The notes below the pieces were generated by a model. That model did not search any database and was not told the origin of the DNA. It was given only the letters and a program-made list of their open reading frames with translations. From Pseudoclavibacter sp. RFBB5 (GTDB lineage Bacteria > Actinomycetota > Actinomycetes > Actinomycetales > Microbacteriaceae): a DNA stretch of 64,000 bases. The DNA lies in the NCBI RefSeq assembly GCF_002931555.1, contig NZ_PSTZ01000007.1, positions 1-64,000 of the forward strand, read 5' to 3'. Of the stretch, positions 1 through 64,000 are shown one piece after another (position 1 is the stretch's first letter; the number at the start of each line of letters is the position of its first letter). A program made the position numbers and the translations under genes.

Positions 1-106
1 TCACACACGACCAAGTTCCCTGCCGGCCTGCGCGACTCTCTCATTAGCGCCGGCCCGGGTGGGCTGCCGACGGCCTGCCGTCGACACCAACCCCGGGAGG
101 GCCCTC

Positions 107-1396
107 ATGAACAAGATCCAGAACCGCCTCGTGATCGTCGTCCGCGCCGATCCGGTCATCTGCGGGCACTCCGTGGAAGCCCGCAACCTCGCGGAAGCCG
201 CACGCCTGCGCGGCTTCGACGAAGTCCGCATCGTCACCTGGCCCATCGAGCGCCTCCAAGCGGCAGGGCTGCCGCTCAAGCCGCTCGAGACCGTCATGCC
301 ATACAGCGACGGCATCTTCGTCGACCGACCAGCACCCGTCGGCGACTACAAGGTGCCAGACGGCCGCTACCTCGCCGGCCTCATCGGGCGCCTCGTCGAG
401 CTCTTCACCGACGGAGTCCCGACCGTGTGCATGTCGCTGTACCTCAGCCCGCACACGCTCGCCGTGGCCGAGGCGCTCACCGTCGCACGCTCGACGGGCC
501 TCCCCGTCAACGTGACCACCATCGCCGAGGCCGTCGGCTCCGACGTCACCAACGTCGTCAAGCACGCCGTCGAGGAAGGCCGCCTCGGGGCCGCCGCCCA
601 TATCCTCTCCGCCTACCTGTCGCAGGACGTCTGCGTCGCCGTCTCCGAGTACACGCGCGACCTCATCGTGGGGGAGGCGGCGAAGGTGGACGCGCAGCAC
701 GGCACCCGCTACGCGCCCCAGTGCGAAGACCGCATCGAGATCTCCTACCCGGCCATCGACTCGAGCGCCTACGTCGGCCTCGCGGACACCGACGTCACCG
801 CGGCCGTCGAGGCGCGCGGGCTGAAGCGCGACGGCTACGTCATGTTCCTGTCGCGCCTCACCGAGGCGAAGGGCGTCGAGGACCTCATCGCGGGCTTCGA
901 GCAGTCCCGCGTCGCCGACGACCCCGAGATCCAGCTCGTCATCGCCGGGCGCGGGCCGCAGGCCGAGGAGCTCAAGGCCATCGGGGCCGCGTCACCGCTC
1001 GCGCACCGCATCCACTTCCTCGAAGACGTCGGCGACGCGGAGAAGCCCTTCCTCATGGCGGGCTGCGCCGCGTTCGTGCTGCCGACGAAGCCGCGCCCGG
1101 AGTTCATCGAGACCTTCGGGATCGCGCTCGCGGAGAAGATGCTCGCAGGTGGAGGCCCCGTCATCACGACCGTCACGGGAGGGGTGGGGGAGGCCGTCGG
1201 TGACCACGCCATCATCGTGCCCGTCAACAGTCCGTCGTCGATCGCAGAGGCGCTCAACACGGCCGTGCTCGAGACGAGCGCCGCCGAACGCCGACTGCTC
1301 GCCGTCCAGGCGAGGGACTACGCACTGCAGTTCGACCGGCTGGCCGTCTTCGACAAGCTCTTCGATCGGCTGCCCCGGGCGGCGCTCGCGGCCTGA
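107..1396 (+). CDS. GT4-type glycosyltransferase
   Basis: Probable retaining glycosyltransferase of the GT4/GT-B class, moving a sugar from a nucleotide donor to an unknown acceptor in the cytoplasm. The 429-residue protein has an N-terminal Rossmann-like half and a C-terminal donor half containing FLSRLTEAKGVEDLI and the EX7E-like block E-x-x-ETFGIALAEKM around residues 350-362, followed by a glycine-rich GGGPVITTVTGGVGE loop. I chose ATG 107 because GGGAGG at about 95-100 lies just upstream; an in-frame ATG at 59 has no such site. It stands alone, with a hairpin terminator directly after it. The acceptor (glycolipid, polysaccharide or small molecule) cannot be told from the sequence. No signal peptide or membrane segment is seen. 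Confidence 0.8.
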   Translation: MNKIQNRLVIVVRADPVICGHSVEARNLAEAARLRGFDEVRIVTWPIERLQAAGLPLKPLETVMPYSDGIFVDRPAPVGDYKVPDGRYLAGLIGRLVELFTDGVPTVCMSLYLSPHTLAVAEALTVARSTGLPVNVTTIAEAVGSDVTNVVKHAVEEGRLGAAAHILSAYLSQDVCVAVSEYTRDLIVGEAAKVDAQHGTRYAPQCEDRIEISYPAIDSSAYVGLADTDVTAAVEARGLKRDGYVMFLSRLTEAKGVEDLIAGFEQSRVADDPEIQLVIAGRGPQAEELKAIGAASPLAHRIHFLEDVGDAEKPFLMAGCAAFVLPTKPRPEFIETFGIALAEKMLAGGGPVITTVTGGVGEAVGDHAIIVPVNSPSSIAEALNTAVLETSAAERRLLAVQARDYALQFDRLAVFDKLFDRLPRAALAA

Positions 1397-1438
1397 GCAC
1401 CGCGCTTGGCCTCCTCCTCGCCTGACCAGCTTGCGTGA

Positions 1439-1484
1439 TGAAAGCCCCGGACCCGGCACGTGGTGCTGGATCTCGGGGCTTTCA
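1439..1484. terminator. Bidirectional hairpin terminator
   Basis: TGAAAGCCCCG (1439-1449) pairs perfectly with CGGGGCTTTCA (1474-1484). The hairpin lies between the converging glycosyltransferase and SRPBCC genes and carries A and T tracts at its two feet, so it can serve both strands. Confidence 0.7.
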
Positions 1485-1535
1485 GCACGCAAACCGGCAG
1501 GGCCTGGCGTCAGATGCGCGCGTCGGGAGGGCCGT

Positions 1536-2021
1536 TCACGCGGCGAGGAGCGCGTCGAGCTTCTCGTAGCCGTCCCGCACGCCGTGCTCCATGCCGCTCG
1601 CGACCAGGCCGTCGCGCATCTGGAAGGACTCGAGCAGGCTCGTGCTCGTGACCCTCGTGCGGCCGCCCTCGAGTGCCTCGAAGGTGATGGTCTCGAGCAG
1701 GACGCCGTCCGGGATCATCTCGAAGGTCTGCGTCTGCACGATGCGCTCGTTCTCGCGGATCTCGTGGAACGAGCCGAAGAACCTCGCGATCTCCTCGCCG
1801 CCCTGCAGGTTCACCCAGCGGTAGGCGCCTCCCGTGACGGCGTTCCAGTGGTCGATGTTGGTGGAGACGTCGTGCGGGCCCACCCATTTGGTGAAGAGGT
1901 CGGGGTCGATGAACGCGAAGAAGACGCGCTCGGGTGTGGCGTCGAACTCGCGGACGACGGTGATGTTCGGGAGGTCCTCGCCGACGGTGACGACGGTGTC
2001 CTTGGCTGAGGTGGTGCTCAT
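1536..2021 (-). CDS. SRPBCC (AHSA1-like) domain protein
   Basis: 161-residue START/SRPBCC-fold protein of the AHSA1 (activator of Hsp90 ATPase homologue) group, which forms a hydrophobic ligand-binding cavity; the true ligand is unknown. Typical family words are ITVVREFDATPERVFFAF at the N-terminus, the FTKWVGP turn, and EGGRTRVTSTSLLES on the last strands. Start ATG 2021 is fixed by an AGAAAGGAAC ribosome site and by the ATGA overlap with the upstream ArsR gene. ArsR-SRPBCC pairs of this kind are common in actinobacteria, so the regulator very likely controls this gene in the same transcript. No signal peptide. Confidence 0.85.
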   Translation of the reverse strand: MSTTSAKDTVVTVGEDLPNITVVREFDATPERVFFAFIDPDLFTKWVGPHDVSTNIDHWNAVTGGAYRWVNLQGGEEIARFFGSFHEIRENERIVQTQTFEMIPDGVLLETITFEALEGGRTRVTSTSLLESFQMRDGLVASGMEHGVRDGYEKLDALLAA

Positions 2022-2386
2022 GATGGTGTTCCTTTCTCGGGTGCTGCTGCTGTGGGTGGGGTCTGGTCGGTCTGGGACTCGAGGAGCGCGTCGAGTCGGC
2101 GGAATCTGGCCTCGGCGGTCGCCTGGTAGCGCTCTATCCATGTGGTCATCAGGCTGAGGACCTCGGCTTCGAGGTGGCGGGGAGCGCGGACCGCGTCGCT
2201 CGTGCGGGAGACCAGTCCGGAATCCTCGAGAACGCGGAGATGCTTCGAGATGGCCTGCACGGAGACGTCGTAGGGGGCGGCGAGCTCGCCGACCGTCGCG
2301 TCGCCATCGGCGAGCCTGGCGATGAGGTCTCGTCGAGTCGGGTCGGCGAGTGCGGCGAAGACGGGGGAGAGCGCGTCGTGGTCCAT
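2018..2386 (-). CDS. ArsR-family winged-helix repressor
   Basis: 122-residue ArsR/SmtB-type DNA-binding protein. The winged helix spans roughly residues 8-75: FAALADPTRRDLIARLADG, then the recognition region VSVQAISKHLRVLEDSGLV. The metal-binding cysteines of the arsenic/zinc sensors are absent, so it senses something else, perhaps through its SRPBCC partner. ATG 2386 was chosen because GAGGAGC lies just upstream and because a longer reading frame runs back through the operator DNA. Two copies of a TCAACCA/TGGTTGA-type palindrome sit in its promoter, pointing to autoregulation. The stop overlaps the start of the SRPBCC gene by ATGA, which gives translational coupling. Confidence 0.85.
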   Translation of the reverse strand: MDHDALSPVFAALADPTRRDLIARLADGDATVGELAAPYDVSVQAISKHLRVLEDSGLVSRTSDAVRAPRHLEAEVLSLMTTWIERYQATAEARFRRLDALLESQTDQTPPTAAAPEKGTPS

Positions 2387-2403
2387 GGCTCCTCGGGGTG
2401 TTT

Positions 2404-2469
2404 TGTCAACCAGATGGTTGATGGCCCAAGTCTGCGACCGAGTTGAACGCTTGTCAACCACTGAGTTGA
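2404..2469 (-). promoter_or_regulatory. Promoter with two ArsR-type operators
   Basis: TCAACCAGATGGTTGA (2406-2421) and TCAACCACTGAGTTGA (2454-2469) are two copies of one palindrome, 48 bp apart start to start. The upstream copy overlaps a perfect -35 TTGACA (minus strand 2457-2452); CAGACT or AGACTT 17-18 bases on could be the -10. The proximal copy also contains TTGACA and lies just before the ribosome site. This arrangement fits double-site autorepression by the ArsR protein. Confidence 0.65.
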
Positions 2470-2492
2470 TGAATCTCAGAGAGGTCACTGGA

Positions 2493-3053
2493 TCAGGTGC
2501 GGACGGCGGCGCGGACGGCCTCGAGTGCATCCGTCGCCGCGCGGGTGTCGACGCGCGCGATGGTCAGCACCCCGACGACCGCTGACGTCACGAGGGAGCC
2601 GGTCTCACGGGGGTGGCCAAGTGCGGCGGTGCCGCGGAGGATCGCCCGCTCGAGTGTCGCGCGATAGTCGGTGATGGTGTCGCGAACCGCGGGGTCTCGT
2701 GCAAGTGAGCTCGCGGCGGTGGCGAGGAGGAGGCAGCCGCGCACGTCGTCTCGTTGACCCTGTGCGGCGACGGCTGCCGAGAGTCTCGCGAGGTAGTCAT
2801 CGAGGGCGGACGCGGAGACGGGTTCGGCGAGCAGCGGTGCGAGCAAGGGATGCACGACGTCGTCGAGGTAGCTCTGCACGGCGGCGTCGAAGAGTCCTCG
2901 CTTGCTGCCGAAGGTGTTGTAGATGCTCGACCGACTCAAGCCGGTTGCGGCCTCGATGTCGCTCGTGGATGCAGAGTCGTAGCCTTGGCGCCAGAAGAGC
3001 GTGCGCGCCCCTCGAGTTGCGTCATCCTGCTCGAAGTTCTTCGTGCGTGCCAT
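2493..3053 (-). CDS. TetR-family transcriptional regulator
   Basis: 186-residue TetR/AcrR repressor. The N-terminal HTH is FEQDDATRGARTLFWRQGYDS followed by TSDIEAATGLSRSSIYNTFGSKRGLFDAAV (about residues 20-55), a close match to the family. The C-terminal half is the usual variable ligand-binding helical domain, with a GCLLLATAASSLA stretch typical of the TetR_C groups next to quinone, aldehyde or drug genes. ATG 3053 has GGAGG upstream. It is transcribed away from the DUF1304 gene; a near-palindrome between the two is the likely operator, so it probably represses itself and that neighbour. Ligand unknown. Confidence 0.88.
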   Translation of the reverse strand: MARTKNFEQDDATRGARTLFWRQGYDSASTSDIEAATGLSRSSIYNTFGSKRGLFDAAVQSYLDDVVHPLLAPLLAEPVSASALDDYLARLSAAVAAQGQRDDVRGCLLLATAASSLARDPAVRDTITDYRATLERAILRGTAALGHPRETGSLVTSAVVGVLTIARVDTRAATDALEAVRAAVRT

Positions 3054-3066
3054 CTGACCTCCGATA

Positions 3067-3084
3067 CTGTAACGTTCGTTTCAG
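3067..3084. promoter_or_regulatory. Probable TetR operator
   Basis: CTGTAACGTTCGTTTCAG is an 18-bp near-palindrome (7 of 8 half-site bases match) in the 55-bp gap between the divergent TetR and DUF1304 genes. Its position over both promoters suggests simple repression of both genes. Confidence 0.6.
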
Positions 3085-3108
3085 AATACACCGATCTAGG
3101 AGCATCTC

Positions 3109-3513
3109 GTGCTTGTCGCCGCCCTCGTCCTCGCCGCTCTCGCGGCCCTCGTGCACGTCTACATCTTCATCCTCGAATCCCTCCGATGGACGACCGAATC
3201 GACTCGGAGAACGTTCGGCATCCCGTCGCTCGAGGTCGCCGAGACCACGAAGTCGCTGGCCTTCAACCAGGGCTTCTACAACCTGTTCCTCGCGATCATG
3301 GCCGGCCTGGGGGTCGTGCTCACGGTCGCAGGTCACCCAGCGATCGGGGCGACGCTGATCTTCGCCGGCGCCGGGTCCATGCTGCTCGCCGCCCTGGTGC
3401 TCGTCACGAGCGACCGCACGAAGCTGCGCGCGGGCAGCATCCAGGGGAGCTTCCCCCTCCTCGCCGTGGTGCTCCTCGGCATCGCCGCAGCGACCGGCGC
3501 GCTCGCGGCCTGA
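3109..3513 (+). CDS. DUF1304 family membrane protein
   Basis: 134-residue integral membrane protein of the DUF1304 family, with four predicted transmembrane helices (about residues 2-21, 55-75, 80-100 and 113-132). The short hydrophilic section ESLRWTTESTRRTFGI and the FNQGFYNLFLA motif after helix 1 are family hallmarks. Function of the family is unknown. GTG 3109 is preceded by TAGGAG. The gene is divergent from a TetR regulator and shares its operator, which suggests induction by a small molecule, for example under membrane or drug stress; that is inference from context. Confidence 0.82.
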   Translation: MLVAALVLAALAALVHVYIFILESLRWTTESTRRTFGIPSLEVAETTKSLAFNQGFYNLFLAIMAGLGVVLTVAGHPAIGATLIFAGAGSMLLAALVLVTSDRTKLRAGSIQGSFPLLAVVLLGIAAATGALAA

Positions 3514-3540
3514 GCAGGGCTTCCCCGCGAGCCGAGCAGG

Positions 3541-3546
3541 TACGCT
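3541..3546 (+). promoter_or_regulatory. -10 box for leaderless mogA
   Basis: TACGCT ends exactly 6 bases before ATG 3553 and no Shine-Dalgarno sequence is present, so transcription should start at the A of the start codon. Confidence 0.5.
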
Positions 3547-3552
3547 CGACCC

Positions 3553-4095
3553 ATGCAGGAAGCGTCCCTCGAGCGGCAAGCATCGAACGAAGAGCAGCAG
3601 GCGACGATCGCCGTCATCACGGTCTCCGACCGCTCGGCTCGGGGCGAGCGCGATGACCTCTCCGGTCCCGCGGCGGTCGACGCACTCGCGAGGCACGGCT
3701 ACACCTCCGTCGCCCTCTCGGTCGTCCCGGACGGTGCGACCGTCGTGCGCGATGCCATCGCGCACGCAGCGGATGCGGGCGCGCAGCTCATCGTCACGCT
3801 CGGGGGCACCGGGCTCTCGCCGCGCGACGAGACGCCGGAGGCCACCTGGCCGCTGATCACACGTGAGCTTCCCGGCATCGCTGAAGCGCTCAGGGCCACA
3901 GCCCGCGACCGGGTGCCGACCGCGGTCCTCTCGCGGGGCCTCGCCGGCATCATCGACCGGCCTGGCCGCGGAGCGCCGAGCCTCGTCGTGAACCTCGCGG
4001 GCTCACCTGGCGCGGCCCGCGACGGCGTGGCGCTGCTGGCGCCCCTCATCCCGCACATCCTCGACCAGCTGCGTGGCGGAGACCACCCTTCGTGA
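3553..4095 (+). CDS. mogA: Molybdopterin adenylyltransferase, MogA type
   Basis: 180-residue MogA/MoaB-family protein that adenylylates molybdopterin, activating it for molybdate insertion by MoeA. Visible motifs are the N-terminal IAVITVSDRSARGERDDLSGP, the glycine-rich LIVTLGGTGLSPRDETPEA (about residues 80-98) that binds the dithiolene and phosphate, and SLVVNLAGSPGAARDGV near the end. It heads the operon mogA-moaE-moaA, joined to moaE by a GTGA overlap. The start has no ribosome site but a TACGCT -10 box 6 bases upstream, indicating a leaderless message. MogA and MoaB assignments overlap within this family; the molybdenum setting favours MogA. Confidence 0.9.
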   Translation: MQEASLERQASNEEQQATIAVITVSDRSARGERDDLSGPAAVDALARHGYTSVALSVVPDGATVVRDAIAHAADAGAQLIVTLGGTGLSPRDETPEATWPLITRELPGIAEALRATARDRVPTAVLSRGLAGIIDRPGRGAPSLVVNLAGSPGAARDGVALLAPLIPHILDQLRGGDHPS

Positions 4096-4514
4096 CCGGC
4101 ACCCCCCTCGCCCGCGTGACCACCGACGAGCTCCTGCTCGCCGAGCATCTCGCCGCCGTCGACGACCCCCGAGCGGGCGCCGTCGTGACCTTCGTCGGGC
4201 AGATCCGAGACCACGACCCGGAGGCCGCCGGCCGCGTCGTCTCGCTCGACTACACCGCGCACCCAGACGCCGAGCGCGTGCTCGAGGAGCTCGTCACGGC
4301 CCATGCTCAAGACGGCGTCCGAATCGCCGTGAGTCACCGGATCGGGCACCTGAAGGTCGGCGACATCGCACTCATCGCCTGCGTCTCGAGCGCCCACCGC
4401 GGCGAGGCCTACGACGTGAGCCGCGCCCTCGTCGAAGACGTGAAGTCCGAGGTGCCGATCTGGAAGCACCAGCACGAGGCTGACGGCGCCGCATCCTGGG
4501 TCGGCCTGCCATGA
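4092..4514 (+). CDS. moaE: Molybdopterin synthase large subunit
   Basis: 140-residue catalytic subunit of molybdopterin synthase, which takes sulfur from thiocarboxylated MoaD to convert cPMP to molybdopterin. It carries GAVVTFVGQIRDHDP, SLDYTAHPDAERVLEELV, the active-site region VSHRIGHLKVGDIALIACVSSAHRGEA and the conserved lysines in EDVKSEVPIWKHQ near residues 115-126. GTG 4092 overlaps the mogA stop, and its own stop overlaps moaA, so the three are translationally coupled. Length is normal for MoaE. Its partner moaD lies on the opposite strand about 1.2 kb away, at the end of the converging operon. Confidence 0.95.
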   Translation: MTGTPLARVTTDELLLAEHLAAVDDPRAGAVVTFVGQIRDHDPEAAGRVVSLDYTAHPDAERVLEELVTAHAQDGVRIAVSHRIGHLKVGDIALIACVSSAHRGEAYDVSRALVEDVKSEVPIWKHQHEADGAASWVGLP

Positions 4515-5638
4515 GCGCAGTGCCCGTCACGATCTCGCGCAGGCCACGGCTCGTGGAGCCGCAGCTCGCAGCTGCGCCCGGGGCCCCGCTTGTCGACACG
4601 CACGGGCGCGTGCACCGCGACCTCCGCATCTCGCTGACCGACAAGTGCTCCCTGCGCTGCACGTACTGCATGCCGGCGGAGGGCAACGAGTTCCTCGAGA
4701 AGGACAGCATCCTCACGACCGACCAGATCGTGCGCATCGCGCAGCTCGCCGCCGCATCCGGAATCACGACGTTTCGACTGACCGGCGGGGAGCCGCTCCT
4801 TCGCCGCGACGCCGCCGACATCGTGCGGCGCATCTCCGCGATCGAGGGGCCGAACGGACGCGTGCAAGTGGCGATGACCACCAACGGCATCCTCCTGCCG
4901 CGGATGCTGCCGCAGCTCATCGACGCGGGTCTCGACCGTCTCAACGTGTCCATCGACACCCTGCGACGCGACCGCTTCACGTCCCTCACCCGGCGCGACA
5001 AGCTCGACGAGGTGCTCGCCGGCATCCGCGCCGCGCAGGCGTCGTCGCTGCGCCCGCTCAAGCTCAACGCCGTCGCCATGCGCGGCGTGAACGACGACGA
5101 GATCGTGGAGCTCGTGGAGTTCGCCATGGAGCACGACGCGCAGATGCGCTTCATCGAGCAGATGCCGCTCGACGCCGGCCACACCTGGGATCGCATGCAG
5201 ATGGTGACCCGGGAGGAGATCCTCGAGGCCCTCGGCGCGAGATTCGAGCTCGCCCCGGTCCCCGGACGCGGCGGTGCGCCGGCCGAACGGTGGACCATCG
5301 ACGGCGGGCCGCACACGGTCGGTGTCATCGCCTCCGTCACGGCGCCGTTCTGCGGGAACTGCGACCGCCTGCGGCTCACGGCTGACGGGCAGCTCCGCAA
5401 CTGCCTGTTCTCGACGAGCGAGTACGACCTCATGCCGATCCTCCGCGCCGACCCGAGCTTCGCGCTCGACGCCGACGATGCCGCGCGAGCACGCCACGCG
5501 GCGGGGAACTGGACCGACTCGGAACTGGCGGTCGACGCGATGCTGCGTTCGTGCATCCACAACAAGCTGCCCGGGCACGCCATCAACGACCCCAGCTTCC
5601 TGCAGCCTGCCCGCGGCATGAACGCGATCGGCGGCTAG
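4511..5638 (+). CDS. moaA: GTP 3',8-cyclase (radical SAM)
   Basis: 375-residue radical-SAM enzyme that starts Moco synthesis by rearranging GTP to 3',8-cyclo-GTP. The SAM cluster motif CSLRCTYC is at about residues 45-52, followed by TGGEPLLRRD and the SIDTLRRDRF strand. The C-terminal second cluster appears as CGNCDRLRLTADGQLRNC, as needed to bind GTP. The chain ends in GG, the essential C-terminal tail of MoaA that supplies the triphosphate-side chemistry. ATG 4511 overlaps the moaE stop (ATGA). Last gene of this operon; it converges on moaD with a gap of 50 bases. Confidence 0.96.
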   Translation: MSAVPVTISRRPRLVEPQLAAAPGAPLVDTHGRVHRDLRISLTDKCSLRCTYCMPAEGNEFLEKDSILTTDQIVRIAQLAAASGITTFRLTGGEPLLRRDAADIVRRISAIEGPNGRVQVAMTTNGILLPRMLPQLIDAGLDRLNVSIDTLRRDRFTSLTRRDKLDEVLAGIRAAQASSLRPLKLNAVAMRGVNDDEIVELVEFAMEHDAQMRFIEQMPLDAGHTWDRMQMVTREEILEALGARFELAPVPGRGGAPAERWTIDGGPHTVGVIASVTAPFCGNCDRLRLTADGQLRNCLFSTSEYDLMPILRADPSFALDADDAARARHAAGNWTDSELAVDAMLRSCIHNKLPGHAINDPSFLQPARGMNAIGG

Positions 5639-5688
5639 CGGGCGACGCGCAGTCGGCCGTTCGCGCCGCGCCTGGCGGTCGGCAGCGA

Positions 5689-5937
5689 TCAGCCGCCAGC
5701 GAAGGGCGGGAGCACGTCGACGGATGCTCCGGGCGCGATGGTCGCGCCGGCGTCGGAGGTTCGCACCCCGTCCACGAGGAAGGAGCAGCGCGCGAGGACT
5801 TCGGCGATGTGAGCGTCAGCCGACGGGTTGAGCGCCGTCAACAGCGCGCCGATCGAGTCGACCTCGACCGCGAACTCGCTGCCGCCCACGGCCTCGGCGG
5901 CGCCGGCGAAGACGCGCACTCGCGACGCCGCGCTCAT
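5689..5937 (-). CDS. moaD: Molybdopterin synthase sulfur carrier MoaD
   Basis: 82-residue ubiquitin-fold sulfur carrier. It starts MSAASRVRVFAGAAEAVG and ends VLPPFAGG; the terminal Gly-Gly is adenylylated by MoeB and turned into a thiocarboxylate used by MoaE. The middle shows the usual SIGALLTALN and CSFLVDGV blocks. ATG 5937 gives a normal MoaD length and overlaps the stop of the MobA-type gene (ATGA), making it the last gene of the minus-strand operon moeB-moeA-moaC-mobA-moaD. A longer upstream extension in this frame is arginine-rich shadow sequence and was rejected. Confidence 0.93.
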   Translation of the reverse strand: MSAASRVRVFAGAAEAVGGSEFAVEVDSIGALLTALNPSADAHIAEVLARCSFLVDGVRTSDAGATIAPGASVDVLPPFAGG

Positions 5938-6926
5938 GCCTGATGCTCCCAGACGAGAGCCCGTTCGGTGACGAGCTCGGCGAGGCGCGCGAACGCCTCG
6001 GGGGAGTCTGCGGTAGAGCTCTGCCGCCCCAGCGCGAGCCCGAGCGCGAACGTCGTGAGTGGCGCCGCGGGCCGAGCGACGTTGTGGGCGACGTCCCTGG
6101 CGACATCGAGGACGACGGCGACGTCGATGTCGTCGTCGAGCTCGAGCACGCGTTTGGCTTCGGCAAGCCACGCGTCGAGCGCCTCAGGGGGCAGATGCTT
6201 GGGCTTCTCGGTCATCGCTGACGGTTCCTTCCTCGTTGTCGGCTGGTCTGTCGGCAGGCCTGGGGAGGCGGAGGCGGCGGCCAGGGCGCGTGCCGCCTCC
6301 AGCTGCTCGGGGGTATCGATGTCTGCGGCGGCGCCGGTCTCGTCGAGCACTCGCGCGAGCTCGAGGTGTTCGAGGACCCGGCGGAGAGGGAGGCCGTGCG
6401 CGCCCGATCCCGGAGAGTTCGCGAGCGCATGCTTCACCGCCTCGGCGCGGTAGAGCCCAGCGAGCCACTGCACGCGCCCATCCGAGTCGACGATCACAGC
6501 ACCGTCCGGGCCGGAGGCGTTGTCCGCCTCGCACAGCCCGGCCGGCTGCGACTCGAGGCGCCCGACCAGCAGCGCGACGAGCTCTGCAGCGCGCGGGAGG
6601 TCGCAGGCGAGCAGCAGGACACGCGGTGACTCGACGCTCGGGAGAGCCGCCGCCAGCCCAGCCGCCGGCCCGCCGAACGGGTGCTCCTCGCGCACGACCA
6701 CGGCAGGTGAAGCCACGGCAACCGGACCGACGACGATGATCCGTCTCGCCCCGGCATCCCTCGCGGCGACAACGGCGATGTCGACGAGGCGACGACCGCC
6801 GATCTCGAGCTCGCCCTTGCTCACGCCTCCCAGGCGCGAGCCGCGGCCACCGGCCAGGATGACGGCGTCGAACCCGACAGACGCCGTGGGCGCGCCGGGC
6901 GACTGCCCTACTGCTCGCGCTTCCAC
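5934..6926 (-). CDS. MobA-like nucleotidyltransferase fused to DUF6457
   Basis: 330-residue fusion. Residues about 20-215 form a MobA-type nucleotidyltransferase: VILAGGRGSRLGGVSKGEL is the LAGGxxxRxGxxK nucleotide loop, followed by EEHPFGGPAAGL and a DLP metal site in LLACDLPR. It should attach GMP or CMP to molybdopterin, though the strict specificity is not visible. Residues about 238-330 form a DUF6457 domain (PPEALDAWLAEAKRVL...RPAAPLTTFALGLALG). An in-frame ATG at 6215 has a strong AGGAAGG ribosome site, so the DUF6457 part may also be made alone. GTG 6926 is the only plausible start in frame and overlaps the end of moaC by 19 bases. Confidence is high for the domains, lower for the start. 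Confidence 0.82.
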   Translation of the reverse strand: MEARAVGQSPGAPTASVGFDAVILAGGRGSRLGGVSKGELEIGGRRLVDIAVVAARDAGARRIIVVGPVAVASPAVVVREEHPFGGPAAGLAAALPSVESPRVLLLACDLPRAAELVALLVGRLESQPAGLCEADNASGPDGAVIVDSDGRVQWLAGLYRAEAVKHALANSPGSGAHGLPLRRVLEHLELARVLDETGAAADIDTPEQLEAARALAAASASPGLPTDQPTTRKEPSAMTEKPKHLPPEALDAWLAEAKRVLELDDDIDVAVVLDVARDVAHNVARPAAPLTTFALGLALGRQSSTADSPEAFARLAELVTERALVWEHQA

Positions 6927-7381
6927 GGCCCGGACTTCCCGCCGGTCTTCGCGATGAGCTTGATGTCGCCGATGGTCACCGACTTGTCGATGCCCTTCAC
7001 CATGTCGACCAGCGCGAGCGCCGCAACCGAGACGGCGGTGAAGGCCTCCATCTCGACGCCCGTGCGATCGGCCGTGCGCACGGTCGCCGTGATGAGCACG
7101 CCGTCGTCGCGCAGCTCGAGGTCGACCGCCGCGCCGTGCACGCCGATGATGTGGGCGAGCGGGAGGAGCTCGGCGCACTTCTTCGCGCCCTGGATGCCGG
7201 CGATGCGCGCCACCGCGAACGCGTCACCCTTCGGCACGGCGTCGTTCGTGAGCGCCTCCAGCACCTGCTCGCCGCAGAAGACCATGCCGGACGCCGTCGC
7301 GGCGCGCACGGTCGGCTGCTTCTCGGTGACATCGACCATGCGTGCGTGGCCGGCTGCGTCGAGGTGCGTGAAGTTCGTCAT
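6908..7381 (-). CDS. moaC: Cyclic pyranopterin monophosphate synthase
   Basis: 157-residue MoaC, which converts the MoaA product to cyclic pyranopterin monophosphate. It has ARMVDVTEKQPTVRAA, the KGDAFAVARIAGIQGAKKCAELLPLAHII core (catalytic lysine region around residues 51-70), VEMEAFTAVSVAALALVDMVKG and the closing KLIAKTGGKSG loop. All family hallmarks are intact and the length is standard. ATG 7381 lies 2 bases after the moeA stop, and the 3' end overlaps the MobA-type gene. In this organism the two halves of the first Moco step, moaA and moaC, sit in opposite converging operons. Confidence 0.96.
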   Translation of the reverse strand: MTNFTHLDAAGHARMVDVTEKQPTVRAATASGMVFCGEQVLEALTNDAVPKGDAFAVARIAGIQGAKKCAELLPLAHIIGVHGAAVDLELRDDGVLITATVRTADRTGVEMEAFTAVSVAALALVDMVKGIDKSVTIGDIKLIAKTGGKSGPWKREQ

Positions 7382-7383
7382 GC

Positions 7384-8643
7384 TCAGAGTCTTGCACCGA
7401 CGTCCGACATCAGCCGAACGACGTGCACCAGGTCACCCTCCTGCACGCGCTCGACGCTCGCATCGACGATGGCGTAGCCGTTCGCGTCGGCGAGGCTGCC
7501 CACGAGGTGCGAGCCGGACCCACGGGCGGCTGCCGGGGAGACCAGGACTCCCGCATCGGTGAGGCGGATGCGTGCGGGCAGGTACTGGCGGCGCCCCGGC
7601 GGGGTGCGCCATCCGGTCTCGGCTCGCGCGCTCAGCCGCGGATCCTCGACGAGGGATGCGCCTTGCAGCGCGCGCAGACACGGCCGCACGAACACGAGGA
7701 ATGAGACCCAGGCGCTCACGGGGTTGCCGGGGAGGCCGAACACGAGGGGGCCGGGCTCGCCCGCTCCGACCCAGGGGTCACCGAGGCGGCCGAAGCCCTG
7801 CGGCTTGCCCGGCTGCATGGCGACCTTCTCGAAGCTCACCTGGCCGCCGGGAGAGAGGAGCTCCTTGACGGGGTCGTAGGCGCCCATGCTCACACCACCC
7901 GTGAGCACGATGACGTCGCACCGGCCGGCGAGCCGCCGAAGCGCCGTGTCGAGGTCGGCGATGTCGTCGGAGACCCTGACGACCTCGACGAGCTCCGCAC
8001 CGTGCTCGATGGCGAGCGAGGAGATGAGCAGCGAGTTGGAATCAGGGATCTGGCCGCGGTCGAGCGGCTCGCCAGGGGCGACGAGCTCGCTGCCCGTGGC
8101 GATGACGGCGACTCGAGGGCGTCGAGCCACGGCGATGCTGCCGTAGCCGGCGGATGCCAGCGCGGAGAGCACCTCGGCTCCGGCGCGTGACCCGGCCGAG
8201 ACGAGCGCATCACCCGGCTGGCGGTCCTCCCCAGCCGAGCGGATGTGCACGCCGGGGGCGGCGGGGGTGGTGACGCTCACTCGACGCTCGCCTCCGTCCG
8301 TCGCCTCGACGGGCACGATCGCATCGGCGTCCGCCGGGACGGGTGCACCGGTCATGATGCGTGCGGCCTGCCCCGGCGAGAGGGCTGGGTCCGCCGACGC
8401 GCCGGCGGGCAGATCAGCGACGACCTCGAGGGTGACGGGGGTGTCCGCGCTCGCGGTGGCCACGTCGGCGGAGCGCACCGCGTAGCCGTCCATTGCGGAG
8501 TTCGTCCACGGCGGCAGCGCGTACCTCGAGGCGACGGTCTCGGCGATGACGCGCCCGTGGGCTGCCGCGAGCGCAACGGTCTCGCTCGACAGGGGCCGTG
8601 TCTCCGCGAGCACGCGAGCCAGCTGGGTCTCGACCTCGATCAT
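7384..8643 (-). CDS. moeA: Molybdopterin molybdenumtransferase
   Basis: 419-residue MoeA, which hydrolyses adenylyl-molybdopterin and inserts molybdate. Seen are ALPPWTNSAMDGYAVR (about residues 42-57), the molybdate-site region ADAIVPVEATDGGE, RVAVIATGSELVAPGE with the DRGQIPDSNSLLI block, the MPT-binding VIVLTGGVSMGAYDPVKE loop (about residues 240-257) and FGLPGNPVSAWVSF. Length and order of the four domains are normal. The start overlaps the moeB stop by ATGA and the stop lies 2 bases from moaC, placing it firmly in the minus-strand operon. Works with MogA encoded just across the locus. Confidence 0.96.
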   Translation of the reverse strand: MIEVETQLARVLAETRPLSSETVALAAAHGRVIAETVASRYALPPWTNSAMDGYAVRSADVATASADTPVTLEVVADLPAGASADPALSPGQAARIMTGAPVPADADAIVPVEATDGGERRVSVTTPAAPGVHIRSAGEDRQPGDALVSAGSRAGAEVLSALASAGYGSIAVARRPRVAVIATGSELVAPGEPLDRGQIPDSNSLLISSLAIEHGAELVEVVRVSDDIADLDTALRRLAGRCDVIVLTGGVSMGAYDPVKELLSPGGQVSFEKVAMQPGKPQGFGRLGDPWVGAGEPGPLVFGLPGNPVSAWVSFLVFVRPCLRALQGASLVEDPRLSARAETGWRTPPGRRQYLPARIRLTDAGVLVSPAAARGSGSHLVGSLADANGYAIVDASVERVQEGDLVHVVRLMSDVGARL

Positions 8644-9854
8644 GCGAGCGTCCCGGCCTGAGCTGCGTCGGCGTCCGGCAGTCCGGTTGGGGCCCGGAGC
8701 AGGCTGAGCGCCGACGGCTGGACGACGCGCACCTCGTAGCCGTGCGGGGCGAGCAGCAGCGCGGCACGTCGTGCCCGCGTCGCCGAGACGCAGTAGAGGT
8801 TGAGCGGTGTGGGGACCTCGGCCTCATCTTCACGCAGGAGGTGGCGCAGGCGAGCGGTCAGAGCCTCTGGCTCTCGCTCGAGGTGGATCAGCTCGCTGAG
8901 CGGGAGGGAATGGGCACCGGGGATCGCGTCGACCGCGTACTCGTCCGGCTCTCGCACGTCGACGAAGTGGCCGCGCGCGTCCCGGGTCGGGTCGAAATCG
9001 AGCGGGCTCGGCTGTCCTGGTGGGGACGCCGCCGGCTGATCCCGGGCAGCGGTCCGCGCCGAGGGCTGTGCGGGGAGCTGCTGGGGGACCGCGCGCAGCG
9101 GCAGCTCGGAGACGCGCATCGTGAGCGCCTCGACCACGACGAGCCTGCCGAGCAGCACCTCGCCGATGCCTGTGACGAGCTTGATCGCCTCGACCGCCAT
9201 CATCGAGCCGACGATGCCGCAGAGCGCGCCGAGCACGCCGGCCTCGGCGCAGGACGGCACGGACCCGGCGGGCGGCGGCTCCGGGAAGACGTCCCGCAGC
9301 GTGACGCCGACGGCGGGGGCAGGCGGCGCCGACCAGAACACGCTGAGCTGCGCGTCGAAGCGAAGCACAGACCCCCACACGAGGGGGAGGCCGAGATGCT
9401 CGCAGGCGTCGGCGACGGCGTAGCGGGTCCCGAAGTTGTCTGCCCCGTCGAGCACCAGGTCGTAGCCGCCGAGGATGCGCGTCGCGTTGGACTCGTCGAG
9501 CCGCTCGTCATGTTCGATGACGGTGACGTCCGGCGCGAGCTCGCGGAGGCTGCGGGCAGCGCTCGCGGTCTTGCGAGCGCCGACGTCGCCGATGCCGTGG
9601 ATGACCTGCCGGTGCAGGTTGCTCGGCTCGACCGCATCCGCGTCGATGATGCCGACCGTGCCGACCCCGGCGGCCGCGAGGTACTGCAGGGCGGGGGCTC
9701 CGAGGCCGCCGGCGCCGAGCACGGCGACCCTGCTCGCCGCGAGGCGACGCTGCCCGATCTCGCCGAGCTCCGGCAGGCGGCGCTGGCGTGCCGTGCGGGC
9801 GAGCTCGTCACCACCGAGTTCAGGGGAGGGGTCGACAAGCGGGGCGAGACGCAT
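8640..9854 (-). CDS. moeB: MoeB-type adenylyltransferase with rhodanese domain
   Basis: 404-residue fusion that should adenylylate the C-terminal glycine of MoaD and pass sulfur to it. Residues 20-260 are the ThiF/MoeB fold: AVLGAGGLGAPALQYLAAAG, the DADAVEPSNLHRQ strip and DGADNFGTRYAVADAC. PSCAEAGVLGALCG keeps the conserved catalytic-cysteine region. Residues about 300-385 are a rhodanese domain (VDVREPDEYAVDAIPGAHSLP and the active-site-type LYCVSATRA). Both CxxC zinc motifs of E. coli-type MoeB are missing: the usual CYRC before the FPEPPP block reads TLRD, and no CPxC follows. It heads the operon; a TAGGGT -10 box 6 bases before ATG 9854 and no ribosome site indicate a leaderless message. 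Confidence 0.92.
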   Translation of the reverse strand: MRLAPLVDPSPELGGDELARTARQRRLPELGEIGQRRLAASRVAVLGAGGLGAPALQYLAAAGVGTVGIIDADAVEPSNLHRQVIHGIGDVGARKTASAARSLRELAPDVTVIEHDERLDESNATRILGGYDLVLDGADNFGTRYAVADACEHLGLPLVWGSVLRFDAQLSVFWSAPPAPAVGVTLRDVFPEPPPAGSVPSCAEAGVLGALCGIVGSMMAVEAIKLVTGIGEVLLGRLVVVEALTMRVSELPLRAVPQQLPAQPSARTAARDQPAASPPGQPSPLDFDPTRDARGHFVDVREPDEYAVDAIPGAHSLPLSELIHLEREPEALTARLRHLLREDEAEVPTPLNLYCVSATRARRAALLLAPHGYEVRVVQPSALSLLRAPTGLPDADAAQAGTLA

Positions 9855-9860
9855 GGCGTC

Positions 9861-9866
9861 ACCCTA
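9861..9866 (-). promoter_or_regulatory. -10 box for the leaderless moeB operon
   Basis: On the minus strand TAGGGT (9866-9861) is followed by GACGCC and then the moeB ATG. The 6-base distance and lack of a Shine-Dalgarno site point to transcription starting at the start codon. Confidence 0.5.
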
Positions 9867-9938
9867 CCGCCGCATCCCGAGCCGCCCGGGACCGGCGTCG
9901 TTCCGGTGCAGGTCCGCGTGCGGATGCGCGGGGGCGGC

Positions 9939-9944
9939 TAGCAT
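9939..9944 (+). promoter_or_regulatory. -10 box for leaderless fdhD
   Basis: TAGCAT is followed by GGGCGC and GTG 9951. There is no ribosome site, so fdhD is probably leaderless. It lies 72 bp from the oppositely oriented moeB -10 box. Confidence 0.5.
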
Positions 9945-9950
9945 GGGCGC

Positions 9951-10805
9951 GTGGGTCGGATCACGGTGCGGCGAAGCGTCACGCGGCTGAGTCTCGGGAA
10001 GCCCCCGAGCCGGAAGGCCGACTTCCTCGCGGCCGAAGAGCCCCTCGAGATCCGCGTCGGAGGCCAGCAGCTCGCGATCACCATGCGCACGCCTGGCAAC
10101 GACTTCGAGCTCGCGGCGGGTTTCCTCGTCTCGGAGGGGGTCATCGCCCGAGGCGATCAGTTCCGGTCAGCGATGTACTGCGCGGGCGCCGACGGCACTG
10201 CCGACGGGCTCAACACCTACAACGTGCTCGACGTGCTCCTGTCGGCGGACACCCCGCAGCCTGACCCCGACCTCGCGCGCAACTTCTACACGACCAGCTC
10301 GTGTGGGCTCTGCGGCAAGGCGAGCATCGACGCCGTCGAGCTGACCTCCAGCTACGAGGTGGCGAGCGACCCGGTGACGCTTGATGCGGGGCTGCTCGTG
10401 ACGTTCCCCGACAAGCTCCGCGAGCAGCAGGCGGTGTTCGAGAAGACGGGCGGCCTGCACGCCGCCGCGCTCTTCGACGCCGCCACCGGCAGGCTGCTCG
10501 TGCTGCGCGAGGACGTCGGCCGCCACAACGCCGTCGACAAGGTCGTCGGCTGGGCCGTGCAGAACGACCGGCTGCCCCTCACTGGAACGGTGCTGCAGGT
10601 CTCAGGGCGATCGAGCTTCGAGCTCGTGCAGAAGGCCAAGATGGCGGGCATCCCCATCCTCGCCGCCGTCTCCGCGCCGTCATCGCTCGCCGCCGAGCTC
10701 GCCGAAGCCGGCGGCATGACGCTGATCGGCTTCCTCCGCGGGGAGTCGATGGTCATCTACTCGCGCCCCGACCGCATCCTGCCCACGGAAGAGGTCAAGG
10801 CATGA
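9951..10805 (+). CDS. fdhD: Formate dehydrogenase accessory sulfurtransferase
   Basis: 284-residue FdhD, which passes sulfur from a cysteine desulfurase to the bis-MGD cofactor of formate dehydrogenase. The two cysteines of the mobile loop appear as SSCGLCGKASI (C118 and C121). Other family blocks are AAEEPLEIRVGG, TPGNDFELAAGFLVSEGV, REDVGRHNAVDKVVGWA and the closing GFLRGESMVIYSRPDRI. It implies a bis-MGD formate dehydrogenase elsewhere in the genome, since none is in this window. Its stop overlaps the next gene (ATGA). GTG 9951 is supported by the -10 box 6 bases upstream. Confidence 0.95.
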   Translation: MGRITVRRSVTRLSLGKPPSRKADFLAAEEPLEIRVGGQQLAITMRTPGNDFELAAGFLVSEGVIARGDQFRSAMYCAGADGTADGLNTYNVLDVLLSADTPQPDPDLARNFYTTSSCGLCGKASIDAVELTSSYEVASDPVTLDAGLLVTFPDKLREQQAVFEKTGGLHAAALFDAATGRLLVLREDVGRHNAVDKVVGWAVQNDRLPLTGTVLQVSGRSSFELVQKAKMAGIPILAAVSAPSSLAAELAEAGGMTLIGFLRGESMVIYSRPDRILPTEEVKA

Positions 10806-11284
10806 GCGTCGACGCCTGGGAGAGCTTCTTCGTCGCCACGGTCGGCGCTGGCGCAGCCCTGGCCGGGCTCATCATCGTGGCGATGTCGGTGAACGTCGCG
10901 ATGATCATCAAGATCAAGAGCATGCCGTCGAGGGCAGGCGCGACCATCGCGTCCCTGCTGCTCATCGTCATCGTCGGAGCGGCCGGCCTCATCCCCGGCA
11001 TCAGCAACATGGCGTTCGGCGGTGTGACACTCGCCGTCACGCTGGTCGTGGCGGCGCTGTACTGGCGCACGAGCGTCATCGGCTTCAGGAATCCGAACGG
11101 GCACCTGCGCGAGCACATCCTCCGTGTGGCGTTCACCGTCCTGCAGCTCCTGCCGATGCTCATCGGCGGAGTCCTCGCGTTCGGAACGTGGGAGGCGCTC
11201 TCCTGGGTGGCCGCTGGGTTCCTCCTCACCTTCGCCGGGGCGACCCTCAACGCGTGGGTGCTGCTCGTCGAGATCCTCCGGTAG
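10802..11284 (+). CDS. Small integral membrane protein, function unknown
   Basis: 160-residue membrane protein with about five hydrophobic helices (roughly residues 12-35, 45-65, 70-88, 108-128 and 132-155) and the start MSVDAWESFFVATVGAGAALAGLIIVAMS, a pattern seen in uncharacterised actinobacterial membrane proteins. ATG 10802 overlaps the fdhD stop, so it is cotranscribed and coupled with fdhD. No conserved polar or metal-binding residues stand out. A role in formate or molybdenum metabolism is only guilt by association. Confidence 0.75.
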   Translation: MSVDAWESFFVATVGAGAALAGLIIVAMSVNVAMIIKIKSMPSRAGATIASLLLIVIVGAAGLIPGISNMAFGGVTLAVTLVVAALYWRTSVIGFRNPNGHLREHILRVAFTVLQLLPMLIGGVLAFGTWEALSWVAAGFLLTFAGATLNAWVLLVEILR

Positions 11285-11383
11285 CGCCGCGAGCTCGCGC
11301 TCAGCCGACGATCCTGAGCGCACCTGCGGGTCGAAAGCGGACTCGACGGACGCATCTGCGGTTCACCGTGAGAAGATGCCCCC

Positions 11384-11797
11384 ATGCCAGAACAGCGATA
11401 CCGCGTCAGCGAGGCAGCCTCGCTCCTCGGAGTCAGCGATGACACCCTGCGACGCTGGGGCGCGAGCGGCCGCCTCGACCTCGAGGGCGAGGCTGGCGCG
11501 AAGACGGTCTCCGGCGTGCAGCTCGCCTCCCTCGCGAAGGAGCTCGCGGAGAGCGACGCGCGCGGTGACCTCGTGGAGCTGCCACCCGCATCCGCTCGCA
11601 ACCGGATGCGCGGCATCGTCACGAAGCTGACGCTCGACACCGTCATGGCCCAGGTCGACGTCCAGGCGGGGCCATTCAGAATCGTCTCACTGGTCTCGCG
11701 CGAGGCCGTCGACGAGCTCGGCCTCGTGGTCGGAAGCCTTGTCGTGGCGAGCGTGAAGGCCACCAACGTGGGAATCGAAGGAGTGCACAGTGCGTAA
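11384..11797 (+). CDS. HTH-TOBE molybdate-responsive regulator
   Basis: 137-residue two-domain protein. Residues 4-50 are a MerR/excisionase-like HTH (YRVSEAASLLGVSDDTLRRWGASGRLDLE); residues about 72-135 are a single Mop/TOBE domain (RNRMRGIVTKLTLDTVMAQVDVQAGPFRIVSLVSREAVDEL and LVVASVKATNV), the fold that binds molybdate in ModE and ModC. It therefore probably reports cytoplasmic molybdate to control modABC. It overlaps modA by 8 bases, so it is the first gene of the transport operon. No ribosome site is seen; GAAGAT 6 bases before ATG 11384 may be a weak leaderless -10 box. Confidence 0.85.
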   Translation: MPEQRYRVSEAASLLGVSDDTLRRWGASGRLDLEGEAGAKTVSGVQLASLAKELAESDARGDLVELPPASARNRMRGIVTKLTLDTVMAQVDVQAGPFRIVSLVSREAVDELGLVVGSLVVASVKATNVGIEGVHSA

Positions 11798-12626
11798 GAC
11801 GCGGAGACTCGGGATGGTGCGCGCGCTCGCCGCCTCCGCTGGCGCGCTTCTGCTGGCTGCCCTGGCGGGCTGCGCGCCCGCAGGTGGTCCGGCGACACCT
11901 TCCGGCAGCGCCGACCCCATGCCATCGCCCACCGAGACAGGCCCGACCGGTACCGTCACCGTCTACGCGGCCGCCTCGCTCACCGAGACGTTCACGCAGC
12001 TGGCGGAGGAGTTCGAGGCCGACCACCCCGGCGTCACGGTGACGCTCAACTTCGGTGGCAGCCCGACGCTGGCCGAGCAGATCGTGACGGGCGGGGCGCC
12101 CGTCGACGTCTTCGCATCCGCGAACGACACGACGATGAGGACGGTCGTGGATGCGGGGCTTGTCGAGTGGACACCGGCGACGTTCACCCGCAACGCGCTG
12201 GTCATCGTGACCCCGGAAGGAAACCCGGCTGGCATCACGGGGCTGAAGGATTTCGCCGATCCCAAGCTCAAGATCGCGCTCTGCGACGAAGAGGTGCCAT
12301 GCGGCGCCGCCGCGGCGAAGATCTTCGAGCAGACCGACATCGTGCCGAAGCCGGACACCCTCGAGAGCGACGTCAAGGCAGTGCTCACGAAGGTGAGTCT
12401 CGGGGAGGTCGACGCCGGCCTCGTCTACGCGACCGACGCGAAGTCGGCGGCTCTCGAGGTCGACCCGATCGAGTTCCCTGAAGCGCTCGACGCTGTCAAC
12501 AACTACGGCATCGTCCCGCTCAAGGCGGCGCCGAACCCTGAGGCGGCGGCCGCGTTCACCGAGTTCATCTTGACGGCCCGCGGCGTCGAGGTCTTCGAGG
12601 AAGCCGGCTTCCTCAGCCTGACATGA
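11790..12626 (+). CDS. modA: Molybdate ABC transporter binding lipoprotein
   Basis: 278-residue periplasmic-type binding protein. A lipoprotein signal LLLAALAGC (cysteine at about residue 28) anchors it to the membrane, followed by a Pro/Ser/Thr-rich linker. The mature part has TVTVYAAASLTETF, LNFGGSPTLAEQIVTGGAPVDVFASAN and DAGLVYATDAKSA, the serine and tyrosine positions that hold the oxyanion in ModA. A cysteine pair in LCDEEVPCGAAA is typical of actinobacterial versions. GTG 11790 overlaps the regulator by 8 bases; the stop overlaps modB (ATGA). Tungstate as an alternative ligand cannot be excluded. Confidence 0.94.
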   Translation: MRKTRRLGMVRALAASAGALLLAALAGCAPAGGPATPSGSADPMPSPTETGPTGTVTVYAAASLTETFTQLAEEFEADHPGVTVTLNFGGSPTLAEQIVTGGAPVDVFASANDTTMRTVVDAGLVEWTPATFTRNALVIVTPEGNPAGITGLKDFADPKLKIALCDEEVPCGAAAAKIFEQTDIVPKPDTLESDVKAVLTKVSLGEVDAGLVYATDAKSAALEVDPIEFPEALDAVNNYGIVPLKAAPNPEAAAAFTEFILTARGVEVFEEAGFLSLT

Positions 12627-13492
12627 CCGGGATGAGCCGCCGCCCGCCTGCGGCGCTGACGCCCTTCGCGCTCGTGGCTCTGGCGCTGCTCGCGCTGCCC
12701 ATCCTGGCCCTCGTCCTCCGCGTGCCGTGGGCTGAGTTCCCGGAGATCGTCGCTCAGCCGGTCGTCGGCCAGGCCCTGTGGCTCTCGCTCTCCTGCGCCG
12801 TCGTGGCGACGGCCGTCTGCCTGGTCATCGGGGTGCCGCTCGCGTGGTGGCTCGTCTCGCTCGCGGAGCTGCCAGGTCAGCGCCTCTATCGCGTGGTCCG
12901 GGTGCTGGTGCTTGTGCCGCTTGTGCTCCCGCCGGTCGTCGGTGGCCTCGCACTGCTGCTCCTCTTCGGCCGCTCCGGCCTGCTCGGCGCCCCGATCGCC
13001 CAGCTCACCGGGTTCAGCCTTCCGTTCACGAGCGCCGCGGTTGTCGTCGCCCAGACGTTCGTGGCCTTGCCGTTCCTCGTCATCGCTGTCGAGGGGGCGC
13101 TGCTCGGGGCGGACCGCCGGGTCGAGGACGCGGCGGCGACGCTCGGCGCGACCCGCTGGTTCACCTTCTCGCGGGTCACGCTGCCGATGGTCGGGCCTGC
13201 GATCGGGGCCGGTGCGGTGCTCGCCTTCGCCCGCGCCCTCGGCGAGTTCGGCGCGACCATCACCCTCGCGGGCAGCCTCCCCGGGGTCACTCGGACGATG
13301 CCGATCTCCACCTACCTCGCCATGCAGTCGGATCCGGATGCGGCGATCGCCCTCGCGCTCCTGCTCCTGCTCGTCTCGGTCGTCGTGCTCTTCGCGTTGC
13401 GGGGTCGCTGGGTGTCCGGCGTCGCAGGGACTCCAGCGGTGCTCGGCGCCTCGGCGTCGGTGCGCGCGAGGGGTTCGGGGCGGCGCGGATGA
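12623..13492 (+). CDS. modB: Molybdate ABC transporter permease
   Basis: 289-residue permease with six or so transmembrane helices. The EAA loop that contacts ModC is visible as EDAAATLGATRWFTFSRVTLPMVGPAIGAGAVLAFARALGEF, and GSLPGVTRTMPISTYLAM follows, characteristic of ModB/CysTW-type permeases. It starts ATGA-overlapped with modA and ends ATGA-overlapped with modC, so the three are tightly coupled. The N-terminus has a basic SRRPP stretch before the first helix. Length is somewhat above that of proteobacterial ModB. Confidence 0.94.
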   Translation: MTGMSRRPPAALTPFALVALALLALPILALVLRVPWAEFPEIVAQPVVGQALWLSLSCAVVATAVCLVIGVPLAWWLVSLAELPGQRLYRVVRVLVLVPLVLPPVVGGLALLLLFGRSGLLGAPIAQLTGFSLPFTSAAVVVAQTFVALPFLVIAVEGALLGADRRVEDAAATLGATRWFTFSRVTLPMVGPAIGAGAVLAFARALGEFGATITLAGSLPGVTRTMPISTYLAMQSDPDAAIALALLLLLVSVVVLFALRGRWVSGVAGTPAVLGASASVRARGSGRRG

Positions 13493-14646
13493 GCGCGGGG
13501 CTGGCCATCCGCGCGAGCGTCGCCGTCGGCGGCTTCCACGCGAGCTACGAGCTCGAGGTGCGGCCGGGCGAGGTGCTCGCCGTGCTCGGCCCGAACGGGG
13601 CAGGCAAGTCGACGCTCCTGCGCGCGATCGCCGGCCTCGCGGCACTCGAACGGGGAACATTGGAGCTTGGGGGCCGTCTCGCGGAGGAGGCGCCGGGGGG
13701 CGTCCGGCTCGGCGCGCGGGAGCGACAGCTCGGCGTCGTCTTCCAGGACTACGTCCTCTTCGGCCACCTCAGCGCGCTCGACAACGTCGCCTTCGGGCTG
13801 CGCGCTCGGGGAATCGGCCGCGGCGAGGCGCGCCGAGTCGCCGCCGAATGGCTGGAGCGCCTCGGCATCCACGACCTCGCGTCTCGTCGCCCTGCCCAGC
13901 TCTCGGGAGGGCAGGCGCAGAAGGTTGCGCTCGCCCGGGCGCTGGCGACCTCGCCTCGTGTCCTGCTGCTCGACGAGCCCCTCTCCGCCCTCGACGTGGA
14001 GTCTCGCTCGGAAGTTCGTGCCGAGCTGCGCCGCGTGCTCGCGGATTTCGAGGGTGCGACCCTCGTCGTCACGCACGACCCGGCGGATGCTGCTGCGCTG
14101 GCCGACAGGATCGCGATCGTCGAAGGAGGCGCGATCACGCAGCTCAGCACACCGGAAGCCATCGCCGCGGGGCCGGCGACCGCCTACGTCGCGGCGCTTG
14201 TCGGGCGAACCGGGTTCGAGGTGGAGTTGCGGGAGCCGGGGCTCGCGACGCACAGCGATCTCGGTGAGATCCGTGGCCACCTCGTCGGCCAGGCGGGCGC
14301 GCCAGGGGAGTCTGACGGGCGGGCCGGACCGGGCGAGCCGCTGTTCGCGAGCATCCGCACTGACCGTCTTGAGCTCGTCCTCCCCGGTGCGGACGATGCT
14401 CTGGGGCCTGTCGCCCAGGCCCGGCCGCTCGCCCCGAACACCTGGCACGCTGAAGTCCTGCGCCTCGAGCGCGACCTCGGCTCCGTGACGGCTACACTCC
14501 TTCTTGGCGAAGAGCAGACGACGCCCCGCCTCACGGCGCGGCTTCCGCTCGACACCGGCTCGCGCATTCCAGGGGGACTGCGAGAACGCCAGTCGGTGAT
14601 CGTCCACCTTCCACCCGCTCACGTCGCCTTCGCCGCGACCCGCTGA
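13489..14646 (+). CDS. modC: Molybdate ABC transporter ATPase
   Basis: 385-residue ATP-binding subunit powering molybdate import. Walker A GPNGAGKST (about residues 33-41), a Q-loop in VVFQDYVLF, the signature LSGGQAQKVALARAL, Walker B LLLDEPLSALD and the switch histidine in VVTHD are all intact. The region after residue about 240 is a diverged C-terminal regulatory part that may hold one or two Mop-like folds (LFASIRTDRLELVLPG and NTWHAEVLRLERDLG). ATG 13489 overlaps the modB stop; longer readings upstream in this frame are shadow of modB. Last gene of the operon. Confidence 0.94.
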   Translation: MSAGLAIRASVAVGGFHASYELEVRPGEVLAVLGPNGAGKSTLLRAIAGLAALERGTLELGGRLAEEAPGGVRLGARERQLGVVFQDYVLFGHLSALDNVAFGLRARGIGRGEARRVAAEWLERLGIHDLASRRPAQLSGGQAQKVALARALATSPRVLLLDEPLSALDVESRSEVRAELRRVLADFEGATLVVTHDPADAAALADRIAIVEGGAITQLSTPEAIAAGPATAYVAALVGRTGFEVELREPGLATHSDLGEIRGHLVGQAGAPGESDGRAGPGEPLFASIRTDRLELVLPGADDALGPVAQARPLAPNTWHAEVLRLERDLGSVTATLLLGEEQTTPRLTARLPLDTGSRIPGGLRERQSVIVHLPPAHVAFAATR

Positions 14647-14693
14647 GCGACGCGCCGGGGAATGCCGCGCGCGCTTTCAGCGTTAGGAGCGAA

Positions 14694-14713
14694 CGTGCGG
14701 GCGTGCCCGCACG
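14694..14713. promoter_or_regulatory. Palindrome upstream of the MFS pump
   Basis: CGTGCGGGCGTGCCCGCACG is a perfect 9-bp inverted repeat around a 2-base centre, 28 bases before GTG 14742 of the efflux pump. Size and position suit a dimeric repressor; no regulator gene is adjacent, so the binding protein is unknown. Confidence 0.45.
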
Positions 14714-14741
14714 CCAAGATCTGAACCTCTCAAGGAGTACT

Positions 14742-16256
14742 GTGACCGACTCGCGCACCGCGACACGCGACGCCGAACCGACCCCAGCCGAGTCCGCATC
14801 CGCGGGCTCAGCCGTATCCGCGAGCGAGCCGGGCACCGACCCGCGCACTCGCTTCGTCATCCCGCTCCTCCTCGTCTCGGCGTTCGTCGTCATCCTGAAC
14901 GAGACGATCATGGGTGTGGCGCTGCCCGCCCTGAACCAGGACCTCGGCATCCCGCTGGCGACTGGTCAGTGGCTCACGACGGCGTTCATGCTCGTCATGG
15001 CCGTCGTCATCCCGATCACGGGCTTCCTGCTGCAGCGCTTCCACGTGCGCCAGGTGTTCATGGCCGCGATGATCCTCTTCTCGCTCGGAACGCTGCTCTG
15101 CTTCCTGGCCCCGGGCTTCGAGATCCTGCTGCTCGGCCGCATCGTGCAGGCCTCCGGCACGGCCATCATGATGCCGCTGCTCATGACGACGGTGCTCAAC
15201 ATGGTGCCGCCGGAGCGCCGCGGGCGCACGATGGGCAACATCTCCATCGTCATCTCCGTGGCCCCGGCCATCGGGCCGACCGTCTCCGGCCTCATCCTGC
15301 AGGTCTTCGAATGGCGCTGGATGTTCGGCTTCGTCCTGCCCATCGCCCTCGTCGCGCTTGTGCTCGGCGCGCTGTTCATCAAGAACGTCACCGAGCCGCG
15401 CCAGGCGAAGATCGACGTGCTCTCCGTCATCCTCTCCGCGTTCGCGTTCGGTGGCCTCGTCTACGGGTTCTCGGGCCTCGGCGAGAGCTCGGCAACCGCC
15501 GTCATGCCGGCCTTCGTTCCGATCCTCGTCGGCGTGCTCGCGCTCGCCGCGTTCATCTGGCGTCAGATCTCCCGCCAGAAGACCGACTCGGCTCTGCTCG
15601 ACCTCCGCGTCTTCACGAGCCGCCAGTTCACGGTGTCGCTCGTCCTGCTCGCGGTGAGCTTCATGTCGCTCTTCGGCACGATCATCCTGCTGCCCATCTA
15701 CATGCAGGAGGTGCTCGGCTACGACACGCTCCGCGCCGGCCTGACCCTGCTGCCTGGTGGTCTCACGATGGGGCTGCTCGCGCCGTTCGTCGGCCGTCTC
15801 TTCGACAAGCTCGGCACGAAGCCGCTCATCATCCCCGGTTCCATCATCGTCAGCGCCGCCATCTGGGGCATGACGATGCTCACCGAGAACTCCGAGCAGT
15901 GGATGGTCATCGCCGCACACGTCACGCTCTCGGTGGGCCTGGCGCTCATGTTCACGCCGCTCATGACAAGCGCGCTCGGCGACCTGCCCCGCTCGCGGTA
16001 CTCCCACGGCTCGGCGGTCGTCTCGACGGCCCAGCAGCTCGCGGGAGCCGCAGGAACGGCGATGTTCGTCGTGGTCATGGCGAACTCGACGGTCGCTGCC
16101 GCAGGTGAGGGCTTCGGTCCGATCGCGGCGGAGGCGCAGGGCATCCACGCCGCGTTCCTCGTTGGCGCATGCATCTCGATCGTCACCATCGTCGGCGCGT
16201 TCTTCGTGAAGGCGACACCGAAGCGTGAAGGCGCCGAAGCGCCGGCCATGCACTAG
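14742..16256 (+). CDS. DHA2-family MFS drug efflux transporter
   Basis: 504-residue major facilitator of the 14-helix DHA2 (EmrB/QacA-like) group, exporting drugs or other amphiphiles with proton antiport. Family signs are VVILNETIMGVALPALNQDL in helix 1, the motif A-like GFLLQRFHVRQVF loop, motif C-like IGPTVSGLILQ, and SALLDLRVFTSRQFTVSL between the halves. A Ser/Thr/Ala-rich tail of about 45 residues precedes helix 1. GTG 14742 is chosen for AAGGAG 4 bases upstream; a GTG at 14703 has none. A perfect palindrome in the leader and a strong hairpin after the gene make it a single-gene unit. Substrate unknown. Confidence 0.9.
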   Translation: MTDSRTATRDAEPTPAESASAGSAVSASEPGTDPRTRFVIPLLLVSAFVVILNETIMGVALPALNQDLGIPLATGQWLTTAFMLVMAVVIPITGFLLQRFHVRQVFMAAMILFSLGTLLCFLAPGFEILLLGRIVQASGTAIMMPLLMTTVLNMVPPERRGRTMGNISIVISVAPAIGPTVSGLILQVFEWRWMFGFVLPIALVALVLGALFIKNVTEPRQAKIDVLSVILSAFAFGGLVYGFSGLGESSATAVMPAFVPILVGVLALAAFIWRQISRQKTDSALLDLRVFTSRQFTVSLVLLAVSFMSLFGTIILLPIYMQEVLGYDTLRAGLTLLPGGLTMGLLAPFVGRLFDKLGTKPLIIPGSIIVSAAIWGMTMLTENSEQWMVIAAHVTLSVGLALMFTPLMTSALGDLPRSRYSHGSAVVSTAQQLAGAAGTAMFVVVMANSTVAAAGEGFGPIAAEAQGIHAAFLVGACISIVTIVGAFFVKATPKREGAEAPAMH

Positions 16257-16293
16257 GCGCATCCGGCGATCGCTGAGCTCAGCGCTTCGCATC

Positions 16294-16336
16294 AGAAGGG
16301 CCCGACATCAGATCGCCTCTGGTGCCGGGCCCTTCT
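16294..16336 (+). terminator. Hairpin terminator of the MFS gene
   Basis: AGAAGGGCCCG (16294-16304) pairs with CGGGCCCTTCT (16326-16336), an 11-bp perfect stem about 40 bases after the MFS stop. Confidence 0.7.
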
Positions 16337-16414
16337 GCGTGCCCGCTCGGGCGCACCTCCCGGCGAGGTTTGCGAAGATGGGGCGTCGAGCATCCACCGC
16401 GCTGAGGAGCGACC

Positions 16415-16882
16415 ATGGCTGAAGCCCCAGAGATCGTCGAGAAGTCCGTCACCTTCGAGGCCGCGCCGGAGCGGCTCTGGAGCATGCTCACGGAGCAGGA
16501 GTCGTTCGCCAGCTGGTACGCGTTCGGCGGCGCCACGATCGAGGCCGAGCCTGGCGGCGTGCTCGCCGTCCACTGGCCCGAGCACGGGACGTTCCGCGGC
16601 GAGGTGATGCTCGTGGAGTCGCCGCGCCGCTTCGGTTACCGGCTCGCGGCCGTGCCGGAGGAGGACCCGCAGCCGCAGAACAGCACGGTCGTGGAGTTCA
16701 CGATCGAACCGGCCGACGGCGGCTCCGCGCTGACGGTGCGCCACTCGGGCTTCGAGGGTCTCGAGGGTCTTGCCGCCGACTCGACGTCGGCGGAGATCGA
16801 GACGATGGCGTGGACCGCGGCGCTGCCGCTGCTGCGCGAGGCGCTCGGCGAGGCACCAGCGGAGGACCTGCCGCTGCCCTAG
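16415..16882 (+). CDS. SRPBCC (AHSA1-like) domain protein
   Basis: 155-residue SRPBCC-fold protein of the AHSA1 type. It shows KSVTFEAAPERLWSMLTEQESFASWY at the N-terminus, a VLAVHWPEHGTFRGEVMLVE strand pair and EFTIEPADGGSALTVRHSGFEG near the end, then a helix TMAWTAALPLLREAL closing the cavity. GAGGAGCG upstream of ATG 16415 fixes the start. It is not adjacent to an ArsR gene, unlike the paralogue near 2 kb, and converges on a second SRPBCC gene 9 bases away. Ligand and role unknown. Confidence 0.82.
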   Translation: MAEAPEIVEKSVTFEAAPERLWSMLTEQESFASWYAFGGATIEAEPGGVLAVHWPEHGTFRGEVMLVESPRRFGYRLAAVPEEDPQPQNSTVVEFTIEPADGGSALTVRHSGFEGLEGLAADSTSAEIETMAWTAALPLLREALGEAPAEDLPLP

Positions 16883-16891
16883 ACGGACGCG

Positions 16892-17347
16892 TCAGGCGGT
16901 GGCCGCCGCCTCGAGTCGCGTGAGGCCGCGCTCGAAGTCGGGGCCGATGAGCTTGTCCATCGACATGAACCGGAAGACGATGGCCGCGACGCCACTGTGC
17001 TCGCCCGTCATGAGCCATCGAACGTGCGTGCCGCCGTCGACGGGCTCGAGGATGAACGACGTCGGGTTGTGCGCCTTGAAGGGCTTGTCGAAGTCGATGA
17101 CGAGGTCGATCCGCTGCGGCGCGGAGGCGACGATCGTCATCGAGCCCTTGCCGGCTTTGCGGTTGCCCTCCCACGCGTAGTGGGCGCCGGGCCCAGCCTG
17201 CGGTCCGGAGTGCTCGCGTCGCATCGTCGGGTCGACGTCCTCCCAGGGCGACCATGAGCTCCAGTTGTGGAAGGAGTCGATGAGCGCGTGCACACGCTCG
17301 ATGTCCGCGGGGATCACGGCCTCGCGCTGCACTTCGTACGTGGTCAT
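16892..17347 (-). CDS. SRPBCC (polyketide cyclase-like) protein
   Basis: 151-residue SRPBCC protein of the polyketide cyclase/dehydrase-like group. Motifs are VQREAVIPADIERVHALIDSFHNWSSWSPWED, a GPGAHYAWEGNRKAGKGSM strand pair and VDGGTHVRWLMTGEHSG followed by the C-terminal helix MDKLIGPDFERGLTRLEAAA. It is typical of small hydrophobic-ligand binders, function unknown. The start at 17347 has no ribosome site; CACTAT 6 bases before it may be a leaderless -10 box. Convergent with the SRPBCC gene above and divergent from the nitrogen cluster. Confidence 0.82.
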   Translation of the reverse strand: MTTYEVQREAVIPADIERVHALIDSFHNWSSWSPWEDVDPTMRREHSGPQAGPGAHYAWEGNRKAGKGSMTIVASAPQRIDLVIDFDKPFKAHNPTSFILEPVDGGTHVRWLMTGEHSGVAAIVFRFMSMDKLIGPDFERGLTRLEAAATA

Positions 17348-17392
17348 GCGTGCATAGTGACAGAAACGTGGCTATGCGTGGACTCAGCAGAA

Positions 17393-17430
17393 GTTACGGG
17401 CCGGAAACATGGGCGTGACGCGCTCGGAAA
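17393..17430 (+). promoter_or_regulatory. GlnR-type nitrogen-control box, four phased half-sites
   Basis: GTTAC (17393), GAAAC (17404), GTGAC (17415) and GGAAA (17426) are spaced exactly 11 bp apart (5-mer plus 6). This matches the published actinobacterial GlnR pattern gTnAc-n6-GaAAc repeated twice. It lies about 90-130 bp before the first gene of the guanidino cluster, where an activator would bind. Confidence 0.6.
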
Positions 17431-17442
17431 ACAGCGGCCGTA

Positions 17443-17480
17443 GTTTCGCACTAGACAACGCATGATGTCGTGAGCGAAAC
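17443..17480. repeat. Inverted repeat in leader of the guanidino operon
   Basis: GTTTCGCACTAGACA (17443-17457) and TGTCGTGAGCGAAAC (17466-17480) are inverted copies with 12 of 15 positions pairing. The repeat lies between the GlnR-like box and the start codon, so it could be an operator, for instance for the XRE-cupin protein of the same operon, or an RNA stem. Confidence 0.5.
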
Positions 17481-17519
17481 TCTTGGAGTCGCAACGACGC
17501 GACCACGAAAGGTTTTCAC

Positions 17520-18533
17520 ATGACCGACGTCGACCCCACTCTCGAGATGTCAGACGGCGCCTTCCACCGCCTCCTCGGCCCAGAATCAGAGCCGGGCTTC
17601 CTCGCCGACTCAGAGCTGCCCGCATACTGGGGTCGCAAATGGGGCGCGCAGGATGAGGTCGGACGGCTCCGCACCATCATGATGCGCCGCCCGAGCGCGG
17701 GCCTCGAAGCCGTCGAGAAGGCCGGAGAGTCGACCTGGATGCCGGAGATCGGCGCCTACGTCGACCCGGACCGCCGCTGGTACTGGTCAGGTCGCGAGTT
17801 CCCCGACCTCGAGAAGCTGCACTCCGAGTTCGACAGCTTCGTCACGGTGCTCGAGGACAACGACGTCGAGGTGGTCATGGCCCCCGACCTCGCGCCCAGC
17901 TTCACCAAGTCGGTGTTCACGCGCGACCCCCTCGTCACCATCCCGGGCGGCGCGATCATCGGACGACTCGCCCCGCGCATGCGCCGCGGCGAGGAGCAGT
18001 CCATCACGCAGACGGTCGCGGCCCAGGGCATGCCGATCCTCGGCACCATCACCGGCACCGGCCTCGTCGAGGGCGGCAGCTTCATCAAGGTGCGCCCCGA
18101 CCTCGCGTTCTTCGGCACGTCGGTGCGCTGCAACGTCGAAGGCTACCGCCAGCTGCGCAACATCCTCGAAGAGCAGGGCATCCAGCTCATCCACTCGCAG
18201 ATGCCCGGCTACCAGATCCACCTCGATCTGTGCTGCGCCATGCTCGACGACGACCTCGCGCTCGTGAACTCGCGCATCGCGCCGTACGACTTCCTCGACG
18301 CGCTCTGGAAGCTGGGCATCGAGACGGTGGATGTCGCGCCGCAGGAGGACTGGGCGTGCAACCTGCTCACCCTCGACCGCCGCAAGCTGCTCTTCCCGTC
18401 GCACCTGCCGCGCACAGCCGAGCTCCTCAACTCGAAGTACGGGGTCGAGATCATCCCCGTCACGTACCGGGAGATCAACAAGAACGGCGGCGGGCTGCAC
18501 TGCTCGACGATGGAACTGCAGAGGGACTGGTAA
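17520..18533 (+). CDS. Arginine-deiminase-fold (pentein) guanidino hydrolase or amidinotransferase
   Basis: 337-residue pentein-fold enzyme of the arginine deiminase / dimethylarginine dimethylaminohydrolase / amidinotransferase superfamily, which attack a guanidino carbon with a cysteine. The catalytic set is visible: E184 in LVEGGSFIKV, H234 and D236 in YQIHLDL, and the nucleophile C328 in NGGGLHCSTM. FTRDP at about 133-137 is a second substrate-site motif. It lacks the extra helical domain of true arginine deiminases (about 400 residues), so substrates such as methylated arginine, another guanidino acid or agmatine are possible. Start ATG 17520 follows GAAAGG. It begins an operon with a ThDP enzyme and XRE-cupin regulator, behind a GlnR-like box. 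Confidence 0.85.
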   Translation: MTDVDPTLEMSDGAFHRLLGPESEPGFLADSELPAYWGRKWGAQDEVGRLRTIMMRRPSAGLEAVEKAGESTWMPEIGAYVDPDRRWYWSGREFPDLEKLHSEFDSFVTVLEDNDVEVVMAPDLAPSFTKSVFTRDPLVTIPGGAIIGRLAPRMRRGEEQSITQTVAAQGMPILGTITGTGLVEGGSFIKVRPDLAFFGTSVRCNVEGYRQLRNILEEQGIQLIHSQMPGYQIHLDLCCAMLDDDLALVNSRIAPYDFLDALWKLGIETVDVAPQEDWACNLLTLDRRKLLFPSHLPRTAELLNSKYGVEIIPVTYREINKNGGGLHCSTMELQRDW

Positions 18534-18536
18534 GCG

Positions 18537-20213
18537 ATGTCAGAGAACGTCACCGGCGGAGAACTCGTCATCCGAACGCTCGAGGCGCTCGGCGCCGAAC
18601 GGGTCGTCGGGCTCCCAGGGCAGCACGCGCTGCCCATGTTCGACGCGCTCGGCGACAGCTCGCTCGACTACCTCGGCGCGCGCGTCGAGAACAACGCCGC
18701 GTTCATGGCCGACGGGCACGCCCGCGTGTCCGGGACCGTGACCCCGCTGCTCCTCTCCGCCGGGCCGGGTGCGCTCACCGCGCTGCCTGGCATGCAGGAA
18801 GCGGCAACGGCGAGCTCGCCCGTGCTCCTCATCTCCGCGCAGGTCCCGACCCCGGGGATCGGCGGCCAGGCGCACGGCTACCTGCACGAGCTGCGCGACC
18901 AGGAGGCGCACTTCCGCGGCATCGCGAAAGCCACCTGGAGCATCCGCTCGGTCGACCAGATCGTGCCGATGCTCGTCGACGCGTGGCGCACCGCGCAGAG
19001 CGCGCCGGCCGGTCCCGTCTACGTGGAGGTGCCGCACGACGTGCAGCAGGCGAGCATCGAGCTCGTCGACGGGCAGCTCGGCGGCATCGCGGCCGAGGCC
19101 TACGCGCTCGCGCCGGAGGCATCGGACACGCAGCTCGCCTCCGTCGCGAAGCTGCTGGCCGCGTCGAGCTCACCCCGCGTCTACGCGGGCGGCGGTGTCG
19201 TCCGCTCCGGCGCGGGGGAGCTGCTCGAGCAGCTCGCGGAGCAGCTGCAGGCACCGGTCGTCACCACGTACGGCGGGCGCAGCGCGTTCCCGTGGGCGCA
19301 CCCGCTGTCGGCCGAGGGCTGGATCGAGGACATCGCGACCACCGAGTTCCTCGAGGCTGCCGATGTGCTGCTGGTGATCGGCACGGGCCTCAGCGAGCTC
19401 TCCTCGAACTACTTCCGCCTGGCGCCCAAAGGCACCGTCATCCACATCGACGCCGACGCGCGGGTGCTCGGCGCCAACCACGACGGCACGATCACGCTGC
19501 GCTCGGATGCAGGCTTGGCGCTGCAGGGCATCCTCGACCGCCTCCGCACGATGGGTGTCGGCGAGCGAGCGGATGCGCGCCCCGCCATCGAGGAGCTGCT
19601 CGCCACCGTCCGCACGCGGTTGGATGCGCAGCCCCTCGCCAAGGAACGCGAGCTGCTGGACACGCTCCGCTCGGCGATCCCGGACGACGTCGCGACCTTC
19701 TGGGACATGACGATCAGCGCCTACTGGGCATGGTCGGCGTGGGATGCTCGCGGCGGCGTGTACGAGAACGGGCAGTGCGGCGGCCTCGGCTTCGGCCTGC
19801 CTGGTGCCATCGGCGCGTCCTTCGCCTCGCGCTCGCGCGAGAACCCCAACGGTGCGCCCGTCGTCGCGATCTCCGGAGACGGCGGCGGCCTGTACGGCGT
19901 CGCCGAGCTGTCGACGCTCGCGCAGTCGCAGCTCAGCGTCACCTGGCTGGTCGTCGACGACGGCGGCTACGGCGTGCTGCGCGGCTACATGAACGAGGCG
20001 TACGGGCGAGCGACGGCCACCGAGCTCACCGGGCCGGACTACCTCGCCGTCGCCCGAGCCTTCGGCGTCGAGTCGCGGGCCGTGGAGATGGAGACGCTCG
20101 CCGAGGAGCTCGCCGACAGCATCCGCACCCCCGGCCCACGAGTGCTCGTGCTGCCCGCCACCCTCGAGCTGTTCGAGGCGACCCACACGCATCGGCCCGC
20201 GGTGCACCGATGA
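18537..20213 (+). CDS. Thiamine-diphosphate enzyme, 2-ketoarginine decarboxylase-like
   Basis: 558-residue ThDP-dependent enzyme of the acetolactate synthase/decarboxylase superfamily with the usual PYR, central and PP domains. The activating glutamate is E51 in GARVENNAAFMADGHAR; the cofactor and Mg site is ISGDGGGLYGVAELSTL with DDGGYGVLR at about residues 440-480. Overall layout resembles AruI (5-guanidino-2-oxopentanoate decarboxylase) more than biosynthetic IlvB, and no IlvN small subunit is present. Placed 3 bases after a guanidino hydrolase, it probably decarboxylates a 2-oxo acid derived from a guanidino or ureido amino acid. Exact substrate is an inference; a benzoylformate decarboxylase-like role is an alternative. 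Confidence 0.78.
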   Translation: MSENVTGGELVIRTLEALGAERVVGLPGQHALPMFDALGDSSLDYLGARVENNAAFMADGHARVSGTVTPLLLSAGPGALTALPGMQEAATASSPVLLISAQVPTPGIGGQAHGYLHELRDQEAHFRGIAKATWSIRSVDQIVPMLVDAWRTAQSAPAGPVYVEVPHDVQQASIELVDGQLGGIAAEAYALAPEASDTQLASVAKLLAASSSPRVYAGGGVVRSGAGELLEQLAEQLQAPVVTTYGGRSAFPWAHPLSAEGWIEDIATTEFLEAADVLLVIGTGLSELSSNYFRLAPKGTVIHIDADARVLGANHDGTITLRSDAGLALQGILDRLRTMGVGERADARPAIEELLATVRTRLDAQPLAKERELLDTLRSAIPDDVATFWDMTISAYWAWSAWDARGGVYENGQCGGLGFGLPGAIGASFASRSRENPNGAPVVAISGDGGGLYGVAELSTLAQSQLSVTWLVVDDGGYGVLRGYMNEAYGRATATELTGPDYLAVARAFGVESRAVEMETLAEELADSIRTPGPRVLVLPATLELFEATHTHRPAVHR

Positions 20214-20803
20214 GGGCGCTGCCCGTCGTTCCCCGCAACGAGCCGGCCGCCATCGGCGGCAGGCTCCGATCGGTGCGCCAGCTGCGGCAGATGACGATCG
20301 AGCAGCTCGCCAGCGCGACGGGGCTCAGCAAGAGCTTCCTGAGCCGCGTCGAACGCGACCAGACGTCGCCGAGCGTGTCGACGCTCGTGCTGCTCTGCGA
20401 CGTGCTCAACATCGAGGTCGGCGAGCTGTTCAGCGCGCCTGATGCGCAGCTCGTGCGCTTCGAGGACGCGCCGCAGATCAACCTCGGCGGCACGAACGTG
20501 TACGAGCGGCTCCTCAGCCCCCGCAACGATCCGCGCTTCCAGGTGGTGCGCTCGCGAGTCGACGCCGGCATGTCGGGCACCGGGGGAGCGGAGCTCTACT
20601 CCGTGAACTGCGAGGTCGACTTCCTGCACGTCCTGCGCGGATCGATCACCGTGGTCCTCGCCTCCGAGACGTGGGAGCTCGAGTCCGGAGACTCGATCAC
20701 CCTCGACGGGCGCGAACCGCACACGTGGCACACACGCGACTCGACTGAGGGGGTCGAGCTCCTCTGGGTGCTCGCTCCCGCAGCGTGGGGAGGCACCACC
20801 TGA
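20210..20803 (+). CDS. XRE-family regulator with C-terminal cupin domain
   Basis: 197-residue regulator. Residues about 13-68 are a lambda-Cro-type HTH (GGRLRSVRQLRQMTIEQLASATGLSKSFLSRVERDQTSPSVSTLVLLCDVLNI). Residues about 120-195 are a small cupin (LHVLRGSITVVLASETWELESGDSITLDGREPHTWHTRDS) that binds the effector. Such XRE-cupin proteins typically control amine, amino acid or sugar acid catabolism. ATG 20210 overlaps the stop of the ThDP gene, so regulator and enzymes are coupled. Likely targets are the palindrome at 20939-20955 before the transporter operon or the repeat at 17443-17480. Confidence 0.9.
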   Translation: MRALPVVPRNEPAAIGGRLRSVRQLRQMTIEQLASATGLSKSFLSRVERDQTSPSVSTLVLLCDVLNIEVGELFSAPDAQLVRFEDAPQINLGGTNVYERLLSPRNDPRFQVVRSRVDAGMSGTGGAELYSVNCEVDFLHVLRGSITVVLASETWELESGDSITLDGREPHTWHTRDSTEGVELLWVLAPAAWGGTT

Positions 20804-20858
20804 GCTCCATCCACGCAGTACTGTCGGTTCCCTGGCAGACCGAACGTTCGCTCGGCAC

Positions 20859-20885
20859 GTAACACCCTTGTAAACCCTGCGTGAC
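20859..20885 (+). promoter_or_regulatory. GlnR-type box before the ABC importer operon
   Basis: GTAAC (20859), GTAAA (20870) and GTGAC (20881) are again spaced 11 bp apart, three half-sites of a GlnR-like array about 90-115 bp before the binding-protein gene. The middle site is weaker than at 17393. Confidence 0.5.
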
Positions 20886-20938
20886 TTGGCCCATCCAGCG
20901 GCAAGTTGCCTCCTAGATTACGCATGTTGCCTACAGAT

Positions 20939-20955
20939 GATCACCGCTGGTGATC
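20939..20955. promoter_or_regulatory. Perfect palindrome before the binding-protein gene
   Basis: GATCACCGCTGGTGATC is a 7-bp perfect inverted repeat around GCT, directly upstream of the AGAAGGAG ribosome site of the gene at 20975. It may be an operator of the neighbouring XRE-cupin regulator; bound there, it would block transcription through the leader. Confidence 0.5.
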
Positions 20956-20974
20956 GAGAGAAGGAGAAATTCAC

Positions 20975-21865
20975 ATGGCATCCAAGAAGCTCATGAAGGC
21001 GGGCCTGGCTGGCGCCTCGTTCGTCGCCCTCACCGCACTGCTCGCAGGATGCTCGTCAGGCGATGCACCGGAGGCGGACGTCTCCGAGGTCGCCGTGGAC
21101 GAGGCCGCAGTCGCGCTCCTCCCGCAGGAGATCGCTGACGCCGGCACCCTCACGGTCGGCACCGAGGCGTACTACCCGCCCTACGAGTACCTCGACGCTG
21201 ACGGCGCGACCGTCATCGGCCTCGACATGGACCTCATCAAGGCAGTCGGCCAGAAGCTCGGCCTCGAGGTGCAGATCGAGAACGTCGCCTTCGACACGCT
21301 CCTCCCGTCGCTCGACACGGCCCGCTACGACGTCGTCGTGGCAGCCATGACCGACACCCCGGAGCGCCAGGAGAACTACGACTTCGTCGACTACTTCAAC
21401 GCGGGCCAGGGCATCGTCGTCGCAGAAGGCAACCCCGAGGGCATCACCGCAGAGGCCGACCTCTGCGGCAAGGCGGTCTCCGTGCTCCGCGACTCCGCTC
21501 AGCAGGGCATCCTCGAAGCCTTCAACAGCGACATCTGCGCCTCCAGCCCCATCGAGATCTCGGCGCAGGCCACCGACAACGACGCCCTCATCCAGGTGCA
21601 GTCCGGCCGCGCGGCAGCGTCGGTCAGCCAGTACCCGGTCGCGAGCTACAACGTCGAGCAGGCCGGCGGCTTCGAGCTGGCCAACGAGGAGCCCTTCCAG
21701 CCTGAGCCCCTCGGCATGGCAGTCGCGAAGGACAACGAGCTGAGCGCAGCCATCCAGGCCGCACTGCAGTCCCTGGTCGCCGACGGCACCTACACCGACA
21801 TCCTCGCCGCCCACGGCCAGGAAGGCGGAGCCGTCGAAGAAGTCACCATCAACGGCGCCGAATAG
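20975..21865 (+). CDS. Polar amino acid ABC transporter binding lipoprotein
   Basis: 296-residue solute-binding protein of the family 3 (HisJ/ArtJ-like) class. The lipobox LTALLAGC puts the anchoring cysteine at about residue 29. The mature protein starts with GTLTVGTEAYYPPYEYLDADGATVIGLDMDLIKAVGQKLGLE, the standard N-lobe, and has YDVVVAAMTDTPERQENYDFVDYFNAG in the hinge region. An aspartate-rich ligand site would suit cationic or guanidino substrates. ATG 20975 has GAAGGAG upstream. It heads a five-gene operon with permease, ATPase, D-2-hydroxyacid dehydrogenase and M20 hydrolase. Confidence 0.92.
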   Translation: MASKKLMKAGLAGASFVALTALLAGCSSGDAPEADVSEVAVDEAAVALLPQEIADAGTLTVGTEAYYPPYEYLDADGATVIGLDMDLIKAVGQKLGLEVQIENVAFDTLLPSLDTARYDVVVAAMTDTPERQENYDFVDYFNAGQGIVVAEGNPEGITAEADLCGKAVSVLRDSAQQGILEAFNSDICASSPIEISAQATDNDALIQVQSGRAAASVSQYPVASYNVEQAGGFELANEEPFQPEPLGMAVAKDNELSAAIQAALQSLVADGTYTDILAAHGQEGGAVEEVTINGAE

Positions 21866-21905
21866 CGCCCGCGGAGCTGACGAACAACAACGGAGCTGAA
21901 GAACA

Positions 21906-22871
21906 GTGAACACCTCGACCGGCCCCTCCACGGGCGCGACGGGAGCGGTCACCACCGCCCCCGCCGCGCCCGCGGCCGACGCCCCCAAGATCGTCCCGCT
22001 ACGGCACTACGGCCAATGGATCTTCGCCGCCATCGTGCTCCTCTTCCTCGCGAAGCTCGTCTACGACGTCGCGACGGGATCGAGCATCCGCTGGGAGAAG
22101 GTCGGCTCGAGAGTCTTCGCAGAGGCCATCATGCAGGGCCTCCTCATCACCATCATGCTGACCGTGGTCAGCATGATCCTCGGCATCATCGGCGGCATCA
22201 CGCTCGCCGTGATGCGCATCTCCAGCAACGCCGTGCTCCGCGCCATCTCGAGCGGCTTCGTGTGGATCTTCCGCGGGACGCCGATCCTGGTGCAGATCCT
22301 CATCTGGTTCAACCTGGCGCTGTTCTTCCCGCAGATCGACCTCGTGTTCGTGCAGCTCGACACCAACGCGCTCATCCTGCCGCTCACCGCGGCCGTGCTG
22401 GGGCTCGCGGCCAACGAGTCCGCCTACATGTCGGAGATCATCCGAGGCGGCATCATCTCCATCGACCCAGGTCAGAAGGAGGCGGCTGAGGCGCTCGGCA
22501 TGACGCAGGGCAAGATCATGTTCCGCATCATCCTGCCCCAGGCGCTTCGCTCGATCGTTCCCCCCATGGGCAACGAGCTCGTCACGCTCCTGAAGGAGAC
22601 CTCGCTGGTGTCCGTCATCGGCGCAGGCGACCTCCTCACCAGGGCGCAGCAGATCGGCGCCGCCGACTTCAGCCGCATGGAGATGCTGCTCGTCGCGAGC
22701 ATCTGGTACCTGATCCTCACCTCGATCGCGAGCATCGGCCAGGGCTTCCTCGAGCGCAAGCTCGGCAAGTCCCGCGGCTTCGCGACCCCCGAACCCGTGT
22801 GGAAGCGAGTGCTCAACTCGATTCTGCCCAACCGCAGGTCTGTAGGAACAAGCAGAGAGGGACTCCGCTGA
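21906..22871 (+). CDS. Polar amino acid ABC transporter permease
   Basis: 321-residue permease of the HisM/GlnP type with about five transmembrane helices. The family signature is clear: [22 protein letters not shown], then [14 protein letters not shown], and the EAA loop [50 protein letters not shown] that docks on the ATPase. A 35-residue Ala/Thr/Pro-rich cytoplasmic tail precedes the first helix. GTG 21906 follows GGAGCTGAAGAACA. Its stop overlaps the ATPase start by one base (TGATG). A single permease gene suggests a homodimer. Confidence 0.92.
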
Positions 22872-23653
22872 TGCCCGTATCCACTGGGTCCGCCCCGATG
22901 ATCGAGCTGCGCAACGTCGCCAAGTCGTTCGGCAGCGTCGAGGTGCTCAAGGACATCTCCCTCGACGTCCACGCGGGCGAGGTCGTGAGCATCCTCGGCC
23001 CCTCCGGTTCAGGGAAGTCGACGCTGCTCCGCTGCCTCAACCACCTCGAGACCGCCGACCGCGGCGTCATCCGGGTGGCGGGGGAGCCCGTCGGCTACAA
23101 GGAGAAGAACGGCAAGCTCTACGAGCTTCGTCCGAACGAGATCGCCAAGCGTCGGCGCGACATCGGCATGGTGTTCCAGCGCTTCAACCTCTTCCCGCAC
23201 ATGACGGCCATCGAGAACATCATCGAGTCGCCCGTGCAGATCCTCGGCCACAAGAAGTCGGCGGCCATCGCCGACGCGAAGGTGCTGCTCGAGCAGGTCG
23301 GCCTCGGAGACAAGGGCGACAACTACCCGTCGCAGCTCTCCGGCGGACAGCAGCAGCGCGTGGCGATCGCCCGCGCGCTCGCCATGAAGCCGAGCGTGCT
23401 GCTCTTCGACGAGCCGACGTCCGCGCTCGACCCGGAGCTCGTCGGCGAGGTGCTGCAGGTCATGACGAAGCTCGCGAAGGAGGGCATGACCATGGTCGTC
23501 GTCACCCACGAGATCGGCTTCGCACGCGACGTCTGCGACCGCGTCGTGTTCATGGACGGCGGCGTCATCGTCGAGGAGGGTGCCCCGGAGGACGTCATCC
23601 AGAACCCGCAGCACGAGCGCACGAAGCGCTTCCTCGCACGCGTCCTCAAGTGA
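22871..23653 (+). CDS. Polar amino acid ABC transporter ATPase
   Basis: 260-residue ATP-binding subunit of the GlnQ/HisP group. Walker [10 protein letters not shown], a Q-loop in [18 protein letters not shown], the signature [17 protein letters not shown], Walker [14 protein letters not shown] and switch [12 protein letters not shown] are intact. The insertion [24 protein letters not shown] is as in HisP-like proteins. ATG 22871 shares a base with the permease stop; an upstream extension in frame is rejected. Followed after 10 bases by the hydroxyacid dehydrogenase gene, so import and catabolism are expressed together. Confidence 0.93.
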
Positions 23654-23663
23654 GAGAGCTGAC

Positions 23664-24638
23664 ATGACACGTCCCCTCGTCATCTTCACCGACACCACCG
23701 ACCTCTCGCAGGAGCCTGCAGTCAGGCTCCTGCGAGAGGCGGGGTACGCAACCGCGCACCTCGAGCTGCCGACCTCGCCCGGACTCGACGCGGTCGTGCC
23801 GCGCGAGCACCTCGACGCGGTCGCGGCCATCGTCGGCTACGCGCGCATCACGGCGGATGTGCTCGCGCAGCTCCCGTCGCTGCACCTGCTCGCGACGAGC
23901 TCCGTCGGCACCGACATGATCGACGCGGATGCGGCTGCCGCCCGAGGCGTGAAGGTCGTGACCCTCGCCGGGGTCGCGACCGAGGAGGTCGCGGCGCACG
24001 CGCTGACCCTGCTGCTCGCCGCCGAGCGCTCGCTGCTCCGCAGCCTGCAGCTCGTGCGCAGCGGCGAGTGGACCGACGAGGCCACGGCCCGCCTCCAGGT
24101 TCCGCGCCGCCTCAGCTCCCTCACCCTCGGACTCGTCGGCCTCGGTCGCATCGGCGGCAGGCTCGCCGAGATCGCTCGACCCAGCTTCGGGCGCGTGCTC
24201 GCCTTCGACCCCTACGCCAAGGGGGCACCGGCGGGTGTCGAGCTCGTCGACTCGCTCGAAGACCTGCTGCGGGAATCCGACTCGCTCAGCCTCCACCTGC
24301 CGCTCACCGCCGAAGCGCGTGGCATCCTCGACGCAGCCGCCCTCGCCCTGCTCCCGCACGGCGCGGTGGTCGTGAACGTCTCACGGGCGGGCCTCGTCGA
24401 CGAGGCCGCCATCCAGGCTGCCCTCGCGAGCGGTGCGCTGCGCACCTACGCGGCCGACGTCCTCGACGGCGAGCCGCCGCATCCGAGCGACGCCATGCGC
24501 ACCGACCCCGGCACCCTCATCACCCCGCACACCGCCTGGTGGTCGGATGCGGCCCTCGCCGGCTACGAGGCCCAGCCGGCACTCAACATCATCGCCGAGC
24601 TCGGCGCACCCGCCGACCCCACCTGGAGTCCCTCATGA
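23664..24638 (+). CDS. D-2-hydroxyacid dehydrogenase family protein
   Basis: 324-residue NAD-dependent dehydrogenase of the D-isomer-specific 2-hydroxyacid family. The Rossmann nucleotide loop is [17 protein letters not shown] (about residues 154-170) with acidic AFDPYA after the second strand, favouring NAD. The catalytic set is spread over [26 protein letters not shown] and the histidine in TPHTAWWS. It would interconvert a 2-oxo and a D-2-hydroxy acid, which fits beside the ThDP 2-oxo-acid enzyme of the previous operon. GAGAGAGCTGAC precedes ATG 23664; the stop overlaps the M20 gene (ATGA). Substrate unknown; phosphoglycerate-type roles are unlikely without an ACT domain. Confidence 0.85.
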
Positions 24639-25894
24639 CAGACAGCAGCATCCTCCTCTCCGACGCGCACGAGCGCTTCCTGCGCGACTTCGACACGATG
24701 GGTGACTTCGGGGCCACCGGGCACGGGGGCGTCGACCGGCAGGCCGCGAGCGACGCCGACAACGAGCAGCGCCGCTGGTTCCAGGGCCTGCTCGAGGGCC
24801 ACGGCTTCACGGTCGAGTACGACCGGATCGGCAACCAGTTCGGGCTGCTCGAGCTGGTGCCCGGTGCGCCATACGTGCTCATCGGCTCGCACATGGACTC
24901 GCAGCCCACGGCAGGCAAGTACGACGGCGCCTACGGCGTGCTCGCCGCGGCCCACGCGGCATTCCGGATCGCGGATGAGGCTGTCTCCGGCGGGGTCGCC
25001 GGCGCCAGGTACAACGTCGCCGTCGTGAACTGGTTCAACGAGGAGGGGTCGCGCTTCGTGCCCTCCATGATGGGGTCCTCCGTGTACACGGGCGTGCTGC
25101 CGCTCGAGGATGCCCTCGCCGTGCGCGACAAGGCGGGCATCAGCGTCCAGCAGGCGCTGCGCCCGACCGGATTCCTCGGCGAGGGCAACGGCCCCGTCGC
25201 CGCGCTCTGCGCCGAGATCCACATCGAGCAGGGGCGCCTGCTCGAGAACGCCGGCACGACCATCGGCCTCGTCACTGCGACCTGGGCCGCGAGCAAGTAC
25301 CGCGTCGTCGTCAAGGGCGAGCAGGCGCACTCCGGCGCGACCGTCATGGAAGACCGCCAGGATGCGCTCTACGGCGCCTCGCTGCTCGTCGTCTTCGCGC
25401 GGGAGCTCACCGACCGCTTCCCCGGCAAGCTGCACACGGCCGTCGGGCAGCTCGACGTGTACCCGAACTCGCCCGTCGTCGTCGCCAGCGAGGTCACGCT
25501 GCTGCTCGACCTGCGCAGCGACGACGAGGAGCTGCTCGCCGAGGCCAACGCCCTCCTGGACGCGCGCTTCGCGGAGATCGAGGCCAAGGCCCGCGTCGAG
25601 ATCGACCGCACCCTCTCGCACTCGTGGGACGTCAACCCGTACCAGCCCGCCGGCGTTGAGCTGGCGCGCTCGGTCGCCGAGGAGCTCGGGCTCTCGAACG
25701 ACGAGATCATGACCGTCGCCGGCCACGACTCGACGAACATGAAGGAGCTCGTGCCCACGGTCATGCTCTTCGTGCCCTCCGTCGACGGCATCTCGCACAA
25801 CGAAGGCGAGTACACGAAGCCCGACGACCTCGTCTCAGGGCTCGACGTGCTCACCGAAGTCGTCCGGCGCCTCGTTCGGGGCGAGCTCTCCTAG
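24635..25894 (+). CDS. M20 N-carbamoylase / allantoate amidohydrolase-type enzyme
   Basis: 419-residue zinc amidohydrolase of the hydantoinase/carbamoylase branch of M20. Metal-ligand blocks are GSHMDSQPTAGKYDGAYG (H86, D97), the paired glutamates in WFNEEGSRF (about 136-137), HIEQG (about 193) and GISHNEGEYT near residue 383. A dimerisation domain containing GEQAHSGATVMEDRQDAL is inserted between. Enzymes of this branch cleave ureido groups (N-carbamoyl amino acids, allantoate, ureidoglycine), releasing ammonia and CO2. It therefore fits as the step after the pentein hydrolase, which turns a guanidino group into a ureido group. Last gene of the importer operon; ATG 24635 overlaps the dehydrogenase stop. 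Confidence 0.88.
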   Translation: MTDSSILLSDAHERFLRDFDTMGDFGATGHGGVDRQAASDADNEQRRWFQGLLEGHGFTVEYDRIGNQFGLLELVPGAPYVLIGSHMDSQPTAGKYDGAYGVLAAAHAAFRIADEAVSGGVAGARYNVAVVNWFNEEGSRFVPSMMGSSVYTGVLPLEDALAVRDKAGISVQQALRPTGFLGEGNGPVAALCAEIHIEQGRLLENAGTTIGLVTATWAASKYRVVVKGEQAHSGATVMEDRQDALYGASLLVVFARELTDRFPGKLHTAVGQLDVYPNSPVVVASEVTLLLDLRSDDEELLAEANALLDARFAEIEAKARVEIDRTLSHSWDVNPYQPAGVELARSVAEELGLSNDEIMTVAGHDSTNMKELVPTVMLFVPSVDGISHNEGEYTKPDDLVSGLDVLTEVVRRLVRGELS

Positions 25895-26516
25895 GACGCT
25901 GATCGCTGCCAGCCGGTTGGCCGCATCCGCTGCCGGTGTGGGCGCATCCGTTGCCAGTGCGGCCGCATCCGCTGCCGACGGGCCGAATCGCTGCCAGCCA
26001 GATGGCCCCTTCGGCTGGCTCTGCCACGATCGCTGCCAGTCAAATGGCCCTTTTCGGCGGTTCTGAAGGGCGCTTCGGCTGGCAGTGATCGCGATTGTTT
26101 GGGTGAGACCCGTGCATGAGCGGGCCGTGCTCGCTGGTCGCCGCCGGCCAGGTGGATGCATCCGCTCGCACATCGCCCATCACTGCCAGCCAATTGGCCG
26201 CTCCGGCTGACTCTGCGACGATCGCTGCCACCCAATTGGCCCTATACGGCGGTTCTGAAGGGCGCTTCGGCTGGCAGCGATCGCGGTCGCGAGCGACACA
26301 GCCCGGGCATTGCTGGTCTCTGCTGGTCCTGGCTGGGCTTGGTCGGGCGCGGGGGTGGATGCGCAGAATCACGGCCGTCGGCACCGGTCGGGACGAGATC
26401 GCCCGGACGGGTGCGCTTTGCACCGGCAGTTGTAGGCGACGGTGCAAAGCGCGCGCATCACGACAGGCCACCTTCGCTAGCTTCGACTGAGAAGCACGCG
26501 GCAAGGAGGCCCCACA
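25895..26516. repeat. 622-bp intergenic region built of imperfect repeats
   Basis: No gene is seen here. Five copies of a CGCTGCCAGnCAATTGGCC-like 19-mer start at about 25904, 25989, 26031, 26181 and 26223. Two longer direct repeats of about 107 bp (25987-26094 and 26179-26285) contain them. Each ends in an inverted pair (CGATCGCTGCCA with TGGCAGCGATCG-like, about 45 bases apart), so each can fold into a long stem. The region ends with the perfect inverted repeat at 26413-26452. It may combine terminators with a mobile or structural repeat family. Confidence 0.6.
26413..26452. repeat. Perfect 13-bp inverted repeat before the ureohydrolase
   Basis: GCGCTTTGCACCG (26413-26425) and CGGTGCAAAGCGC (26440-26452) are perfect inverted copies around 14 bases, ending 64 bases before GTG 26517. 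Operator or RNA stem; no T-run follows, so an ordinary terminator is less likely. Confidence 0.55.
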
Positions 26517-27500
26517 GTGAGCAACGATTTCTTCTGGACGAACCCGCCTCGGGTGACGCAGAACGGCAACATCGGACCGACGGACTCGGCGCAGGTTCCG
26601 CGCTTCGCGGGCCCCGCGACGTTCGCGTTGCTGCCGCGTGTCGACGAGGTCGAGCAGCTCGACGTCGCGATCCTCGGCGTTCCCTTCGACAGTGGCGTCT
26701 CGTACCGCCCCGGAGCCCGCTTCGGTCCGGCGCACGTGCGCCAGTCGAGCCGCCTCCTCCGGCCGTACCACCCGACGCTCGATGTGTCCCCGTTCGCCGC
26801 CCAGCAGGTCGCGGACGCGGGCGACGTGCCCGTCAACCCGTTCGACATCGAGGAGGCGCTCGGCACGGTCGAGGCAGCAGCCAAGGCGTTGAGCGACACG
26901 GGCGCGAAGATCGTCACCATCGGCGGCGACCACACGATCGCGCTGCCGCTGCTGCGCAACATGGCGCGCATCCACGGCCCCGTCGCGATGCTGCACTTCG
27001 ACGCGCACCTCGACACGTGGGACACCTACTTCGGGGCTGCCTACACGCACGGCACGCCGTTCCGTCGCGCGTTCGAGGAGGGGCTGCTGGACACGGATGC
27101 GCTCAGCCACGTCGGCACGCGCGGGCCGCTCTACGGGAAGCAGGACCTCGAGGACGACGAGCGCTTCGGCTTCGGCATCGTCAGCTCGGCCGACATCTAC
27201 CGCCGTGGAGCTGACGCCGTCGTGCAGCAGCTGCGCGAGCGCATCGGCGACCGCCCCCTCTACATCTCGATCGACATCGACGTGCTCGACCCGGCGCATG
27301 CGCCGGGCACAGGAACGCCGGAGGCAGGCGGCATGACGAGCCGCGAGCTCCTCGAGATCCTGCGCGGACTCGCTGACCTCAACGTTGTCGGCGCCGACGT
27401 CGTCGAGGTGTCGCCGGCCTACGACCACGCGGAACTCACCGGCGTCGCCGCGGCCCACGTCGTGTACGAACTCGTGTCGATGTTCGCAGTGCGCAGCTAG
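26517..27500 (+). CDS. Ureohydrolase (agmatinase / guanidinobutyrase family)
   Basis: 327-residue dinuclear-manganese ureohydrolase. All metal-ligand motifs are present: [11 protein letters not shown] (about residues 138-148), [14 protein letters not shown] (about 160-173), the ESxHGT-like YTHGTPF and [22 protein letters not shown] (about 247-268). These place it with agmatinase, guanidinobutyrase and guanidinopropionase rather than arginase. It would release urea from a guanidino compound, giving an amine or amino acid. AAGGAGG precedes GTG 26517. It is a separate transcription unit with its own inverted repeat, next to the guanidino import cluster and about 16 kb from a DavB-like amino acid monooxygenase that could make 4-guanidinobutyramide from arginine. 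Confidence 0.9.
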
Positions 27501-27532
27501 CGCGTCCACCGGCGCGCGCTCGCCGCGTTCGC

Positions 27533-27610
27533 TGTCCAACATCAGTGCAATATCGGGCCCGATCGACGTTCTGGAGGCGGTTTCGGCCGATTTCGCACTG
27601 ATGTTGGACA
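27533..27610. terminator. Very long hairpin after the ureohydrolase gene
   Basis: TGTCCAACATCAGTGC (27533-27548) and GCACTGATGTTGGACA (27595-27610) pair perfectly over 16 bp; pairing continues inward with a few mismatches (ATCGGGCC against GGCCGAT). Placed 33 bases after the ureohydrolase stop, it probably ends that transcript, but it is much longer than a usual terminator. Confidence 0.5.
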
Positions 27611-27699
27611 CGAGGCGCGGCAGGGCGCGGCGGGTTGCCGTTCCGAGCCGCCCGGACGCCCCCGGTGAGCCAGAGGCTGCGACGTCCTAGGCTTCAGGC

Positions 27700-27750
27700 A
27701 TGGGAAGCACTGCGTGCGGCATCGTGTCCGACCTGGTGAACGAGCGATGA
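27700..27750 (+). CDS. 16-codon leader ORF coupled to the MBL gene
   Basis: Reads MGSTACGIVSDLVNER and stops at TGA 27748-27750, which overlaps the ATG 27747 of the next gene (ATGA). TAGGCT at 27688-27693 ends 6 bases before its ATG, so it would be the first codon of a leaderless message. The following gene has no convincing ribosome site; this mini-ORF would supply ribosomes to it by termination-reinitiation. Peptide function, if any, is unknown. Confidence 0.5.
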   Translation: MGSTACGIVSDLVNER

Positions 27751-28769
27751 GCAGCTCCGGGGTCGTAGCCAGCAGCGCACTGCAGGAAGCGGCCTGGAAC
27801 GCGGGAGCCGTCGCGCCGCTCGAACTCGTCCGGGACGGAATCTGGACCGTGGGCATTCCCATGCCACCGGGGCCGACGCCGGGCGGGCGCATCCCGTGCA
27901 CGATCGCATCGGTCGTCGCCGATGATGCGGGCGGGGTGCACGTCGTCGATCCAGGCTCAGACTCCGATGAGAACCTCGGCGTCCTCACCACGGCCATCGC
28001 GGCCACCGGACACCGGCTCGACCAGGTGCGATCGATCATCGTCACGCACCTGCACCACGATCACCTCGGCTTGGCCGAACGGCTTCGGAATGCGACGGGG
28101 GCGCCGATCGTGCTGCACCGGGCCGAACAGGCGGCACTCGACCGGCTCGCGGCCGACCGCCCGAACGTCGCCGCCGAACGCACGCGGCTCACCGCGTGGG
28201 GAGTGCCGGTTGAACGCCACCCCGAGATCCTCACGCTCGTGGGGCGGTCGGCGACGCCCGTGTCGTTGCAGGCCGACGTGCTCGTCGATGATGCTCAGCT
28301 GCTCGACGTCCCTGGGCGGCGGATGCGCGCCGTCCACACGCCGGGACACACGCCGGGCCACCTCTCGCTCGTCGACGACGACGCTCGCCTGGTCTTCACC
28401 GGCGACCACGTCTCGCCGGTGCTGCACCCCGGGCTTGGTCTCGGCGGTGACGACGGCACCAACCCGGTGCTGCAGTACCAGCGCTCGCTGCGGCGCCTCG
28501 GCGGCCTCGGCGTCGACGAGGCTGTGCCGGGCCACGGCTACCGGTTCACGGGTCTCGCGCAGCGGTGCGTCGAGCATGCGCGCCACCACCAGCAGCGCAC
28601 CGATGAGGTGCTGGACGCCCTCGCCGCCCTGCCGGAAGCCTCGATCTTCGAGATCGCCTCGCGCCTTACGTGGTCGGCCGGCTGGGAGAAGCTCGCCGGT
28701 TTCTCGCTGCGCTCGGCGCTCCAGCAGACGGCGATGCACTCTGACACGGTGCGAACCGGCTCGGCGTGA
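27747..28769 (+). CDS. MBL-fold metallo-hydrolase
   Basis: 340-residue metallo-beta-lactamase-fold hydrolase of the glyoxalase II-like/RNase Z-like group. The zinc motif THLHHDHLG lies at about residues 103-111; further ligands appear in VHTPGHTPGHLSLVD (about 205-219) and FTGDHVSPVLHPG (about 225-237). A C-terminal helical part (FEIASRLTWSAGWEKLAGFSLRSALQQT) resembles the winged extension of LACTB2-like proteins. The start is chosen at 27747 because of ATGA coupling to a 16-codon leader ORF; GTG 27714 is an alternative. Substrate, probably a thioester or ester, unknown; a link to the guanidino cluster is by position only. Confidence 0.82.
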   Translation: MSSSGVVASSALQEAAWNAGAVAPLELVRDGIWTVGIPMPPGPTPGGRIPCTIASVVADDAGGVHVVDPGSDSDENLGVLTTAIAATGHRLDQVRSIIVTHLHHDHLGLAERLRNATGAPIVLHRAEQAALDRLAADRPNVAAERTRLTAWGVPVERHPEILTLVGRSATPVSLQADVLVDDAQLLDVPGRRMRAVHTPGHTPGHLSLVDDDARLVFTGDHVSPVLHPGLGLGGDDGTNPVLQYQRSLRRLGGLGVDEAVPGHGYRFTGLAQRCVEHARHHQQRTDEVLDALAALPEASIFEIASRLTWSAGWEKLAGFSLRSALQQTAMHSDTVRTGSA

Positions 28770-28982
28770 GCGCAGCCTTGCCCGGGCTTCCGTCGGCGGT
28801 GCGCCGGACCGCCGGTACGCCGGACTGCTGGAGCGTCACCGTATGGCCATACCAACGTTCCTGACAGATGCGCGGGAGCGTGCGGAGCGAACGCGGAGCG
28901 ACGACTGGTTGGCTGGGTCGCGAGCGCTTTCACGGGAGCGCGACCGGAACGCGAGCCACAATGTCGAACACCGGAGGTCGAT

Positions 28983-29204
28983 ATGAACACCAGGACCGAA
29001 CGCCGCTGGATTCTCGCGGGCCTCGTGCTGCTGTCTGTACTCGTCGTCGCCGCGTCCTTCCAGACCGGGGACCTGTTCCATCGCATCTTGCTGATCCTGC
29101 CGACGACGCTCCTCTGGGTCGTCTACCGTGAGGCGGCCCGCCGGCGACGCGACGCACAGGTCTCGTCGGGTGAGGGCGGCGACCAGGACACCGGCCGCCG
29201 CTGA
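28983..29204 (+). CDS. Small two-helix membrane protein
   Basis: 73-residue protein with two hydrophobic segments (about residues 9-25 and 31-47), an N-terminal MNTRTERR and a charged, Gly-rich tail. CGGAGG lies 6 bases before ATG 28983, which supports translation. No family is recognised. Divergent or regulatory context is not informative. Confidence 0.6.
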   Translation: MNTRTERRWILAGLVLLSVLVVAASFQTGDLFHRILLILPTTLLWVVYREAARRRRDAQVSSGEGGDQDTGRR

Positions 29205-29267
29205 TCGCGGAGGGATGCACCGCCAGCGCTGGCGCGCAACCCCTCGGGGCCACAGATCTTCGTCGCG

Positions 29268-29273
29268 TAGCGT
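29268..29273 (+). promoter_or_regulatory. -10 box for a leaderless small gene
   Basis: TAGCGT ends 7 bases before ATG 29281; no Shine-Dalgarno sequence is present. Confidence 0.4.
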
Positions 29274-29280
29274 CCGGGCC

Positions 29281-29508
29281 ATGACCAATGAGCCAGCAGG
29301 TGCCGACACGTCCGACGAGGGTCCAAGCGCAGCGGAGGCGGCCGAAGCTGCCGAGCGCGACGCGCTGAGAAGCGTCCGCGCCGTGGGCGAGGACCGCGGC
29401 GACCCGGACGCGGCCCGAAACGAGAGCGTGCCCACCCCGCCGAGCGAGGTAAACCCTGAAGCCGGCACGGATGCCGACGGCTTCCCGGTGGAGAATCCCT
29501 CCGGCTGA
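29281..29508 (+). CDS. Small acidic hypothetical protein
   Basis: 75-residue, strongly acidic and low-complexity protein (MTNEPAGADTSDEGPSAAEA at the start, TDADGFPVENPSG at the end), predicted disordered. It has no ribosome site but a TAGCGT -10 box 7 bases upstream of ATG 29281, the local leaderless pattern. The final NPSG-stop sequence CTCCGGCTGA is the first copy of the degenerate tandem repeat that follows. No function can be given. Confidence 0.5.
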   Translation: MTNEPAGADTSDEGPSAAEAAEAAERDALRSVRAVGEDRGDPDAARNESVPTPPSEVNPEAGTDADGFPVENPSG

Positions 29509-29613
29509 GGCCTCGTCGCTCGCGCTCCGGCTGAAGCCCACCCGCTCCGGTTGAGGTCCACGCCTCCGGGTGAAGCCGACCCCTCCGTCTGAGCCCCACC
29601 GCTCGCCCTCCGG
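29499..29613. repeat. Degenerate tandem repeat after the acidic small gene
   Basis: CTCCGG-like units start at 29499, 29525, 29545, 29564, 29583 and 29608; the central ones follow the pattern CTCCGGcTGAaGcCcACC with a 19-20 base period. The first unit contains the stop codon of the gene at 29281, so the array looks like an expansion of that gene's 3' end. Confidence 0.55.
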
Positions 29614-29619
29614 GGCCGC

Positions 29620-30141
29620 TCAGGTCGTCTGCCAGAACACCATCGGCTGACCAGGGGCCCCGCAGGCCTCGGGCGCATCAGCCGGCGCGCTCCCGTACCC
29701 GTCGCCTCCGTCGATGGTGTCGCCGGCGCCGACGGTTCCGAAGCCCGGCACGTCGATGCTCTGCCCGCCGGGCGCGAGCACCGAGCCGAAGGGGAACTGC
29801 ACGAAGGTCTGCTCATCGCCCGTGCCCACGACCCAGCATCCGCCCTCGCTGAGCGCGAGCGTGCCCGTGACTCTCGCCTCCATGACGGACGTCGGTTCGC
29901 GGCCAGCCGCGTAGAGGATGGTCGTGTCGGTGGTGTTCGTGCTCGCGGGCCCCGGCGCTGGCCAGATCGTCTCGCCCGGTTCCGATGGCTGCGCGGTCGG
30001 CGCACACGCGGTGAGTGCCCCTCCGAAGGTGATCGCGACGCCGAGCGCGACGCCGAGCACGACGCTGACCCCGCGGCGTCGTCTCGCCGCCGGCGCCCGG
30101 CCTGCCTCGGTTCGTCGTGCCCTCACGCGCGCTTCGCTCAT
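29620..30141 (-). CDS. Lipoprotein with the same C-terminal domain as the sigma-factor partner
   Basis: 173-residue predicted lipoprotein: a basic start MSEARVRARR, a hydrophobic VVLGVALGVAITFGGALTAC signal with lipobox cysteine near residue 46, then a Pro-rich linker. The last 85 residues (GTLALSEGGCWVV...QFPFGSVLAPGGQSIDVPGFGTV...GSAPADAPEACG...MVFW) closely match the C-terminal domain of the membrane protein encoded at 34567-35505, including two cysteines, GCW and ECG-like. The domain is not recognised. ATG 30141 follows TAGCAT (30154-30149) by 7 bases, a leaderless start. Divergent from the serine hydrolase operon. Confidence 0.75.
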   Translation of the reverse strand: MSEARVRARRTEAGRAPAARRRRGVSVVLGVALGVAITFGGALTACAPTAQPSEPGETIWPAPGPASTNTTDTTILYAAGREPTSVMEARVTGTLALSEGGCWVVGTGDEQTFVQFPFGSVLAPGGQSIDVPGFGTVGAGDTIDGGDGYGSAPADAPEACGAPGQPMVFWQTT

Positions 30142-30204
30142 GAGCGCGATGCTACTGAACGTGAGGATCACCTCCGAGAAGCCTCTCGACCGCGCCTGAC
30201 CAGC

Positions 30205-30220
30205 AGGGACCTAGGTCCCT
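30205..30220. promoter_or_regulatory. 16-bp palindrome resembling a DosR/DevR box
   Basis: AGGGACCTAGGTCCCT is a perfect palindrome whose GGGACCTAGGTCCC core differs from the DosR consensus GGGACTWWAGTCCC at two symmetric bases. It lies in the gap between the lipoprotein gene and the serine hydrolase operon, upstream of both. Confidence 0.4.
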
Positions 30221-30252
30221 TCCGCGCCCCGCACTCGTCCGCGAGTCTGTTT

Positions 30253-30286
30253 CCTGAGACGCCACACGCCCCCGACGCGTCTCAGG
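30253..30286. repeat. 10-bp inverted repeat before the serine hydrolase operon
   Basis: CCTGAGACGC (30253-30262) and GCGTCTCAGG (30277-30286) are perfect inverted copies around 14 bases, 22 bases before ATG 30309. Operator or leader stem. Confidence 0.5.
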
Positions 30287-30308
30287 GAACCTCGACGAAT
30301 GAGGAATC

Positions 30309-31505
30309 ATGCCGACGCACCAGGCTCCACACCGAACCTCCCGAATCCTGCCGCTCGCGGCGCTGACGACCGTCCTCGGCCTGCTGGTGAGCGGATGCAC
30401 GAGTGCCGGCGGTGACGGCGGCGGCAGTTCCGCAGACCCGGCCTCGCCGCAGGTGACCAGGTCGGGCGCCCCGGAGGGCGAGCTGCCCGCTGAGCTCCAG
30501 GACGAGCTGCGGGCAGCGCTCGACGAGGTCATGGCCGAGTACGACGTTCCGGGCGCTGCTGTCGGTGTGTGGATTCCGGGCCAGGGCTCGTGGACGACCG
30601 CTGCCGGCCTCGCGAACGTGGAGGCGAACACACCGACGACAACCGACATGTCGTGGCCCATCCGAAGCATCACGAAGTCGTACACGGTCTCGATGATCCT
30701 GCAGCTCGCCGACGAGGGCGAGCTGAGCCTTGACGACACGATCGACCAGTACGTCGATGGCGTCACGAACGGCGACAAGATCACGCTGCTGCAGCTGGCG
30801 AACATGTCGAGCGGCAACGCCGACTACGTCACCGAAGCCTTCCAGGACAAGTTCCTGGCCGACCCGACGAAGGTCTACACGCTCGAGGAGCTCAACAGCT
30901 TCGTCCTCGACCAGCCAGCTCAGTTCGAGCCCGGCACCGAGTACGTGTACACGAACGCCAACACGAACCTGCTCGGCGCGGTCGTCGAGAAGGTCACCGG
31001 CGCGGCCTACGCTGACGCCATCCAGGAGCGCATCCTGACCCCGCTCGGGCAGACCGGCACGACGTACATCACGGACGTCGACGACTGGGCGCAGCCACAT
31101 CCCACCGGGTACGTCATCGACGGCGAGCCGATGCCGATGGAGGAGAACTCCTCGATCCTCGGGCCGGCCGGTTCGCTGTTCTCGACCCTCGAAGACGGCA
31201 GGGCGTGGGCCGAGACGCTCGGCACGGGCGCGCTGCTGAAGCCGGAGACGCAGGAGCTGCGGGAGATCGGGCACAAGATCCCGAGCCCGCCCTACGACCT
31301 GTACGCGGTCGGCATGGGGGAGACGAACGGCTGGTTCGGGCACAACGGGGAGGGCCTCGGCTTCACGGCCGCGACCTTCCACGACCCGGCGACCGGGGCG
31401 AGCATCGTCGTCTACATGAACGTCTCGAACAACCCGGATGCGCATCCAGCGGATCAGGGCTTCCGCGCGCTCGCCGAGGTTCTCGCGAACGGAACGGGCG
31501 CATGA
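30309..31505 (+). CDS. Lipoprotein serine hydrolase (class C beta-lactamase fold)
   Basis: 398-residue secreted serine hydrolase of the beta-lactamase/D-Ala-D-Ala carboxypeptidase (S12) family. The signal ends in GLLVSGC with lipobox cysteine at about residue 30. Active-site motifs are SITK (Ser about 118), YTNANTNLLG for the YxN motif, and FGHNGEGLGF for the third (HxG) motif. It is exported and acts on cell-wall peptides, D-amino acid peptides or esters. ATG 30309 has GAGGA upstream. The stop overlaps the PBP4-type gene (ATGA), making an envelope operon with a second serine hydrolase beyond it. Beta-lactam resistance is possible but not shown. Confidence 0.9.
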   Translation: MPTHQAPHRTSRILPLAALTTVLGLLVSGCTSAGGDGGGSSADPASPQVTRSGAPEGELPAELQDELRAALDEVMAEYDVPGAAVGVWIPGQGSWTTAAGLANVEANTPTTTDMSWPIRSITKSYTVSMILQLADEGELSLDDTIDQYVDGVTNGDKITLLQLANMSSGNADYVTEAFQDKFLADPTKVYTLEELNSFVLDQPAQFEPGTEYVYTNANTNLLGAVVEKVTGAAYADAIQERILTPLGQTGTTYITDVDDWAQPHPTGYVIDGEPMPMEENSSILGPAGSLFSTLEDGRAWAETLGTGALLKPETQELREIGHKIPSPPYDLYAVGMGETNGWFGHNGEGLGFTAATFHDPATGASIVVYMNVSNNPDAHPADQGFRALAEVLANGTGA

Positions 31506-33160
31506 TCTTCGGCACAGCGAACCCAGGCGAGCGCGCCGGGCGGATGCGCCGACCAGAGTTCGGCCGCGGCGCAAGCGTTCTGACGGCGGGGGCCGTCGCG
31601 ATGCTGCTGCTCACGGGGTGCGTCGCGGCCGACGCGAACGACGCGGAGGTCCCGGTGTGGGACGGGACGACGCTCGTCTCGGTTCCCGGGCTCCCGGATG
31701 AGGCGCTGGAAGTGATGAACCAGCCGCAGTTCGCGAGCGGTCGCTGGTCGATCTCGGTCGAGGACCTCGACACGGGGGAGACGCTCATCGATCTCGACGG
31801 TGGGAAGCTCGCCGAGCCTGGCTCGTTCGTGAAGACGTACAGCGCAGGAGCTGCGTGGGTGAAGTGGGGGCCGGACCACACGGTCACGACGCCAGTGAAG
31901 CAGTCCGGTGAGGTCTCGGCGGGCACCCTCGATGGCGACCTCGTGCTCGTCGGGCAGGGAGACCTGACGATGGGCGGGCGCACGAAGGACGACGGCACGG
32001 TCAGCTTCGCGAACCTCGATCACAACGACGCCAACCCGCTGCCGGGCGCGACGCTCACCCCGGAGGACCCGCTCACGGGCCTCGACGAGCTGGCCGGGCA
32101 GGTGAAGGCGTCCGGCATCACGACGGTGAACGGCGACGTGATCATCGACGACCGCCTGTTTGAGGGGACGCTCGCCGAGCAGCCCATCACCCCGATCGTC
32201 ATCAACCAGAACCTCCTCGACGTGCTCGTCACGCCGGGCGAGGCGGGCCAGCCTGCGACTGCCGCGCTGACGCCAGCCGTCGGCAAGTGGACGCTGGACC
32301 TGCAGGTGGAGACGGTGCCTGCGGGCGAGGAGTCCAAGGTCTCCGCGCCGAAGGTATCGGCGAGCGACCCCAACACGCTTGTCGTGTCCGGCACGATCGC
32401 CGCGGATGCTGACCCCGTGCTGCGCGTTTTCGAGTTCGACGACCCGTCGACGTTCGCCCGTACGGCCTTCATCGAGGCGCTCGAACGCGCGGGAGTGACG
32501 GTCAGTGCGGACCCGTTCGCGGAAAACCCGACGTCGGCGCTCCCCGAGTGGGATGCCGTCGAGGCGCTGCCCGCGGTCGCCGAGCTCGAGTCGCTCCCAC
32601 TCGCCGAAGAGATCACCTACGTCATGAAGGTCAGCTACAACCGCGGCGCTCAGACCCTCATCTGCCGCCTCGCGGTCGACGCAGGCAAGAACGACTGCGA
32701 CGAGGATGGCATGGGCGTCGCGCAGGCGATCTGGGCCGAGGCCGGCCTCGATACGACTGGCGCCTCGCTCGTCGACGGCTCCGGCCTCGAGGGCAACTAC
32801 ATCACGCCGAAGAACGCCGTGCAGATCCAGTCGCTCATGGCCGAGCGGCCGGATGCCGAGCGGTGGCGCGACACGATGCCCATCCTGGGCGTCGACGGGT
32901 CGCTCGCCGACGTGCAGAAGGACAGCCCCGCCGCGGGCAGGGTGTACGCGAAGACGGGCACGCTCGTGGGCGGCGACGCCTTCAACGATCGGCTCCGCCT
33001 CGCAACCAAGACCCTCGGCGGCGTCATGCAGACCGAGTCCGGCCGCAACCTGGCCTTCACGATCATCGTGAACCAGGGCTTCTACGAGGGCATGCCGGGC
33101 GTCTTCGAGGCGAACGACAACGTCGGCCAGGTCGCGGCGATCATCCAACAGGCCTACTGA
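31502..33160 (+). CDS. PBP4-type D-Ala-D-Ala carboxypeptidase (S13)
   Basis: 552-residue low-molecular-weight penicillin-binding protein of the DacB/S13 family, acting outside the membrane on peptidoglycan side chains. A lipobox MLLLTGC near residues 33-39 makes it a lipoprotein. The motifs are diverged but complete: SFVK with nucleophile Ser at about residue 110 in AEPGSFVKTYSAG, SYN in KVSYNRGAQTL, and KTG in RVYAKTGTLVGG. The large insertion between the first two motifs (GDLVLVGQGDLTMGG, DVIIDDRLFEG) is typical of S13. ATG 31502 overlaps the upstream serine hydrolase stop. SYN in place of SDN or SSN is unusual. Confidence 0.9.
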   Translation: MIFGTANPGERAGRMRRPEFGRGASVLTAGAVAMLLLTGCVAADANDAEVPVWDGTTLVSVPGLPDEALEVMNQPQFASGRWSISVEDLDTGETLIDLDGGKLAEPGSFVKTYSAGAAWVKWGPDHTVTTPVKQSGEVSAGTLDGDLVLVGQGDLTMGGRTKDDGTVSFANLDHNDANPLPGATLTPEDPLTGLDELAGQVKASGITTVNGDVIIDDRLFEGTLAEQPITPIVINQNLLDVLVTPGEAGQPATAALTPAVGKWTLDLQVETVPAGEESKVSAPKVSASDPNTLVVSGTIAADADPVLRVFEFDDPSTFARTAFIEALERAGVTVSADPFAENPTSALPEWDAVEALPAVAELESLPLAEEITYVMKVSYNRGAQTLICRLAVDAGKNDCDEDGMGVAQAIWAEAGLDTTGASLVDGSGLEGNYITPKNAVQIQSLMAERPDAERWRDTMPILGVDGSLADVQKDSPAAGRVYAKTGTLVGGDAFNDRLRLATKTLGGVMQTESGRNLAFTIIVNQGFYEGMPGVFEANDNVGQVAAIIQQAY

Positions 33161-33203
33161 CCGACCAGGATGCACGCGCACGAACCAGATGAGGAGACAG
33201 GAC

Positions 33204-34430
33204 ATGTCCACGATCGCGAAGCGCACGACGGTGACCGCCGCAGCACTGGTGGCCCTTCTGGGGCTGGCGTCCTGCGCGGCTGAGACGCCGGCAGCCTCGG
33301 CACCCGCATCCACGCTCAAGCCGTTCGACGAAGCCGCGGTCACGGCCGTCTTCGAGGAGACCGCGGAGGCGCTCGGGCAGCCGGGCGCCGTGATGCTGCT
33401 GCGCACGCCGGAGGGGGAGTTCACGGCGACCTACGGTGTGACGAAGCCGGGCGGCAGCACGCCCGTCTCGGTCGCCGACCACATCCGCATCGGCTCCAAC
33501 ACGAAGACGTGGACGGGCACCGTCATCCTGCAGCTCGTGCAGGAGGGCAAGATCGCGCTCGAGGACCCGGTGTCGAAGTACCGCCCAGACGTGCCGAACG
33601 GCGACAGCATCACGATCGAGCAGATGCTGCTCATGCGCAGCGGGCTCGCCAACTACACGGAGACGCTCGAGCTCAACACGGCACTGGATGAGGAACCCGA
33701 CCGGGTGTGGCAGCCGGAGGAGCTCATCAAGTTGGCGTTGCCGTTGCCCGTGGACTTCGAGCCGGGCACTGACTACCACTACTCGAACACCAACACGATC
33801 CTGCTCGGCCTCATCGCCCAGGACCTCGACGGGAAGCCCCTCGCCGAGATCTACCAGGACCGCATCTTCACGCCGCTTGGCCTCGACGAGACGTCGTTCC
33901 CCGAGATCGGCGACAGCAGCATCCCGTCACCGCATTCGGACGGCTACTTCTGGTGGACGAACGTCAACACGCTCGGCTCGTCGAAGCTGCCGCCGGACCT
34001 CATGAAGCAGGTCGAGGAGGGCACGTTCACGCCCAACGACGGCACCCTCGACAACCCGTCGTGGGCGTGGTCGGCTGGCGCCGGCCTCTCGACCGCGGGC
34101 GACCTCGCCGACTGGGTGGAAGCGCTCGGCGGGAAGAGCGGCGACATCCTCGAACCGGACATGCAGCAGGCGCGGATGGACAGCTTCCAGCCGACCAGCA
34201 AGAACCCGGCCGACCCGTCGTACGGCTACAACATCGCGCACTTCGGCCAGTTCTACGGCCACACGGGCGAGCTTCCCGGCTTCAACTCCTTCATGGGCTA
34301 CGACCCGGAGGCCGACGTCACGCTGGTGGTGTGGGCGAACCTCGCCCCGGCGGCGAACGGCGCGGGGCCGGCCACCGAGATCGCGAAGGCGCTCATCGGG
34401 GCGCTCTACAGCAAGCCGGTGGAGGGCTAG
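33204..34430 (+). CDS. Second lipoprotein serine hydrolase (S12)
   Basis: 408-residue paralogue of the enzyme at 30309. Signal and lipobox LLGLASC lie near residues 18-24. Motifs: SNTK in IRIGSNTKTWTG (Ser about 100), YSNTN for YxN, and YGHTGELPGF for the HxG motif. ATG 33204 was preferred over 33189 because GAGGAGAC lies just before it. It follows the PBP4 gene by 43 bases and is probably in the same transcript. Family members hydrolyse D-peptides, esters or beta-lactams; which applies here is unknown. A hairpin terminator follows. Confidence 0.9.
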   Translation: MSTIAKRTTVTAAALVALLGLASCAAETPAASAPASTLKPFDEAAVTAVFEETAEALGQPGAVMLLRTPEGEFTATYGVTKPGGSTPVSVADHIRIGSNTKTWTGTVILQLVQEGKIALEDPVSKYRPDVPNGDSITIEQMLLMRSGLANYTETLELNTALDEEPDRVWQPEELIKLALPLPVDFEPGTDYHYSNTNTILLGLIAQDLDGKPLAEIYQDRIFTPLGLDETSFPEIGDSSIPSPHSDGYFWWTNVNTLGSSKLPPDLMKQVEEGTFTPNDGTLDNPSWAWSAGAGLSTAGDLADWVEALGGKSGDILEPDMQQARMDSFQPTSKNPADPSYGYNIAHFGQFYGHTGELPGFNSFMGYDPEADVTLVVWANLAPAANGAGPATEIAKALIGALYSKPVEG

Positions 34431-34472
34431 CGTCCGCACGCGCACGCGCCCGCGCCCGCGCCCCCGCAATTG

Positions 34473-34519
34473 GGTCGTTTTCACCCCTCTTGGGGCGGTC
34501 GAATGGGGTGAAAACGACC
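34473..34519. terminator. Long bidirectional hairpin terminator
   Basis: GGTCGTTTTCACCCC (34473-34487) pairs perfectly with GGGGTGAAAACGACC (34505-34519) across 17 bases. It sits between converging genes and contains T4 or A4 within the arms rather than after them. A GC-only CGC-rich stretch precedes it. Confidence 0.65.
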
Positions 34520-34566
34520 TATGGCACCGGACGTGTCGGCGTCTTGAAGAGGTTGGGGCCGGCGCG

Positions 34567-35505
34567 TCACGAGGTCACGTGCCAGAACGCCATCGGCTGC
34601 GCCGGTCCGCCGCAGCTCTCCGGGGTATCAGACGGGGCCGATCCGACTTCACCGGTCCCATCGATCGCGACGCCTGCGCGCACGGTGCCGAGCCCTGGAA
34701 CGTCGACGCTCTGGCCGTCGTCGCTCAGGACGGAACCGAACGGGAACTGCAGCAGCGCCCGGCTCCGGCCATCGACGAGGTACCAGCAGCCGGTGTCACT
34801 CAACTCGAGTGTCCCCATCACCTGGTTGTACATCGGGCGCGTGGGCGAGTGCTCCGGTGTGAGCAGCACGGTCTCACCGGTGGTTGTCGCCAGGAGTGAC
34901 GGGAGCGTCGGCCAATCCTCGTAGCCGTTGGTGAACGTCGTCACGACCTCGCCAAACGAGTTGCAGAAGAGGTTCCATTCGGCCTCAACTTGCCGCGTTG
35001 GAACGAGGGTGATCTGCCATTCGCCGTCCACGACGTTCGCGATGGCCTTGTCGTTCACGTAGGTGGCGTTGTACCGCTCTGGTGACTGGATGGACGGATC
35101 TGGTCGCCACGCCTCGACGCATCCGGCAACAGCCTCGGCTTCGGTCAGCTGCGGCTGTTCTGCGGGCGCGGGCGTCGACGGTGACGGCTCACTCGTCGCG
35201 TCCGGCGTGGTGCCGACGACGGGGCCCGGGGCGCCGAGATAGGTGGTCGCGGCGAACACGAGTGCTGCCACGGCTGCGCCCGTCACCGCGACGAGGCCGA
35301 CGCTCCACGCGAGGCGCGAGCGAGTGCGTGCGCGGCCTCTGCGAGAACGGGCGGAGGGGACCGGCTGCGCTTCACTCTCGAGAGGGGTGGCGAGGATGCT
35401 CGCCTTGCCCGTCGCGGCTCGTGCCCGCTGGTTCTCGGTCAGGGTCGTGAACGGTGCAGCGTCGAGCTTGCGCAGCTGCTTCAGGGTTTCGTCGTCGACG
35501 TTCAT
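34567..35505 (-). CDS. Membrane protein partner of an ECF sigma factor
   Basis: 312-residue single-pass membrane protein. Residues 1-60 are cytosolic and helical (MNVDDETLKQLRKLDAAPF, TLTENQRARAATGKASIL), like the sigma-binding part of anti-sigma factors but without a ZAS HxxxCxxC motif. One helix (LAWSVGLVAVTGAAVAALVF) spans about residues 75-97. The outer part ends in an 85-residue domain (GTLELSDTGCWYLV...QFPFGSVLSDDGQSVDVPGLGTV...ESCGGPAQPMAFW) also found in the lipoprotein at 29620-30141. ATG 35505 overlaps the sigma factor stop (ATGA). An anti-sigma role is inferred from order and topology. Confidence 0.75.
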   Translation of the reverse strand: MNVDDETLKQLRKLDAAPFTTLTENQRARAATGKASILATPLESEAQPVPSARSRRGRARTRSRLAWSVGLVAVTGAAVAALVFAATTYLGAPGPVVGTTPDATSEPSPSTPAPAEQPQLTEAEAVAGCVEAWRPDPSIQSPERYNATYVNDKAIANVVDGEWQITLVPTRQVEAEWNLFCNSFGEVVTTFTNGYEDWPTLPSLLATTTGETVLLTPEHSPTRPMYNQVMGTLELSDTGCWYLVDGRSRALLQFPFGSVLSDDGQSVDVPGLGTVRAGVAIDGTGEVGSAPSDTPESCGGPAQPMAFWHVTS

Positions 35506-36062
35506 GCCTGGTGCTCCGTGACGGTCGAGGGGGAATGCGGTGGTGGTGTCGGCTCTTCGAGGTGCTGACGCAGCGCGGCTCTGGCGCGGTGCAGGCGGAC
35601 GCGGTAGCTCTGTGCGCTGATGCCGAGCACCGTCCCGGCGAGGGAGGAGGGGAGCTGCTCCCAGATCGCGAGCGAGAGGACCTCCTGGTGGCTCGGGTCG
35701 AGTCGGCTCCACGCGGTGGCGAGGTCGAGGCGGGTGTCAGCTGCCCGCGCCTCGTCGCTGAACGGCAGCGTCTGCTCGGCGTCCGCGATCCGCACGCTGA
35801 GGTCGTTCCGCTTGCCCCTCTCGCGCCACTCGCGCAGCAGGCAGTTGCGCGCCGTGCCGAACAGCCAGGCGCGCGCCTCGTCGCGCAGTGGCGGCACGTC
35901 GTCGAGGCGGCGCCACGCGGTCAGGAAGACCTCGTGAGCGACGTCCTCGGCCGCGTGGAGAGACGTGCGGCGGGCGAGGAATCGCAGCACGTCGACGTAG
36001 CTGTCGTCGTACAGCGCGGAGAATCGCTCCGCGCGGTGGTTCTCGAGTCTGTTCGGGCTCAC
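35502..36062 (-). CDS. ECF-type RNA polymerase sigma factor
   Basis: 186-residue extracytoplasmic-function sigma-70. Region 2 is RFSALYDDSYVDVLRFLARRTSLHAAEDVAHEVFLTAWRRLDDVPP with ARAWLFGTARNCLLREWRERGKR (about residues 13-85); region 4 is RLDPSHQEVLSLAIWEQLPSSLAGTVLGISAQSYRVRLHRARAALRQ (about 118-165). It is followed by a coupled membrane gene that is the likely anti-sigma. GTG 36062 has TAGGAG close by. Expected to respond to envelope stress, in line with the neighbouring wall hydrolases. Confidence 0.92.
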   Translation of the reverse strand: MSPNRLENHRAERFSALYDDSYVDVLRFLARRTSLHAAEDVAHEVFLTAWRRLDDVPPLRDEARAWLFGTARNCLLREWRERGKRNDLSVRIADAEQTLPFSDEARAADTRLDLATAWSRLDPSHQEVLSLAIWEQLPSSLAGTVLGISAQSYRVRLHRARAALRQHLEEPTPPPHSPSTVTEHQA

Positions 36063-36136
36063 ATCTCCTACATGCCCAGAAACGCGCGACTGTTACAAAT
36101 CCGCGCAGATCGCGGTCGACGGACACGCGGGTGCGT

Positions 36137-36817
36137 TCAGTGGATGCCGGCTCCGCCATCCAGGTCGCCCGCCGCCGCCAGGTAGCGGACGACCGCGAGC
36201 ACGCGGCGGTGGTCGTCGGCGGCGACGGGAAGGCCGAAGGTGTCGTAGATGTTCGAGGTGTGGTGCACCACCGCTTTCTCGGACGACCCGAGGCGCGCGG
36301 CGATGTGGCTGTTGCTGCGCCCTTCGGCCATGAGGCCGAGCACCTCGAGCTGCCGGGGCGTGAGGTCTCCGACGGGCCCGCTGAGCTTGCTCGCGCGCGC
36401 GACGAGCACGGCGACCACGTCGGGGTCGAGAACCGTGCCGCCGGCCTGCACGTGGCGCAGGTCCGCGGTGAACGCGCGCACATCCGCGATGCGCTGCTTG
36501 AGGAGGTAGCCGACGCCCCCGTCGCGCTGCCCGATGAGCTCGCTCGCGTATCGCCGCTGCACGTGCTGCGAGAGCACGACGACCGCCACCTCGGGGTGGG
36601 CTTGGCGGATGCGGAGCGCCGCGACGAGACCCTCGTCGGTGTAGCTCGGCGGCATCCGGATGTCGGTGATCACCAGGTCGGGGACGTGCCGCTCGACCTC
36701 GACCTCCAGCTCGACCGCCGTCCCGACCGAGGCGACCACCTCCAAGCCGTCGTTGGTGAGGACATGCCCGAGCCCCTCCCGCAGCAGCACCTCATCCTCA
36801 CCGATCACGACTCGCAT
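36137..36817 (-). CDS. NarL/LuxR-family response regulator
   Basis: 226-residue two-component regulator. The receiver has the acidic pair in VVIGEDEVLL, phospho-acceptor aspartate in LVITDIRMPPSYTDEGL (about residue 52) and lysine in GYLLKQRI. The LuxR HTH is LTPRQLEVLGLMAEGRSNSHIAARLGSSEKAVVHHTSNIYDTFGL (about residues 150-195). It overlaps the histidine kinase gene by 13 bases, its evident partner. Targets unknown; the DosR-like palindrome at 30205 is a candidate because DosR belongs to the same subfamily, but this is speculative. Confidence 0.92.
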   Translation of the reverse strand: MRVVIGEDEVLLREGLGHVLTNDGLEVVASVGTAVELEVEVERHVPDLVITDIRMPPSYTDEGLVAALRIRQAHPEVAVVVLSQHVQRRYASELIGQRDGGVGYLLKQRIADVRAFTADLRHVQAGGTVLDPDVVAVLVARASKLSGPVGDLTPRQLEVLGLMAEGRSNSHIAARLGSSEKAVVHHTSNIYDTFGLPVAADDHRRVLAVVRYLAAAGDLDGGAGIH

Positions 36818-38547
36818 GGCAGCTCCACTCGTACTTCCGTTCCCGACCCGACGGGGGAGATCAAGGCGAAGGACCCGCCGAGGGTGTCGATGCGGTCGAC
36901 GAGCCCCTTCAGCCCGGAGCCGCCCTCGAGGCGCGCGCCGCCGCGTCCGTCGTCGCGCACCGAGACGCTCAGCAGGCTTCCCGTCTGCGTGATGCGCACC
37001 TCCACTGAGCGCGCCTCCGAATGCTTGACGGCGTTGGTGAGGGCCTCGGCGACGATAAGGTACGCCGACTGCGAGGTGGCGGAGGGCAGAGCGGCGTCGT
37101 CGGCGTCGCTCACGAGCCTGGCGGGGATCTCCAGCCGGTCGACGAGGTCTTCCGCGGCCGCGGTCAGGCCGCGTTCCACGAGCGCCGACGGCAGTACGGC
37201 GTGCACGAGGCTGCGCAGGTCGGCGGCGGCGACGTCGATGCGGTGCCGCAAGGCGGTCGCCTCGGTCACGGTCGACGGATGCGCGTCGGCGGAGTTCGCG
37301 ATCTGCTGCGCTTCGAGGGCGAGCAGCACGAGCTGCACCTGGAGCCCGTCGTGCAGGTCACGGGCGATGCGGCCGCGCTCGCGGTCGGCGGTCTCGACGA
37401 TGCGGAGCCTCGACTGCTGCAGCGCTTCGTTGCTGGCGAGGAGCGCCGCGGTGAGTCGTTCGCGGTCGAGTGCGATGGCGAGCACGCGACCGGCCCGGCG
37501 CACGCTCTCCGGGTCGGCGATCATCCGCCCGTCGTAGCTGATGGCACCGACCAGTCGGGACTCGACGTGCACCTCCTGCCAGCGGCGCGGCTCGGACTGG
37601 GCGCGCACATCCACGTCGAGCCCGTCCTCGTCGACGAACGCCTCCCGCTCGTCCGCCCAGTACGCGACACGCAGCGAGTCGTCACCGAGGGAACGGGCGA
37701 GCGCCGGGCCGACGACCGTGCGCGCGGAGCCGGCGAGGCTGAACCAGGCGCTGAGCGCCTCCGCCTCCACTGTCTGCGCGTAACCGCCGATGAGCACACC
37801 GAGGAGGAATGCGACGGGGATGCCCGCGATGACGACCAGTTGGATGGAGCCGATCACCTCGCCCGGAGCGCCGAGGACACGCAGCACGTTGGCGGAGAGG
37901 GGAATGCTCAGCACCGCCAGGATCCCGTACAGGTACAGGGGGAGCAGCACCCGCAGGTTCTTCGGGTCGGCGGAGCGGAGGCGGCGGATGAGCAGCGCGG
38001 CGGTGACGCCCATGACGCTGAGTCCGACGGCCGCCTGCACCCAGACGGCGATGACGTGCGAGGTGGAGTCGGGCGGCAGCGCGTAGAGCGGGATCTGCAG
38101 CAGGAGCGTCACCCCGTAGCCGACGGACACCGTGGCGATGCAGAGCCGCCCCTGGAGCCGTCCGGAAGGAAACGCGAGCAGCAGGTGCACGGTCACCGAG
38201 AGGATGAGGGTGGCGAAGACGGTGCTCAGCTCGACGAGCACGGGCAGGCCGAGGTTGCCGACCCCGCCAAGGAACATCGCGATCGCGCCGACGAGCAGCA
38301 GACCGCCGACCATGCTCAGCGGCCGCCGCCACCACGCGATGACGCCGGCGGCGGTCCAGACGAAGAAGACGACGGTGAACGCGACCGGCACCCAGAACGG
38401 GGCGGGCGCATCCACGCCGACGGCGAGCTGCATGCCGCCGAGGGCGATCGCGAGCACGGCGATGAGCAGCAAGGCTGGGCGCAGGGCATCGCCTCGCGTC
38501 GCACGGAGGGGGACTCGTGCTGCTCGGGCATCGGTGGATCGGGTCAC
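36805..38547 (-). CDS. Membrane sensor histidine kinase (HisKA_3)
   Basis: 580-residue NarX/LiaS-like kinase. The N-terminal 240 residues hold about seven or eight transmembrane helices; a soluble linker follows (about 250-365). The dimerisation and phosphorylation site is DRERGRIARDLHDGLQVQLVLLALEAQQI with His at about residue 402. The HATPase domain shows YLIVAEALTNAVKHSEA (N-box), VRDDGRGGA and GSGLKGLVDRIDTLGG (G-boxes). GTG 38547 has GAGGTGAG upstream. With many helices and no extracellular domain it probably senses a membrane-borne signal. Cotranscribed with the NarL-type regulator. Confidence 0.92.
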   Translation of the reverse strand: MTRSTDARAARVPLRATRGDALRPALLLIAVLAIALGGMQLAVGVDAPAPFWVPVAFTVVFFVWTAAGVIAWWRRPLSMVGGLLLVGAIAMFLGGVGNLGLPVLVELSTVFATLILSVTVHLLLAFPSGRLQGRLCIATVSVGYGVTLLLQIPLYALPPDSTSHVIAVWVQAAVGLSVMGVTAALLIRRLRSADPKNLRVLLPLYLYGILAVLSIPLSANVLRVLGAPGEVIGSIQLVVIAGIPVAFLLGVLIGGYAQTVEAEALSAWFSLAGSARTVVGPALARSLGDDSLRVAYWADEREAFVDEDGLDVDVRAQSEPRRWQEVHVESRLVGAISYDGRMIADPESVRRAGRVLAIALDRERLTAALLASNEALQQSRLRIVETADRERGRIARDLHDGLQVQLVLLALEAQQIANSADAHPSTVTEATALRHRIDVAAADLRSLVHAVLPSALVERGLTAAAEDLVDRLEIPARLVSDADDAALPSATSQSAYLIVAEALTNAVKHSEARSVEVRITQTGSLLSVSVRDDGRGGARLEGGSGLKGLVDRIDTLGGSFALISPVGSGTEVRVELPCES

Positions 38548-38775
38548 GTCGAGCTCACCTCGGCTCAGGCCACGAAATGCAACGGTGCGTCCCGCGAGCG
38601 CTCGTCTCGCGGAGATGCGGTGCTGCGCGCTGGGGGAGCGTGGACGAAGCTTATCCCCGCGGTGTCGCGCGGGCTACCCTGGTGGTTTGCTCGTGCGGGC
38701 GGCTGCTCGCCGTGGGCGCGGGTGACGGAGTGGACCGGTGCTGGGCACTCGCGGCGGGTTGGGCGGAGGAGACGC

Positions 38776-39360
38776 GTGTCGGTACGGGCTGGGCGGTGGT
38801 TTCTGGTGGTGGCGGCCGTCGCGTTTATCGCCGGCCTCGCGTGGTTCGCGCTCGTCGAGGCTGTCGCGGGGCCGTGGGCGAAGGGTTCGACGGGTGGCGC
38901 GGTGCTGGCGCTGCTCGGGGCCGTGGCGCTCAGCGCGGGCGCGGTGCTCTTCGGTCGGTTCGTCGAGGCGAGGGTCGAGGGGGCCGGTCTCGTGATCAGG
39001 TCCGTGCGGCGAAGGGAGCGGGTCATCCCTGTCGACGTCATCGACGAGGTCGTCGTCGTCGAGCGCCTGCTGCTTCCGACGAGGACGGGCCCGGGGACTG
39101 CCGCGCGAGTGATTCTGCGGCGCGGTGACGACACGATCGCGGCGTTCACGCCGCATGGTCTCCGGGTCGTGGACGCGCTCTTGGCGGCGGGGTGCAGCGT
39201 CACGCGCATCAGCGAACCGCTCTCGCCGATGCGCGTGCGGCGCCGGTACCGGGGCGGGGCGAGCGTCGGCGAGGTTCTCGTGGCGGGAGCGCCGGCGTTC
39301 GCGATCGTCGTCGCAGCGCTGGTGCTGCTCTGGGCCTTGACCGACTTGCTCGCCGGCTAG
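38776..39360 (+). CDS. Membrane protein with PH-like domain
   Basis: 194-residue protein with two N-terminal transmembrane helices (about residues 6-28 and 38-58), a soluble middle of about 90 residues (EGAGLVIRSVRRRERVIPVDVIDEVVVVERLLL...AARVILRRGDDTIAAFTPHGLRVVDALLAAG) resembling the bacterial PH/DUF304 fold, and a C-terminal helix. GGAGGAGA before GTG 38776 fixes the start. Family function unknown. Convergent with the PucR-type gene with no gap, so transcripts collide here; no hairpin is seen. Confidence 0.75.
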   Translation: MSVRAGRWFLVVAAVAFIAGLAWFALVEAVAGPWAKGSTGGAVLALLGAVALSAGAVLFGRFVEARVEGAGLVIRSVRRRERVIPVDVIDEVVVVERLLLPTRTGPGTAARVILRRGDDTIAAFTPHGLRVVDALLAAGCSVTRISEPLSPMRVRRRYRGGASVGEVLVAGAPAFAIVVAALVLLWALTDLLAG

Positions 39361-40869
39361 CTATTCGACGTAGTCGAGGGCGATGACGAGTTCGGCGCGC
39401 ACGCGCGCGTCGTCGAGGTCGAGACCGAGCAGCCCCCGCAGCTGATCGATGCCGCGGCGCACGCTGTTGCGGTGGATCCCGAGTTCGCGACCGGTCGCGT
39501 CCCAGTGCCCGTTGGCGTGCAGCCAGGCTCGGAGCAGCGCGAGCTTCGCATCCCGCGCGACGGCGTCGAGGGCGAGCAACGGTTCGAGGCGCCGGTCGGC
39601 GAGCGCCCGGCCTGAGGCTGTGCCGATGAAGGAGTGCACGGGGGCGAGGTCGGCGCCGACGCGCACCACTCCACCGTCTTCGCGCGCGCGACGCTCGAGG
39701 GCGCGGACTTCGGCGGCGGATGCGCGCAGCTGCTCGGGTGCGACGGGCCGCCCGACGACGAAGCTCCAGCCTTCGTCGACGAGGGATGAGAGTCGTCGTT
39801 CGGTGACGTCGAGGCGCGTGATGAGCGTCACGGTGGCGTGCTCGGCGGAGATCGTGACGAGCTTCGTGTCGAAGAGGCTCCGCCAGCGGTGCAGCTCGCT
39901 GGTGCCTTTCGCGGCGGATGGTGCGCAGGCGACGACGACCCGAAGCGTCCGGGCACGCGCATCACCGCCTGCGGCCTGCGCGAGCAGCTCGCGCCAGAGC
40001 TCGCCGTCCTGGCCGACGTTCGAGCGCGCGAAGACGTCACCTTCTTCGAGGAGCAGCGGCACGAGCAGCTGCCCGGGCGCGACGCTGCCGGAGGTGCGCT
40101 GTCGGGCGATGAGCTCGAGCATGCCGTGGGCCGTCGTGAGGAACGCGTGGGCTGTCGAGCCGGCCGGGGGAGCGGCCTCGACGAGCAGGGTGCCGAGGGA
40201 CGCGCCGCCAAGGCTGCGCAGCGGGTAGATGGCGTGTCCGCTCTTGGTCGGGTCGGCGGCCTCCGCGAGGGCGCCGAGCACGGGCGCCGGCGGCACCTGT
40301 CCCGCCCGGGCGCGCACGGTTCCGCCCTGGCCGACGACGGCGGCCCACGAGTGGAGGCGTTCGGCGAGGGCCGCTGCGACGGCGGTCTCCGGCTGGTCGG
40401 CGGATGCGGCGCGCAGGAGCCTGCGGGTGGCGTCGGCGAGCGTGCGCAGCGCATCCACTCGCCGCAGCTCGGTCATCTCGGCGAAGGTGCGGGTGACCGC
40501 GACGAACGGGGTGTCGCTCGGGATGCGGATGAGGGTGAGGGCGTGCGCCCGGCACGCGTCGACGAGCGCGGGGGGAACTTCGGTGAAGACGGGGTCGATG
40601 CCGAAGCCGATCGCCACGACGCCGACCCGGACGGCCCGCTCGATGTAGCGGGCCAGGCCGGCTTCGTCGAGGCCGCGCAGGCCCACGCCGGCGGTCAGCA
40701 GGAACTCTCCGCCGAGAAGGTACGGGGTCGGGTCGGGGAGGTCGCTCGAGGCGACCCAGCGGATGCTCGTGTCGAGGGACCCGTCGACGAGCGCCTCGAG
40801 GTGCAGCTCGGGGCGTGCGAGCAGCTGGGCGATGGTGACCTGGCCGTGCGGTGACGAGGGTGATGGCAT
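39361..40869 (-). CDS. PucR-family transcriptional regulator
   Basis: 502-residue PucR/CdaR-type activator. Residues 8-125 are the PucR N-terminal domain (TIAQLLARPELHLEALVDGSLDTSIRWVASSDLPDPTPYLLGGEFLLTAG), a GGDEF-like middle (about 300-420) follows, and the C-terminal HTH_30 is LLALDAVARDAKLALLRAWLHANGHWDATGRELGIHRNSVRRGIDQL. PucR proteins usually activate purine, amine or amino acid catabolic genes. ATG 40869 has GGGAGC upstream; a longer reading was rejected. It is divergent from the permease-monooxygenase-glutaminase cluster, which it very likely controls. Confidence 0.88.
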   Translation of the reverse strand: MPSPSSPHGQVTIAQLLARPELHLEALVDGSLDTSIRWVASSDLPDPTPYLLGGEFLLTAGVGLRGLDEAGLARYIERAVRVGVVAIGFGIDPVFTEVPPALVDACRAHALTLIRIPSDTPFVAVTRTFAEMTELRRVDALRTLADATRRLLRAASADQPETAVAAALAERLHSWAAVVGQGGTVRARAGQVPPAPVLGALAEAADPTKSGHAIYPLRSLGGASLGTLLVEAAPPAGSTAHAFLTTAHGMLELIARQRTSGSVAPGQLLVPLLLEEGDVFARSNVGQDGELWRELLAQAAGGDARARTLRVVVACAPSAAKGTSELHRWRSLFDTKLVTISAEHATVTLITRLDVTERRLSSLVDEGWSFVVGRPVAPEQLRASAAEVRALERRAREDGGVVRVGADLAPVHSFIGTASGRALADRRLEPLLALDAVARDAKLALLRAWLHANGHWDATGRELGIHRNSVRRGIDQLRGLLGLDLDDARVRAELVIALDYVE

Positions 40870-41003
40870 GCGAGCTCCCGTGCATTCTGTCGCATCTTCG
40901 CGACGAACCGAGCATATCGCCCGTGTCTGCGCTGCTCGGTGCGACCATACGATGGCCACGCTCAACAGAGCTGATCGATCCCTGATCAAGAACGGAACCG
41001 TCA
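40870..41003. promoter_or_regulatory. Divergent promoter region of PucR gene and APC permease
   Basis: 134 bp between the two starts. TACGAT at 40948-40953 is a possible plus-strand -10 box. TGATCGATCCCTGATCA at about 40973-40989 is an imperfect inverted repeat close to the permease start and a candidate regulator site. No clear -35 box. Confidence 0.4.
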
Positions 41004-42512
41004 ATGGCGACATCACCCACCACGACCGGCAGGTCCCGCACGCCGCTCGGCGCGCAGCTCCTGCGCCGCAAGCCGCTGGAGCAGCTCACCGACGAGTCGC
41101 TGACCGAGTCTGGCGAGGGCGGCCTGAAGCGCACGCTCGGCATGTGGCAGCTGACGATGATCAGCGTCGGGGCGACGCTCGGCACGGGTATCTTCGTGAT
41201 CCTCGGCACCGCGGTCCCGCTAGCGGGCCCCGCCGTCTGGATCGCGTTCGCGGTCGCCGGTCTCGCGGCGCTCCTCTCCGCCCTCTCCTACGCCGAGATG
41301 GCGAGTTCCGTTCCCGTGTCTGGCTCGAGCTACTCCTACTCGTACGCGACGATGGGCGAGGGAGTCGCCTGGGTGTGCGGCTGGTGTCTCGTGCTCGAGT
41401 ACGGCGTGTCCGTCGCGGCCGTCGCGGTCGGCGCTGGCCAGTACGTCAACGAGACCCTCGGTGTCTTCGGCCTCGCCCTGCCGCCGGCCCTCGCGAACCC
41501 GATCGGCCTCGACGGCGGCTTCTTCAACCTGCCGGCCGCGGCCCTCGTGATCGTCGCGATGCTGCTGCTCGTGCGCGGCGCGAAGGAGAGCGCCTGGGTG
41601 AACACGGTCATGGTCGCCATCAAGGTCATCGTGCTGCTCATCTTCGTGTTCATCGCCTTCACGGCGTTCACGACGCAGAACTTCGAGCCGCTCGCCCCCA
41701 TGGGCGCCGCCGGTGTCGCGGCCGCCTCGAGCCGCCTCTTCTTCTCGTACATCGGCTTCGACGCCGCCTCCACGGCGGGTGACGAGGCGAAGAACCCGCA
41801 GAAGGACCTGCCGCGCGCCATCATCCTGTCGATGATCATCGTCACGGTCGTCTACATCCTCGTCGCGGTCGCCGCCATCGGCGCGCTCCCGTGGACCGAG
41901 TTCAACGACGGGGAGGCCGCGTTCGTGCGCATCCTCACCGACATCACGGGCCAGCCGGCGCTCGCCCTCATGTTCTCGGTGGGTGCCGTCATCGCCATCG
42001 CGAGCGTCGTGCTGACCGTCTACTACGGGCAGACGCGCATCCTGTTCCGCATGTCGCGCGACGGCATGGTGCCGAAGATCTTCGGCCGCGTGCGCCCCTC
42101 GACCGGCACCCCGGTCGCCGGCACGGTCATCGTCGGGACGATCATCGCGATCGTGGCCGCTTTCATCCCGCTCGGCGAGCTGGCGGATGCGACGAGCATC
42201 GGCACCCTGTTCGCGTTCGCGCTCGTGAACCTCTCGGTCATCTACCTGCGCCGGGCACGCCCCGAGCTGCCACGCAGCTACAAGGTGCCGTTCTTCCCCG
42301 TCGTTCCCATCCTCGGCATCGTCATGTGCCTCGGCCTCATGGTCACCCTGGGCGGCACCACGTGGATGGTGTTCGGTCTGTGGATGGTCGTGGGCGTCGC
42401 CCTGTACTTCGCGTACGGTCGGAAGCACTCCATCGTCGGCGCCATGAGCGAGAACGACTACGTCAACGCGGCAACGGCCGCGACCCCCGTCATCATGAAG
42501 GAGCACAAGTGA
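41004..42512 (+). CDS. APC-superfamily amino acid permease (CAT-like)
   Basis: 502-residue transporter with about 12 transmembrane helices, of the YfnA/cationic amino acid transporter branch. Landmarks are the broken first helix MISVGATLGTGIFVILGTAVPLAGPAV, SALSYAEMASSVPVSGSSYSYSYATMGEG, FFSYIGFDAASTAGDEAKNPQKDLPRAI, and MSRDGMVPKIFGRVRPSTGTPVAG, all family signatures. A 40-residue cytosolic N-tail precedes helix 1. The likely cargo is a basic amino acid, consistent with the next gene, a lysine- or arginine-type 2-monooxygenase, with which it overlaps by GTGA. Proton-driven import presumed. Confidence 0.9.
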   Translation: MATSPTTTGRSRTPLGAQLLRRKPLEQLTDESLTESGEGGLKRTLGMWQLTMISVGATLGTGIFVILGTAVPLAGPAVWIAFAVAGLAALLSALSYAEMASSVPVSGSSYSYSYATMGEGVAWVCGWCLVLEYGVSVAAVAVGAGQYVNETLGVFGLALPPALANPIGLDGGFFNLPAAALVIVAMLLLVRGAKESAWVNTVMVAIKVIVLLIFVFIAFTAFTTQNFEPLAPMGAAGVAAASSRLFFSYIGFDAASTAGDEAKNPQKDLPRAIILSMIIVTVVYILVAVAAIGALPWTEFNDGEAAFVRILTDITGQPALALMFSVGAVIAIASVVLTVYYGQTRILFRMSRDGMVPKIFGRVRPSTGTPVAGTVIVGTIIAIVAAFIPLGELADATSIGTLFAFALVNLSVIYLRRARPELPRSYKVPFFPVVPILGIVMCLGLMVTLGGTTWMVFGLWMVVGVALYFAYGRKHSIVGAMSENDYVNAATAATPVIMKEHK

Positions 42513-44221
42513 CCATCGCGACCCCGATGCCGAGCGGCCCCCAGCGCGCTGAAGGCGCATCCACGCCGCAGGACCCGCAGCCGGTGACCATGCTCAACCC
42601 GGACTTCCCGTTCAGCTACGACGAGTTCCTCGCGCACCCGGCTGGCCTCGGCTCGGTGCCGGAGCACCGCCACGGCACCGAGGTGGCCGTGGTCGGCGCC
42701 GGAGTCGCAGGTGTCGTCGCCGCGTACGAGCTCATGAAGATGGGGCTCAAGCCCGTCATCTTCGAGGCTGACAGCATCGGTGGGCGCCTGAAGACGCGCT
42801 CGTTCGACGCCGCTCCGAGCGTCATCGCCGACCTGGGTGGGATGCGCTTCCCCGAGTCGGGGCGCGCGTTCTACCACTACGTCGATCTGCTCGGGCTCGA
42901 GACGCAGGCGTTCCCCAACCCGCTCGCGGAGGTGACCCCGTCGACCGTCATCGAGCTCGCCGGGAGGTCGTTCTACGCGGAGACTCCCGCCGATCTGCCC
43001 CCGTTCTTCACGGAGGTGGCGGAGGCGTGGAAGCGCGCGCTGACGGAGGAGGCTGACCTGGTTCGCATCCAGGACGCCATCCGGGCGCGTGACACCGAGA
43101 CCCTGAAGGCCGCCTGGAACGAGCTGGTGGGGAAGTTCGACAACCGCTCGTTCTACGGTTTCGTGGCAGAGAGCGCGGCCTTCAGGGATCTCAGCTTCGA
43201 GCACATCGAGGCCTTCGGGCAGGTGGGCTTCGGCACGGGTGGATGGGACACCGACTTCGGCAACTCGATCCTCGAGATCCTGCGGGTCGTGTTCACGAAC
43301 GCCGACGACGCGCACCGCCGCATCGTGGGTGGTGCGCAGAAGCTGCCCGTCGACCTCTGGCACCACGAGCCGACCGAGCTCGAGCACTGGCCGGAGGGTA
43401 CGAGCCTCGCGAGCCTTCACGGCGGCGTGCCGCGCGGCGCGGTCGCCGCGATCAGGCGCGGCGCGAACGGCGGGGTCAGCATCACGGAGAAGTGGGGGCG
43501 CACCCAGGAGTTCGCGTCCGCCATCGTGACGTGCCAGTCGTGGCTGCTCTCGGCCCGCATCGACACCGACGAGGCGCTGTTCACGCCGGAGATGTGGACG
43601 GCCATCGAGAAGAGCCACTACATGCTCTCGTCGAAGACGTTTGTCATGGTCGACCGCCCGTTCTGGCGCGACCTCGACCCGGCGACGGGCAAGCCCGTCA
43701 TGAGCATGACCCTCACCGACCGTCTGCCCCGCGCCACCTATCTGATCGACGAGGGGCCAGACAAGCCGGCGGTCATCCTGCTCTCCTACACGTGGAACGA
43801 CGACGCCCTCAAGTGGCTGGCCCTCGACGCGTCGGAGCGCACGCGGCTCATGCTGCACTCACTCGACAAGATCTACCCAGGGCTCGATATCGGCGCGCAC
43901 ATCGTGGGCGAGCCGATCACCGTGTCGTGGGAGGCCGACCCCAACTACATGGGCGCCTTCAAGAACAACCTGCCAGGCCACTACCGGTACCAGGAGCGCC
44001 TCTTCGGGCACTTCGTGCAGGACGAGCTCGCCGCCGAGCAGCGAGGCATCTTCCTCGCCGGCGACGACATCTCCTTCACGGCGGGCTGGGCGGAGGGCGC
44101 CGTCACGACGGCACTCAACGCCGTGTGGGGCGTCGCGAAGCACCTGGGCGGCGCATCCGCTGCCGAGAACCCTGGACCGGGGGACGTGTGGGCGGAGCTT
44201 GCTCCGGTGCGCCTCGACTAG
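42509..44221 (+). CDS. DavB-like L-amino-acid 2-monooxygenase (FAD)
   Basis: 570-residue flavin amine-oxidase-fold enzyme. The FAD motif EVAVVGAGVAGVVAAYELMKMGLKPVIFEA is at about residues 55-84, then DLGGMRFPESGRAFYHYVDLLGLET, VGFGTGGWDTDFGNSILEI, the KTFVMVDRPFW strand, NLPGHYRYQERLFGHF and the C-terminal IFLAGDDISFTAGWAEGAV. The order and wording follow lysine 2-monooxygenase (DavB) and related arginine/tryptophan 2-monooxygenases, which oxidatively decarboxylate an L-amino acid to the carboxamide with one carbon less. No DavA-type nitrilase amidase is nearby; two glutaminases follow instead. GTG 42509 has AAGGAG 5 bases upstream and overlaps the permease stop. Lysine or arginine is the likely substrate; this is inference. 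Confidence 0.87.
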   Translation: MTIATPMPSGPQRAEGASTPQDPQPVTMLNPDFPFSYDEFLAHPAGLGSVPEHRHGTEVAVVGAGVAGVVAAYELMKMGLKPVIFEADSIGGRLKTRSFDAAPSVIADLGGMRFPESGRAFYHYVDLLGLETQAFPNPLAEVTPSTVIELAGRSFYAETPADLPPFFTEVAEAWKRALTEEADLVRIQDAIRARDTETLKAAWNELVGKFDNRSFYGFVAESAAFRDLSFEHIEAFGQVGFGTGGWDTDFGNSILEILRVVFTNADDAHRRIVGGAQKLPVDLWHHEPTELEHWPEGTSLASLHGGVPRGAVAAIRRGANGGVSITEKWGRTQEFASAIVTCQSWLLSARIDTDEALFTPEMWTAIEKSHYMLSSKTFVMVDRPFWRDLDPATGKPVMSMTLTDRLPRATYLIDEGPDKPAVILLSYTWNDDALKWLALDASERTRLMLHSLDKIYPGLDIGAHIVGEPITVSWEADPNYMGAFKNNLPGHYRYQERLFGHFVQDELAAEQRGIFLAGDDISFTAGWAEGAVTTALNAVWGVAKHLGGASAAENPGPGDVWAELAPVRLD

Positions 44222-44224
44222 CCT
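44219..44224 (+). promoter_or_regulatory. -10 box built from the preceding TAG stop
   Basis: TAGCCT begins with the stop codon of the monooxygenase gene and ends 6 bases before GTG 44231 of the first glutaminase. No ribosome site is present, so a leaderless internal promoter is likely. Confidence 0.45.
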
Positions 44225-44230
44225 TCCCGT

Positions 44231-45277
44231 GTGACTGACACTGGGAACGGCTCCATAGACGCAACGCACATGTTCGGCGACGAGCCGGAGATGGTGCACT
44301 CGAGCCGCTCGGCGATCTCGACGGGCCAGCTGCCCGACTCCGACGACGTGAAGACGGCGATCGACGAGACGTACGAGCAGTTCTCGTCGGTCGACGACGG
44401 CGAGGTGCCCGACTACATTCCTGCGCTGGCGGATGCGGATCCTGACCTGTTCGGGATCTGCATCGTCTCGACGGAGGGGCAGAGCTACAGTCGCGGCGAC
44501 GCGGAGCTGCTCTTCACGATCCAGTCGATCTCGAAGGCGTTCGTGTTCGCGCTCGTGCGCGAGGAGGTCGGGCACACGAAGGCGCGCGAGCTGGTGGGCG
44601 TCAACAACACGGGCCTGCCGTTCGATTCGGTCATGGCGATCGAGCTCAACGGCGGCCGCACCATGAACCCGCTGGTCAACGCGGGCGCGCTCGCGACCTC
44701 GGCGCTCGCGCCGGGGGAGACGTGGGAGGAGAAGTGGGACTTCATCCTCCGCGGCCTCTCCGGCTTCGCGGGGCGTGACCTCGAGATCGACGAGGACGCG
44801 TTCGAATCGGAGCGCAAGAACAACATCCGCAACCAGGGCATCGCGCGCCTGCTGCAGAGCTACGGGCACATCACGCTCGACCCGCACGAGGTGACGGAGC
44901 TGTACACGCGGCAGTGCGCGCTGCTCGTCACCACGGAGGACCTCGCCGTCATGGGGGCGACGCTCGCCGACGGCGGCAGGAACCCGAAGACGGGCGAGCA
45001 GGTCATCGGGCAGGGCGCATCCAGGGACGCGCTCGCCGTCATGGCCGCGAACGGGCTCTACGAGGCGAGCGGCGAGTGGCTGTACGAGATCGGGATGCCC
45101 GCAAAGAGCGGTGTCTCGGGCGGTCTCGTGACGATCGCCCCCGGCAAGGGCGGGTTCGCGAGCTACTCGCCGCGCCTCGACGACGCCGGCAACAGCGTGC
45201 GCGGCATCAAGGCGGCCAGGCACCTGTCGAACGAGCTCGGCATGAACCTCTTCGCGTCAGGCACCGTTCAAGACTAG
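44231..45277 (+). CDS. Glutaminase A family protein, copy 1
   Basis: 348-residue GlsA-type serine-dependent beta-lactamase-fold glutaminase. The nucleophile motif is FTIQSISKAF (SxxK, Ser about 101), with GVNNTGLPFDSVMAIELNGGRTMNPLVNAGALAT, a SYGHITLDPHEVTELYTRQCALLVT block and the KSGVSGGLVTIAPGKGGFASYSP loop closing the active site. Length is some 40 residues above E. coli YbaS, mainly N-terminal. It hydrolyses a carboxamide, glutamine in the known family; here it may hydrolyse the amide made by the upstream monooxygenase. GTG 44231 lacks a ribosome site and has a TAGCCT -10 box 6 bases upstream. Confidence 0.9.
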   Translation: MTDTGNGSIDATHMFGDEPEMVHSSRSAISTGQLPDSDDVKTAIDETYEQFSSVDDGEVPDYIPALADADPDLFGICIVSTEGQSYSRGDAELLFTIQSISKAFVFALVREEVGHTKARELVGVNNTGLPFDSVMAIELNGGRTMNPLVNAGALATSALAPGETWEEKWDFILRGLSGFAGRDLEIDEDAFESERKNNIRNQGIARLLQSYGHITLDPHEVTELYTRQCALLVTTEDLAVMGATLADGGRNPKTGEQVIGQGASRDALAVMAANGLYEASGEWLYEIGMPAKSGVSGGLVTIAPGKGGFASYSPRLDDAGNSVRGIKAARHLSNELGMNLFASGTVQD

Positions 45278-45280
45278 ATT
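45275..45280 (+). promoter_or_regulatory. Second stop-codon-embedded -10 box
   Basis: TAGATT starts with the TAG stop of glutaminase copy 1 and ends 7 bases before GTG 45288 of copy 2, which has no clear ribosome site. Confidence 0.45.
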
Positions 45281-45287
45281 CGGGGTC

Positions 45288-46334
45288 GTGACGACTCTCC
45301 CCGAACAGACACTCCTGCCGGAACACCCGACCGCGTTCCCCAGCGAGCCGGACCTCGTGCATCCAGACACCCGCGTGGTGTCGACCGGCAGTCTGCCGGA
45401 TGCCGAGCATGTGCGGGAGATGCTCTCCGAGACGTATGAGCGGTACCGCCACGTGCAGGACGGCGCCGTCGCCGACTACATCCCTGCGCTCGCGGAGGCC
45501 GACTCGTCCTGGTTCGGGCTGAGCCTCACCTCGGCGACGGGGCACCGATTCTCGTTCGGGGACGCGCAGCTCAAGTTCTCGATCCAGTCGATCTCGAAGG
45601 CGTTCGTCTACGCGCTGGTCGTGCAGGAGCTGGGGCATGAGGAGGTGCGCGAGCGCATCGGCGTCAACAACACGGGGCTGCCGTTCAACTCGGTCATGGC
45701 GATCGAGCTCAACGGCGGACGCACCATGAACCCGCTCGTCAACGCGGGGGCGATCGCGACGACGTCGCTCGTGCCCGGGAAGACGTGGGATGAGAAGTGG
45801 GACTTCATCCACGCGGGGCTGTCGAACTTCGTCGGCCACCCGCTCGAGATCGACGAGCGCGTCTACGAGTCGGAGATGCAGACCAACACGCGCAACCGCA
45901 GCATCGCGAGGCTGCTCGAGAGCTACGGGCACATCTCGCTCGACCCGACGCAGGTGACCGAGCTGTACACGCGGCAGTGCTCGCTGCTCGTGACCGCCGA
46001 GGACCTCGCGACGATGGGAGCGACGCTCGCCGACGGCGGCGACTGCCCGATCTCCGGCGTCGATGTCGTCGATCCGTCGGTGAGCCGCGACGTGCTGTCG
46101 GTGATGGCGACGAACGGCATGTACGAGGCGAGCGGCGACTGGCTGTTCGAGGTGGGCATGCCGGGCAAGAGCGGCGTCTCGGGCGGCATCGTCACGATCG
46201 CGCCCGGCAAGGGGTCGCTCGCGACCTTCTCACCGCCACTGGATGCGGCCGGCAACAGCGTGCGCGGCATCCGCGCGACCAGGCACCTCTCGAACAAGCT
46301 CGGCCTGAACATGTTCGCGTCGACCGTGCAGTAG
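45288..46334 (+). CDS. Glutaminase A family protein, copy 2
   Basis: 348-residue tandem paralogue of the preceding gene, equal in length and colinear. The SxxK motif is FSIQSISKAF, followed by the nearly identical GVNNTGLPFNSVMAIELNGGRTMNPLVNAGAIAT and KSGVSGGIVTIAPGKGSLATFSP. The N-terminal 60 residues and the region around residue 250 (DGGDCPISGVDVVDPSVSRD versus DGGRNPKTGEQVIGQGASRD in copy 1) differ most, so the two copies may have different amide substrates. Translation starts at GTG 45288 without a ribosome site. Both belong to the cluster behind the PucR regulator. Confidence 0.9.
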   Translation: MTTLPEQTLLPEHPTAFPSEPDLVHPDTRVVSTGSLPDAEHVREMLSETYERYRHVQDGAVADYIPALAEADSSWFGLSLTSATGHRFSFGDAQLKFSIQSISKAFVYALVVQELGHEEVRERIGVNNTGLPFNSVMAIELNGGRTMNPLVNAGAIATTSLVPGKTWDEKWDFIHAGLSNFVGHPLEIDERVYESEMQTNTRNRSIARLLESYGHISLDPTQVTELYTRQCSLLVTAEDLATMGATLADGGDCPISGVDVVDPSVSRDVLSVMATNGMYEASGDWLFEVGMPGKSGVSGGIVTIAPGKGSLATFSPPLDAAGNSVRGIRATRHLSNKLGLNMFASTVQ

Positions 46335-46344
46335 GCGCGGGTGC

Positions 46345-46527
46345 TCAGTCGTTGCGGTCGCGCCGCAGTGACGGAGCGAAGATGACGACGATCAGCAGCA
46401 TCGCGCCGGCGGTGAGCCACGGGCCGAACTGGCTCGGGTCTCCCGCGATCACCACGACGGAGCCGATGAGGAGGAGGCTGGCGGCGATGACCATAGTCAA
46501 TGCGAACGGTCTCGGGTATCGGTTCAC
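46345..46527 (-). CDS. Small two-helix membrane protein
   Basis: 60-residue protein with two hydrophobic segments (about residues 9-28 and 34-52) and a basic C-terminus SLRRDRND. The GTG start at 46527 is preceded at 6 bases by TAGGCT (minus strand 46539-46534), the leaderless pattern. Convergent with glutaminase copy 2. No family recognised. Confidence 0.5.
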   Translation of the reverse strand: MNRYPRPFALTMVIAASLLLIGSVVVIAGDPSQFGPWLTAGAMLLIVVIFAPSLRRDRND

Positions 46528-46772
46528 GCCGAAAGCCTACGCGGCTCCCGCTATCGGATGTCCGATCGTCGGGGGCCTCTGAATCCTAGGGGCGTTCTCT
46601 CGCTGCCTGAGTTCCCAACCTCTGAGCCTGACTCGGCGATTGAAAACACAGGCGGTGATCGCGGCTGCGTGGCCGCTTTCTCGGAGTTCCGAGGCTGGCG
46701 CACCTATGTGGACTCGCTGGCGCCCGGCAGGGGCTGGGTGTCTCTGGCCGGTGCTACATTCGGGCGCGGGGG

Positions 46773-47288
46773 ATGGGGGTCTTCATGGGGGTTCGTGGGT
46801 TGCTTTTTCGGCCGGCTCTTGCCTGGTACGCGTCGAGTCTCGGAGCGCAGCTGCTGGCGTTTGTGGTGACGTTCGCGGTGTCGGTGCTGTGGGGCGTGTG
46901 GGGGACGACACCGGAGGAGGGGATCCGCCCGGTCGCTGGTGGCGAGTTCCTGCTGCCGGTGCTTGCGGTGATCTTCGCGGAGGCTGCCGCGTGGGTGGTC
47001 GGCGGGGCCAGGGACGCGCGCTGGGCGGTCGTGTTCGCGGCCGTCGGCTCACTGGTGAGCTCTGTGGTCGTGGCGGTGGGGATGTTCGTGGCCGAGTTCG
47101 GTGTGACGCTCGAGGTGCTGAGCGTGCCGGCGACGAGTGCGCTCGCGTGGGTGTGGCTCTGCGTCCCGCTGTGGTGCGCGGTGACGGCGCTCAGCGTGGA
47201 AGCCCTAGTCGGTTTCGGCTGGCTGTCGCGGCCGAGCTACGTCGGCTTCCTGCCGCGGCTCCGCAAGCGTGCGGAGGCGACAGCGTAG
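46773..47288 (+). CDS. Hypothetical four-helix membrane protein
   Basis: 171-residue membrane protein with about four helices (roughly residues 15-45, 58-78, 83-108 and 118-145) and a basic tail LRKRAEATA. ATG 46773 and ATG 46785 are both possible; the second has a GGGGG run upstream. Codon use is host-like but the protein matches no family I know. Converges on the MFS gene. Confidence 0.6.
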   Translation: MGVFMGVRGLLFRPALAWYASSLGAQLLAFVVTFAVSVLWGVWGTTPEEGIRPVAGGEFLLPVLAVIFAEAAAWVVGGARDARWAVVFAAVGSLVSSVVVAVGMFVAEFGVTLEVLSVPATSALAWVWLCVPLWCAVTALSVEALVGFGWLSRPSYVGFLPRLRKRAEATA

Positions 47289-47309
47289 CGAGGCAGGCCG
47301 CTGGCCCGG

Positions 47310-48581
47310 CTAGGCTCCGACGTCGGCGCGCTCGGCGGCGGGGATCGTGCGGAGCCCGGTGGTGTCGAGCGAGTGGCGCTTGTCGCGGCGTTCGACGGAG
47401 ACGCCGAGTGCGGTGAGGCCCATGCCGAGGACGGCGAGGACGACGCCGACCCAGCCGGGGGCGAGGTAGCCGAGGCCGCCGGCGATGACCATGCCGCCGA
47501 GCCACGCGCCGAGGCTGTTGCCGACGTTGAAGGCGGCGTGGTTGATGGCCGCGCCGAGGAGGGCGGCTTCGTCGGCGATGCGCACGAGGCGCGACTGGAT
47601 GGCCGGCAGCAGCGACGACGAGGTGAGGCCGAGGAAGAACACGGCGATGAACAGGCCGATCGGGTTCGAGGCGATGAGGCTGTAGAAGACGAGCGAGGCG
47701 ATGAACGAGCCGAAGCCGATGAACATCGTGCGGGTCAGGTTGCGGTCGGCTGCCCATCCGCCGATGAGGTTGCCGAGCGTCATGCCGACGCCGAGGGTGG
47801 CGAGCACCCAGGGCACGATGCCGGGGCCGAGGCCCGTCTCGCGGGTGGTGACTTCGGCGATGTACGAGTAGACGGCGAAGAACCCGCCGAAGCCGATGGC
47901 GCCGACGGCGACCATGATCCAGAGGCGAGGGTTCTTGAAGGCGATGAGCTCTTTCATGGCGCTGCGCTCGGGGTTGCCGGGGTAGCGGGGCACGAAGAAG
48001 AAGACGAGCAGGAAGGTGACGAAGAAGATGGCGGCGACGAGGATGTACGCGTAGCGCCAGCCGCTGGCCTGGCCGAGCCAGGTTGCGAGCGGCACGCCGA
48101 AGATGTTGGCGATGGTGAGGCCGGAGAGGGCGAGGGCGACGCCCTGGCCCTGCTTGCCTGGGCCCATGATGCGGGCGGCGAGCAGCGAGGCGACGCCGAA
48201 GTAGGCGCCGTGGGGGAGCGCCGCGATGAAGCGCATGATCGCGGTCGTGCCGAAGTCGGGCATGAGGGCGGATGCGGCCGAGGCGACGATAAAGATGCCG
48301 AGGAGCCAGAAGGCGAGCTTCGTCTGCGACATGCGGGCCGCGAGCACCGCGAACACGGGGGCACCGACCACAACTCCGAGGGCGTAGGCGGAGATGAGGA
48401 TGCCGGCCTGCGCGATCACCGCATCCGGGTTCTGTTCGAAGCCGGGGAGCAGCTCGCGGGCGATGTCGGGCAGCAGGCCCATGGTGGCGAACTCGGTGAC
48501 GCCGATGCCGAACCCTCCGAGCGCGAGCGCGAAGAGGGCGATTCCTCGCCGGAAGGGGGTGAGTTCGGGCATGACCTGCAT
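47310..48581 (-). CDS. DHA1-family MFS transporter
   Basis: 423-residue 12-helix major facilitator of the DHA1/AraJ-NepI type. Helix 1 reads FALALGGFGIGVTEFATMGLLPDIARELLP; LISAYALGVVVGAPVFAVLAARMSQTKLAFWLLGIF and LPHGAYFGVASLLAARIM contain the motif A and G-like sequences of this group. Family members export drugs, sugars or purine ribonucleosides. ATG 48581 has AGAGGTC upstream; MPEL at 48572 is an alternative start. Single-gene unit, oriented away from the tRNA. Substrate unknown. Confidence 0.88.
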   Translation of the reverse strand: MQVMPELTPFRRGIALFALALGGFGIGVTEFATMGLLPDIARELLPGFEQNPDAVIAQAGILISAYALGVVVGAPVFAVLAARMSQTKLAFWLLGIFIVASAASALMPDFGTTAIMRFIAALPHGAYFGVASLLAARIMGPGKQGQGVALALSGLTIANIFGVPLATWLGQASGWRYAYILVAAIFFVTFLLVFFFVPRYPGNPERSAMKELIAFKNPRLWIMVAVGAIGFGGFFAVYSYIAEVTTRETGLGPGIVPWVLATLGVGMTLGNLIGGWAADRNLTRTMFIGFGSFIASLVFYSLIASNPIGLFIAVFFLGLTSSSLLPAIQSRLVRIADEAALLGAAINHAAFNVGNSLGAWLGGMVIAGGLGYLAPGWVGVVLAVLGMGLTALGVSVERRDKRHSLDTTGLRTIPAAERADVGA

Positions 48582-48747
48582 GTTGCGGACCTCTGGTTCT
48601 GAGTTCGGGGACTGGGTTCGCAACGCTGCGCAGGTACCAGGCTATTCCCAGGCAGCCGAATGTGCGAACAATCGGGCAAGTGGATGCGGTGGGCTGGTTG
48701 TCGCGACACGTTCGACACGGTGGTGCGCAGAGCGCTCCAGGTTCCGC

Positions 48748-48753
48748 TAGGAT
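48748..48753 (+). promoter_or_regulatory. Probable -10 box of the tRNA-Pro gene
   Basis: TAGGAT lies 32 bases before the mature tRNA 5' end. No good -35 sequence is visible. Confidence 0.35.
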
Positions 48754-48785
48754 GGTCGAGTTGTCCTCGCGGAGAACGAAAGCCA

Positions 48786-48859
48786 CGGGCTGTGGCGCAG
48801 CTTGGTAGCGCACCTGACTGGGGGTCAGGGGGTCGCAAGTTCAAATCTTGTCAGCCCGA
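48786..48859 (+). tRNA. tRNA-Pro (anticodon GGG)
   Basis: 74-base cloverleaf: acceptor stem CGGGCTG with CAGCCCG and discriminator A; anticodon stem CCTGA with TCAGG around the loop CTGGGGG, which gives anticodon GGG for proline CCC codons; T-arm GCAAG-TTCAAAT-CTTGT. CCA is not encoded. It is directly followed by a strong terminator and then by the accessory defence island, so it probably served as an integration site. Confidence 0.93.
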
Positions 48860-48880
48860 CGGTGAGATGTCGCAAGACGC

Positions 48881-48927
48881 CGAAATGGCTCGAACCTGCA
48901 GTTGCGGGTTCGAGCCATTTCGTTTTT
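48881..48927 (+). terminator. Intrinsic terminator of tRNA-Pro
   Basis: CGAAATGGCTCGAACC (48881-48896) and GGTTCGAGCCATTTCG (48907-48922) form a perfect 16-bp stem with a 10-base loop, followed by TTTTT. Textbook rho-independent terminator. Confidence 0.9.
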
Positions 48928-49109
48928 CGGGTGGGTCCTCCGGAGTTGCCGGTGGGTTGGTAGTCCTCGCTGAGTTCGGTGGTGAGCTCGCGGAGGACTT
49001 CCCCGGTGGTGGCGTTGATGACGGTCACATCGCAGACTTGGATGAGGTGTTTGACATGGGTTCGTCCGATACCCATGTGATGGAATTTGCTGTCGTGAGC
49101 TAGGCAGGC
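48918..49109 (-). pseudogene. C-terminal remnant of an IS481-type transposase
   Basis: In one minus-strand frame the sequence reads LAHDSKFHHMGIGRTH and then VTVINATTGEVLRELT followed by EDYQPTG and PTRKTK. This is the characteristic end of IS481-family integrase-core transposases in actinobacteria (RLHHIGIGRTH, ...ATTGEILRELTLDPTRDYQPTG). Only about 64 codons remain; the catalytic DDE part and the other IS end are missing and the reading frame runs on into the tRNA terminator. It is the scar of a mobile element at the tRNA side of the defence island. Confidence 0.75.
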
Positions 49110-49773
49110 AGGCGCCAGCAGTCACTCCCGATGATGATTCCGCGATGGAAGTCGATGGCGCCTACGAGACAAGCCAACGCCGAGCATAGGTGTAGCGCCG
49201 TGCCGGTCATATGCCTGGCAGGAACGAGCAGCAGTGGGAACGGCGAGCGGACCGTCCGGCAGGACCACCCCGAAACCGCACCGTACAGGCGGGGCGTCGC
49301 GCTTCCCACGTTCACGTCCAACGTTGGCTGCCTCGAGCTGAGCTCCCTGCTGTTCCGGTCGCGCGACGGTATGCCGCTAAGAGCCGTGAACGTGCGCCGC
49401 GAGTTGCCACGAATACTCTGGTGAGCGGTGGGCGACGCTGTGGTTTTACACATGTTCCGCCGCACGTGAGGTCCACGTCAACGCCAGCGTCGAGCTCGCG
49501 GCAGAACCTCCCGGCCAGACGGACACGGTGACGCCCCACATCCATCGAAAAGGGTGAACACGGAAACGGCTTCGCTGCTTGACTGGGCGTTCAGTTGGCA
49601 CGAGAAGTGAGGGCGGTGCTGTCACGGTGGCAGCACCGTCGCACCTACGAGATCGCTACTTCTCTGGGCTGAGCTCGCCGCACAACTTCAAGGCTGCTGG
49701 GCGCCTGAATTCCTTCTCGTTCTACAGGCGACTGCTGAGTACCTGAAAAGCTCTCAATCAGAATCTTTCAACT
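49110..49773. other. Gene-free A/T-richer stretch in the island
   Basis: No convincing gene. Open frames here have no ribosome sites and unusual composition, clearly less GC-rich than the flanking chromosome. One hairpin, CGGTGCTG (49614-49621) with CAGCACCG (49631-49638), is seen. Probably decayed mobile DNA between the IS remnant and the defence genes. Confidence 0.5.
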
Positions 49774-49980
49774 TCATGCCCTCTTCTCACCGTTGACCTG
49801 CGAGGATAAGGATTGCGCAGTGAAGATGCGGTCGAGGGTTTCTGCTGTCGACTCAACGGTATCCACTGAAATGCGCGCCTCAAATGGAGTGACCCGCCGA
49901 CGACTCATCAGTGTAGCCCGAATGTGATCTGCGCGATTTGCGTTGTCTAGGACGGGCCGTGCGTCGCTCAGGTGCACCAC
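49774..49980 (-). pseudogene. Short unrecognised ORF, possibly a gene fragment
   Basis: 68 codons reading LSDARPVLDNANRADHI and MSRRRVTPFEARISVDTVES, then AETLDRIF. The end resembles the last strand and helix of small P-loop kinases (a VDT-x6-ET-x2-RI pattern), but no nucleotide-binding loop is present, so if real it is a 3' fragment. Weak evidence; could be chance. Confidence 0.25.
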
Positions 49981-50082
49981 ATGGTTAACTGTTCATTCGC
50001 TATGAAACCTGATTCCCGAGGGATTGGTCTATTGGGGATAATCGTGATTCCCGGGCGAGATTGGCGTCAATGTGAACTGAGG

Positions 50083-52164
50083 CTAATCGGCGAACACTGT
50101 GGCAAATATCTCTTCAAGCTCGCGGAGTATCGAAGCCGCTTCGTCCCCGAGTCGTCTCGCATATTCATCCTTCGTTGTGACTTCCCGGCAAAATTGGATG
50201 GAAGCCTCGACTTTGTCAGAGGTGGTCACCGAGCCGCAGTACGCCTCGAGATCTCCGTGTCTTAGGACGTGCACACGCTCCCGAGCAAGCCCCTGCACGA
50301 GGGCGTCTCGTTTTTCCTTGATTGGGCCGGTAGGTGGCGAAGCTAAGATGCTCTCCCTATAGGCGCCTCGACCGAGGTCAAAGAGTTCGGATAGGGCTTC
50401 TTCAAGAGCCCGGGCGGGCTCTTCTTGACGCGACTCGCGCCATTCAGTCAGATAGCCTTGCGCTGCTTTCCACAGTTCAGCAGCATTGCGTCGTGTGGCT
50501 ATGGCCTTCACCGTCTTTGCATTCGGGGTGCTCTCCGAAGGGAGGTGTTTGTGCACAGCTGACATGAGGTCGGAGTGCTGTAGCTTTAATTCGCTGTCAG
50601 ACGTCAGGTGGTTGAATCCGTCGACCAAAGAGTCAAGGTCAGTGATAACGTAGACGGGAACCTCAAACTTAGCAAAGAAGTCGCGGTACCGTGTGATGTT
50701 CCCCTTGCCCCCAATCTTGACGAACATCACATTTCGGTCGTATTGGTCCCACTTCGCGGAGAGTATCCTCGCTAGATGTGGGAAGATGATGGTGTCACTA
50801 TCTCCCTCGACGAGGACAACCTTTCTAGCGAAAAAGCCGGCCTCGTTGTTCTCGTGATGGATCAGTTGATAAGCGTCACGAGCTTGCATGGATATCTCGA
50901 CAGGGTAAGCAGACACGCCACTATCCGTTTTCTGGAGCTTTGCGAAACCGCTGGTTGTGGGAGTGAAGAAACCGGGTGAATGAGTCGTAACGAGGACCTG
51001 ATGGTCGAGGGCGAAAATTTCGAGTGCGGCCATCAGTTGTCTTTGCGCGCGCGGGTGTAGGTAAAGTTCAGGTTCCTCGAAAAGAAGAATGTAGGCATGT
51101 CGTTTCGAGGCAGTTGCGGGCTCGGCGCCAAGGCCACGTCCCCGAAGCTCGGTATACGCGCGCAAGATGGCGAAAAGGACCGTTCTCTTCAGTCCGTCCC
51201 CTTTGCTCGCGAGCATTCCGCGATGACCGTCGTCGACGGTTAACTCAGTGCCACTCAGAATTGTGGCCAGAGTCGGGGCAGGCACGTTCATGCGTAGTGT
51301 GACGTCGGGGAAGCTGTTTTGGACGAACCGCTCGATTGTCGTTTCGATGAGCTTCACGGCGGGGAGTCGCTCATCGGATTCTTTGCCGTCGGCTACCAGG
51401 ACCCGACTCAGTTTGGAGTGGATCCCCGCAAACTGTGTCTCAATGTTTCCCAGCTGGTCCTCCACCTCAGTGAACAGCAGCTCGAGCAACCTGCTAAACG
51501 TGGCTGTCCCAGTCGGCCTGGCCTCGGAAGTTGCGTCCTTGACCGCCTCGATGTAGATGACACTGGGCAGAAGAGGCTTGAGGCCGGCGCTTATGCCAGT
51601 GGCGAATTTTGCTGGCACCGCTACTAGCTGCTCGGCCGGCAGCTCCCGTTTAAGCCTTTTCCATTGCTCTCGAACTTCACCGATTTTTGGAGCATCGCCC
51701 AGTACATCTTTGAAGCGCGGTTGAAGCTCGATGGCAGCAGTTCGAAGCCCGGCCCCCTTCTTCCCTCCAATCGCTTCCTCTAGCCGGGCGTCATCCCAGT
51801 CGGCGGACTTCGGTTCGAAGTCCCAGTAACGGGACTCGGCGGTCGTTGTCTTGCCCTGAGTGCGAACAAGTGTCAGGGAGCCATCTCGGATCATGCTCGC
51901 AACCCGCTCTCGATGAGCCTCGGCAACCCTGGACAGATCATCGGCGTCGATGTCGTCTATCCGGAGGGTGACAGAGACTGTTTCGTCGGGGGCCCGGAAG
52001 TCGTTTGGGGTGAGCTTTCTCTCTTCGAGTACGAATTGCAGGGCGTGGAGCACGGAAGATTTGCCAGCGTTGTTTTCGCCAATCAAGCATCCAAGTTGTG
52101 TCAGGGGGATAGTTGTGTCCGCGTGAGCTCGAAAATTCTCAATACGGATGTTCGTCAGTTTCAT
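50083..52164 (-). CDS. OLD-family ATP-dependent nuclease (AAA + TOPRIM)
   Basis: 693-residue overcoming-lysogenization-defect-type nuclease. The ABC-ATPase half starts MKLTNIRIENFRAHADTTIPL with Walker A LIGENNAGKSSVLHAL (about residues 28-43); Walker B is LLFEEPELYLHPRAQ and the switch is VTTHSPGFF (about 340-395). The TOPRIM nuclease domain has VVLVEGDSDTIIFPHL (metal glutamate near residue 447) and VYVITDLDSLVDG (DxD about 505). Such enzymes are phage-defence effectors (OLD, GajA). No GajB helicase is adjacent; instead HamAB lies upstream on the same strand, 280 bases away. ATG 52164 has GGAGAACC nearby. A/T-richer than the host, as expected for acquired DNA. Confidence 0.88.
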   Translation of the reverse strand: MKLTNIRIENFRAHADTTIPLTQLGCLIGENNAGKSSVLHALQFVLEERKLTPNDFRAPDETVSVTLRIDDIDADDLSRVAEAHRERVASMIRDGSLTLVRTQGKTTTAESRYWDFEPKSADWDDARLEEAIGGKKGAGLRTAAIELQPRFKDVLGDAPKIGEVREQWKRLKRELPAEQLVAVPAKFATGISAGLKPLLPSVIYIEAVKDATSEARPTGTATFSRLLELLFTEVEDQLGNIETQFAGIHSKLSRVLVADGKESDERLPAVKLIETTIERFVQNSFPDVTLRMNVPAPTLATILSGTELTVDDGHRGMLASKGDGLKRTVLFAILRAYTELRGRGLGAEPATASKRHAYILLFEEPELYLHPRAQRQLMAALEIFALDHQVLVTTHSPGFFTPTTSGFAKLQKTDSGVSAYPVEISMQARDAYQLIHHENNEAGFFARKVVLVEGDSDTIIFPHLARILSAKWDQYDRNVMFVKIGGKGNITRYRDFFAKFEVPVYVITDLDSLVDGFNHLTSDSELKLQHSDLMSAVHKHLPSESTPNAKTVKAIATRRNAAELWKAAQGYLTEWRESRQEEPARALEEALSELFDLGRGAYRESILASPPTGPIKEKRDALVQGLARERVHVLRHGDLEAYCGSVTTSDKVEASIQFCREVTTKDEYARRLGDEAASILRELEEIFATVFAD

Positions 52165-52444
52165 GGTTCTCCGGTTGTCGGCTTCTTTGCTGGCGGAACT
52201 TTACCAACAATGCGAGGTCCGTCATCTTCGAGCCGATTGCTAGGTTGGCGTAGTACGTCTCTTCGGTCGTAATAGCGCCCGGGCGTGTGTGGCTCCAGCC
52301 AGTTACGTGCTGCTCAGGGCTGCCGCCACCACTGCATCCGAGGCTGCCGATCTCGCGGCGATTTTCGATATCGGTGTGATGCGGGCCTGACGGTTCTAGG
52401 GGTGAAATGAAGGTAAGGGCGACAAGCGCTGAGTCGATATGCTC

Positions 52445-55411
52445 CTATGTTCCTCGCCTGACGGCAACGTCTAAAACGGTGCGGCGGTAAACAAGCGTAC
52501 CGAGCCGGGAAAGCCAGGTGTCTTCGTCTGCGAGCAGGTCCCGCGCGATCGACCATGGGGTCGCGAAGATGTTGTTGAAGGTGTTGTCCATTGCTGGATC
52601 TGTGCCGAGGGCGACCGCTGCGAGCCGATGCCGCATGCCACGTGCCATTAGTTCTCGCGCGGCCGATGTGGATACCCCGAAGCGTAGGAAGTCAGGCAAG
52701 GCAGCGATGACCGGGGCAAGAGCTTCGTCGCCTGTCACAGCGAGATGCTCCTGGATGAGCGCGATCGCCTGCTCCACGAGAGTGACGAAGTTGTACATCA
52801 CTACTTTCGCGTGAATTCGTAGAAGCGTGTCTGCGCTGACGCCCACCCGCTCAGCGATGTGCTCGTATGAGCGGCCCTCCAGCCAGGCGAGCACCAGGGT
52901 GGTCAGCGATCCGCCGAGGTCCGTAATTTCGGTTCGGCGGTACTCGGTCTCAGCGTCGCTCGTGAACCCGGGCTGCTGCAGCGCCCAATCCACGAGAACA
53001 CGGATGAGTTCTACGTCCACGGCTGAGTCCGTGGTTCTCCAGCGTTCATAGCGTGGAAGCAAATCATTGATCACCCGGTCAACCAGTCGTGGCCGGGCAG
53101 AGCTGGTGCGCGTAAGGGCGAGACGCCCTGTCGAGCGCATCTCGACCATGCGCCGTGCGCGCAGTTCAAACACGGTGTTCAGCACTGCACGCTCGTTGTT
53201 GTTTGCCTTCGCGGACGCGAACGTCTCATCGGCGAGATTCTCCGCTATCTGTATGAACTCGTCCTCACCTAGCTCGTCTCTAATTAGTTCGATGAGTGCC
53301 GCGTCAACACCATCTACGAGCGGTAACAAGGGCGCATTCGCTTCTAGCACCCCATTGGTCAGCTGTCGCTCACTGTGGGCCAATGCTCGTGCGAGACGAC
53401 GGATCAGTTCAATGACGGCACCCTCCACCGGCTCACCGGGCTGTCCTTCAGCAACCGGGCTGACCACTTTCCAGTCGTCAGGGTTGGCACAAATCACTAG
53501 CCCCCGAGTGGAGCTTCCAGCCCGGCCAGCACGCCCAACGAGGTTCTTGATGTCTCGCGCCAGCATTGCCTCGGGTGCCCTCCCGTCCGAGCTGCGCTTC
53601 ACTGAGTACAACACCATCGTCCGGAGTGGAAGATTGACTCCCTCGGCCAGGGTGCTGGTGCACAACACCATAGAGACATGACGGTTCGAGACCAACTCTT
53701 CAAGCACCTCGCGGGTCTCTTGTGGGATATCGCCGTGGTGCACGATCGCTCCAGCGTGAAGCGCCCGGGTGCCAATCCAGCCGTCCCCGAACTCGTGAGA
53801 CAGGTAGGCCACGACTGACTCAACTATCTGCGTGTCGTTCACGTAGCTCGAGGGGGCGGGTAAGGCGAGACCGGAGTCGATCTGCTTGAGAAGCTCGTTC
53901 GCCAATCCCACGACACCCCTGTTTCCTCCCTTCTCGGTCGCGAAGACTGCAACCGGTCCGAGTGCGAGCGCTTTCCGCGCAGCGGCTACAGCTCTGGTCT
54001 TCGTTGATGAGTGGGCGTAGCTGTTACGTCTACGCGTGATCGGATTCGTGTCTTGAAAGTCGGTGGGTCGCAGGAACTCCGGTAACGTGTGCGACGGGAC
54101 CGACGTGACTGGCTCGTGAAGTTCTAACCCAATAGTCGCCGTCCGACCAGAGCCGAACGGACGCAGCACCGCGAACTCGGCGATGGACGGTCGGTAGTCG
54201 CTTCTCACCACGGTCGCGTCGGATCCACCGAGCCAGCTGTTGATCTCCTCGACGTTGGGGACGATTGCTGATATGAACACGATCCGCGGGCTCGGGTTCC
54301 GAGCCTTCAGACGCGCGAGCAGAAGCTCAAGCCCTACGCCGCGCGCTCCGCTGTCCAGGAGGTGTCCTTCGTCGCACACCACCAGCGAGATGGTCTGTAA
54401 AAGTTCCGGGTGCGCTCCGATGAGGCCGGTGAGGGCCTCGGGCGTCGCGATGATGACGCGAACATCGACCAGCTCCTCACGTTCCTCAATTCCAGGCACG
54501 GTGCCTCCGTAAACCGTCCGAGAACGTAGCCCCATGGAGGTCAGATACCGGCCGACGCTTCCGCGCAACTCCCGAGCCAGCGCACGATAAGGCACGAGCA
54601 GAACTGCTTTGCTGTGGGGTGAGCGCGTGAGGTGGTCGAAGATGAGGGTTTCGGTAAGCGCAGTCTTCCCTGTTCCGGTGGGCATCTGTAGCGAGTAGGA
54701 CTGGGAACTCGTCAGGAGACCCGCATTGATCGCCTCAATCTGGGAAGGGAAGAAGTCCCAGACTGGCTGCTGTCTGTCGAGGAACGACTCAACGAGAGGA
54801 TCCCACCTCTTGATCACGCCATCCGGAAGCACTGCGCGCAAGTTGGTCTGCTGGAACCGCTGCAAGAGCGCCAAGTACAGCCGGTGCGCCACCCATTCTT
54901 CGGGTCCGGTATCGAGGGCCTGGGCAACACTGGCCTCCGCCGTGGCAACCGCGGCGTTAACTACCTGGAGGTCACCGGTCCGCACCGACCGCAGGAGAGC
55001 ACCCGTTAGGGACGAGCCTGAATTCATGCCACGAGTCAGAAGCTCATACGCCGCCGCCTCAACGCTGGTCTCCCAATACTCTGGATCAGCCCGACGCATC
55101 GTCATGACGGCTGACGCAGGAAAGCCACCCAAGTAGAACGCGATCGAAGAGAAAAACAAGGCATCCGCTCCGGCGCCCTGCTGAAGCTCATGGCTCACAG
55201 AGTCGAGACCGCGACCGACCGACGCCCAGTCTGCCGGATCAGCGGCTCCGTCCCTCACCATGTCGAACAGCTCACCGACAAGCGAGTAATACAGGTCCTT
55301 GTTGCGATCCACGAGGTAGTCGAGCTGAGCCAGGCGCGTGTTAAGCCGAAAATCATCAATCGCTTGGTTGGTCTCCGCATCCGCGATCCAACGTCTCAAG
55401 GTCTCCCTCAT
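52445..55411 (-). CDS. hamB: Hachiman defence helicase HamB
   Basis: 988-residue SF2 DEAD/DEAH-box helicase. Walker A is MPTGTGKTALTETL (about residue 246), motif II CDEGHLLDSGARG (about 348), motif III FISAIVPN, and motif VI NLVGRAGRAGSS (about 625). About 230 residues precede the motor and 340 follow it, including a C-terminal helical region with an HTH-like SYEHIAERVGVSADTLLRI. HamB in known Hachiman systems is a DNA helicase that senses damaged or phage DNA and releases HamA. Its ATG overlaps the hamA stop (ATGA). The pairing with a DUF1837 gene makes the call firm. Confidence 0.9.
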   Translation of the reverse strand: MRETLRRWIADAETNQAIDDFRLNTRLAQLDYLVDRNKDLYYSLVGELFDMVRDGAADPADWASVGRGLDSVSHELQQGAGADALFFSSIAFYLGGFPASAVMTMRRADPEYWETSVEAAAYELLTRGMNSGSSLTGALLRSVRTGDLQVVNAAVATAEASVAQALDTGPEEWVAHRLYLALLQRFQQTNLRAVLPDGVIKRWDPLVESFLDRQQPVWDFFPSQIEAINAGLLTSSQSYSLQMPTGTGKTALTETLIFDHLTRSPHSKAVLLVPYRALARELRGSVGRYLTSMGLRSRTVYGGTVPGIEEREELVDVRVIIATPEALTGLIGAHPELLQTISLVVCDEGHLLDSGARGVGLELLLARLKARNPSPRIVFISAIVPNVEEINSWLGGSDATVVRSDYRPSIAEFAVLRPFGSGRTATIGLELHEPVTSVPSHTLPEFLRPTDFQDTNPITRRRNSYAHSSTKTRAVAAARKALALGPVAVFATEKGGNRGVVGLANELLKQIDSGLALPAPSSYVNDTQIVESVVAYLSHEFGDGWIGTRALHAGAIVHHGDIPQETREVLEELVSNRHVSMVLCTSTLAEGVNLPLRTMVLYSVKRSSDGRAPEAMLARDIKNLVGRAGRAGSSTRGLVICANPDDWKVVSPVAEGQPGEPVEGAVIELIRRLARALAHSERQLTNGVLEANAPLLPLVDGVDAALIELIRDELGEDEFIQIAENLADETFASAKANNNERAVLNTVFELRARRMVEMRSTGRLALTRTSSARPRLVDRVINDLLPRYERWRTTDSAVDVELIRVLVDWALQQPGFTSDAETEYRRTEITDLGGSLTTLVLAWLEGRSYEHIAERVGVSADTLLRIHAKVVMYNFVTLVEQAIALIQEHLAVTGDEALAPVIAALPDFLRFGVSTSAARELMARGMRHRLAAVALGTDPAMDNTFNNIFATPWSIARDLLADEDTWLSRLGTLVYRRTVLDVAVRRGT

Positions 55412-56220
55412 GCGACAGCCTGGGACTCCTCAGCGCTGACCAACGCCGCGTCATACACCGACTCGTAGATCGCCTTCAGATCGGGCACGGAGATCACAAT
55501 CAACACCCTCTCGTCCCCAGGCGGGGCCTCGACACCTTCCAACTCTGACTCAACCAGTGCGGAAGAAATCACCGCGACGGCTCGGAACTCGCGTTTAGCC
55601 GCCGGATAGTCGACCGCGTGAATGAACCGATCGAGTTGATCCACGGAGACAGTGGAGAGGCCGGTGTCCAGTGCGCGCTCCTTCAACCAGTTCAACGTTT
55701 TCACGAAGCGTCGCGAGCTGTCCTTTCTCGAATCCTCGATGGCACTCGCAACTGGCTTCGAGTTCCCCCGAGTCGACTTCGTCTTCACCTCGGAACAGAT
55801 GACACGGTCCTCATCGGATGGATTTGGCCAGTGCGGAAGGATCAACTGAACGACATCGGAACCAGGCGCCGGCTTCGTGCGGTCCTGCTTCAGCCGCCAT
55901 TTTTTCGGATCAAACACCTCTCCCGGATACTCGCGAGCGGCCTGAAACACGGCAGCAAGAATCTCCCCGAAGTCGCCAGCCATCGTTGACCCCCGGTCGG
56001 GCAGCTTAGCGCCGATGATTGCCCCCGCAGAGGACCCAGTCATGGCCGTGCGCTCGTGAAGGGCTCCGTCTCCGATGTAGCAGCGGCGAACGGGAACACC
56101 GAGCTTCCCGGCGAGCGCTGCTGCCTGCTCCGCATCAATCTCGACGAGGGCGAAAGGACTGCTCTGAATCGTCGCGAAGAGATCTCCGAACGCTTTGAGG
56201 TCGATCTCAAGTTCCTGCAC
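55408..56220 (-). CDS. hamA: Hachiman defence nuclease HamA (DUF1837)
   Basis: 270-residue DUF1837 protein. The diagnostic block is GDFGEILAAVFQAAREY, DPKKWRLKQDRTKPAPGSDVVQLIL and VICSEVKTKST, i.e. a PD-(D/E)xK-type active site with D in PGSDVV and E/K in SEVKTK at about residues 120-155. HamA degrades DNA when released by HamB, causing abortive infection. GTG 56220 is chosen because GTAGG lies 9 bases before it; a TTG at 56262 opens the frame further upstream. First gene of the pair; its promoter must lie in the 56.2-56.4 kb region. Confidence 0.88.
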   Translation of the reverse strand: MQELEIDLKAFGDLFATIQSSPFALVEIDAEQAAALAGKLGVPVRRCYIGDGALHERTAMTGSSAGAIIGAKLPDRGSTMAGDFGEILAAVFQAAREYPGEVFDPKKWRLKQDRTKPAPGSDVVQLILPHWPNPSDEDRVICSEVKTKSTRGNSKPVASAIEDSRKDSSRRFVKTLNWLKERALDTGLSTVSVDQLDRFIHAVDYPAAKREFRAVAVISSALVESELEGVEAPPGDERVLIVISVPDLKAIYESVYDAALVSAEESQAVA

Positions 56221-56840
56221 GGCGGCCCACCTACCCCTTTTCAACGCTGACGTCACATTCAAAGCCCATCATGACGCCTCGAAGACAAGGCGCCGCGTAC
56301 CACGCTTCGCGGCGAGTCACGAACAGCGGCATGGGCCACGATCAAAGTTCACTACAAGTTGCCGTATCCCTGGCACGCACGCAACCATCAACACCTGCAT
56401 GGATAAGGCGGCCAACGTGCTTGGACGACAGATGAGTCCGAAAAGCCGAACGCAGGACACAGTACCGCTCAACGACTGTTCGCAAGCGGTTAGAGAGACG
56501 ACACCGTGGGGGCCTGTGTCTGACAGGCTGGGCATCCCACCGTCTACCCATCTAAAACAACAGCGACGAATCGATGTGGCCGCGTGCAAACGGAGGGAGC
56601 GAGCCTCTCGGGTCCCCGTCAGCACAGGCAAACCGCGAGTTGCCGAGCCGATCGTGCCGGCCGGGAATTGGTCGGATCCTGCAAGAGGTTGCAGCTTCAA
56701 ATCCCGTCACTTCGACATAGAAACGTCGGTGAGACGTGGTCTTGCGAGATCATTGTCGTTGACGCGGTTCGCGTCTCGCGTGCCGAGCCAGTCGACTGAG
56801 TAGCTCTCGAGCAATTGTCGTGAAGTCTGTCCGAACGCCC
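56221..56840. other. 620-bp region upstream of hamA, island edge
   Basis: No supported gene. It must contain the minus-strand hamA promoter; no clear consensus pair is visible. It includes the tRNA-3'-end-like sequence at 56687-56716. Composition is A/T-richer than the chromosome on the far side. Confidence 0.45.
56687..56716 (+). other. Degenerate copy of the tRNA-Pro 3' end (candidate attachment site)
   Basis: The 30 bases match positions 48831-48860 at 22 of 30 without gaps, sharing TTCAAATC and GTCA and ending in CGAC. It lies in the same orientation as the tRNA and at the far edge of the defence island, as expected for an old att site. The T-stem no longer pairs, so it is not a functional tRNA. 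Confidence 0.4.
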
Positions 56841-57232
56841 AGCATCCTCCCAGCGCATCCTCTTTCGCCGCCACATTCTTCTGCACGGCGAACTGGGTTA
56901 GGTGCAACTTTTTATACCGCCCTGCCGGGCTCCACGATCGAGCCCTCCTCGACCGCGAGTATCGGGTCGGCGCCGCGGATAGTCGACAGACGGTGGGCGA
57001 TCACCATCGCCGTCCGTCCCTTGAGCGCCTCGCTCAGCGCAGCCTGCACGGCCGCTTTCGAGGACGAGTCGAGCGCGACGGTCGCCTTATCGAGGCTTAC
57101 AACTCGTGGCATAGTGGGCAGGAGCCTCGCACTGGTCATCCGCTGATGCTTACCACTTGATTGGCGGCAACCGCGCTCGCCCACCATGGTTTTAAGCTTG
57201 TCGGGCATGGAATAAACGAAGGGGCTGCGGAT
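56841..57232 (-). pseudogene. Decayed 3' fragment of an ABC exporter gene
   Basis: About 390 bases closely resemble the 3' end of the intact exporter at 58155-60062. Readable pieces are TMVGERG, MTSARLLPTMPRVVSLDKAT, ALDSSSKAAVQAALSEAL and GRTAMVIAHRLSTIRGADPI in one frame and TQFAVQKNVAA in another. About 30 bases around the intact gene's TYEELL-like segment are deleted, the ABC signature is destroyed and Walker B reads LDKAT instead of LDEAT. It is a non-functional duplicate between the island and the intact gene. Confidence 0.85.
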
Positions 57233-57539
57233 GTCTCGCGACAACGCGTGTGCCTGTCCTGCAACAGGTCACTGTCAGTTCGACAGAACATCCTCGATGA
57301 GAAGTCACTCCCACGAGGAAATCTCCACTTCTGAATGTCGTGCACTTCGGTCGACCTCTGCTTCGCGTTCAACCTCGCTCGCCGCCGCGACCCTTGCCGG
57401 GCTAATCCGCGCATCAGCACCAACCGCCACGATCCGCTAAAGCTCGTCAGCGTGCCCTCCTGTATCTCGTGCTCTGAGCGTCATAGCCGACTCCACCTCA
57501 CCCCCGGAGTCGGTGGATCGAGCCAAAGCGTGACCCGCC
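57233..57539. other. Intergenic region with a hairpin after the HEAT gene
   Basis: About 300 bases without a supported gene. CCGACTCC (57487-57494) pairs with GGAGTCGG (57506-57513) just downstream of the minus-strand HEAT gene and is its likely terminator. The rest may be further exporter-gene decay but cannot be aligned by eye. Confidence 0.5.
57487..57513 (-). terminator. Hairpin terminator of the HEAT gene
   Basis: Perfect 8-bp stem with an 11-base loop, 27 bases after the stop codon; no T-run follows. Confidence 0.5.
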
Positions 57540-58094
57540 CTAGTCCTTCGGAAACCTCGCCCGCAGTGCTTCGATGCTCTGCTGCGCGCTTCGCCGCACA
57601 TCGATTTCGGGATCCTTGAGCAGCGGGCGCAGGCGATCCACGTCTTCGAGCGCGCCCACGGCTCCCAAGGACCTCGCGGCTGCCGATCGCACTCGAGCCA
57701 CGCTGTCTCCGAGCAGCCCGGCCAGTTCGGATGCAGCTGGGAGCTCGCGCGCTGCGACAACCCTTGCCCCCATCTCACGGACGCGCCAAGCCGGGTTGCC
57801 GAGCGTACCGATCACCGCAGGCGCGGCCGACTCATCCCAGACATACAGCAGCGCTCGCGTGCCCCAGAGCTCGGGCCAGTAGAGCACAGGCGCACCATCG
57901 AGGATTCCCTGCGCGTGATCGCCGCCGACATAGAGGAGAAGGTCGTCGCCTTCGTCGTACCCCTTGATGAGGTTGAGCACTCGCTCAATGAACTCGGACT
58001 GGCCGTATCGCTCGACGGCAGCCGCCAACCGCTGCTCGAGCGGGAGGTCTACAGGAACGGACGCAGGAACTGAAGAGGGCATGTCAGACATCAC
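57540..58094 (-). CDS. HEAT-repeat domain protein
   Basis: 184-residue, cytosolic, mostly helical protein. Residues about 95-180 form HEAT/PBS-lyase-like repeats: PAVIGTLGNPAWRVREMGARVVAARE, ASELAGLLGDSVARVRSAAARSLGAVG, DVDRLRPLLKDPEIDVRRSAQQSI. An N-terminal region with YDEGDDLLLYVGGDHAQGILDG may be a separate domain. Start is uncertain: GTG 58094, ATG 58091 (GGTGAGG close upstream) or ATG 58079. A scaffold or adaptor role is likely from the fold; partners unknown. It lies on the chromosome side of the island scar. Confidence 0.75.
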   Translation of the reverse strand: MMSDMPSSVPASVPVDLPLEQRLAAAVERYGQSEFIERVLNLIKGYDEGDDLLLYVGGDHAQGILDGAPVLYWPELWGTRALLYVWDESAAPAVIGTLGNPAWRVREMGARVVAARELPAASELAGLLGDSVARVRSAAARSLGAVGALEDVDRLRPLLKDPEIDVRRSAQQSIEALRARFPKD

Positions 58095-58154
58095 CTCACC
58101 CTACGCGGACCGCGCTCAGGTCAGGTGCCCGAGAAACACCTTCCCGCTTCGAAC

Positions 58155-60062
58155 TCAGGATCCACCCGCCGCATCCGCATCCGCATCCGCCGCCAGCTTC
58201 TTCTGCACGGCGAACTGCGTCCGGTGCAGCTCCTCGTACCGCCCAGCCGCGGCGAGCAGCTCCTCGTGCGTGCCGCGCTCCACGATCGAGCCGTCCTCAA
58301 CCACGAGGATCATGTCCGCGCTACGGATCGTGGACAGGCGGTGGGCGATCACCATCGCCGTCCGCCCCTCGAGCGCCTCGCTCAGCGCCGCCTGCACGGC
58401 CGCCTCCGACGTCGAGTCAAGCGCTGCCGTCGCCTCATCGAGGATGACAACCCGCGGCTGGGCCAGCAGGAGCCTCGCGATCGTCATCCGCTGACGCTCA
58501 CCGCCCGACAGCCGGTAGCCGCGCTCGCCCACCATGGTGTCCAGCTGGTCAGGCAGCGACCGGATGAGCGGCTCGAGCCGTGCACGGCGCACCGCATCCC
58601 ACACCTCATCGTCGGACGCCTCCGGCCTCGCGAGCTTTAAATTGGAGAGGATCGTCTCGTGGAACAGGTGGCCGTCCTGCGTCACCATGCCAAGCGTGTG
58701 CCGCATCGATGCGAAGGTGACGTCGCGAACGTCCGTCCCCGCGAGGCGCACAGCGCCGCTGTCGACGTCGTAGAGGCGCGACAGGAGCTGCGCGATCGTC
58801 GACTTGCCGGCACCCGACGTGCCGACGAGGGCAACGGTCTGCCCCGGCTCGATGCGGAAGGACACACCGTGCAGCACCTCCTCGCCGCCACGCGTATCCA
58901 GCGTCGACACCTCCTCGAGGGAGGCGAGCGACACCTTGTCCGCGGACGGGTAGCCGAAGTGCACGTCGTCGAACTCGACGGAAACCGGCCCCTCAGGAAC
59001 GGTGACAGCGTCTGGCTTCTCCTTGATGAGCGGCTCGAGATCCAGCACCTCGAAGACGCGCTCGAAGCTGACCACCGCGCTCATGATCTCCACGCGAGCG
59101 TTCGCGAGGCTCGTCAGCGGCGCGTAGAGGCGGGTCAGGAGCAGCGCGAGGGTGACCACGTCACCCGTCTCCAGCTGGCCGCCGAGCGCTAGGGCACCGC
59201 CGAGCCCGTACACGAGCGCGAGGGCCAGCGCTGAGACGAGCATCAGCGCGGTGAAGAAGACGAACTGCAGCATCGCGGTACGGACCCCGATGTCGCGGAC
59301 CCGGGCCGCGCGGACGCGGAACTCCTCGGCTTCCTCGTCGGGCCGGCCGAACAGCTTGACGAGCGTGGCGCCGGGCGCCGAGAAGCGCTCCGTCATCTGC
59401 GTGCTCATGGCCGAGTTGTGGTCGGCGGCCTCGCGGCGCAGCGCGGCCAGGCGACTGCCCATGCGGCGCGAGGGAATGAGGAAGATGGGGAGCATGATGA
59501 CGGCGAGCACCGTCACGAGCCAGGACGTGCTGAGCATGACGATGAGGGTCAGGATGAGCGCGACGAGGTTCGTGACCACGCCCGACAGTGTGCCGCTGAA
59601 GGCCTGCTGCGCGCCGATCACGTCGTTGTTGAGGCGGCTCACGAGGGCGCCCGTCCGCGTGCGCGTGAAGAAGGCGATCGGCATCTTCTGCACGTGGTTG
59701 AACACGGCCGTGCGGAGGTCCAGGATCACGCCTTCGCCGATCCGCGCCGAGTACCAGCGCGTCACGAGCGACACGCCTGCGTCGGCGACGGCGACGATGG
59801 CGATGAGGACCGCGAGCCAGACGATCGTGCTGAGCGCGCCCTTGGCGACGATGACGTCGACCACCTGCCCGGCGAGCACGGGCGTCGCGACCGCGAGGAA
59901 CGCGCCCACGATGGAGAGGGCGATGAACAGCACCAGCTTCGACCGGTAGGGCACCGCGAACGTCAGGATGCGCCGCACCGACTCACGCGAGAAGCCGTGC
60001 TTCCCATCCCTCGCGGACGAGATCTTGTAGAGCGAACTCCAGGCCGCGCCTTCCATGCTCAT
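58155..60062 (-). CDS. ABC exporter, fused permease-ATPase
   Basis: 635-residue half-transporter of the MsbA/LmrA/MDR type. Six transmembrane helices occupy about residues 40-330 (RILTFAVPYRSKLVLFIALSIVGAFLAVATPVLAGQ; GALVSRLNNDVIGAQQAFSGTLSG). The ATPase follows: Walker A VGTSGAGKST (about 420), Q-loop MVTQDGHLFHETILSNL, signature LSGGERQRMTIARLLL, Walker B VVILDEATAALD and switch AHRLSTIR. It should homodimerise and export lipids or drugs. GGAAGG precedes ATG 60062. A decayed copy of its 3' end lies 1.3 kb away. No partner half-transporter is adjacent. Confidence 0.92.
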   Translation of the reverse strand: MSMEGAAWSSLYKISSARDGKHGFSRESVRRILTFAVPYRSKLVLFIALSIVGAFLAVATPVLAGQVVDVIVAKGALSTIVWLAVLIAIVAVADAGVSLVTRWYSARIGEGVILDLRTAVFNHVQKMPIAFFTRTRTGALVSRLNNDVIGAQQAFSGTLSGVVTNLVALILTLIVMLSTSWLVTVLAVIMLPIFLIPSRRMGSRLAALRREAADHNSAMSTQMTERFSAPGATLVKLFGRPDEEAEEFRVRAARVRDIGVRTAMLQFVFFTALMLVSALALALVYGLGGALALGGQLETGDVVTLALLLTRLYAPLTSLANARVEIMSAVVSFERVFEVLDLEPLIKEKPDAVTVPEGPVSVEFDDVHFGYPSADKVSLASLEEVSTLDTRGGEEVLHGVSFRIEPGQTVALVGTSGAGKSTIAQLLSRLYDVDSGAVRLAGTDVRDVTFASMRHTLGMVTQDGHLFHETILSNLKLARPEASDDEVWDAVRRARLEPLIRSLPDQLDTMVGERGYRLSGGERQRMTIARLLLAQPRVVILDEATAALDSTSEAAVQAALSEALEGRTAMVIAHRLSTIRSADMILVVEDGSIVERGTHEELLAAAGRYEELHRTQFAVQKKLAADADADAAGGS

Positions 60063-60230
60063 AGCGGTTCCTTCCCCTAGGCAGGAGGCTCAGCCTAGGC
60101 GGCAAGTCGCCCCACATCTGGGATTGTCCGCCAGGGGCGGAGAGCGTCCGATGTTGACACTGACGATGGCCACCCCCGCACCCCCCTTGGCGCACGCGAT
60201 CGGCCTCCTCTGGCACCTGAGCGGAGCAGG

Positions 60231-61130
60231 TCAGGCTGCGAACCGCAACGCGCTGAGCTTCTCCGGGTTCATGACGAAGTAGATCCGGTCGATCCCGGCG
60301 TCGCTGACGCCGATCATGCCCACCAGGTAGCGCTGACCGTCCTTGCGCAGCACAACCGCATCCGCGCCGTTCACCGACATGACATCGACCTGGAAGGCGC
60401 CCTGCGCCTTCTCCACGACGCCCAGCAGGAAGCGTCCGACCCGGTCGCGGCCCTCGACCGGCCGTCGCGCCGCCGATACTGCTCCGCCACCGTCCCCGTA
60501 GTAGACGATGTCATCGGTCAGAAGCGACCGGAGCCGTTCGAGGTTCCCCGTCTGTGCAGCCTCGAGGAAGGACCGCAACAGGCGATCGTGTCTCTCAGCG
60601 GGCACCTCCCGCGCGCCCGCCGTCTGCAGATGCAGACGCGCGCGGCGCCCGAGCTGCCGCGCATTCGCCTCCGTCGTATCGATCACCTCGGCGATCTCGG
60701 AGAACGGAAAATCGAACGCCTCACGCAACACGTACACAGCCCGCTCAGTCGGAGTCAGCCGCTCCATCAGGAGCAGCATCCCCACCGCGAGGGCTTCCGC
60801 GTTCTCCGCGCCCAGCGTCGGGTCGGAATCGGTCATCACCGGCTCGGGCAGCCAGGGACCGATGTAGGTTTCCCGACGCACCCGCGACGACTCGGCGACG
60901 TTGATCGCCAGACGAGTCGTCATGGTCGTCAGAAACGCCAGTGGCGTGCGGACGCTCGCCCGGTCGGTGGTCTGCCACCGAACCCACGCGTCCTGCACCA
61001 CGTCCTCCGCCTCGGCGACGCTTCCCAGCATCCGGTAGGCGATGCCGAAGAGGCGAGGGCGCAACGCCTGGAACTCTTCGCCGAGCGCGCGCAGCTCGCC
61101 CACCGAGGTGTCATCAGCGGCGAAGCTCAT
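60231..61130 (-). CDS. ECF41-type sigma factor with SnoaL-like extension
   Basis: 299-residue ECF sigma factor of the ECF41/SigJ group. Region 2 is RPRLFGIAYRMLGSVAEAEDVVQDAWVRWQT; region 4 is LTPTERAVYVLREAFDFPFSEIAEVIDTTEANARQLGRRARLHL. The C-terminal 100 residues are a SnoaL-like domain that serves as a built-in regulator in this group. The group signatures WLPEP (GPWLPEP), DGGG (GDGGGAV) and an NPDKL-like NPEKL are all visible. ATG 61130 has GGAGGA upstream. It is divergent from an FAD oxidoreductase, the classical ECF41 partner arrangement, whose promoter carries TGTCACA. Confidence 0.93.
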   Translation of the reverse strand: MSFAADDTSVGELRALGEEFQALRPRLFGIAYRMLGSVAEAEDVVQDAWVRWQTTDRASVRTPLAFLTTMTTRLAINVAESSRVRRETYIGPWLPEPVMTDSDPTLGAENAEALAVGMLLLMERLTPTERAVYVLREAFDFPFSEIAEVIDTTEANARQLGRRARLHLQTAGAREVPAERHDRLLRSFLEAAQTGNLERLRSLLTDDIVYYGDGGGAVSAARRPVEGRDRVGRFLLGVVEKAQGAFQVDVMSVNGADAVVLRKDGQRYLVGMIGVSDAGIDRIYFVMNPEKLSALRFAA

Positions 61131-61208
61131 ATCGTCCTCCGATCCGTGACGCCCGACGCCCCACGAGCGCTCCCCAACGTACTACCGGTGCCCTGGTCCC
61201 GGAGGGGC

Positions 61209-61235
61209 TGTCACATTTCGGGACGGCCACCGGTC
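61209..61235 (+). promoter_or_regulatory. ECF41-like promoter
   Basis: TGTCACA (61209-61215) equals the published ECF41 -35 motif; CGGTC at 61231-61235 is a near match to the -10 CGTC. It precedes the oxidoreductase gene, whose GTG 61270 follows GAAAGGAG. Confidence 0.6.
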
Positions 61236-61269
61236 ACTACTGGAGAAGCAGTTCCCGAAAGGAGCACAC

Positions 61270-62475
61270 GTGACCCACGAAGCCCAGCACAACGTCGTCA
61301 TCATCGGAGCCGGGTATGCCGGCATCCTCGCCGCCAACCGCATCCAAGCGTCACTGAGACCCGCGGAGGCGCGACGGGTGCGGGTCAGGATGGTGAACTC
61401 GACCGGTGACTTCATCGACCGCATCCGCCTACACGAGGTCGCCGCAGGGGCCCGAGCAACCGCAGCAACACCGCTCAACGAGATGCTGCACGCCCGCATC
61501 GAAGTCGTCATCGGAACCGTCTGCCACATCGACGCAGACACGCGGATGCTCTCCATCGAGACAGGGGAGGGCGTGACCCACGAGTCCTACGACACCCTCG
61601 TCTACGCGGTGGGGAGCGTCGCCGCGCTCGGCGCCCCCGGGGCAGAGGAATTCGCGCACCTGCTCAGCAACGTCGACGGTGCCGACGCGGCGCGGGGCGC
61701 CATCGCGGCAGGAGCGCCCGAGCAGCGCATCCTCGTGGTCGGCGGCGGGGCGACCGGTGTCGAGGCGGCGGCCGAGTTCGCCGAGCAGCGCCCGAGCGCA
61801 TCCGTCACTCTGATCTCGCGGGGCGCTGTTCTGGGGCACCTGCCGGTCGGCTCGCGGAGATCAGTGGCGCGTTCACTCGAGAAGCTCGGCGTCACCGTCA
61901 GGGAGGGCTCCGGCGTCCGCAGCGTGACGGAGCGCGCAGTCGAGCTCGACGGCGGCGAACTCGTGCCGAGCGACGTCACGGTGTGGACGGCATCGTTCGC
62001 CGTCCCGGCGCTCGCCCGTCAGAGTGGCCTCGCCGTGGACCCGATCGGTCGGCTCCTCGTCGACGAAGAACTGCGCGTGCCCGCCCACCCGGAGATCTTC
62101 GGGGCGGGCGACGCGGTGCGCCCACCGGCGTCAGTCGGTGCCCACCTCCGCATGGGATGCGCCGTCGCCATGCCGCTCGGCGCTCACGCAGCCGACAACA
62201 TCCTCCGCGCCCTCCGCCGCGAGCCCCTGAAGTGCCTTGATGTGGGCTTCGGCGCCCAGTGCATCAGCATCGGACGGAAGGACGGGTTGATCCAGCTCCT
62301 CAGCAAAGCGGACGAACCCCGACCGCTGAGGATCACCGGCAGACCCGGCGCGATCGTGAAGGAGCTCGTCTGCAGCGTCCTCGCCTACGGATCGCCCAGG
62401 CGCGAACGACGCCTGCCCGGGTCGTTGATGCTCCCCTCCGGACCGAAGCGCCTGCCCGTCGGCAGGCTCGAGTGA
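61270..62475 (+). CDS. FAD/NAD(P)-binding oxidoreductase (NDH-2-like)
   Basis: 401-residue pyridine nucleotide-disulfide-fold flavoprotein. FAD motif VVIIGAGYAGILAANRI is at about residues 9-25, the NAD(P) motif ILVVGGGATGVEAAAEFAE at about 155-173, and the second FAD site is EIFGAGDAVRPP (about 277-288). It resembles type II NADH dehydrogenases and carotenoid/quinone reductases but lacks an obvious C-terminal membrane helix. GAAAGGAG precedes GTG 61270. An ECF41-like promoter lies upstream, so the sigma factor encoded next door should drive it. Substrate unknown; a quinone or small carbonyl is likely. Confidence 0.88.
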   Translation: MTHEAQHNVVIIGAGYAGILAANRIQASLRPAEARRVRVRMVNSTGDFIDRIRLHEVAAGARATAATPLNEMLHARIEVVIGTVCHIDADTRMLSIETGEGVTHESYDTLVYAVGSVAALGAPGAEEFAHLLSNVDGADAARGAIAAGAPEQRILVVGGGATGVEAAAEFAEQRPSASVTLISRGAVLGHLPVGSRRSVARSLEKLGVTVREGSGVRSVTERAVELDGGELVPSDVTVWTASFAVPALARQSGLAVDPIGRLLVDEELRVPAHPEIFGAGDAVRPPASVGAHLRMGCAVAMPLGAHAADNILRALRREPLKCLDVGFGAQCISIGRKDGLIQLLSKADEPRPLRITGRPGAIVKELVCSVLAYGSPRRERRLPGSLMLPSGPKRLPVGRLE

Positions 62476-62503
62476 GCACGGCGCCCGAGCGCAGTTTCCC
62501 GCT

Positions 62504-62620
62504 TCAGATGACGCCACTCGAGTGCATGAGCAGGTCGGGGGAGCACGAGCCCGAGATGAGGTCGGCGTCGTTCTGGGCGACCAGCTCGGTGAACACCCCC
62601 TTCACGATCTCGCCGGTCAG
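62504..62620 (-). pseudogene. Truncated SnoaL-like gene fragment
   Basis: Minus-strand reading LTGEIVKGVFTELVAQNDAD, then LISGSCSPDLLMHSSGVI and stop. This looks like the first 38 residues of a SnoaL/NTF2-like protein (EIVxxxFxEL, then PDxxxHxSG). The rest of the domain is absent and the possible start is CTG in place of ATG. It overlaps the end of the cyclase-family gene by 4 bases. Probably a decayed gene once coupled to it. Confidence 0.45.
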
Positions 62621-63291
62621 GCGCGGTGCATCACGACCGCCCGAACCGGGGACCCGTCGAGGCCCGTGAACGGCAGCGGCAGGGCCGAGATCCAGGGGCC
62701 ACGCGCTGGGTCGATGGCGGAGAGGTTCGTGAGGTTCTCGATGATGACGCCGCCGGCGCCCAGGAAGACCTCGTGGAACGGCAGCTCGGCAGACTCCGCG
62801 GTCGGGTCCGTTCGGTCCGGACTGAGGGTGTCGACACCGACGACCGTCACGCCCGCAGCACGCAGCCGCTCGGCGATCGCGACGTCGAGGTAGGGATGCT
62901 CGAGGTAGTCCGGCTGCCCGAACCGCGCTGACCAGTCCGTTCTGAAGACGACGATCGCGCCAGGCTGCACCGCATCGAGCTGCGAGGCGACCTCGGCGAG
63001 CGCGATCCGACGCGAGGGAGCCGCAATTGCCGTCACGTCGACGAGGTGCAGCGGCGCGACGAGCCGAGCGAGGTCGAGGCTGTCGACGGTGTCTCCGCCG
63101 GCGATCGAATGCGAGGGTGCATCCAGGTGCGTGCCCGCGTGCGTGCCGAGCTGAAGACCATGGACGACGACCCCGTGCTCGGCCAGCGAGGTGGCGGGCG
63201 CGATCCGCACCTCCGGGTCGCCGGGGTAGATCTGCATCCCAGAGGCGAGCGGATGCGTGAGGTCGACGAGCTTCCGATGCGGTTGCGACAT
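62617..63291 (-). CDS. Cyclase / kynurenine formamidase-family hydrolase
   Basis: 224-residue metal-dependent hydrolase of the cyclase (KynB) family. The motif HAGTHLDAPSHSIAGGDTVDSL at about residues 50-71 matches the family HxGTHxDxPxH zinc site; VDLTHPLASGMQIYPGDP opens the protein and VGVDTLSPDRTDP with LPFHEVFLGAGGVIIENLTNL closes the active site. No other kynurenine-pathway gene is nearby, so an isatin hydrolase or other cyclic-amide role is equally possible. ATG 63291 has no ribosome site; TAAGGT ends 6 bases upstream (minus strand 63303-63298), a leaderless start. Confidence 0.87.
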   Translation of the reverse strand: MSQPHRKLVDLTHPLASGMQIYPGDPEVRIAPATSLAEHGVVVHGLQLGTHAGTHLDAPSHSIAGGDTVDSLDLARLVAPLHLVDVTAIAAPSRRIALAEVASQLDAVQPGAIVVFRTDWSARFGQPDYLEHPYLDVAIAERLRAAGVTVVGVDTLSPDRTDPTAESAELPFHEVFLGAGGVIIENLTNLSAIDPARGPWISALPLPFTGLDGSPVRAVVMHRA

Positions 63292-63297
63292 GGGGCC

Positions 63298-63303
63298 ACC
63301 TTA
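63298..63303 (-). promoter_or_regulatory. -10 box of the leaderless cyclase-family gene
   Basis: TAAGGT on the minus strand, followed by GGCCCC and ATG. Same spacing as the other leaderless genes in the window. Confidence 0.45.
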
Positions 63304-63380
63304 GGCACCGACGGCCGTCCCGCGAGGCGCTGCGCCTTCCGCGGCCGGCACGGGTTGCGTGCGCGTGGAAGGCTTGGCGC

Positions 63381-63803
63381 ATGGACTTGGAGGTGTCGCG
63401 CTCGCTCACGATTCCGGCCGCGGAGCTCGGCTGGCGGTTCTCGCGATCCTCAGGGCCGGGCGGGCAGCATGTCAACACCACCGACAGTCGCGTCGAGCTC
63501 TCCTGGAACATCAGCGAATCCCTGGTGCTGACCGATGACCGGCGCCGGATGCTCCTGGATCGCCTCGGGAAGCGCCTCGTCGACGGCGTGCTCACGGTTG
63601 CCTCCTCCGAACGGCGCTCGCAGCTCCGCAACCGGGAGGCGGCGCTCGAGAAGCTCGCGAACCTCGTGCGCGAAGGCCTCGCCCCGCCCGGACCGAAGCG
63701 TCGGGCGACGAAGCCGACGAAGGGCTCGCAGCGGCGGAGGCTCGAATCGAAGGGCCAGCGCTCCGCGACCAAGGCGCAACGCAGGCGTCCGGCCGCCGAC
63801 TAA
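63381..63803 (+). CDS. arfB: Ribosome-rescue peptidyl-tRNA hydrolase ArfB
   Basis: 140-residue class I release factor-like protein. The catalytic GGQ lies in RSSGPGGQHVNTTDSRVEL (about residues 22-40). The C-terminal tail is strongly basic (GPKRRATKPTKGSQRRRL, ATKAQRRR), as needed to enter the empty mRNA channel of stalled ribosomes. No codon-recognition domain is present, which separates it from RF1/RF2. ArfB releases peptides from ribosomes stalled without a stop codon. ATG 63381 has no strong ribosome site. Single-gene unit; nothing further is recognised between it and the window end. Confidence 0.92.
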   Translation: MDLEVSRSLTIPAAELGWRFSRSSGPGGQHVNTTDSRVELSWNISESLVLTDDRRRMLLDRLGKRLVDGVLTVASSERRSQLRNREAALEKLANLVREGLAPPGPKRRATKPTKGSQRRRLESKGQRSATKAQRRRPAAD

Positions 63804-64000
63804 GACGGCGACCGAAGCCCACGGTCGTCCGGGCGAATCGCCCCTCAAGAACCGAAACTTGTTCGATTGTTCCCTGGACGAGACTCGGGCAGCGGGTGTT
63901 TCCTTGGTGTAGAGCGGCGGCCGCAGTGCGGCAGTCGCATGCATCATCGCCGTGCGACACCTGCGCAGCAGGGCACGCCAAGTCCAAGGGAGCACTTGAA

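Follow-up and report, generated by a model that had tools for sequence, protein, structure and literature searches.

The window, a 64,000-nucleotide stretch of the Pseudoclavibacter sp. RFBB5 genome, contains the gene order pucR, perm, davB, glsA1 and glsA2, with pucR pointing away from the other four genes (Table 1). The sequence-only reading had placed a PucR regulator, a permease, a DavB-like enzyme and two glutaminases at these positions, and Pfam matches bear out both the families and the arrangement. The same order recurs in all four other Pseudoclavibacter davB loci and is thus not due to chance. Gene order, protein families, residue conservation, co-occurrence and an amidase tree were computed for this locus and its relatives.

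Table 1. Genes and sequence elements discussed in the text; positions refer to the window unless a contig is named.
Feature	Position	Strand	Description
ureohydrolase	26517..27500	+	guanidinobutyrase/guanidinopropionase group; candidate for the final step
pucR	39361..40869	-	PucR-family transcriptional regulator, divergent from perm; PF07905 and HTH_30
candidate operator	40972..40988	.	TGATCGATCCCTGATCA, upstream of perm
perm	41004..42512	+	APC-family amino acid permease; PF13520/PF00324
davB	42509..44221	+	FAD basic-amino-acid 2-monooxygenase; PF01593
TAGCCT box	44219..44224	+	6 nt before glsA1 start; candidate leaderless -10 element
glsA1	44231..45277	+	YbaS-type glutaminase; PF04960
TAGATT box	45275..45280	+	7 nt before glsA2 start; candidate leaderless -10 element
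glsA2	45288..46334	+	YbaS-type glutaminase, tandem duplicate of glsA1; PF04960
nit2	contig C17, about 199841-200677		nitrilase-superfamily amidase; davB lies on contig C1

The initial description of the run as operon-like is well grounded only for perm and davB. The latter probably starts at the GTG at 42509, which lies 4 bp inside perm and overlaps its TGA, and the sequence AAGGAG precedes this start at 42498–42503. The two glutaminase genes, in contrast, look separately transcribed, and in one relative a gap of 1.77 kb divides davB from glsA1. Neither glsA gene has a clear Shine-Dalgarno sequence, and TANNNT boxes precede both in all five species at a distance of 6–7 nt in the window, so each gene may be transcribed alone. 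Since the pattern TAGNNT-6/7-ATG/GTG occurs at 10 of the 381 TAGs in the window, these boxes are only suggestive.

The pucR gene probably starts at 40869, as the listed reading frame extending to 41016 would overlap perm. Of the 76 davB loci from outside Pseudoclavibacter, 65 have a PucR gene placed divergently in the corresponding position. Upstream of perm, the five Pseudoclavibacter loci all share the GATCGATCCCTGATCA portion of the candidate operator, as judged by eye. A search allowing up to three mismatches found the element once in the window and at least once in 22 of 100 shuffled sequences; the argument for it is its conservation. Perm shares 64–73% identity with the davB-adjoining permeases of Arthrobacter-group and Cryobacterium loci. 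The APC-family assignment stands, but the qualifier "cationic" is unproven: among the best 25 of 33 models, no curated model exceeded its cut-off, the top score belonging to the branched-chain model BcaP (507.9 bits against 690), with the cationic model TIGR00906 at 300 against 681.7.

DavB is similar over its full length to the lysine oxidase/monooxygenase of AIU 813 (3we0), with 57.7% identity over the aligned stretch, and no curated NCBIfam model scored it above cut-off. It keeps R102, W235, D238, Y416, W418, F473 and W516 in AIU 813 numbering (R111, W244, D247, Y425, W427, F482 and W525 in its own 568-residue reading, P0002), a set made up of Asp238 and the residues of the alpha-group site and the aromatic cage, and its active site differs from that of 3we0 by C254A, Q258H and A515G. 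The combination A254/H258/G515 is present in 83 of 85 DavB proteins, both exceptions being proteobacterial with L/Q/A, and all 83 actinobacterial rows combine A515G and Q258H without W235F. Work on the AIU 813 enzyme describes Asp238 as binding the basic group of lysine, ornithine and arginine, Q258 as a water-mediated contact, and the pocket of tryptophan and phenylalanine enzymes as widened by A515G together with W235F (PMC5832979). The same work gives an oxidase activity on arginine of only 6% relative to lysine (PMC5832979), and the substrate is thus not settled by family membership. The davB product is probably an arginine 2-monooxygenase, and the A254, H258, G515 signature may separate arginine-type from lysine-type DavB proteins. 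The best-surviving competing explanation is that DavB prefers lysine, in which case a DavB–DavA route would yield 5-aminovalerate and nit2 would be DavA. It draws on the closest solved relative being a lysine enzyme and on the retention of Asp238, but it leaves the ureohydrolase genes found near davB in several genera without an obvious role and is hard to align with A515G and Q258H in every actinobacterial row; we regard it as unlikely, if still worth weighing.

The amide step of an arginine route calls for an amidase, and the sequence-only reading held that no DavA-type enzyme was present. This is true of the window and false for the genome, which carries nit2, without linkage to davB, on another contig. 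That reading had tied its case to the lack of a DavA or guanidinobutyramidase gene elsewhere that could complement the pathway, and at the sequence level nit2 is a candidate for such a gene. In the tree, the nit2 proteins of the five species fall inside the davB-associated amidase clade (100/99), as sister to the Micrococcaceae/Cryobacterium cluster amidases (95/83); of the 24 named cluster loci tried, L091 yielded no amidase protein. Nit2 keeps the Glu-Lys-Cys triad (E97, K174 and C208), 47 of 51 conserved columns and 13 of 14 clade-distinguishing columns in an alignment that omits three long-branch outgroup rows. With about 44% identity to the Arthrobacter and 45% to the Cryobacterium cluster amidases, which share 52% with each other, it is only moderately more diverged than these are. 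A dN/dS ratio of 0.10–0.18 indicates purifying selection, and the GTG start is kept in all five species. We also considered nit2 as a decaying gene and rejected this, its ratio being slightly above those of glsA2 (0.065–0.098) and davB (0.036–0.051) and near or below that of pucR (0.15–0.20).

The distribution of such amidases follows that of davB. A survey of 396 genomes of the order found davB-type amidases in 29 of the 32 that have davB and in 18 of the 364 that do not (amidase E <= 1e-26, davB E <= 1e-100, only the best first-look candidates per genome, 3 and 6, being scored). The three davB genomes without an amidase match count against our main reading. In ten of the 29, this genome included, the amidase gene and davB do not share a contig at a distance of 20 kb or less, the assemblies being drafts. 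In a set of 60 genomes that includes the query, davB was counted in 9 of 47 matching genomes (64–100% identity, over 750 bits), leaving aside G026 (31%, two stops) and short FAD-motif matches, and the nine best matches of nit2 are exactly these nine genomes (E <= 2.6e-33, the next at 7e-22). Since the five Pseudoclavibacter species form one clade, the co-occurrence of nit2, davB and glsA within the genus amounts to about one event. Outside the genus, 72 of 76 davB loci have a nitrilase-type amidase match within the flanks examined.

Further observations on nit2 count against the main reading: it sits on a long stem branch (1.2), it is not called DavA by any curated NCBIfam model (best score 83.9 bits, cut-off 500), and each of the five species has a CytX/NCS1-type permease gene next to it in divergent orientation. 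Nit2 could accordingly partner this permease for another compound and leave the amide step to an amidase-signature (PF01425) enzyme, four genes of which are present in the genome (five matches, two in one frame), or to a promiscuous one. At E <= 1e-40, none of the remaining 55 genomes of the 60 has a relative of this permease, which fits such a partnership, but the tree position of nit2 and the order-wide co-occurrence of its type with davB speak against it, as do the other four davB genomes of the 60, which have the amidase without the CytX-type permease. We consider this explanation quite improbable. Upstream of nit2, a conserved palindrome-like element, AACCGAATT..TTTCGGTT, was recognized by eye; it differs from the operator candidate of perm, so that co-regulation with davB is not demonstrated. 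Common regulation of nit2 and perm-davB was tried and rejected, as the perm element gave no match with up to three mismatches in the nit2 locus L004.

The glutaminases had been proposed to replace the amidase. Both are recognized by NF009020 (431.6 and 441.3, cut-off 395) and TIGR03814 (331.6 and 353.5, cut-off 255.4), both have E. coli YbaS (1u60) as their best solved match, and they are the only two GlsA proteins of the genome. Ten glutamine-pocket sites of human glutaminase were checked, including the catalytic Ser-Lys pair; all ten are intact in both proteins in the five species, and no altered pocket was found at these sites. Across 20 comparison rows, six sites are conserved in all 20, Y249 in 13, Q285 and E381 in 18 each, and V484 in 19. 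Some of them bind the alpha-amino or carboxylate group, which the proposed carboxamide substrates lack. One lineage-specific change, N132D, is seen in GlsA1; 18 of the 20 rows have Asn there. No literature report of a DavB–GlsA link was found in the titles and abstract openings searched; the terms "glutaminase" and "lysine monooxygenase" both occur in a paper on human transaminases (PMC8875635).

If one or both GlsA proteins hydrolysed the carboxamide product of DavB, the nitrilase-type amidase would have left the cluster and drifted. The glsA1-glsA2 pair behind davB in five of five Pseudoclavibacter davB genomes, set beside the lack of any GlsA gene in the 76 davB loci outside the genus, most of which have an amidase match, lends itself to this account, as do the long nit2 stem and N132D. 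Against it stand a clade member with a full catalytic triad, purifying selection and only moderate divergence, and the intact glutamine pockets. With the pocket residues intact, the genes apparently transcribed separately and nit2 elsewhere, the tempting claim that the glutaminases take over the amide hydrolase step is unsupported, and we have removed it as very unlikely. An intermediate state, in which the duplicated GlsA enzymes gained activity on the carboxamide derived from arginine, the amidase moved beside the CytX-type permease and a non-orthologous replacement is under way with both enzymes present, appears highly improbable.

The arginine oxygenase pathway has a catabolic form, and classical work on it reportedly used Brevibacterium helvolum (now Pseudoclavibacter helvolus) and Arthrobacter globiformis. 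Our main reading, to which we assign a probability of about 0.72, is that the locus belongs to a Pseudoclavibacter form of this 2-monooxygenase route in which the amidase is dispersed and the glutaminases are ordinary. All substrates, the identity of each step, the transcription units and the regulation are what we infer. The permease, under PucR control together with davB, would import the DavB substrate, a basic amino acid and most likely arginine; DavB would convert arginine by oxidative decarboxylation to 4-guanidinobutyramide, and nit2 would hydrolyse this to ammonia and 4-guanidinobutyrate, from which a guanidinobutyrase, probably the ureohydrolase of the window, would release urea and GABA. 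GABA would then pass to a GABA transaminase, a gene for which scores over its cut-off in this genome.

The ureohydrolase that the sequence-only reading had pointed out is confirmed. Among solved structures it is closest to a 3-guanidinopropionase and a guanidinobutyrase, and its gene belongs to a guanidino-type cluster of its own, some 15 kb upstream of davB. Guanidinobutyrase-like ureohydrolase genes are found near davB in 6 of 80 davB loci, and additionally in L044, L045 and L206. On a Tsukamurella plasmid, the genes for the ureohydrolase (speB), a permease, the amidase (a CN hydrolase) and DavB follow one another. Such ureohydrolases also occur in many genomes without davB, which counts against the main reading. 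Taken with the active-site signature and the transaminase gene, the ureohydrolases near davB lend comparative support to the earlier proposal of an arginine oxygenase route to GABA. GlsA1 and GlsA2 would be ordinary L-glutaminases that arose by tandem duplication within the lineage, are transcribed alone and adjoin the pathway by chance or serve the same amino acid and ammonia economy; the main reading leaves their constant adjacency to davB in the genus as coincidence or loose grouping.

For Pseudoclavibacter and the Arthrobacter group, these results name the genes on which an arginine oxygenase route can be tested, including nit2, an amidase gene that neighbourhood-based annotation would miss. 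The A254/H258/G515 signature would be useful for annotation and for enzyme choice in 5-aminovalerate or GABA production. The AIU 813 L-amino acid oxidase/monooxygenase (3we0, 5yb6-8) belongs to the same FAD amine-oxidase family as DavB, but the Pseudoclavibacter enzyme differs at these three positions and the gene neighbours of its relatives point to arginine. DavA-type amidases beside davB in Arthrobacter, Nesterenkonia, Cryobacterium and Tsukamurella share a clade and most conserved residues with nit2, which in Pseudoclavibacter lies on another contig and has a different upstream region. YbaS is identical to both GlsA proteins at nine of the ten pocket sites, with Glu in place of Gln at the other, and its gene also adjoins an amino acid permease gene; unlike YbaS, the Pseudoclavibacter glutaminases are encoded by a tandem pair of genes beside that of a monooxygenase. 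Finally, work on the azalomycin starter unit of Streptomyces describes an arginine monooxygenase and a 4-guanidinobutyramide hydrolase (PMC5082578), that is, the same proposed first steps from arginine through 4-guanidinobutyramide to 4-guanidinobutyrate. Compared with that system, the Pseudoclavibacter route is proposed to be catabolic, its amidase gene is unlinked, and its end products would be GABA and urea, not a CoA ester.

The cluster comprises a minus-strand pucR gene, an APC permease gene (perm), a DavB-like flavoenzyme gene and two glutaminase genes. Its DavB protein is 97–99% identical to those of P. terrae, P. helvolus and Pseudoclavibacter sp. AY1H1 and AY1F1. The davB GTG follows an AAGGAG and lies inside perm, whose last 4 bp belong to both genes, so the two probably form a single translation-coupled unit. 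As listed, the pucR reading frame runs into perm, and its start is likely the ATG at 40869.

Features of the window and of compared sequences
Feature	Position	Remarks
Second guanidino-type cluster	17520-28769	Dimethylarginine-hydrolase-like protein, 2-hydroxyacid dehydrogenase, M20 hydrolase, ureohydrolase (26517-27500, +), MBL-fold protein; possible additional route for arginine or another guanidino compound
ThDP enzyme	within 17520-28769	5-guanidino-2-oxopentanoate decarboxylase match, below cut-off
Amino acid ABC transporter	within 17520-28769	Lysine/arginine/ornithine binding-protein match, below cut-off
pucR	39361-40869 (-)	
perm	41004-42512 (+)	
davB	42509-44221 (+)	
glsA1	44231-45277 (+)	
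GlsA1 N132D	44624-44626	Conspicuous change; Asp in all five Pseudoclavibacter species vs Asn in 18/20 other glutaminase rows
glsA2	45288-46334 (+)	
Lower-GC stretch	48786-58000	GC 0.56-0.63; adjoins tRNA-Pro (48786-48860)
OLD-family nuclease	50083-52164	In lower-GC stretch
HamA-HamB pair	52445-56262	In lower-GC stretch; Hachiman-type defence locus
CytX/NCS1-type permease	contig C17, 198019-199518	Divergent from nit2
Tsukamurella tyrosinosolvens plasmid run	L206, 4728-9653	speB, amino acid permease, CN hydrolase, DavB-like gene, consecutive

Named genomes were scanned with a DavB alignment, and neighbors of the best 80 of 295 relatives were searched by tblastn within available flanks (at most 10 kb per side). 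GlsA adjoins davB in four of these 80 loci, each from Pseudoclavibacter, and a nitrilase-superfamily amidase match occurs in 72 of the 76 loci outside the genus, partial matches in L091 and L122 included; tblastn found none in L113, L116, L125 and L059, each truncated at a contig boundary on one or both sides. The usual order in the Arthrobacter group is amidase, reverse-strand pucR, perm, davB. The difference seen in the sequence-only reading, a cluster lacking the amidase and carrying a glsA pair after davB, is therefore real and lineage-specific. Within the genus, the pair was found in 5 of 10 genomes, other glutaminases (43–47% identical) in three and no glutaminase in two.

That reading also stated that no nitrilase-type amidase is present, which holds for the window but not for the genome, where three CN_hydrolase genes were found. 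One of them, nit2 on contig C17, is predicted to encode a davB-type amidase. Its nine best matches among 60 relatives come from the same nine genomes that carry a real davB, and from no others; five of these form one Pseudoclavibacter clade, so the co-occurrence reflects fewer independent events than is apparent. In a larger set of 396 genomes from the order, searched with an Arthrobacter cluster amidase (E ≤ 1e-26), 29 of 32 davB-positive and 18 of 364 davB-negative genomes have such an amidase (Fisher p 2e-28, uncorrected for kinship), covering 10 of 12 davB-positive genera. The two genes lie at most 20 kb apart in 19 of the 29 and not within 20 kb in ten, which include this genome and several drafts whose contigs are short. 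A tree of 57 CN hydrolases, in which three outgroup rows and L207 were flagged as long and unsure, places nit2 of all five davB-bearing Pseudoclavibacter species within the davB-associated clade (100/99); this clade comprises amidases beside davB and those of two davB-positive genomes with the gene elsewhere. There nit2 groups next to Micrococcaceae and Cryobacterium amidases (95/83), and the genome's other, deaminated-glutathione-amidase-like CN hydrolase falls away from it. E97, K174 and C208 are present, 47 of 51 conserved and 13 of 14 clade-marking columns are retained, and codon comparison indicates purifying selection. Other results speak against simply equating nit2 with DavA, and its function is therefore inferred: no NCBIfam curated model names it (best 83.9 bits, cut-off 500), the solved structures closest to it are general amidases (~110 bits), its divergent neighbor in all five species, judged from coordinates, is a CytX/NCS1-type permease gene (PF02133), its conserved upstream element differs from that of perm, and its stem branch is long. 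At a threshold of E ≤ 1e-40, none of the remaining 55 of the 60 genomes has a relative of this permease.

No GlsA other than GlsA1 and GlsA2 was found in the genome, and these two are tandem duplicates that arose within this lineage (100/98). Glutaminase pocket residues bind glutamine and hold both its alpha-amino and its alpha-carboxyl group; 4-guanidinobutyramide and 5-aminovaleramide lack these two groups. Ten pocket sites, which we take to be Y249, Q285, S286, K289, N335, E381, N388, Y414, Y466 and V484 in human-enzyme numbering, are all intact in both proteins in all five species; across 20 comparison rows six are invariant and the other four vary (Y249 kept in 13/20, Q285 in 18/20, E381 in 18/20, V484 in 19/20). 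With these pockets intact and nit2 in the genome, replacement of the amidase by the glutaminases is not supported at the sequence level. A clear Shine-Dalgarno sequence was seen before neither gene. A TAGNNT box lies 6–7 nt before the start of glsA1 in four of five species and of glsA2 in all five, overlapping the upstream stop codon at both genes here; in the fifth species (G007), with a davB-glsA1 gap of 1.77 kb, a TAGGGT box was found by eye 7 nt before a possible ATG. The box precedes 15 of 3773 ATG/GTG triplets in the window (0.4%) and, given TAG, the pattern occurs in 10 of 381 (2.6%). This consensus match is suggestive of separate leaderless transcripts.

DavB is 57.7% identical over the aligned stretch to the lysine enzyme 3we0 of Pseudomonas sp. 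AIU 813 and keeps Asp238. PMC5832979 describes Asp238 as binding the basic side-chain group of Lys, Orn and Arg, gives that enzyme relative oxidase activities of 31% with ornithine and 6% with arginine, and associates A515G together with W235F with the wider pocket of Trp and Phe enzymes; the window DavB has G at 515 and retains W235. C254/Q258/A515 are A/H/G in 83 of 85 DavBs, all 83 actinobacterial, and L/Q/A in two proteobacterial plasmid loci. The permease's best curated model, scoring under its cut-off, is branched-chain.

Ureohydrolase genes are present at 6 of the 80 davB loci, as well as at L044 and L045, and the genome has a GABA transaminase gene over cut-off. For the window ureohydrolase, the best solved relatives are guanidinopropionase and guanidinobutyrase, but it lies in another cluster than davB, and its type is common in davB-negative genomes. 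Ureohydrolase, permease, CN hydrolase and davB are the genes expected for arginine to GABA, and the Tsukamurella plasmid run is apparently the whole set. The two proteobacterial plasmid loci have a CN hydrolase, and no annotated ureohydrolase was seen within 6 kb. The cluster is probably an arginine oxygenase pathway of known kind with a dispersed amidase. The catabolic version is known from older work in Pseudoclavibacter and Arthrobacter. In Streptomyces, as described in PMC5082578, an arginine monooxygenase and a 4-guanidinobutyramide hydrolase supply the azalomycin starter.
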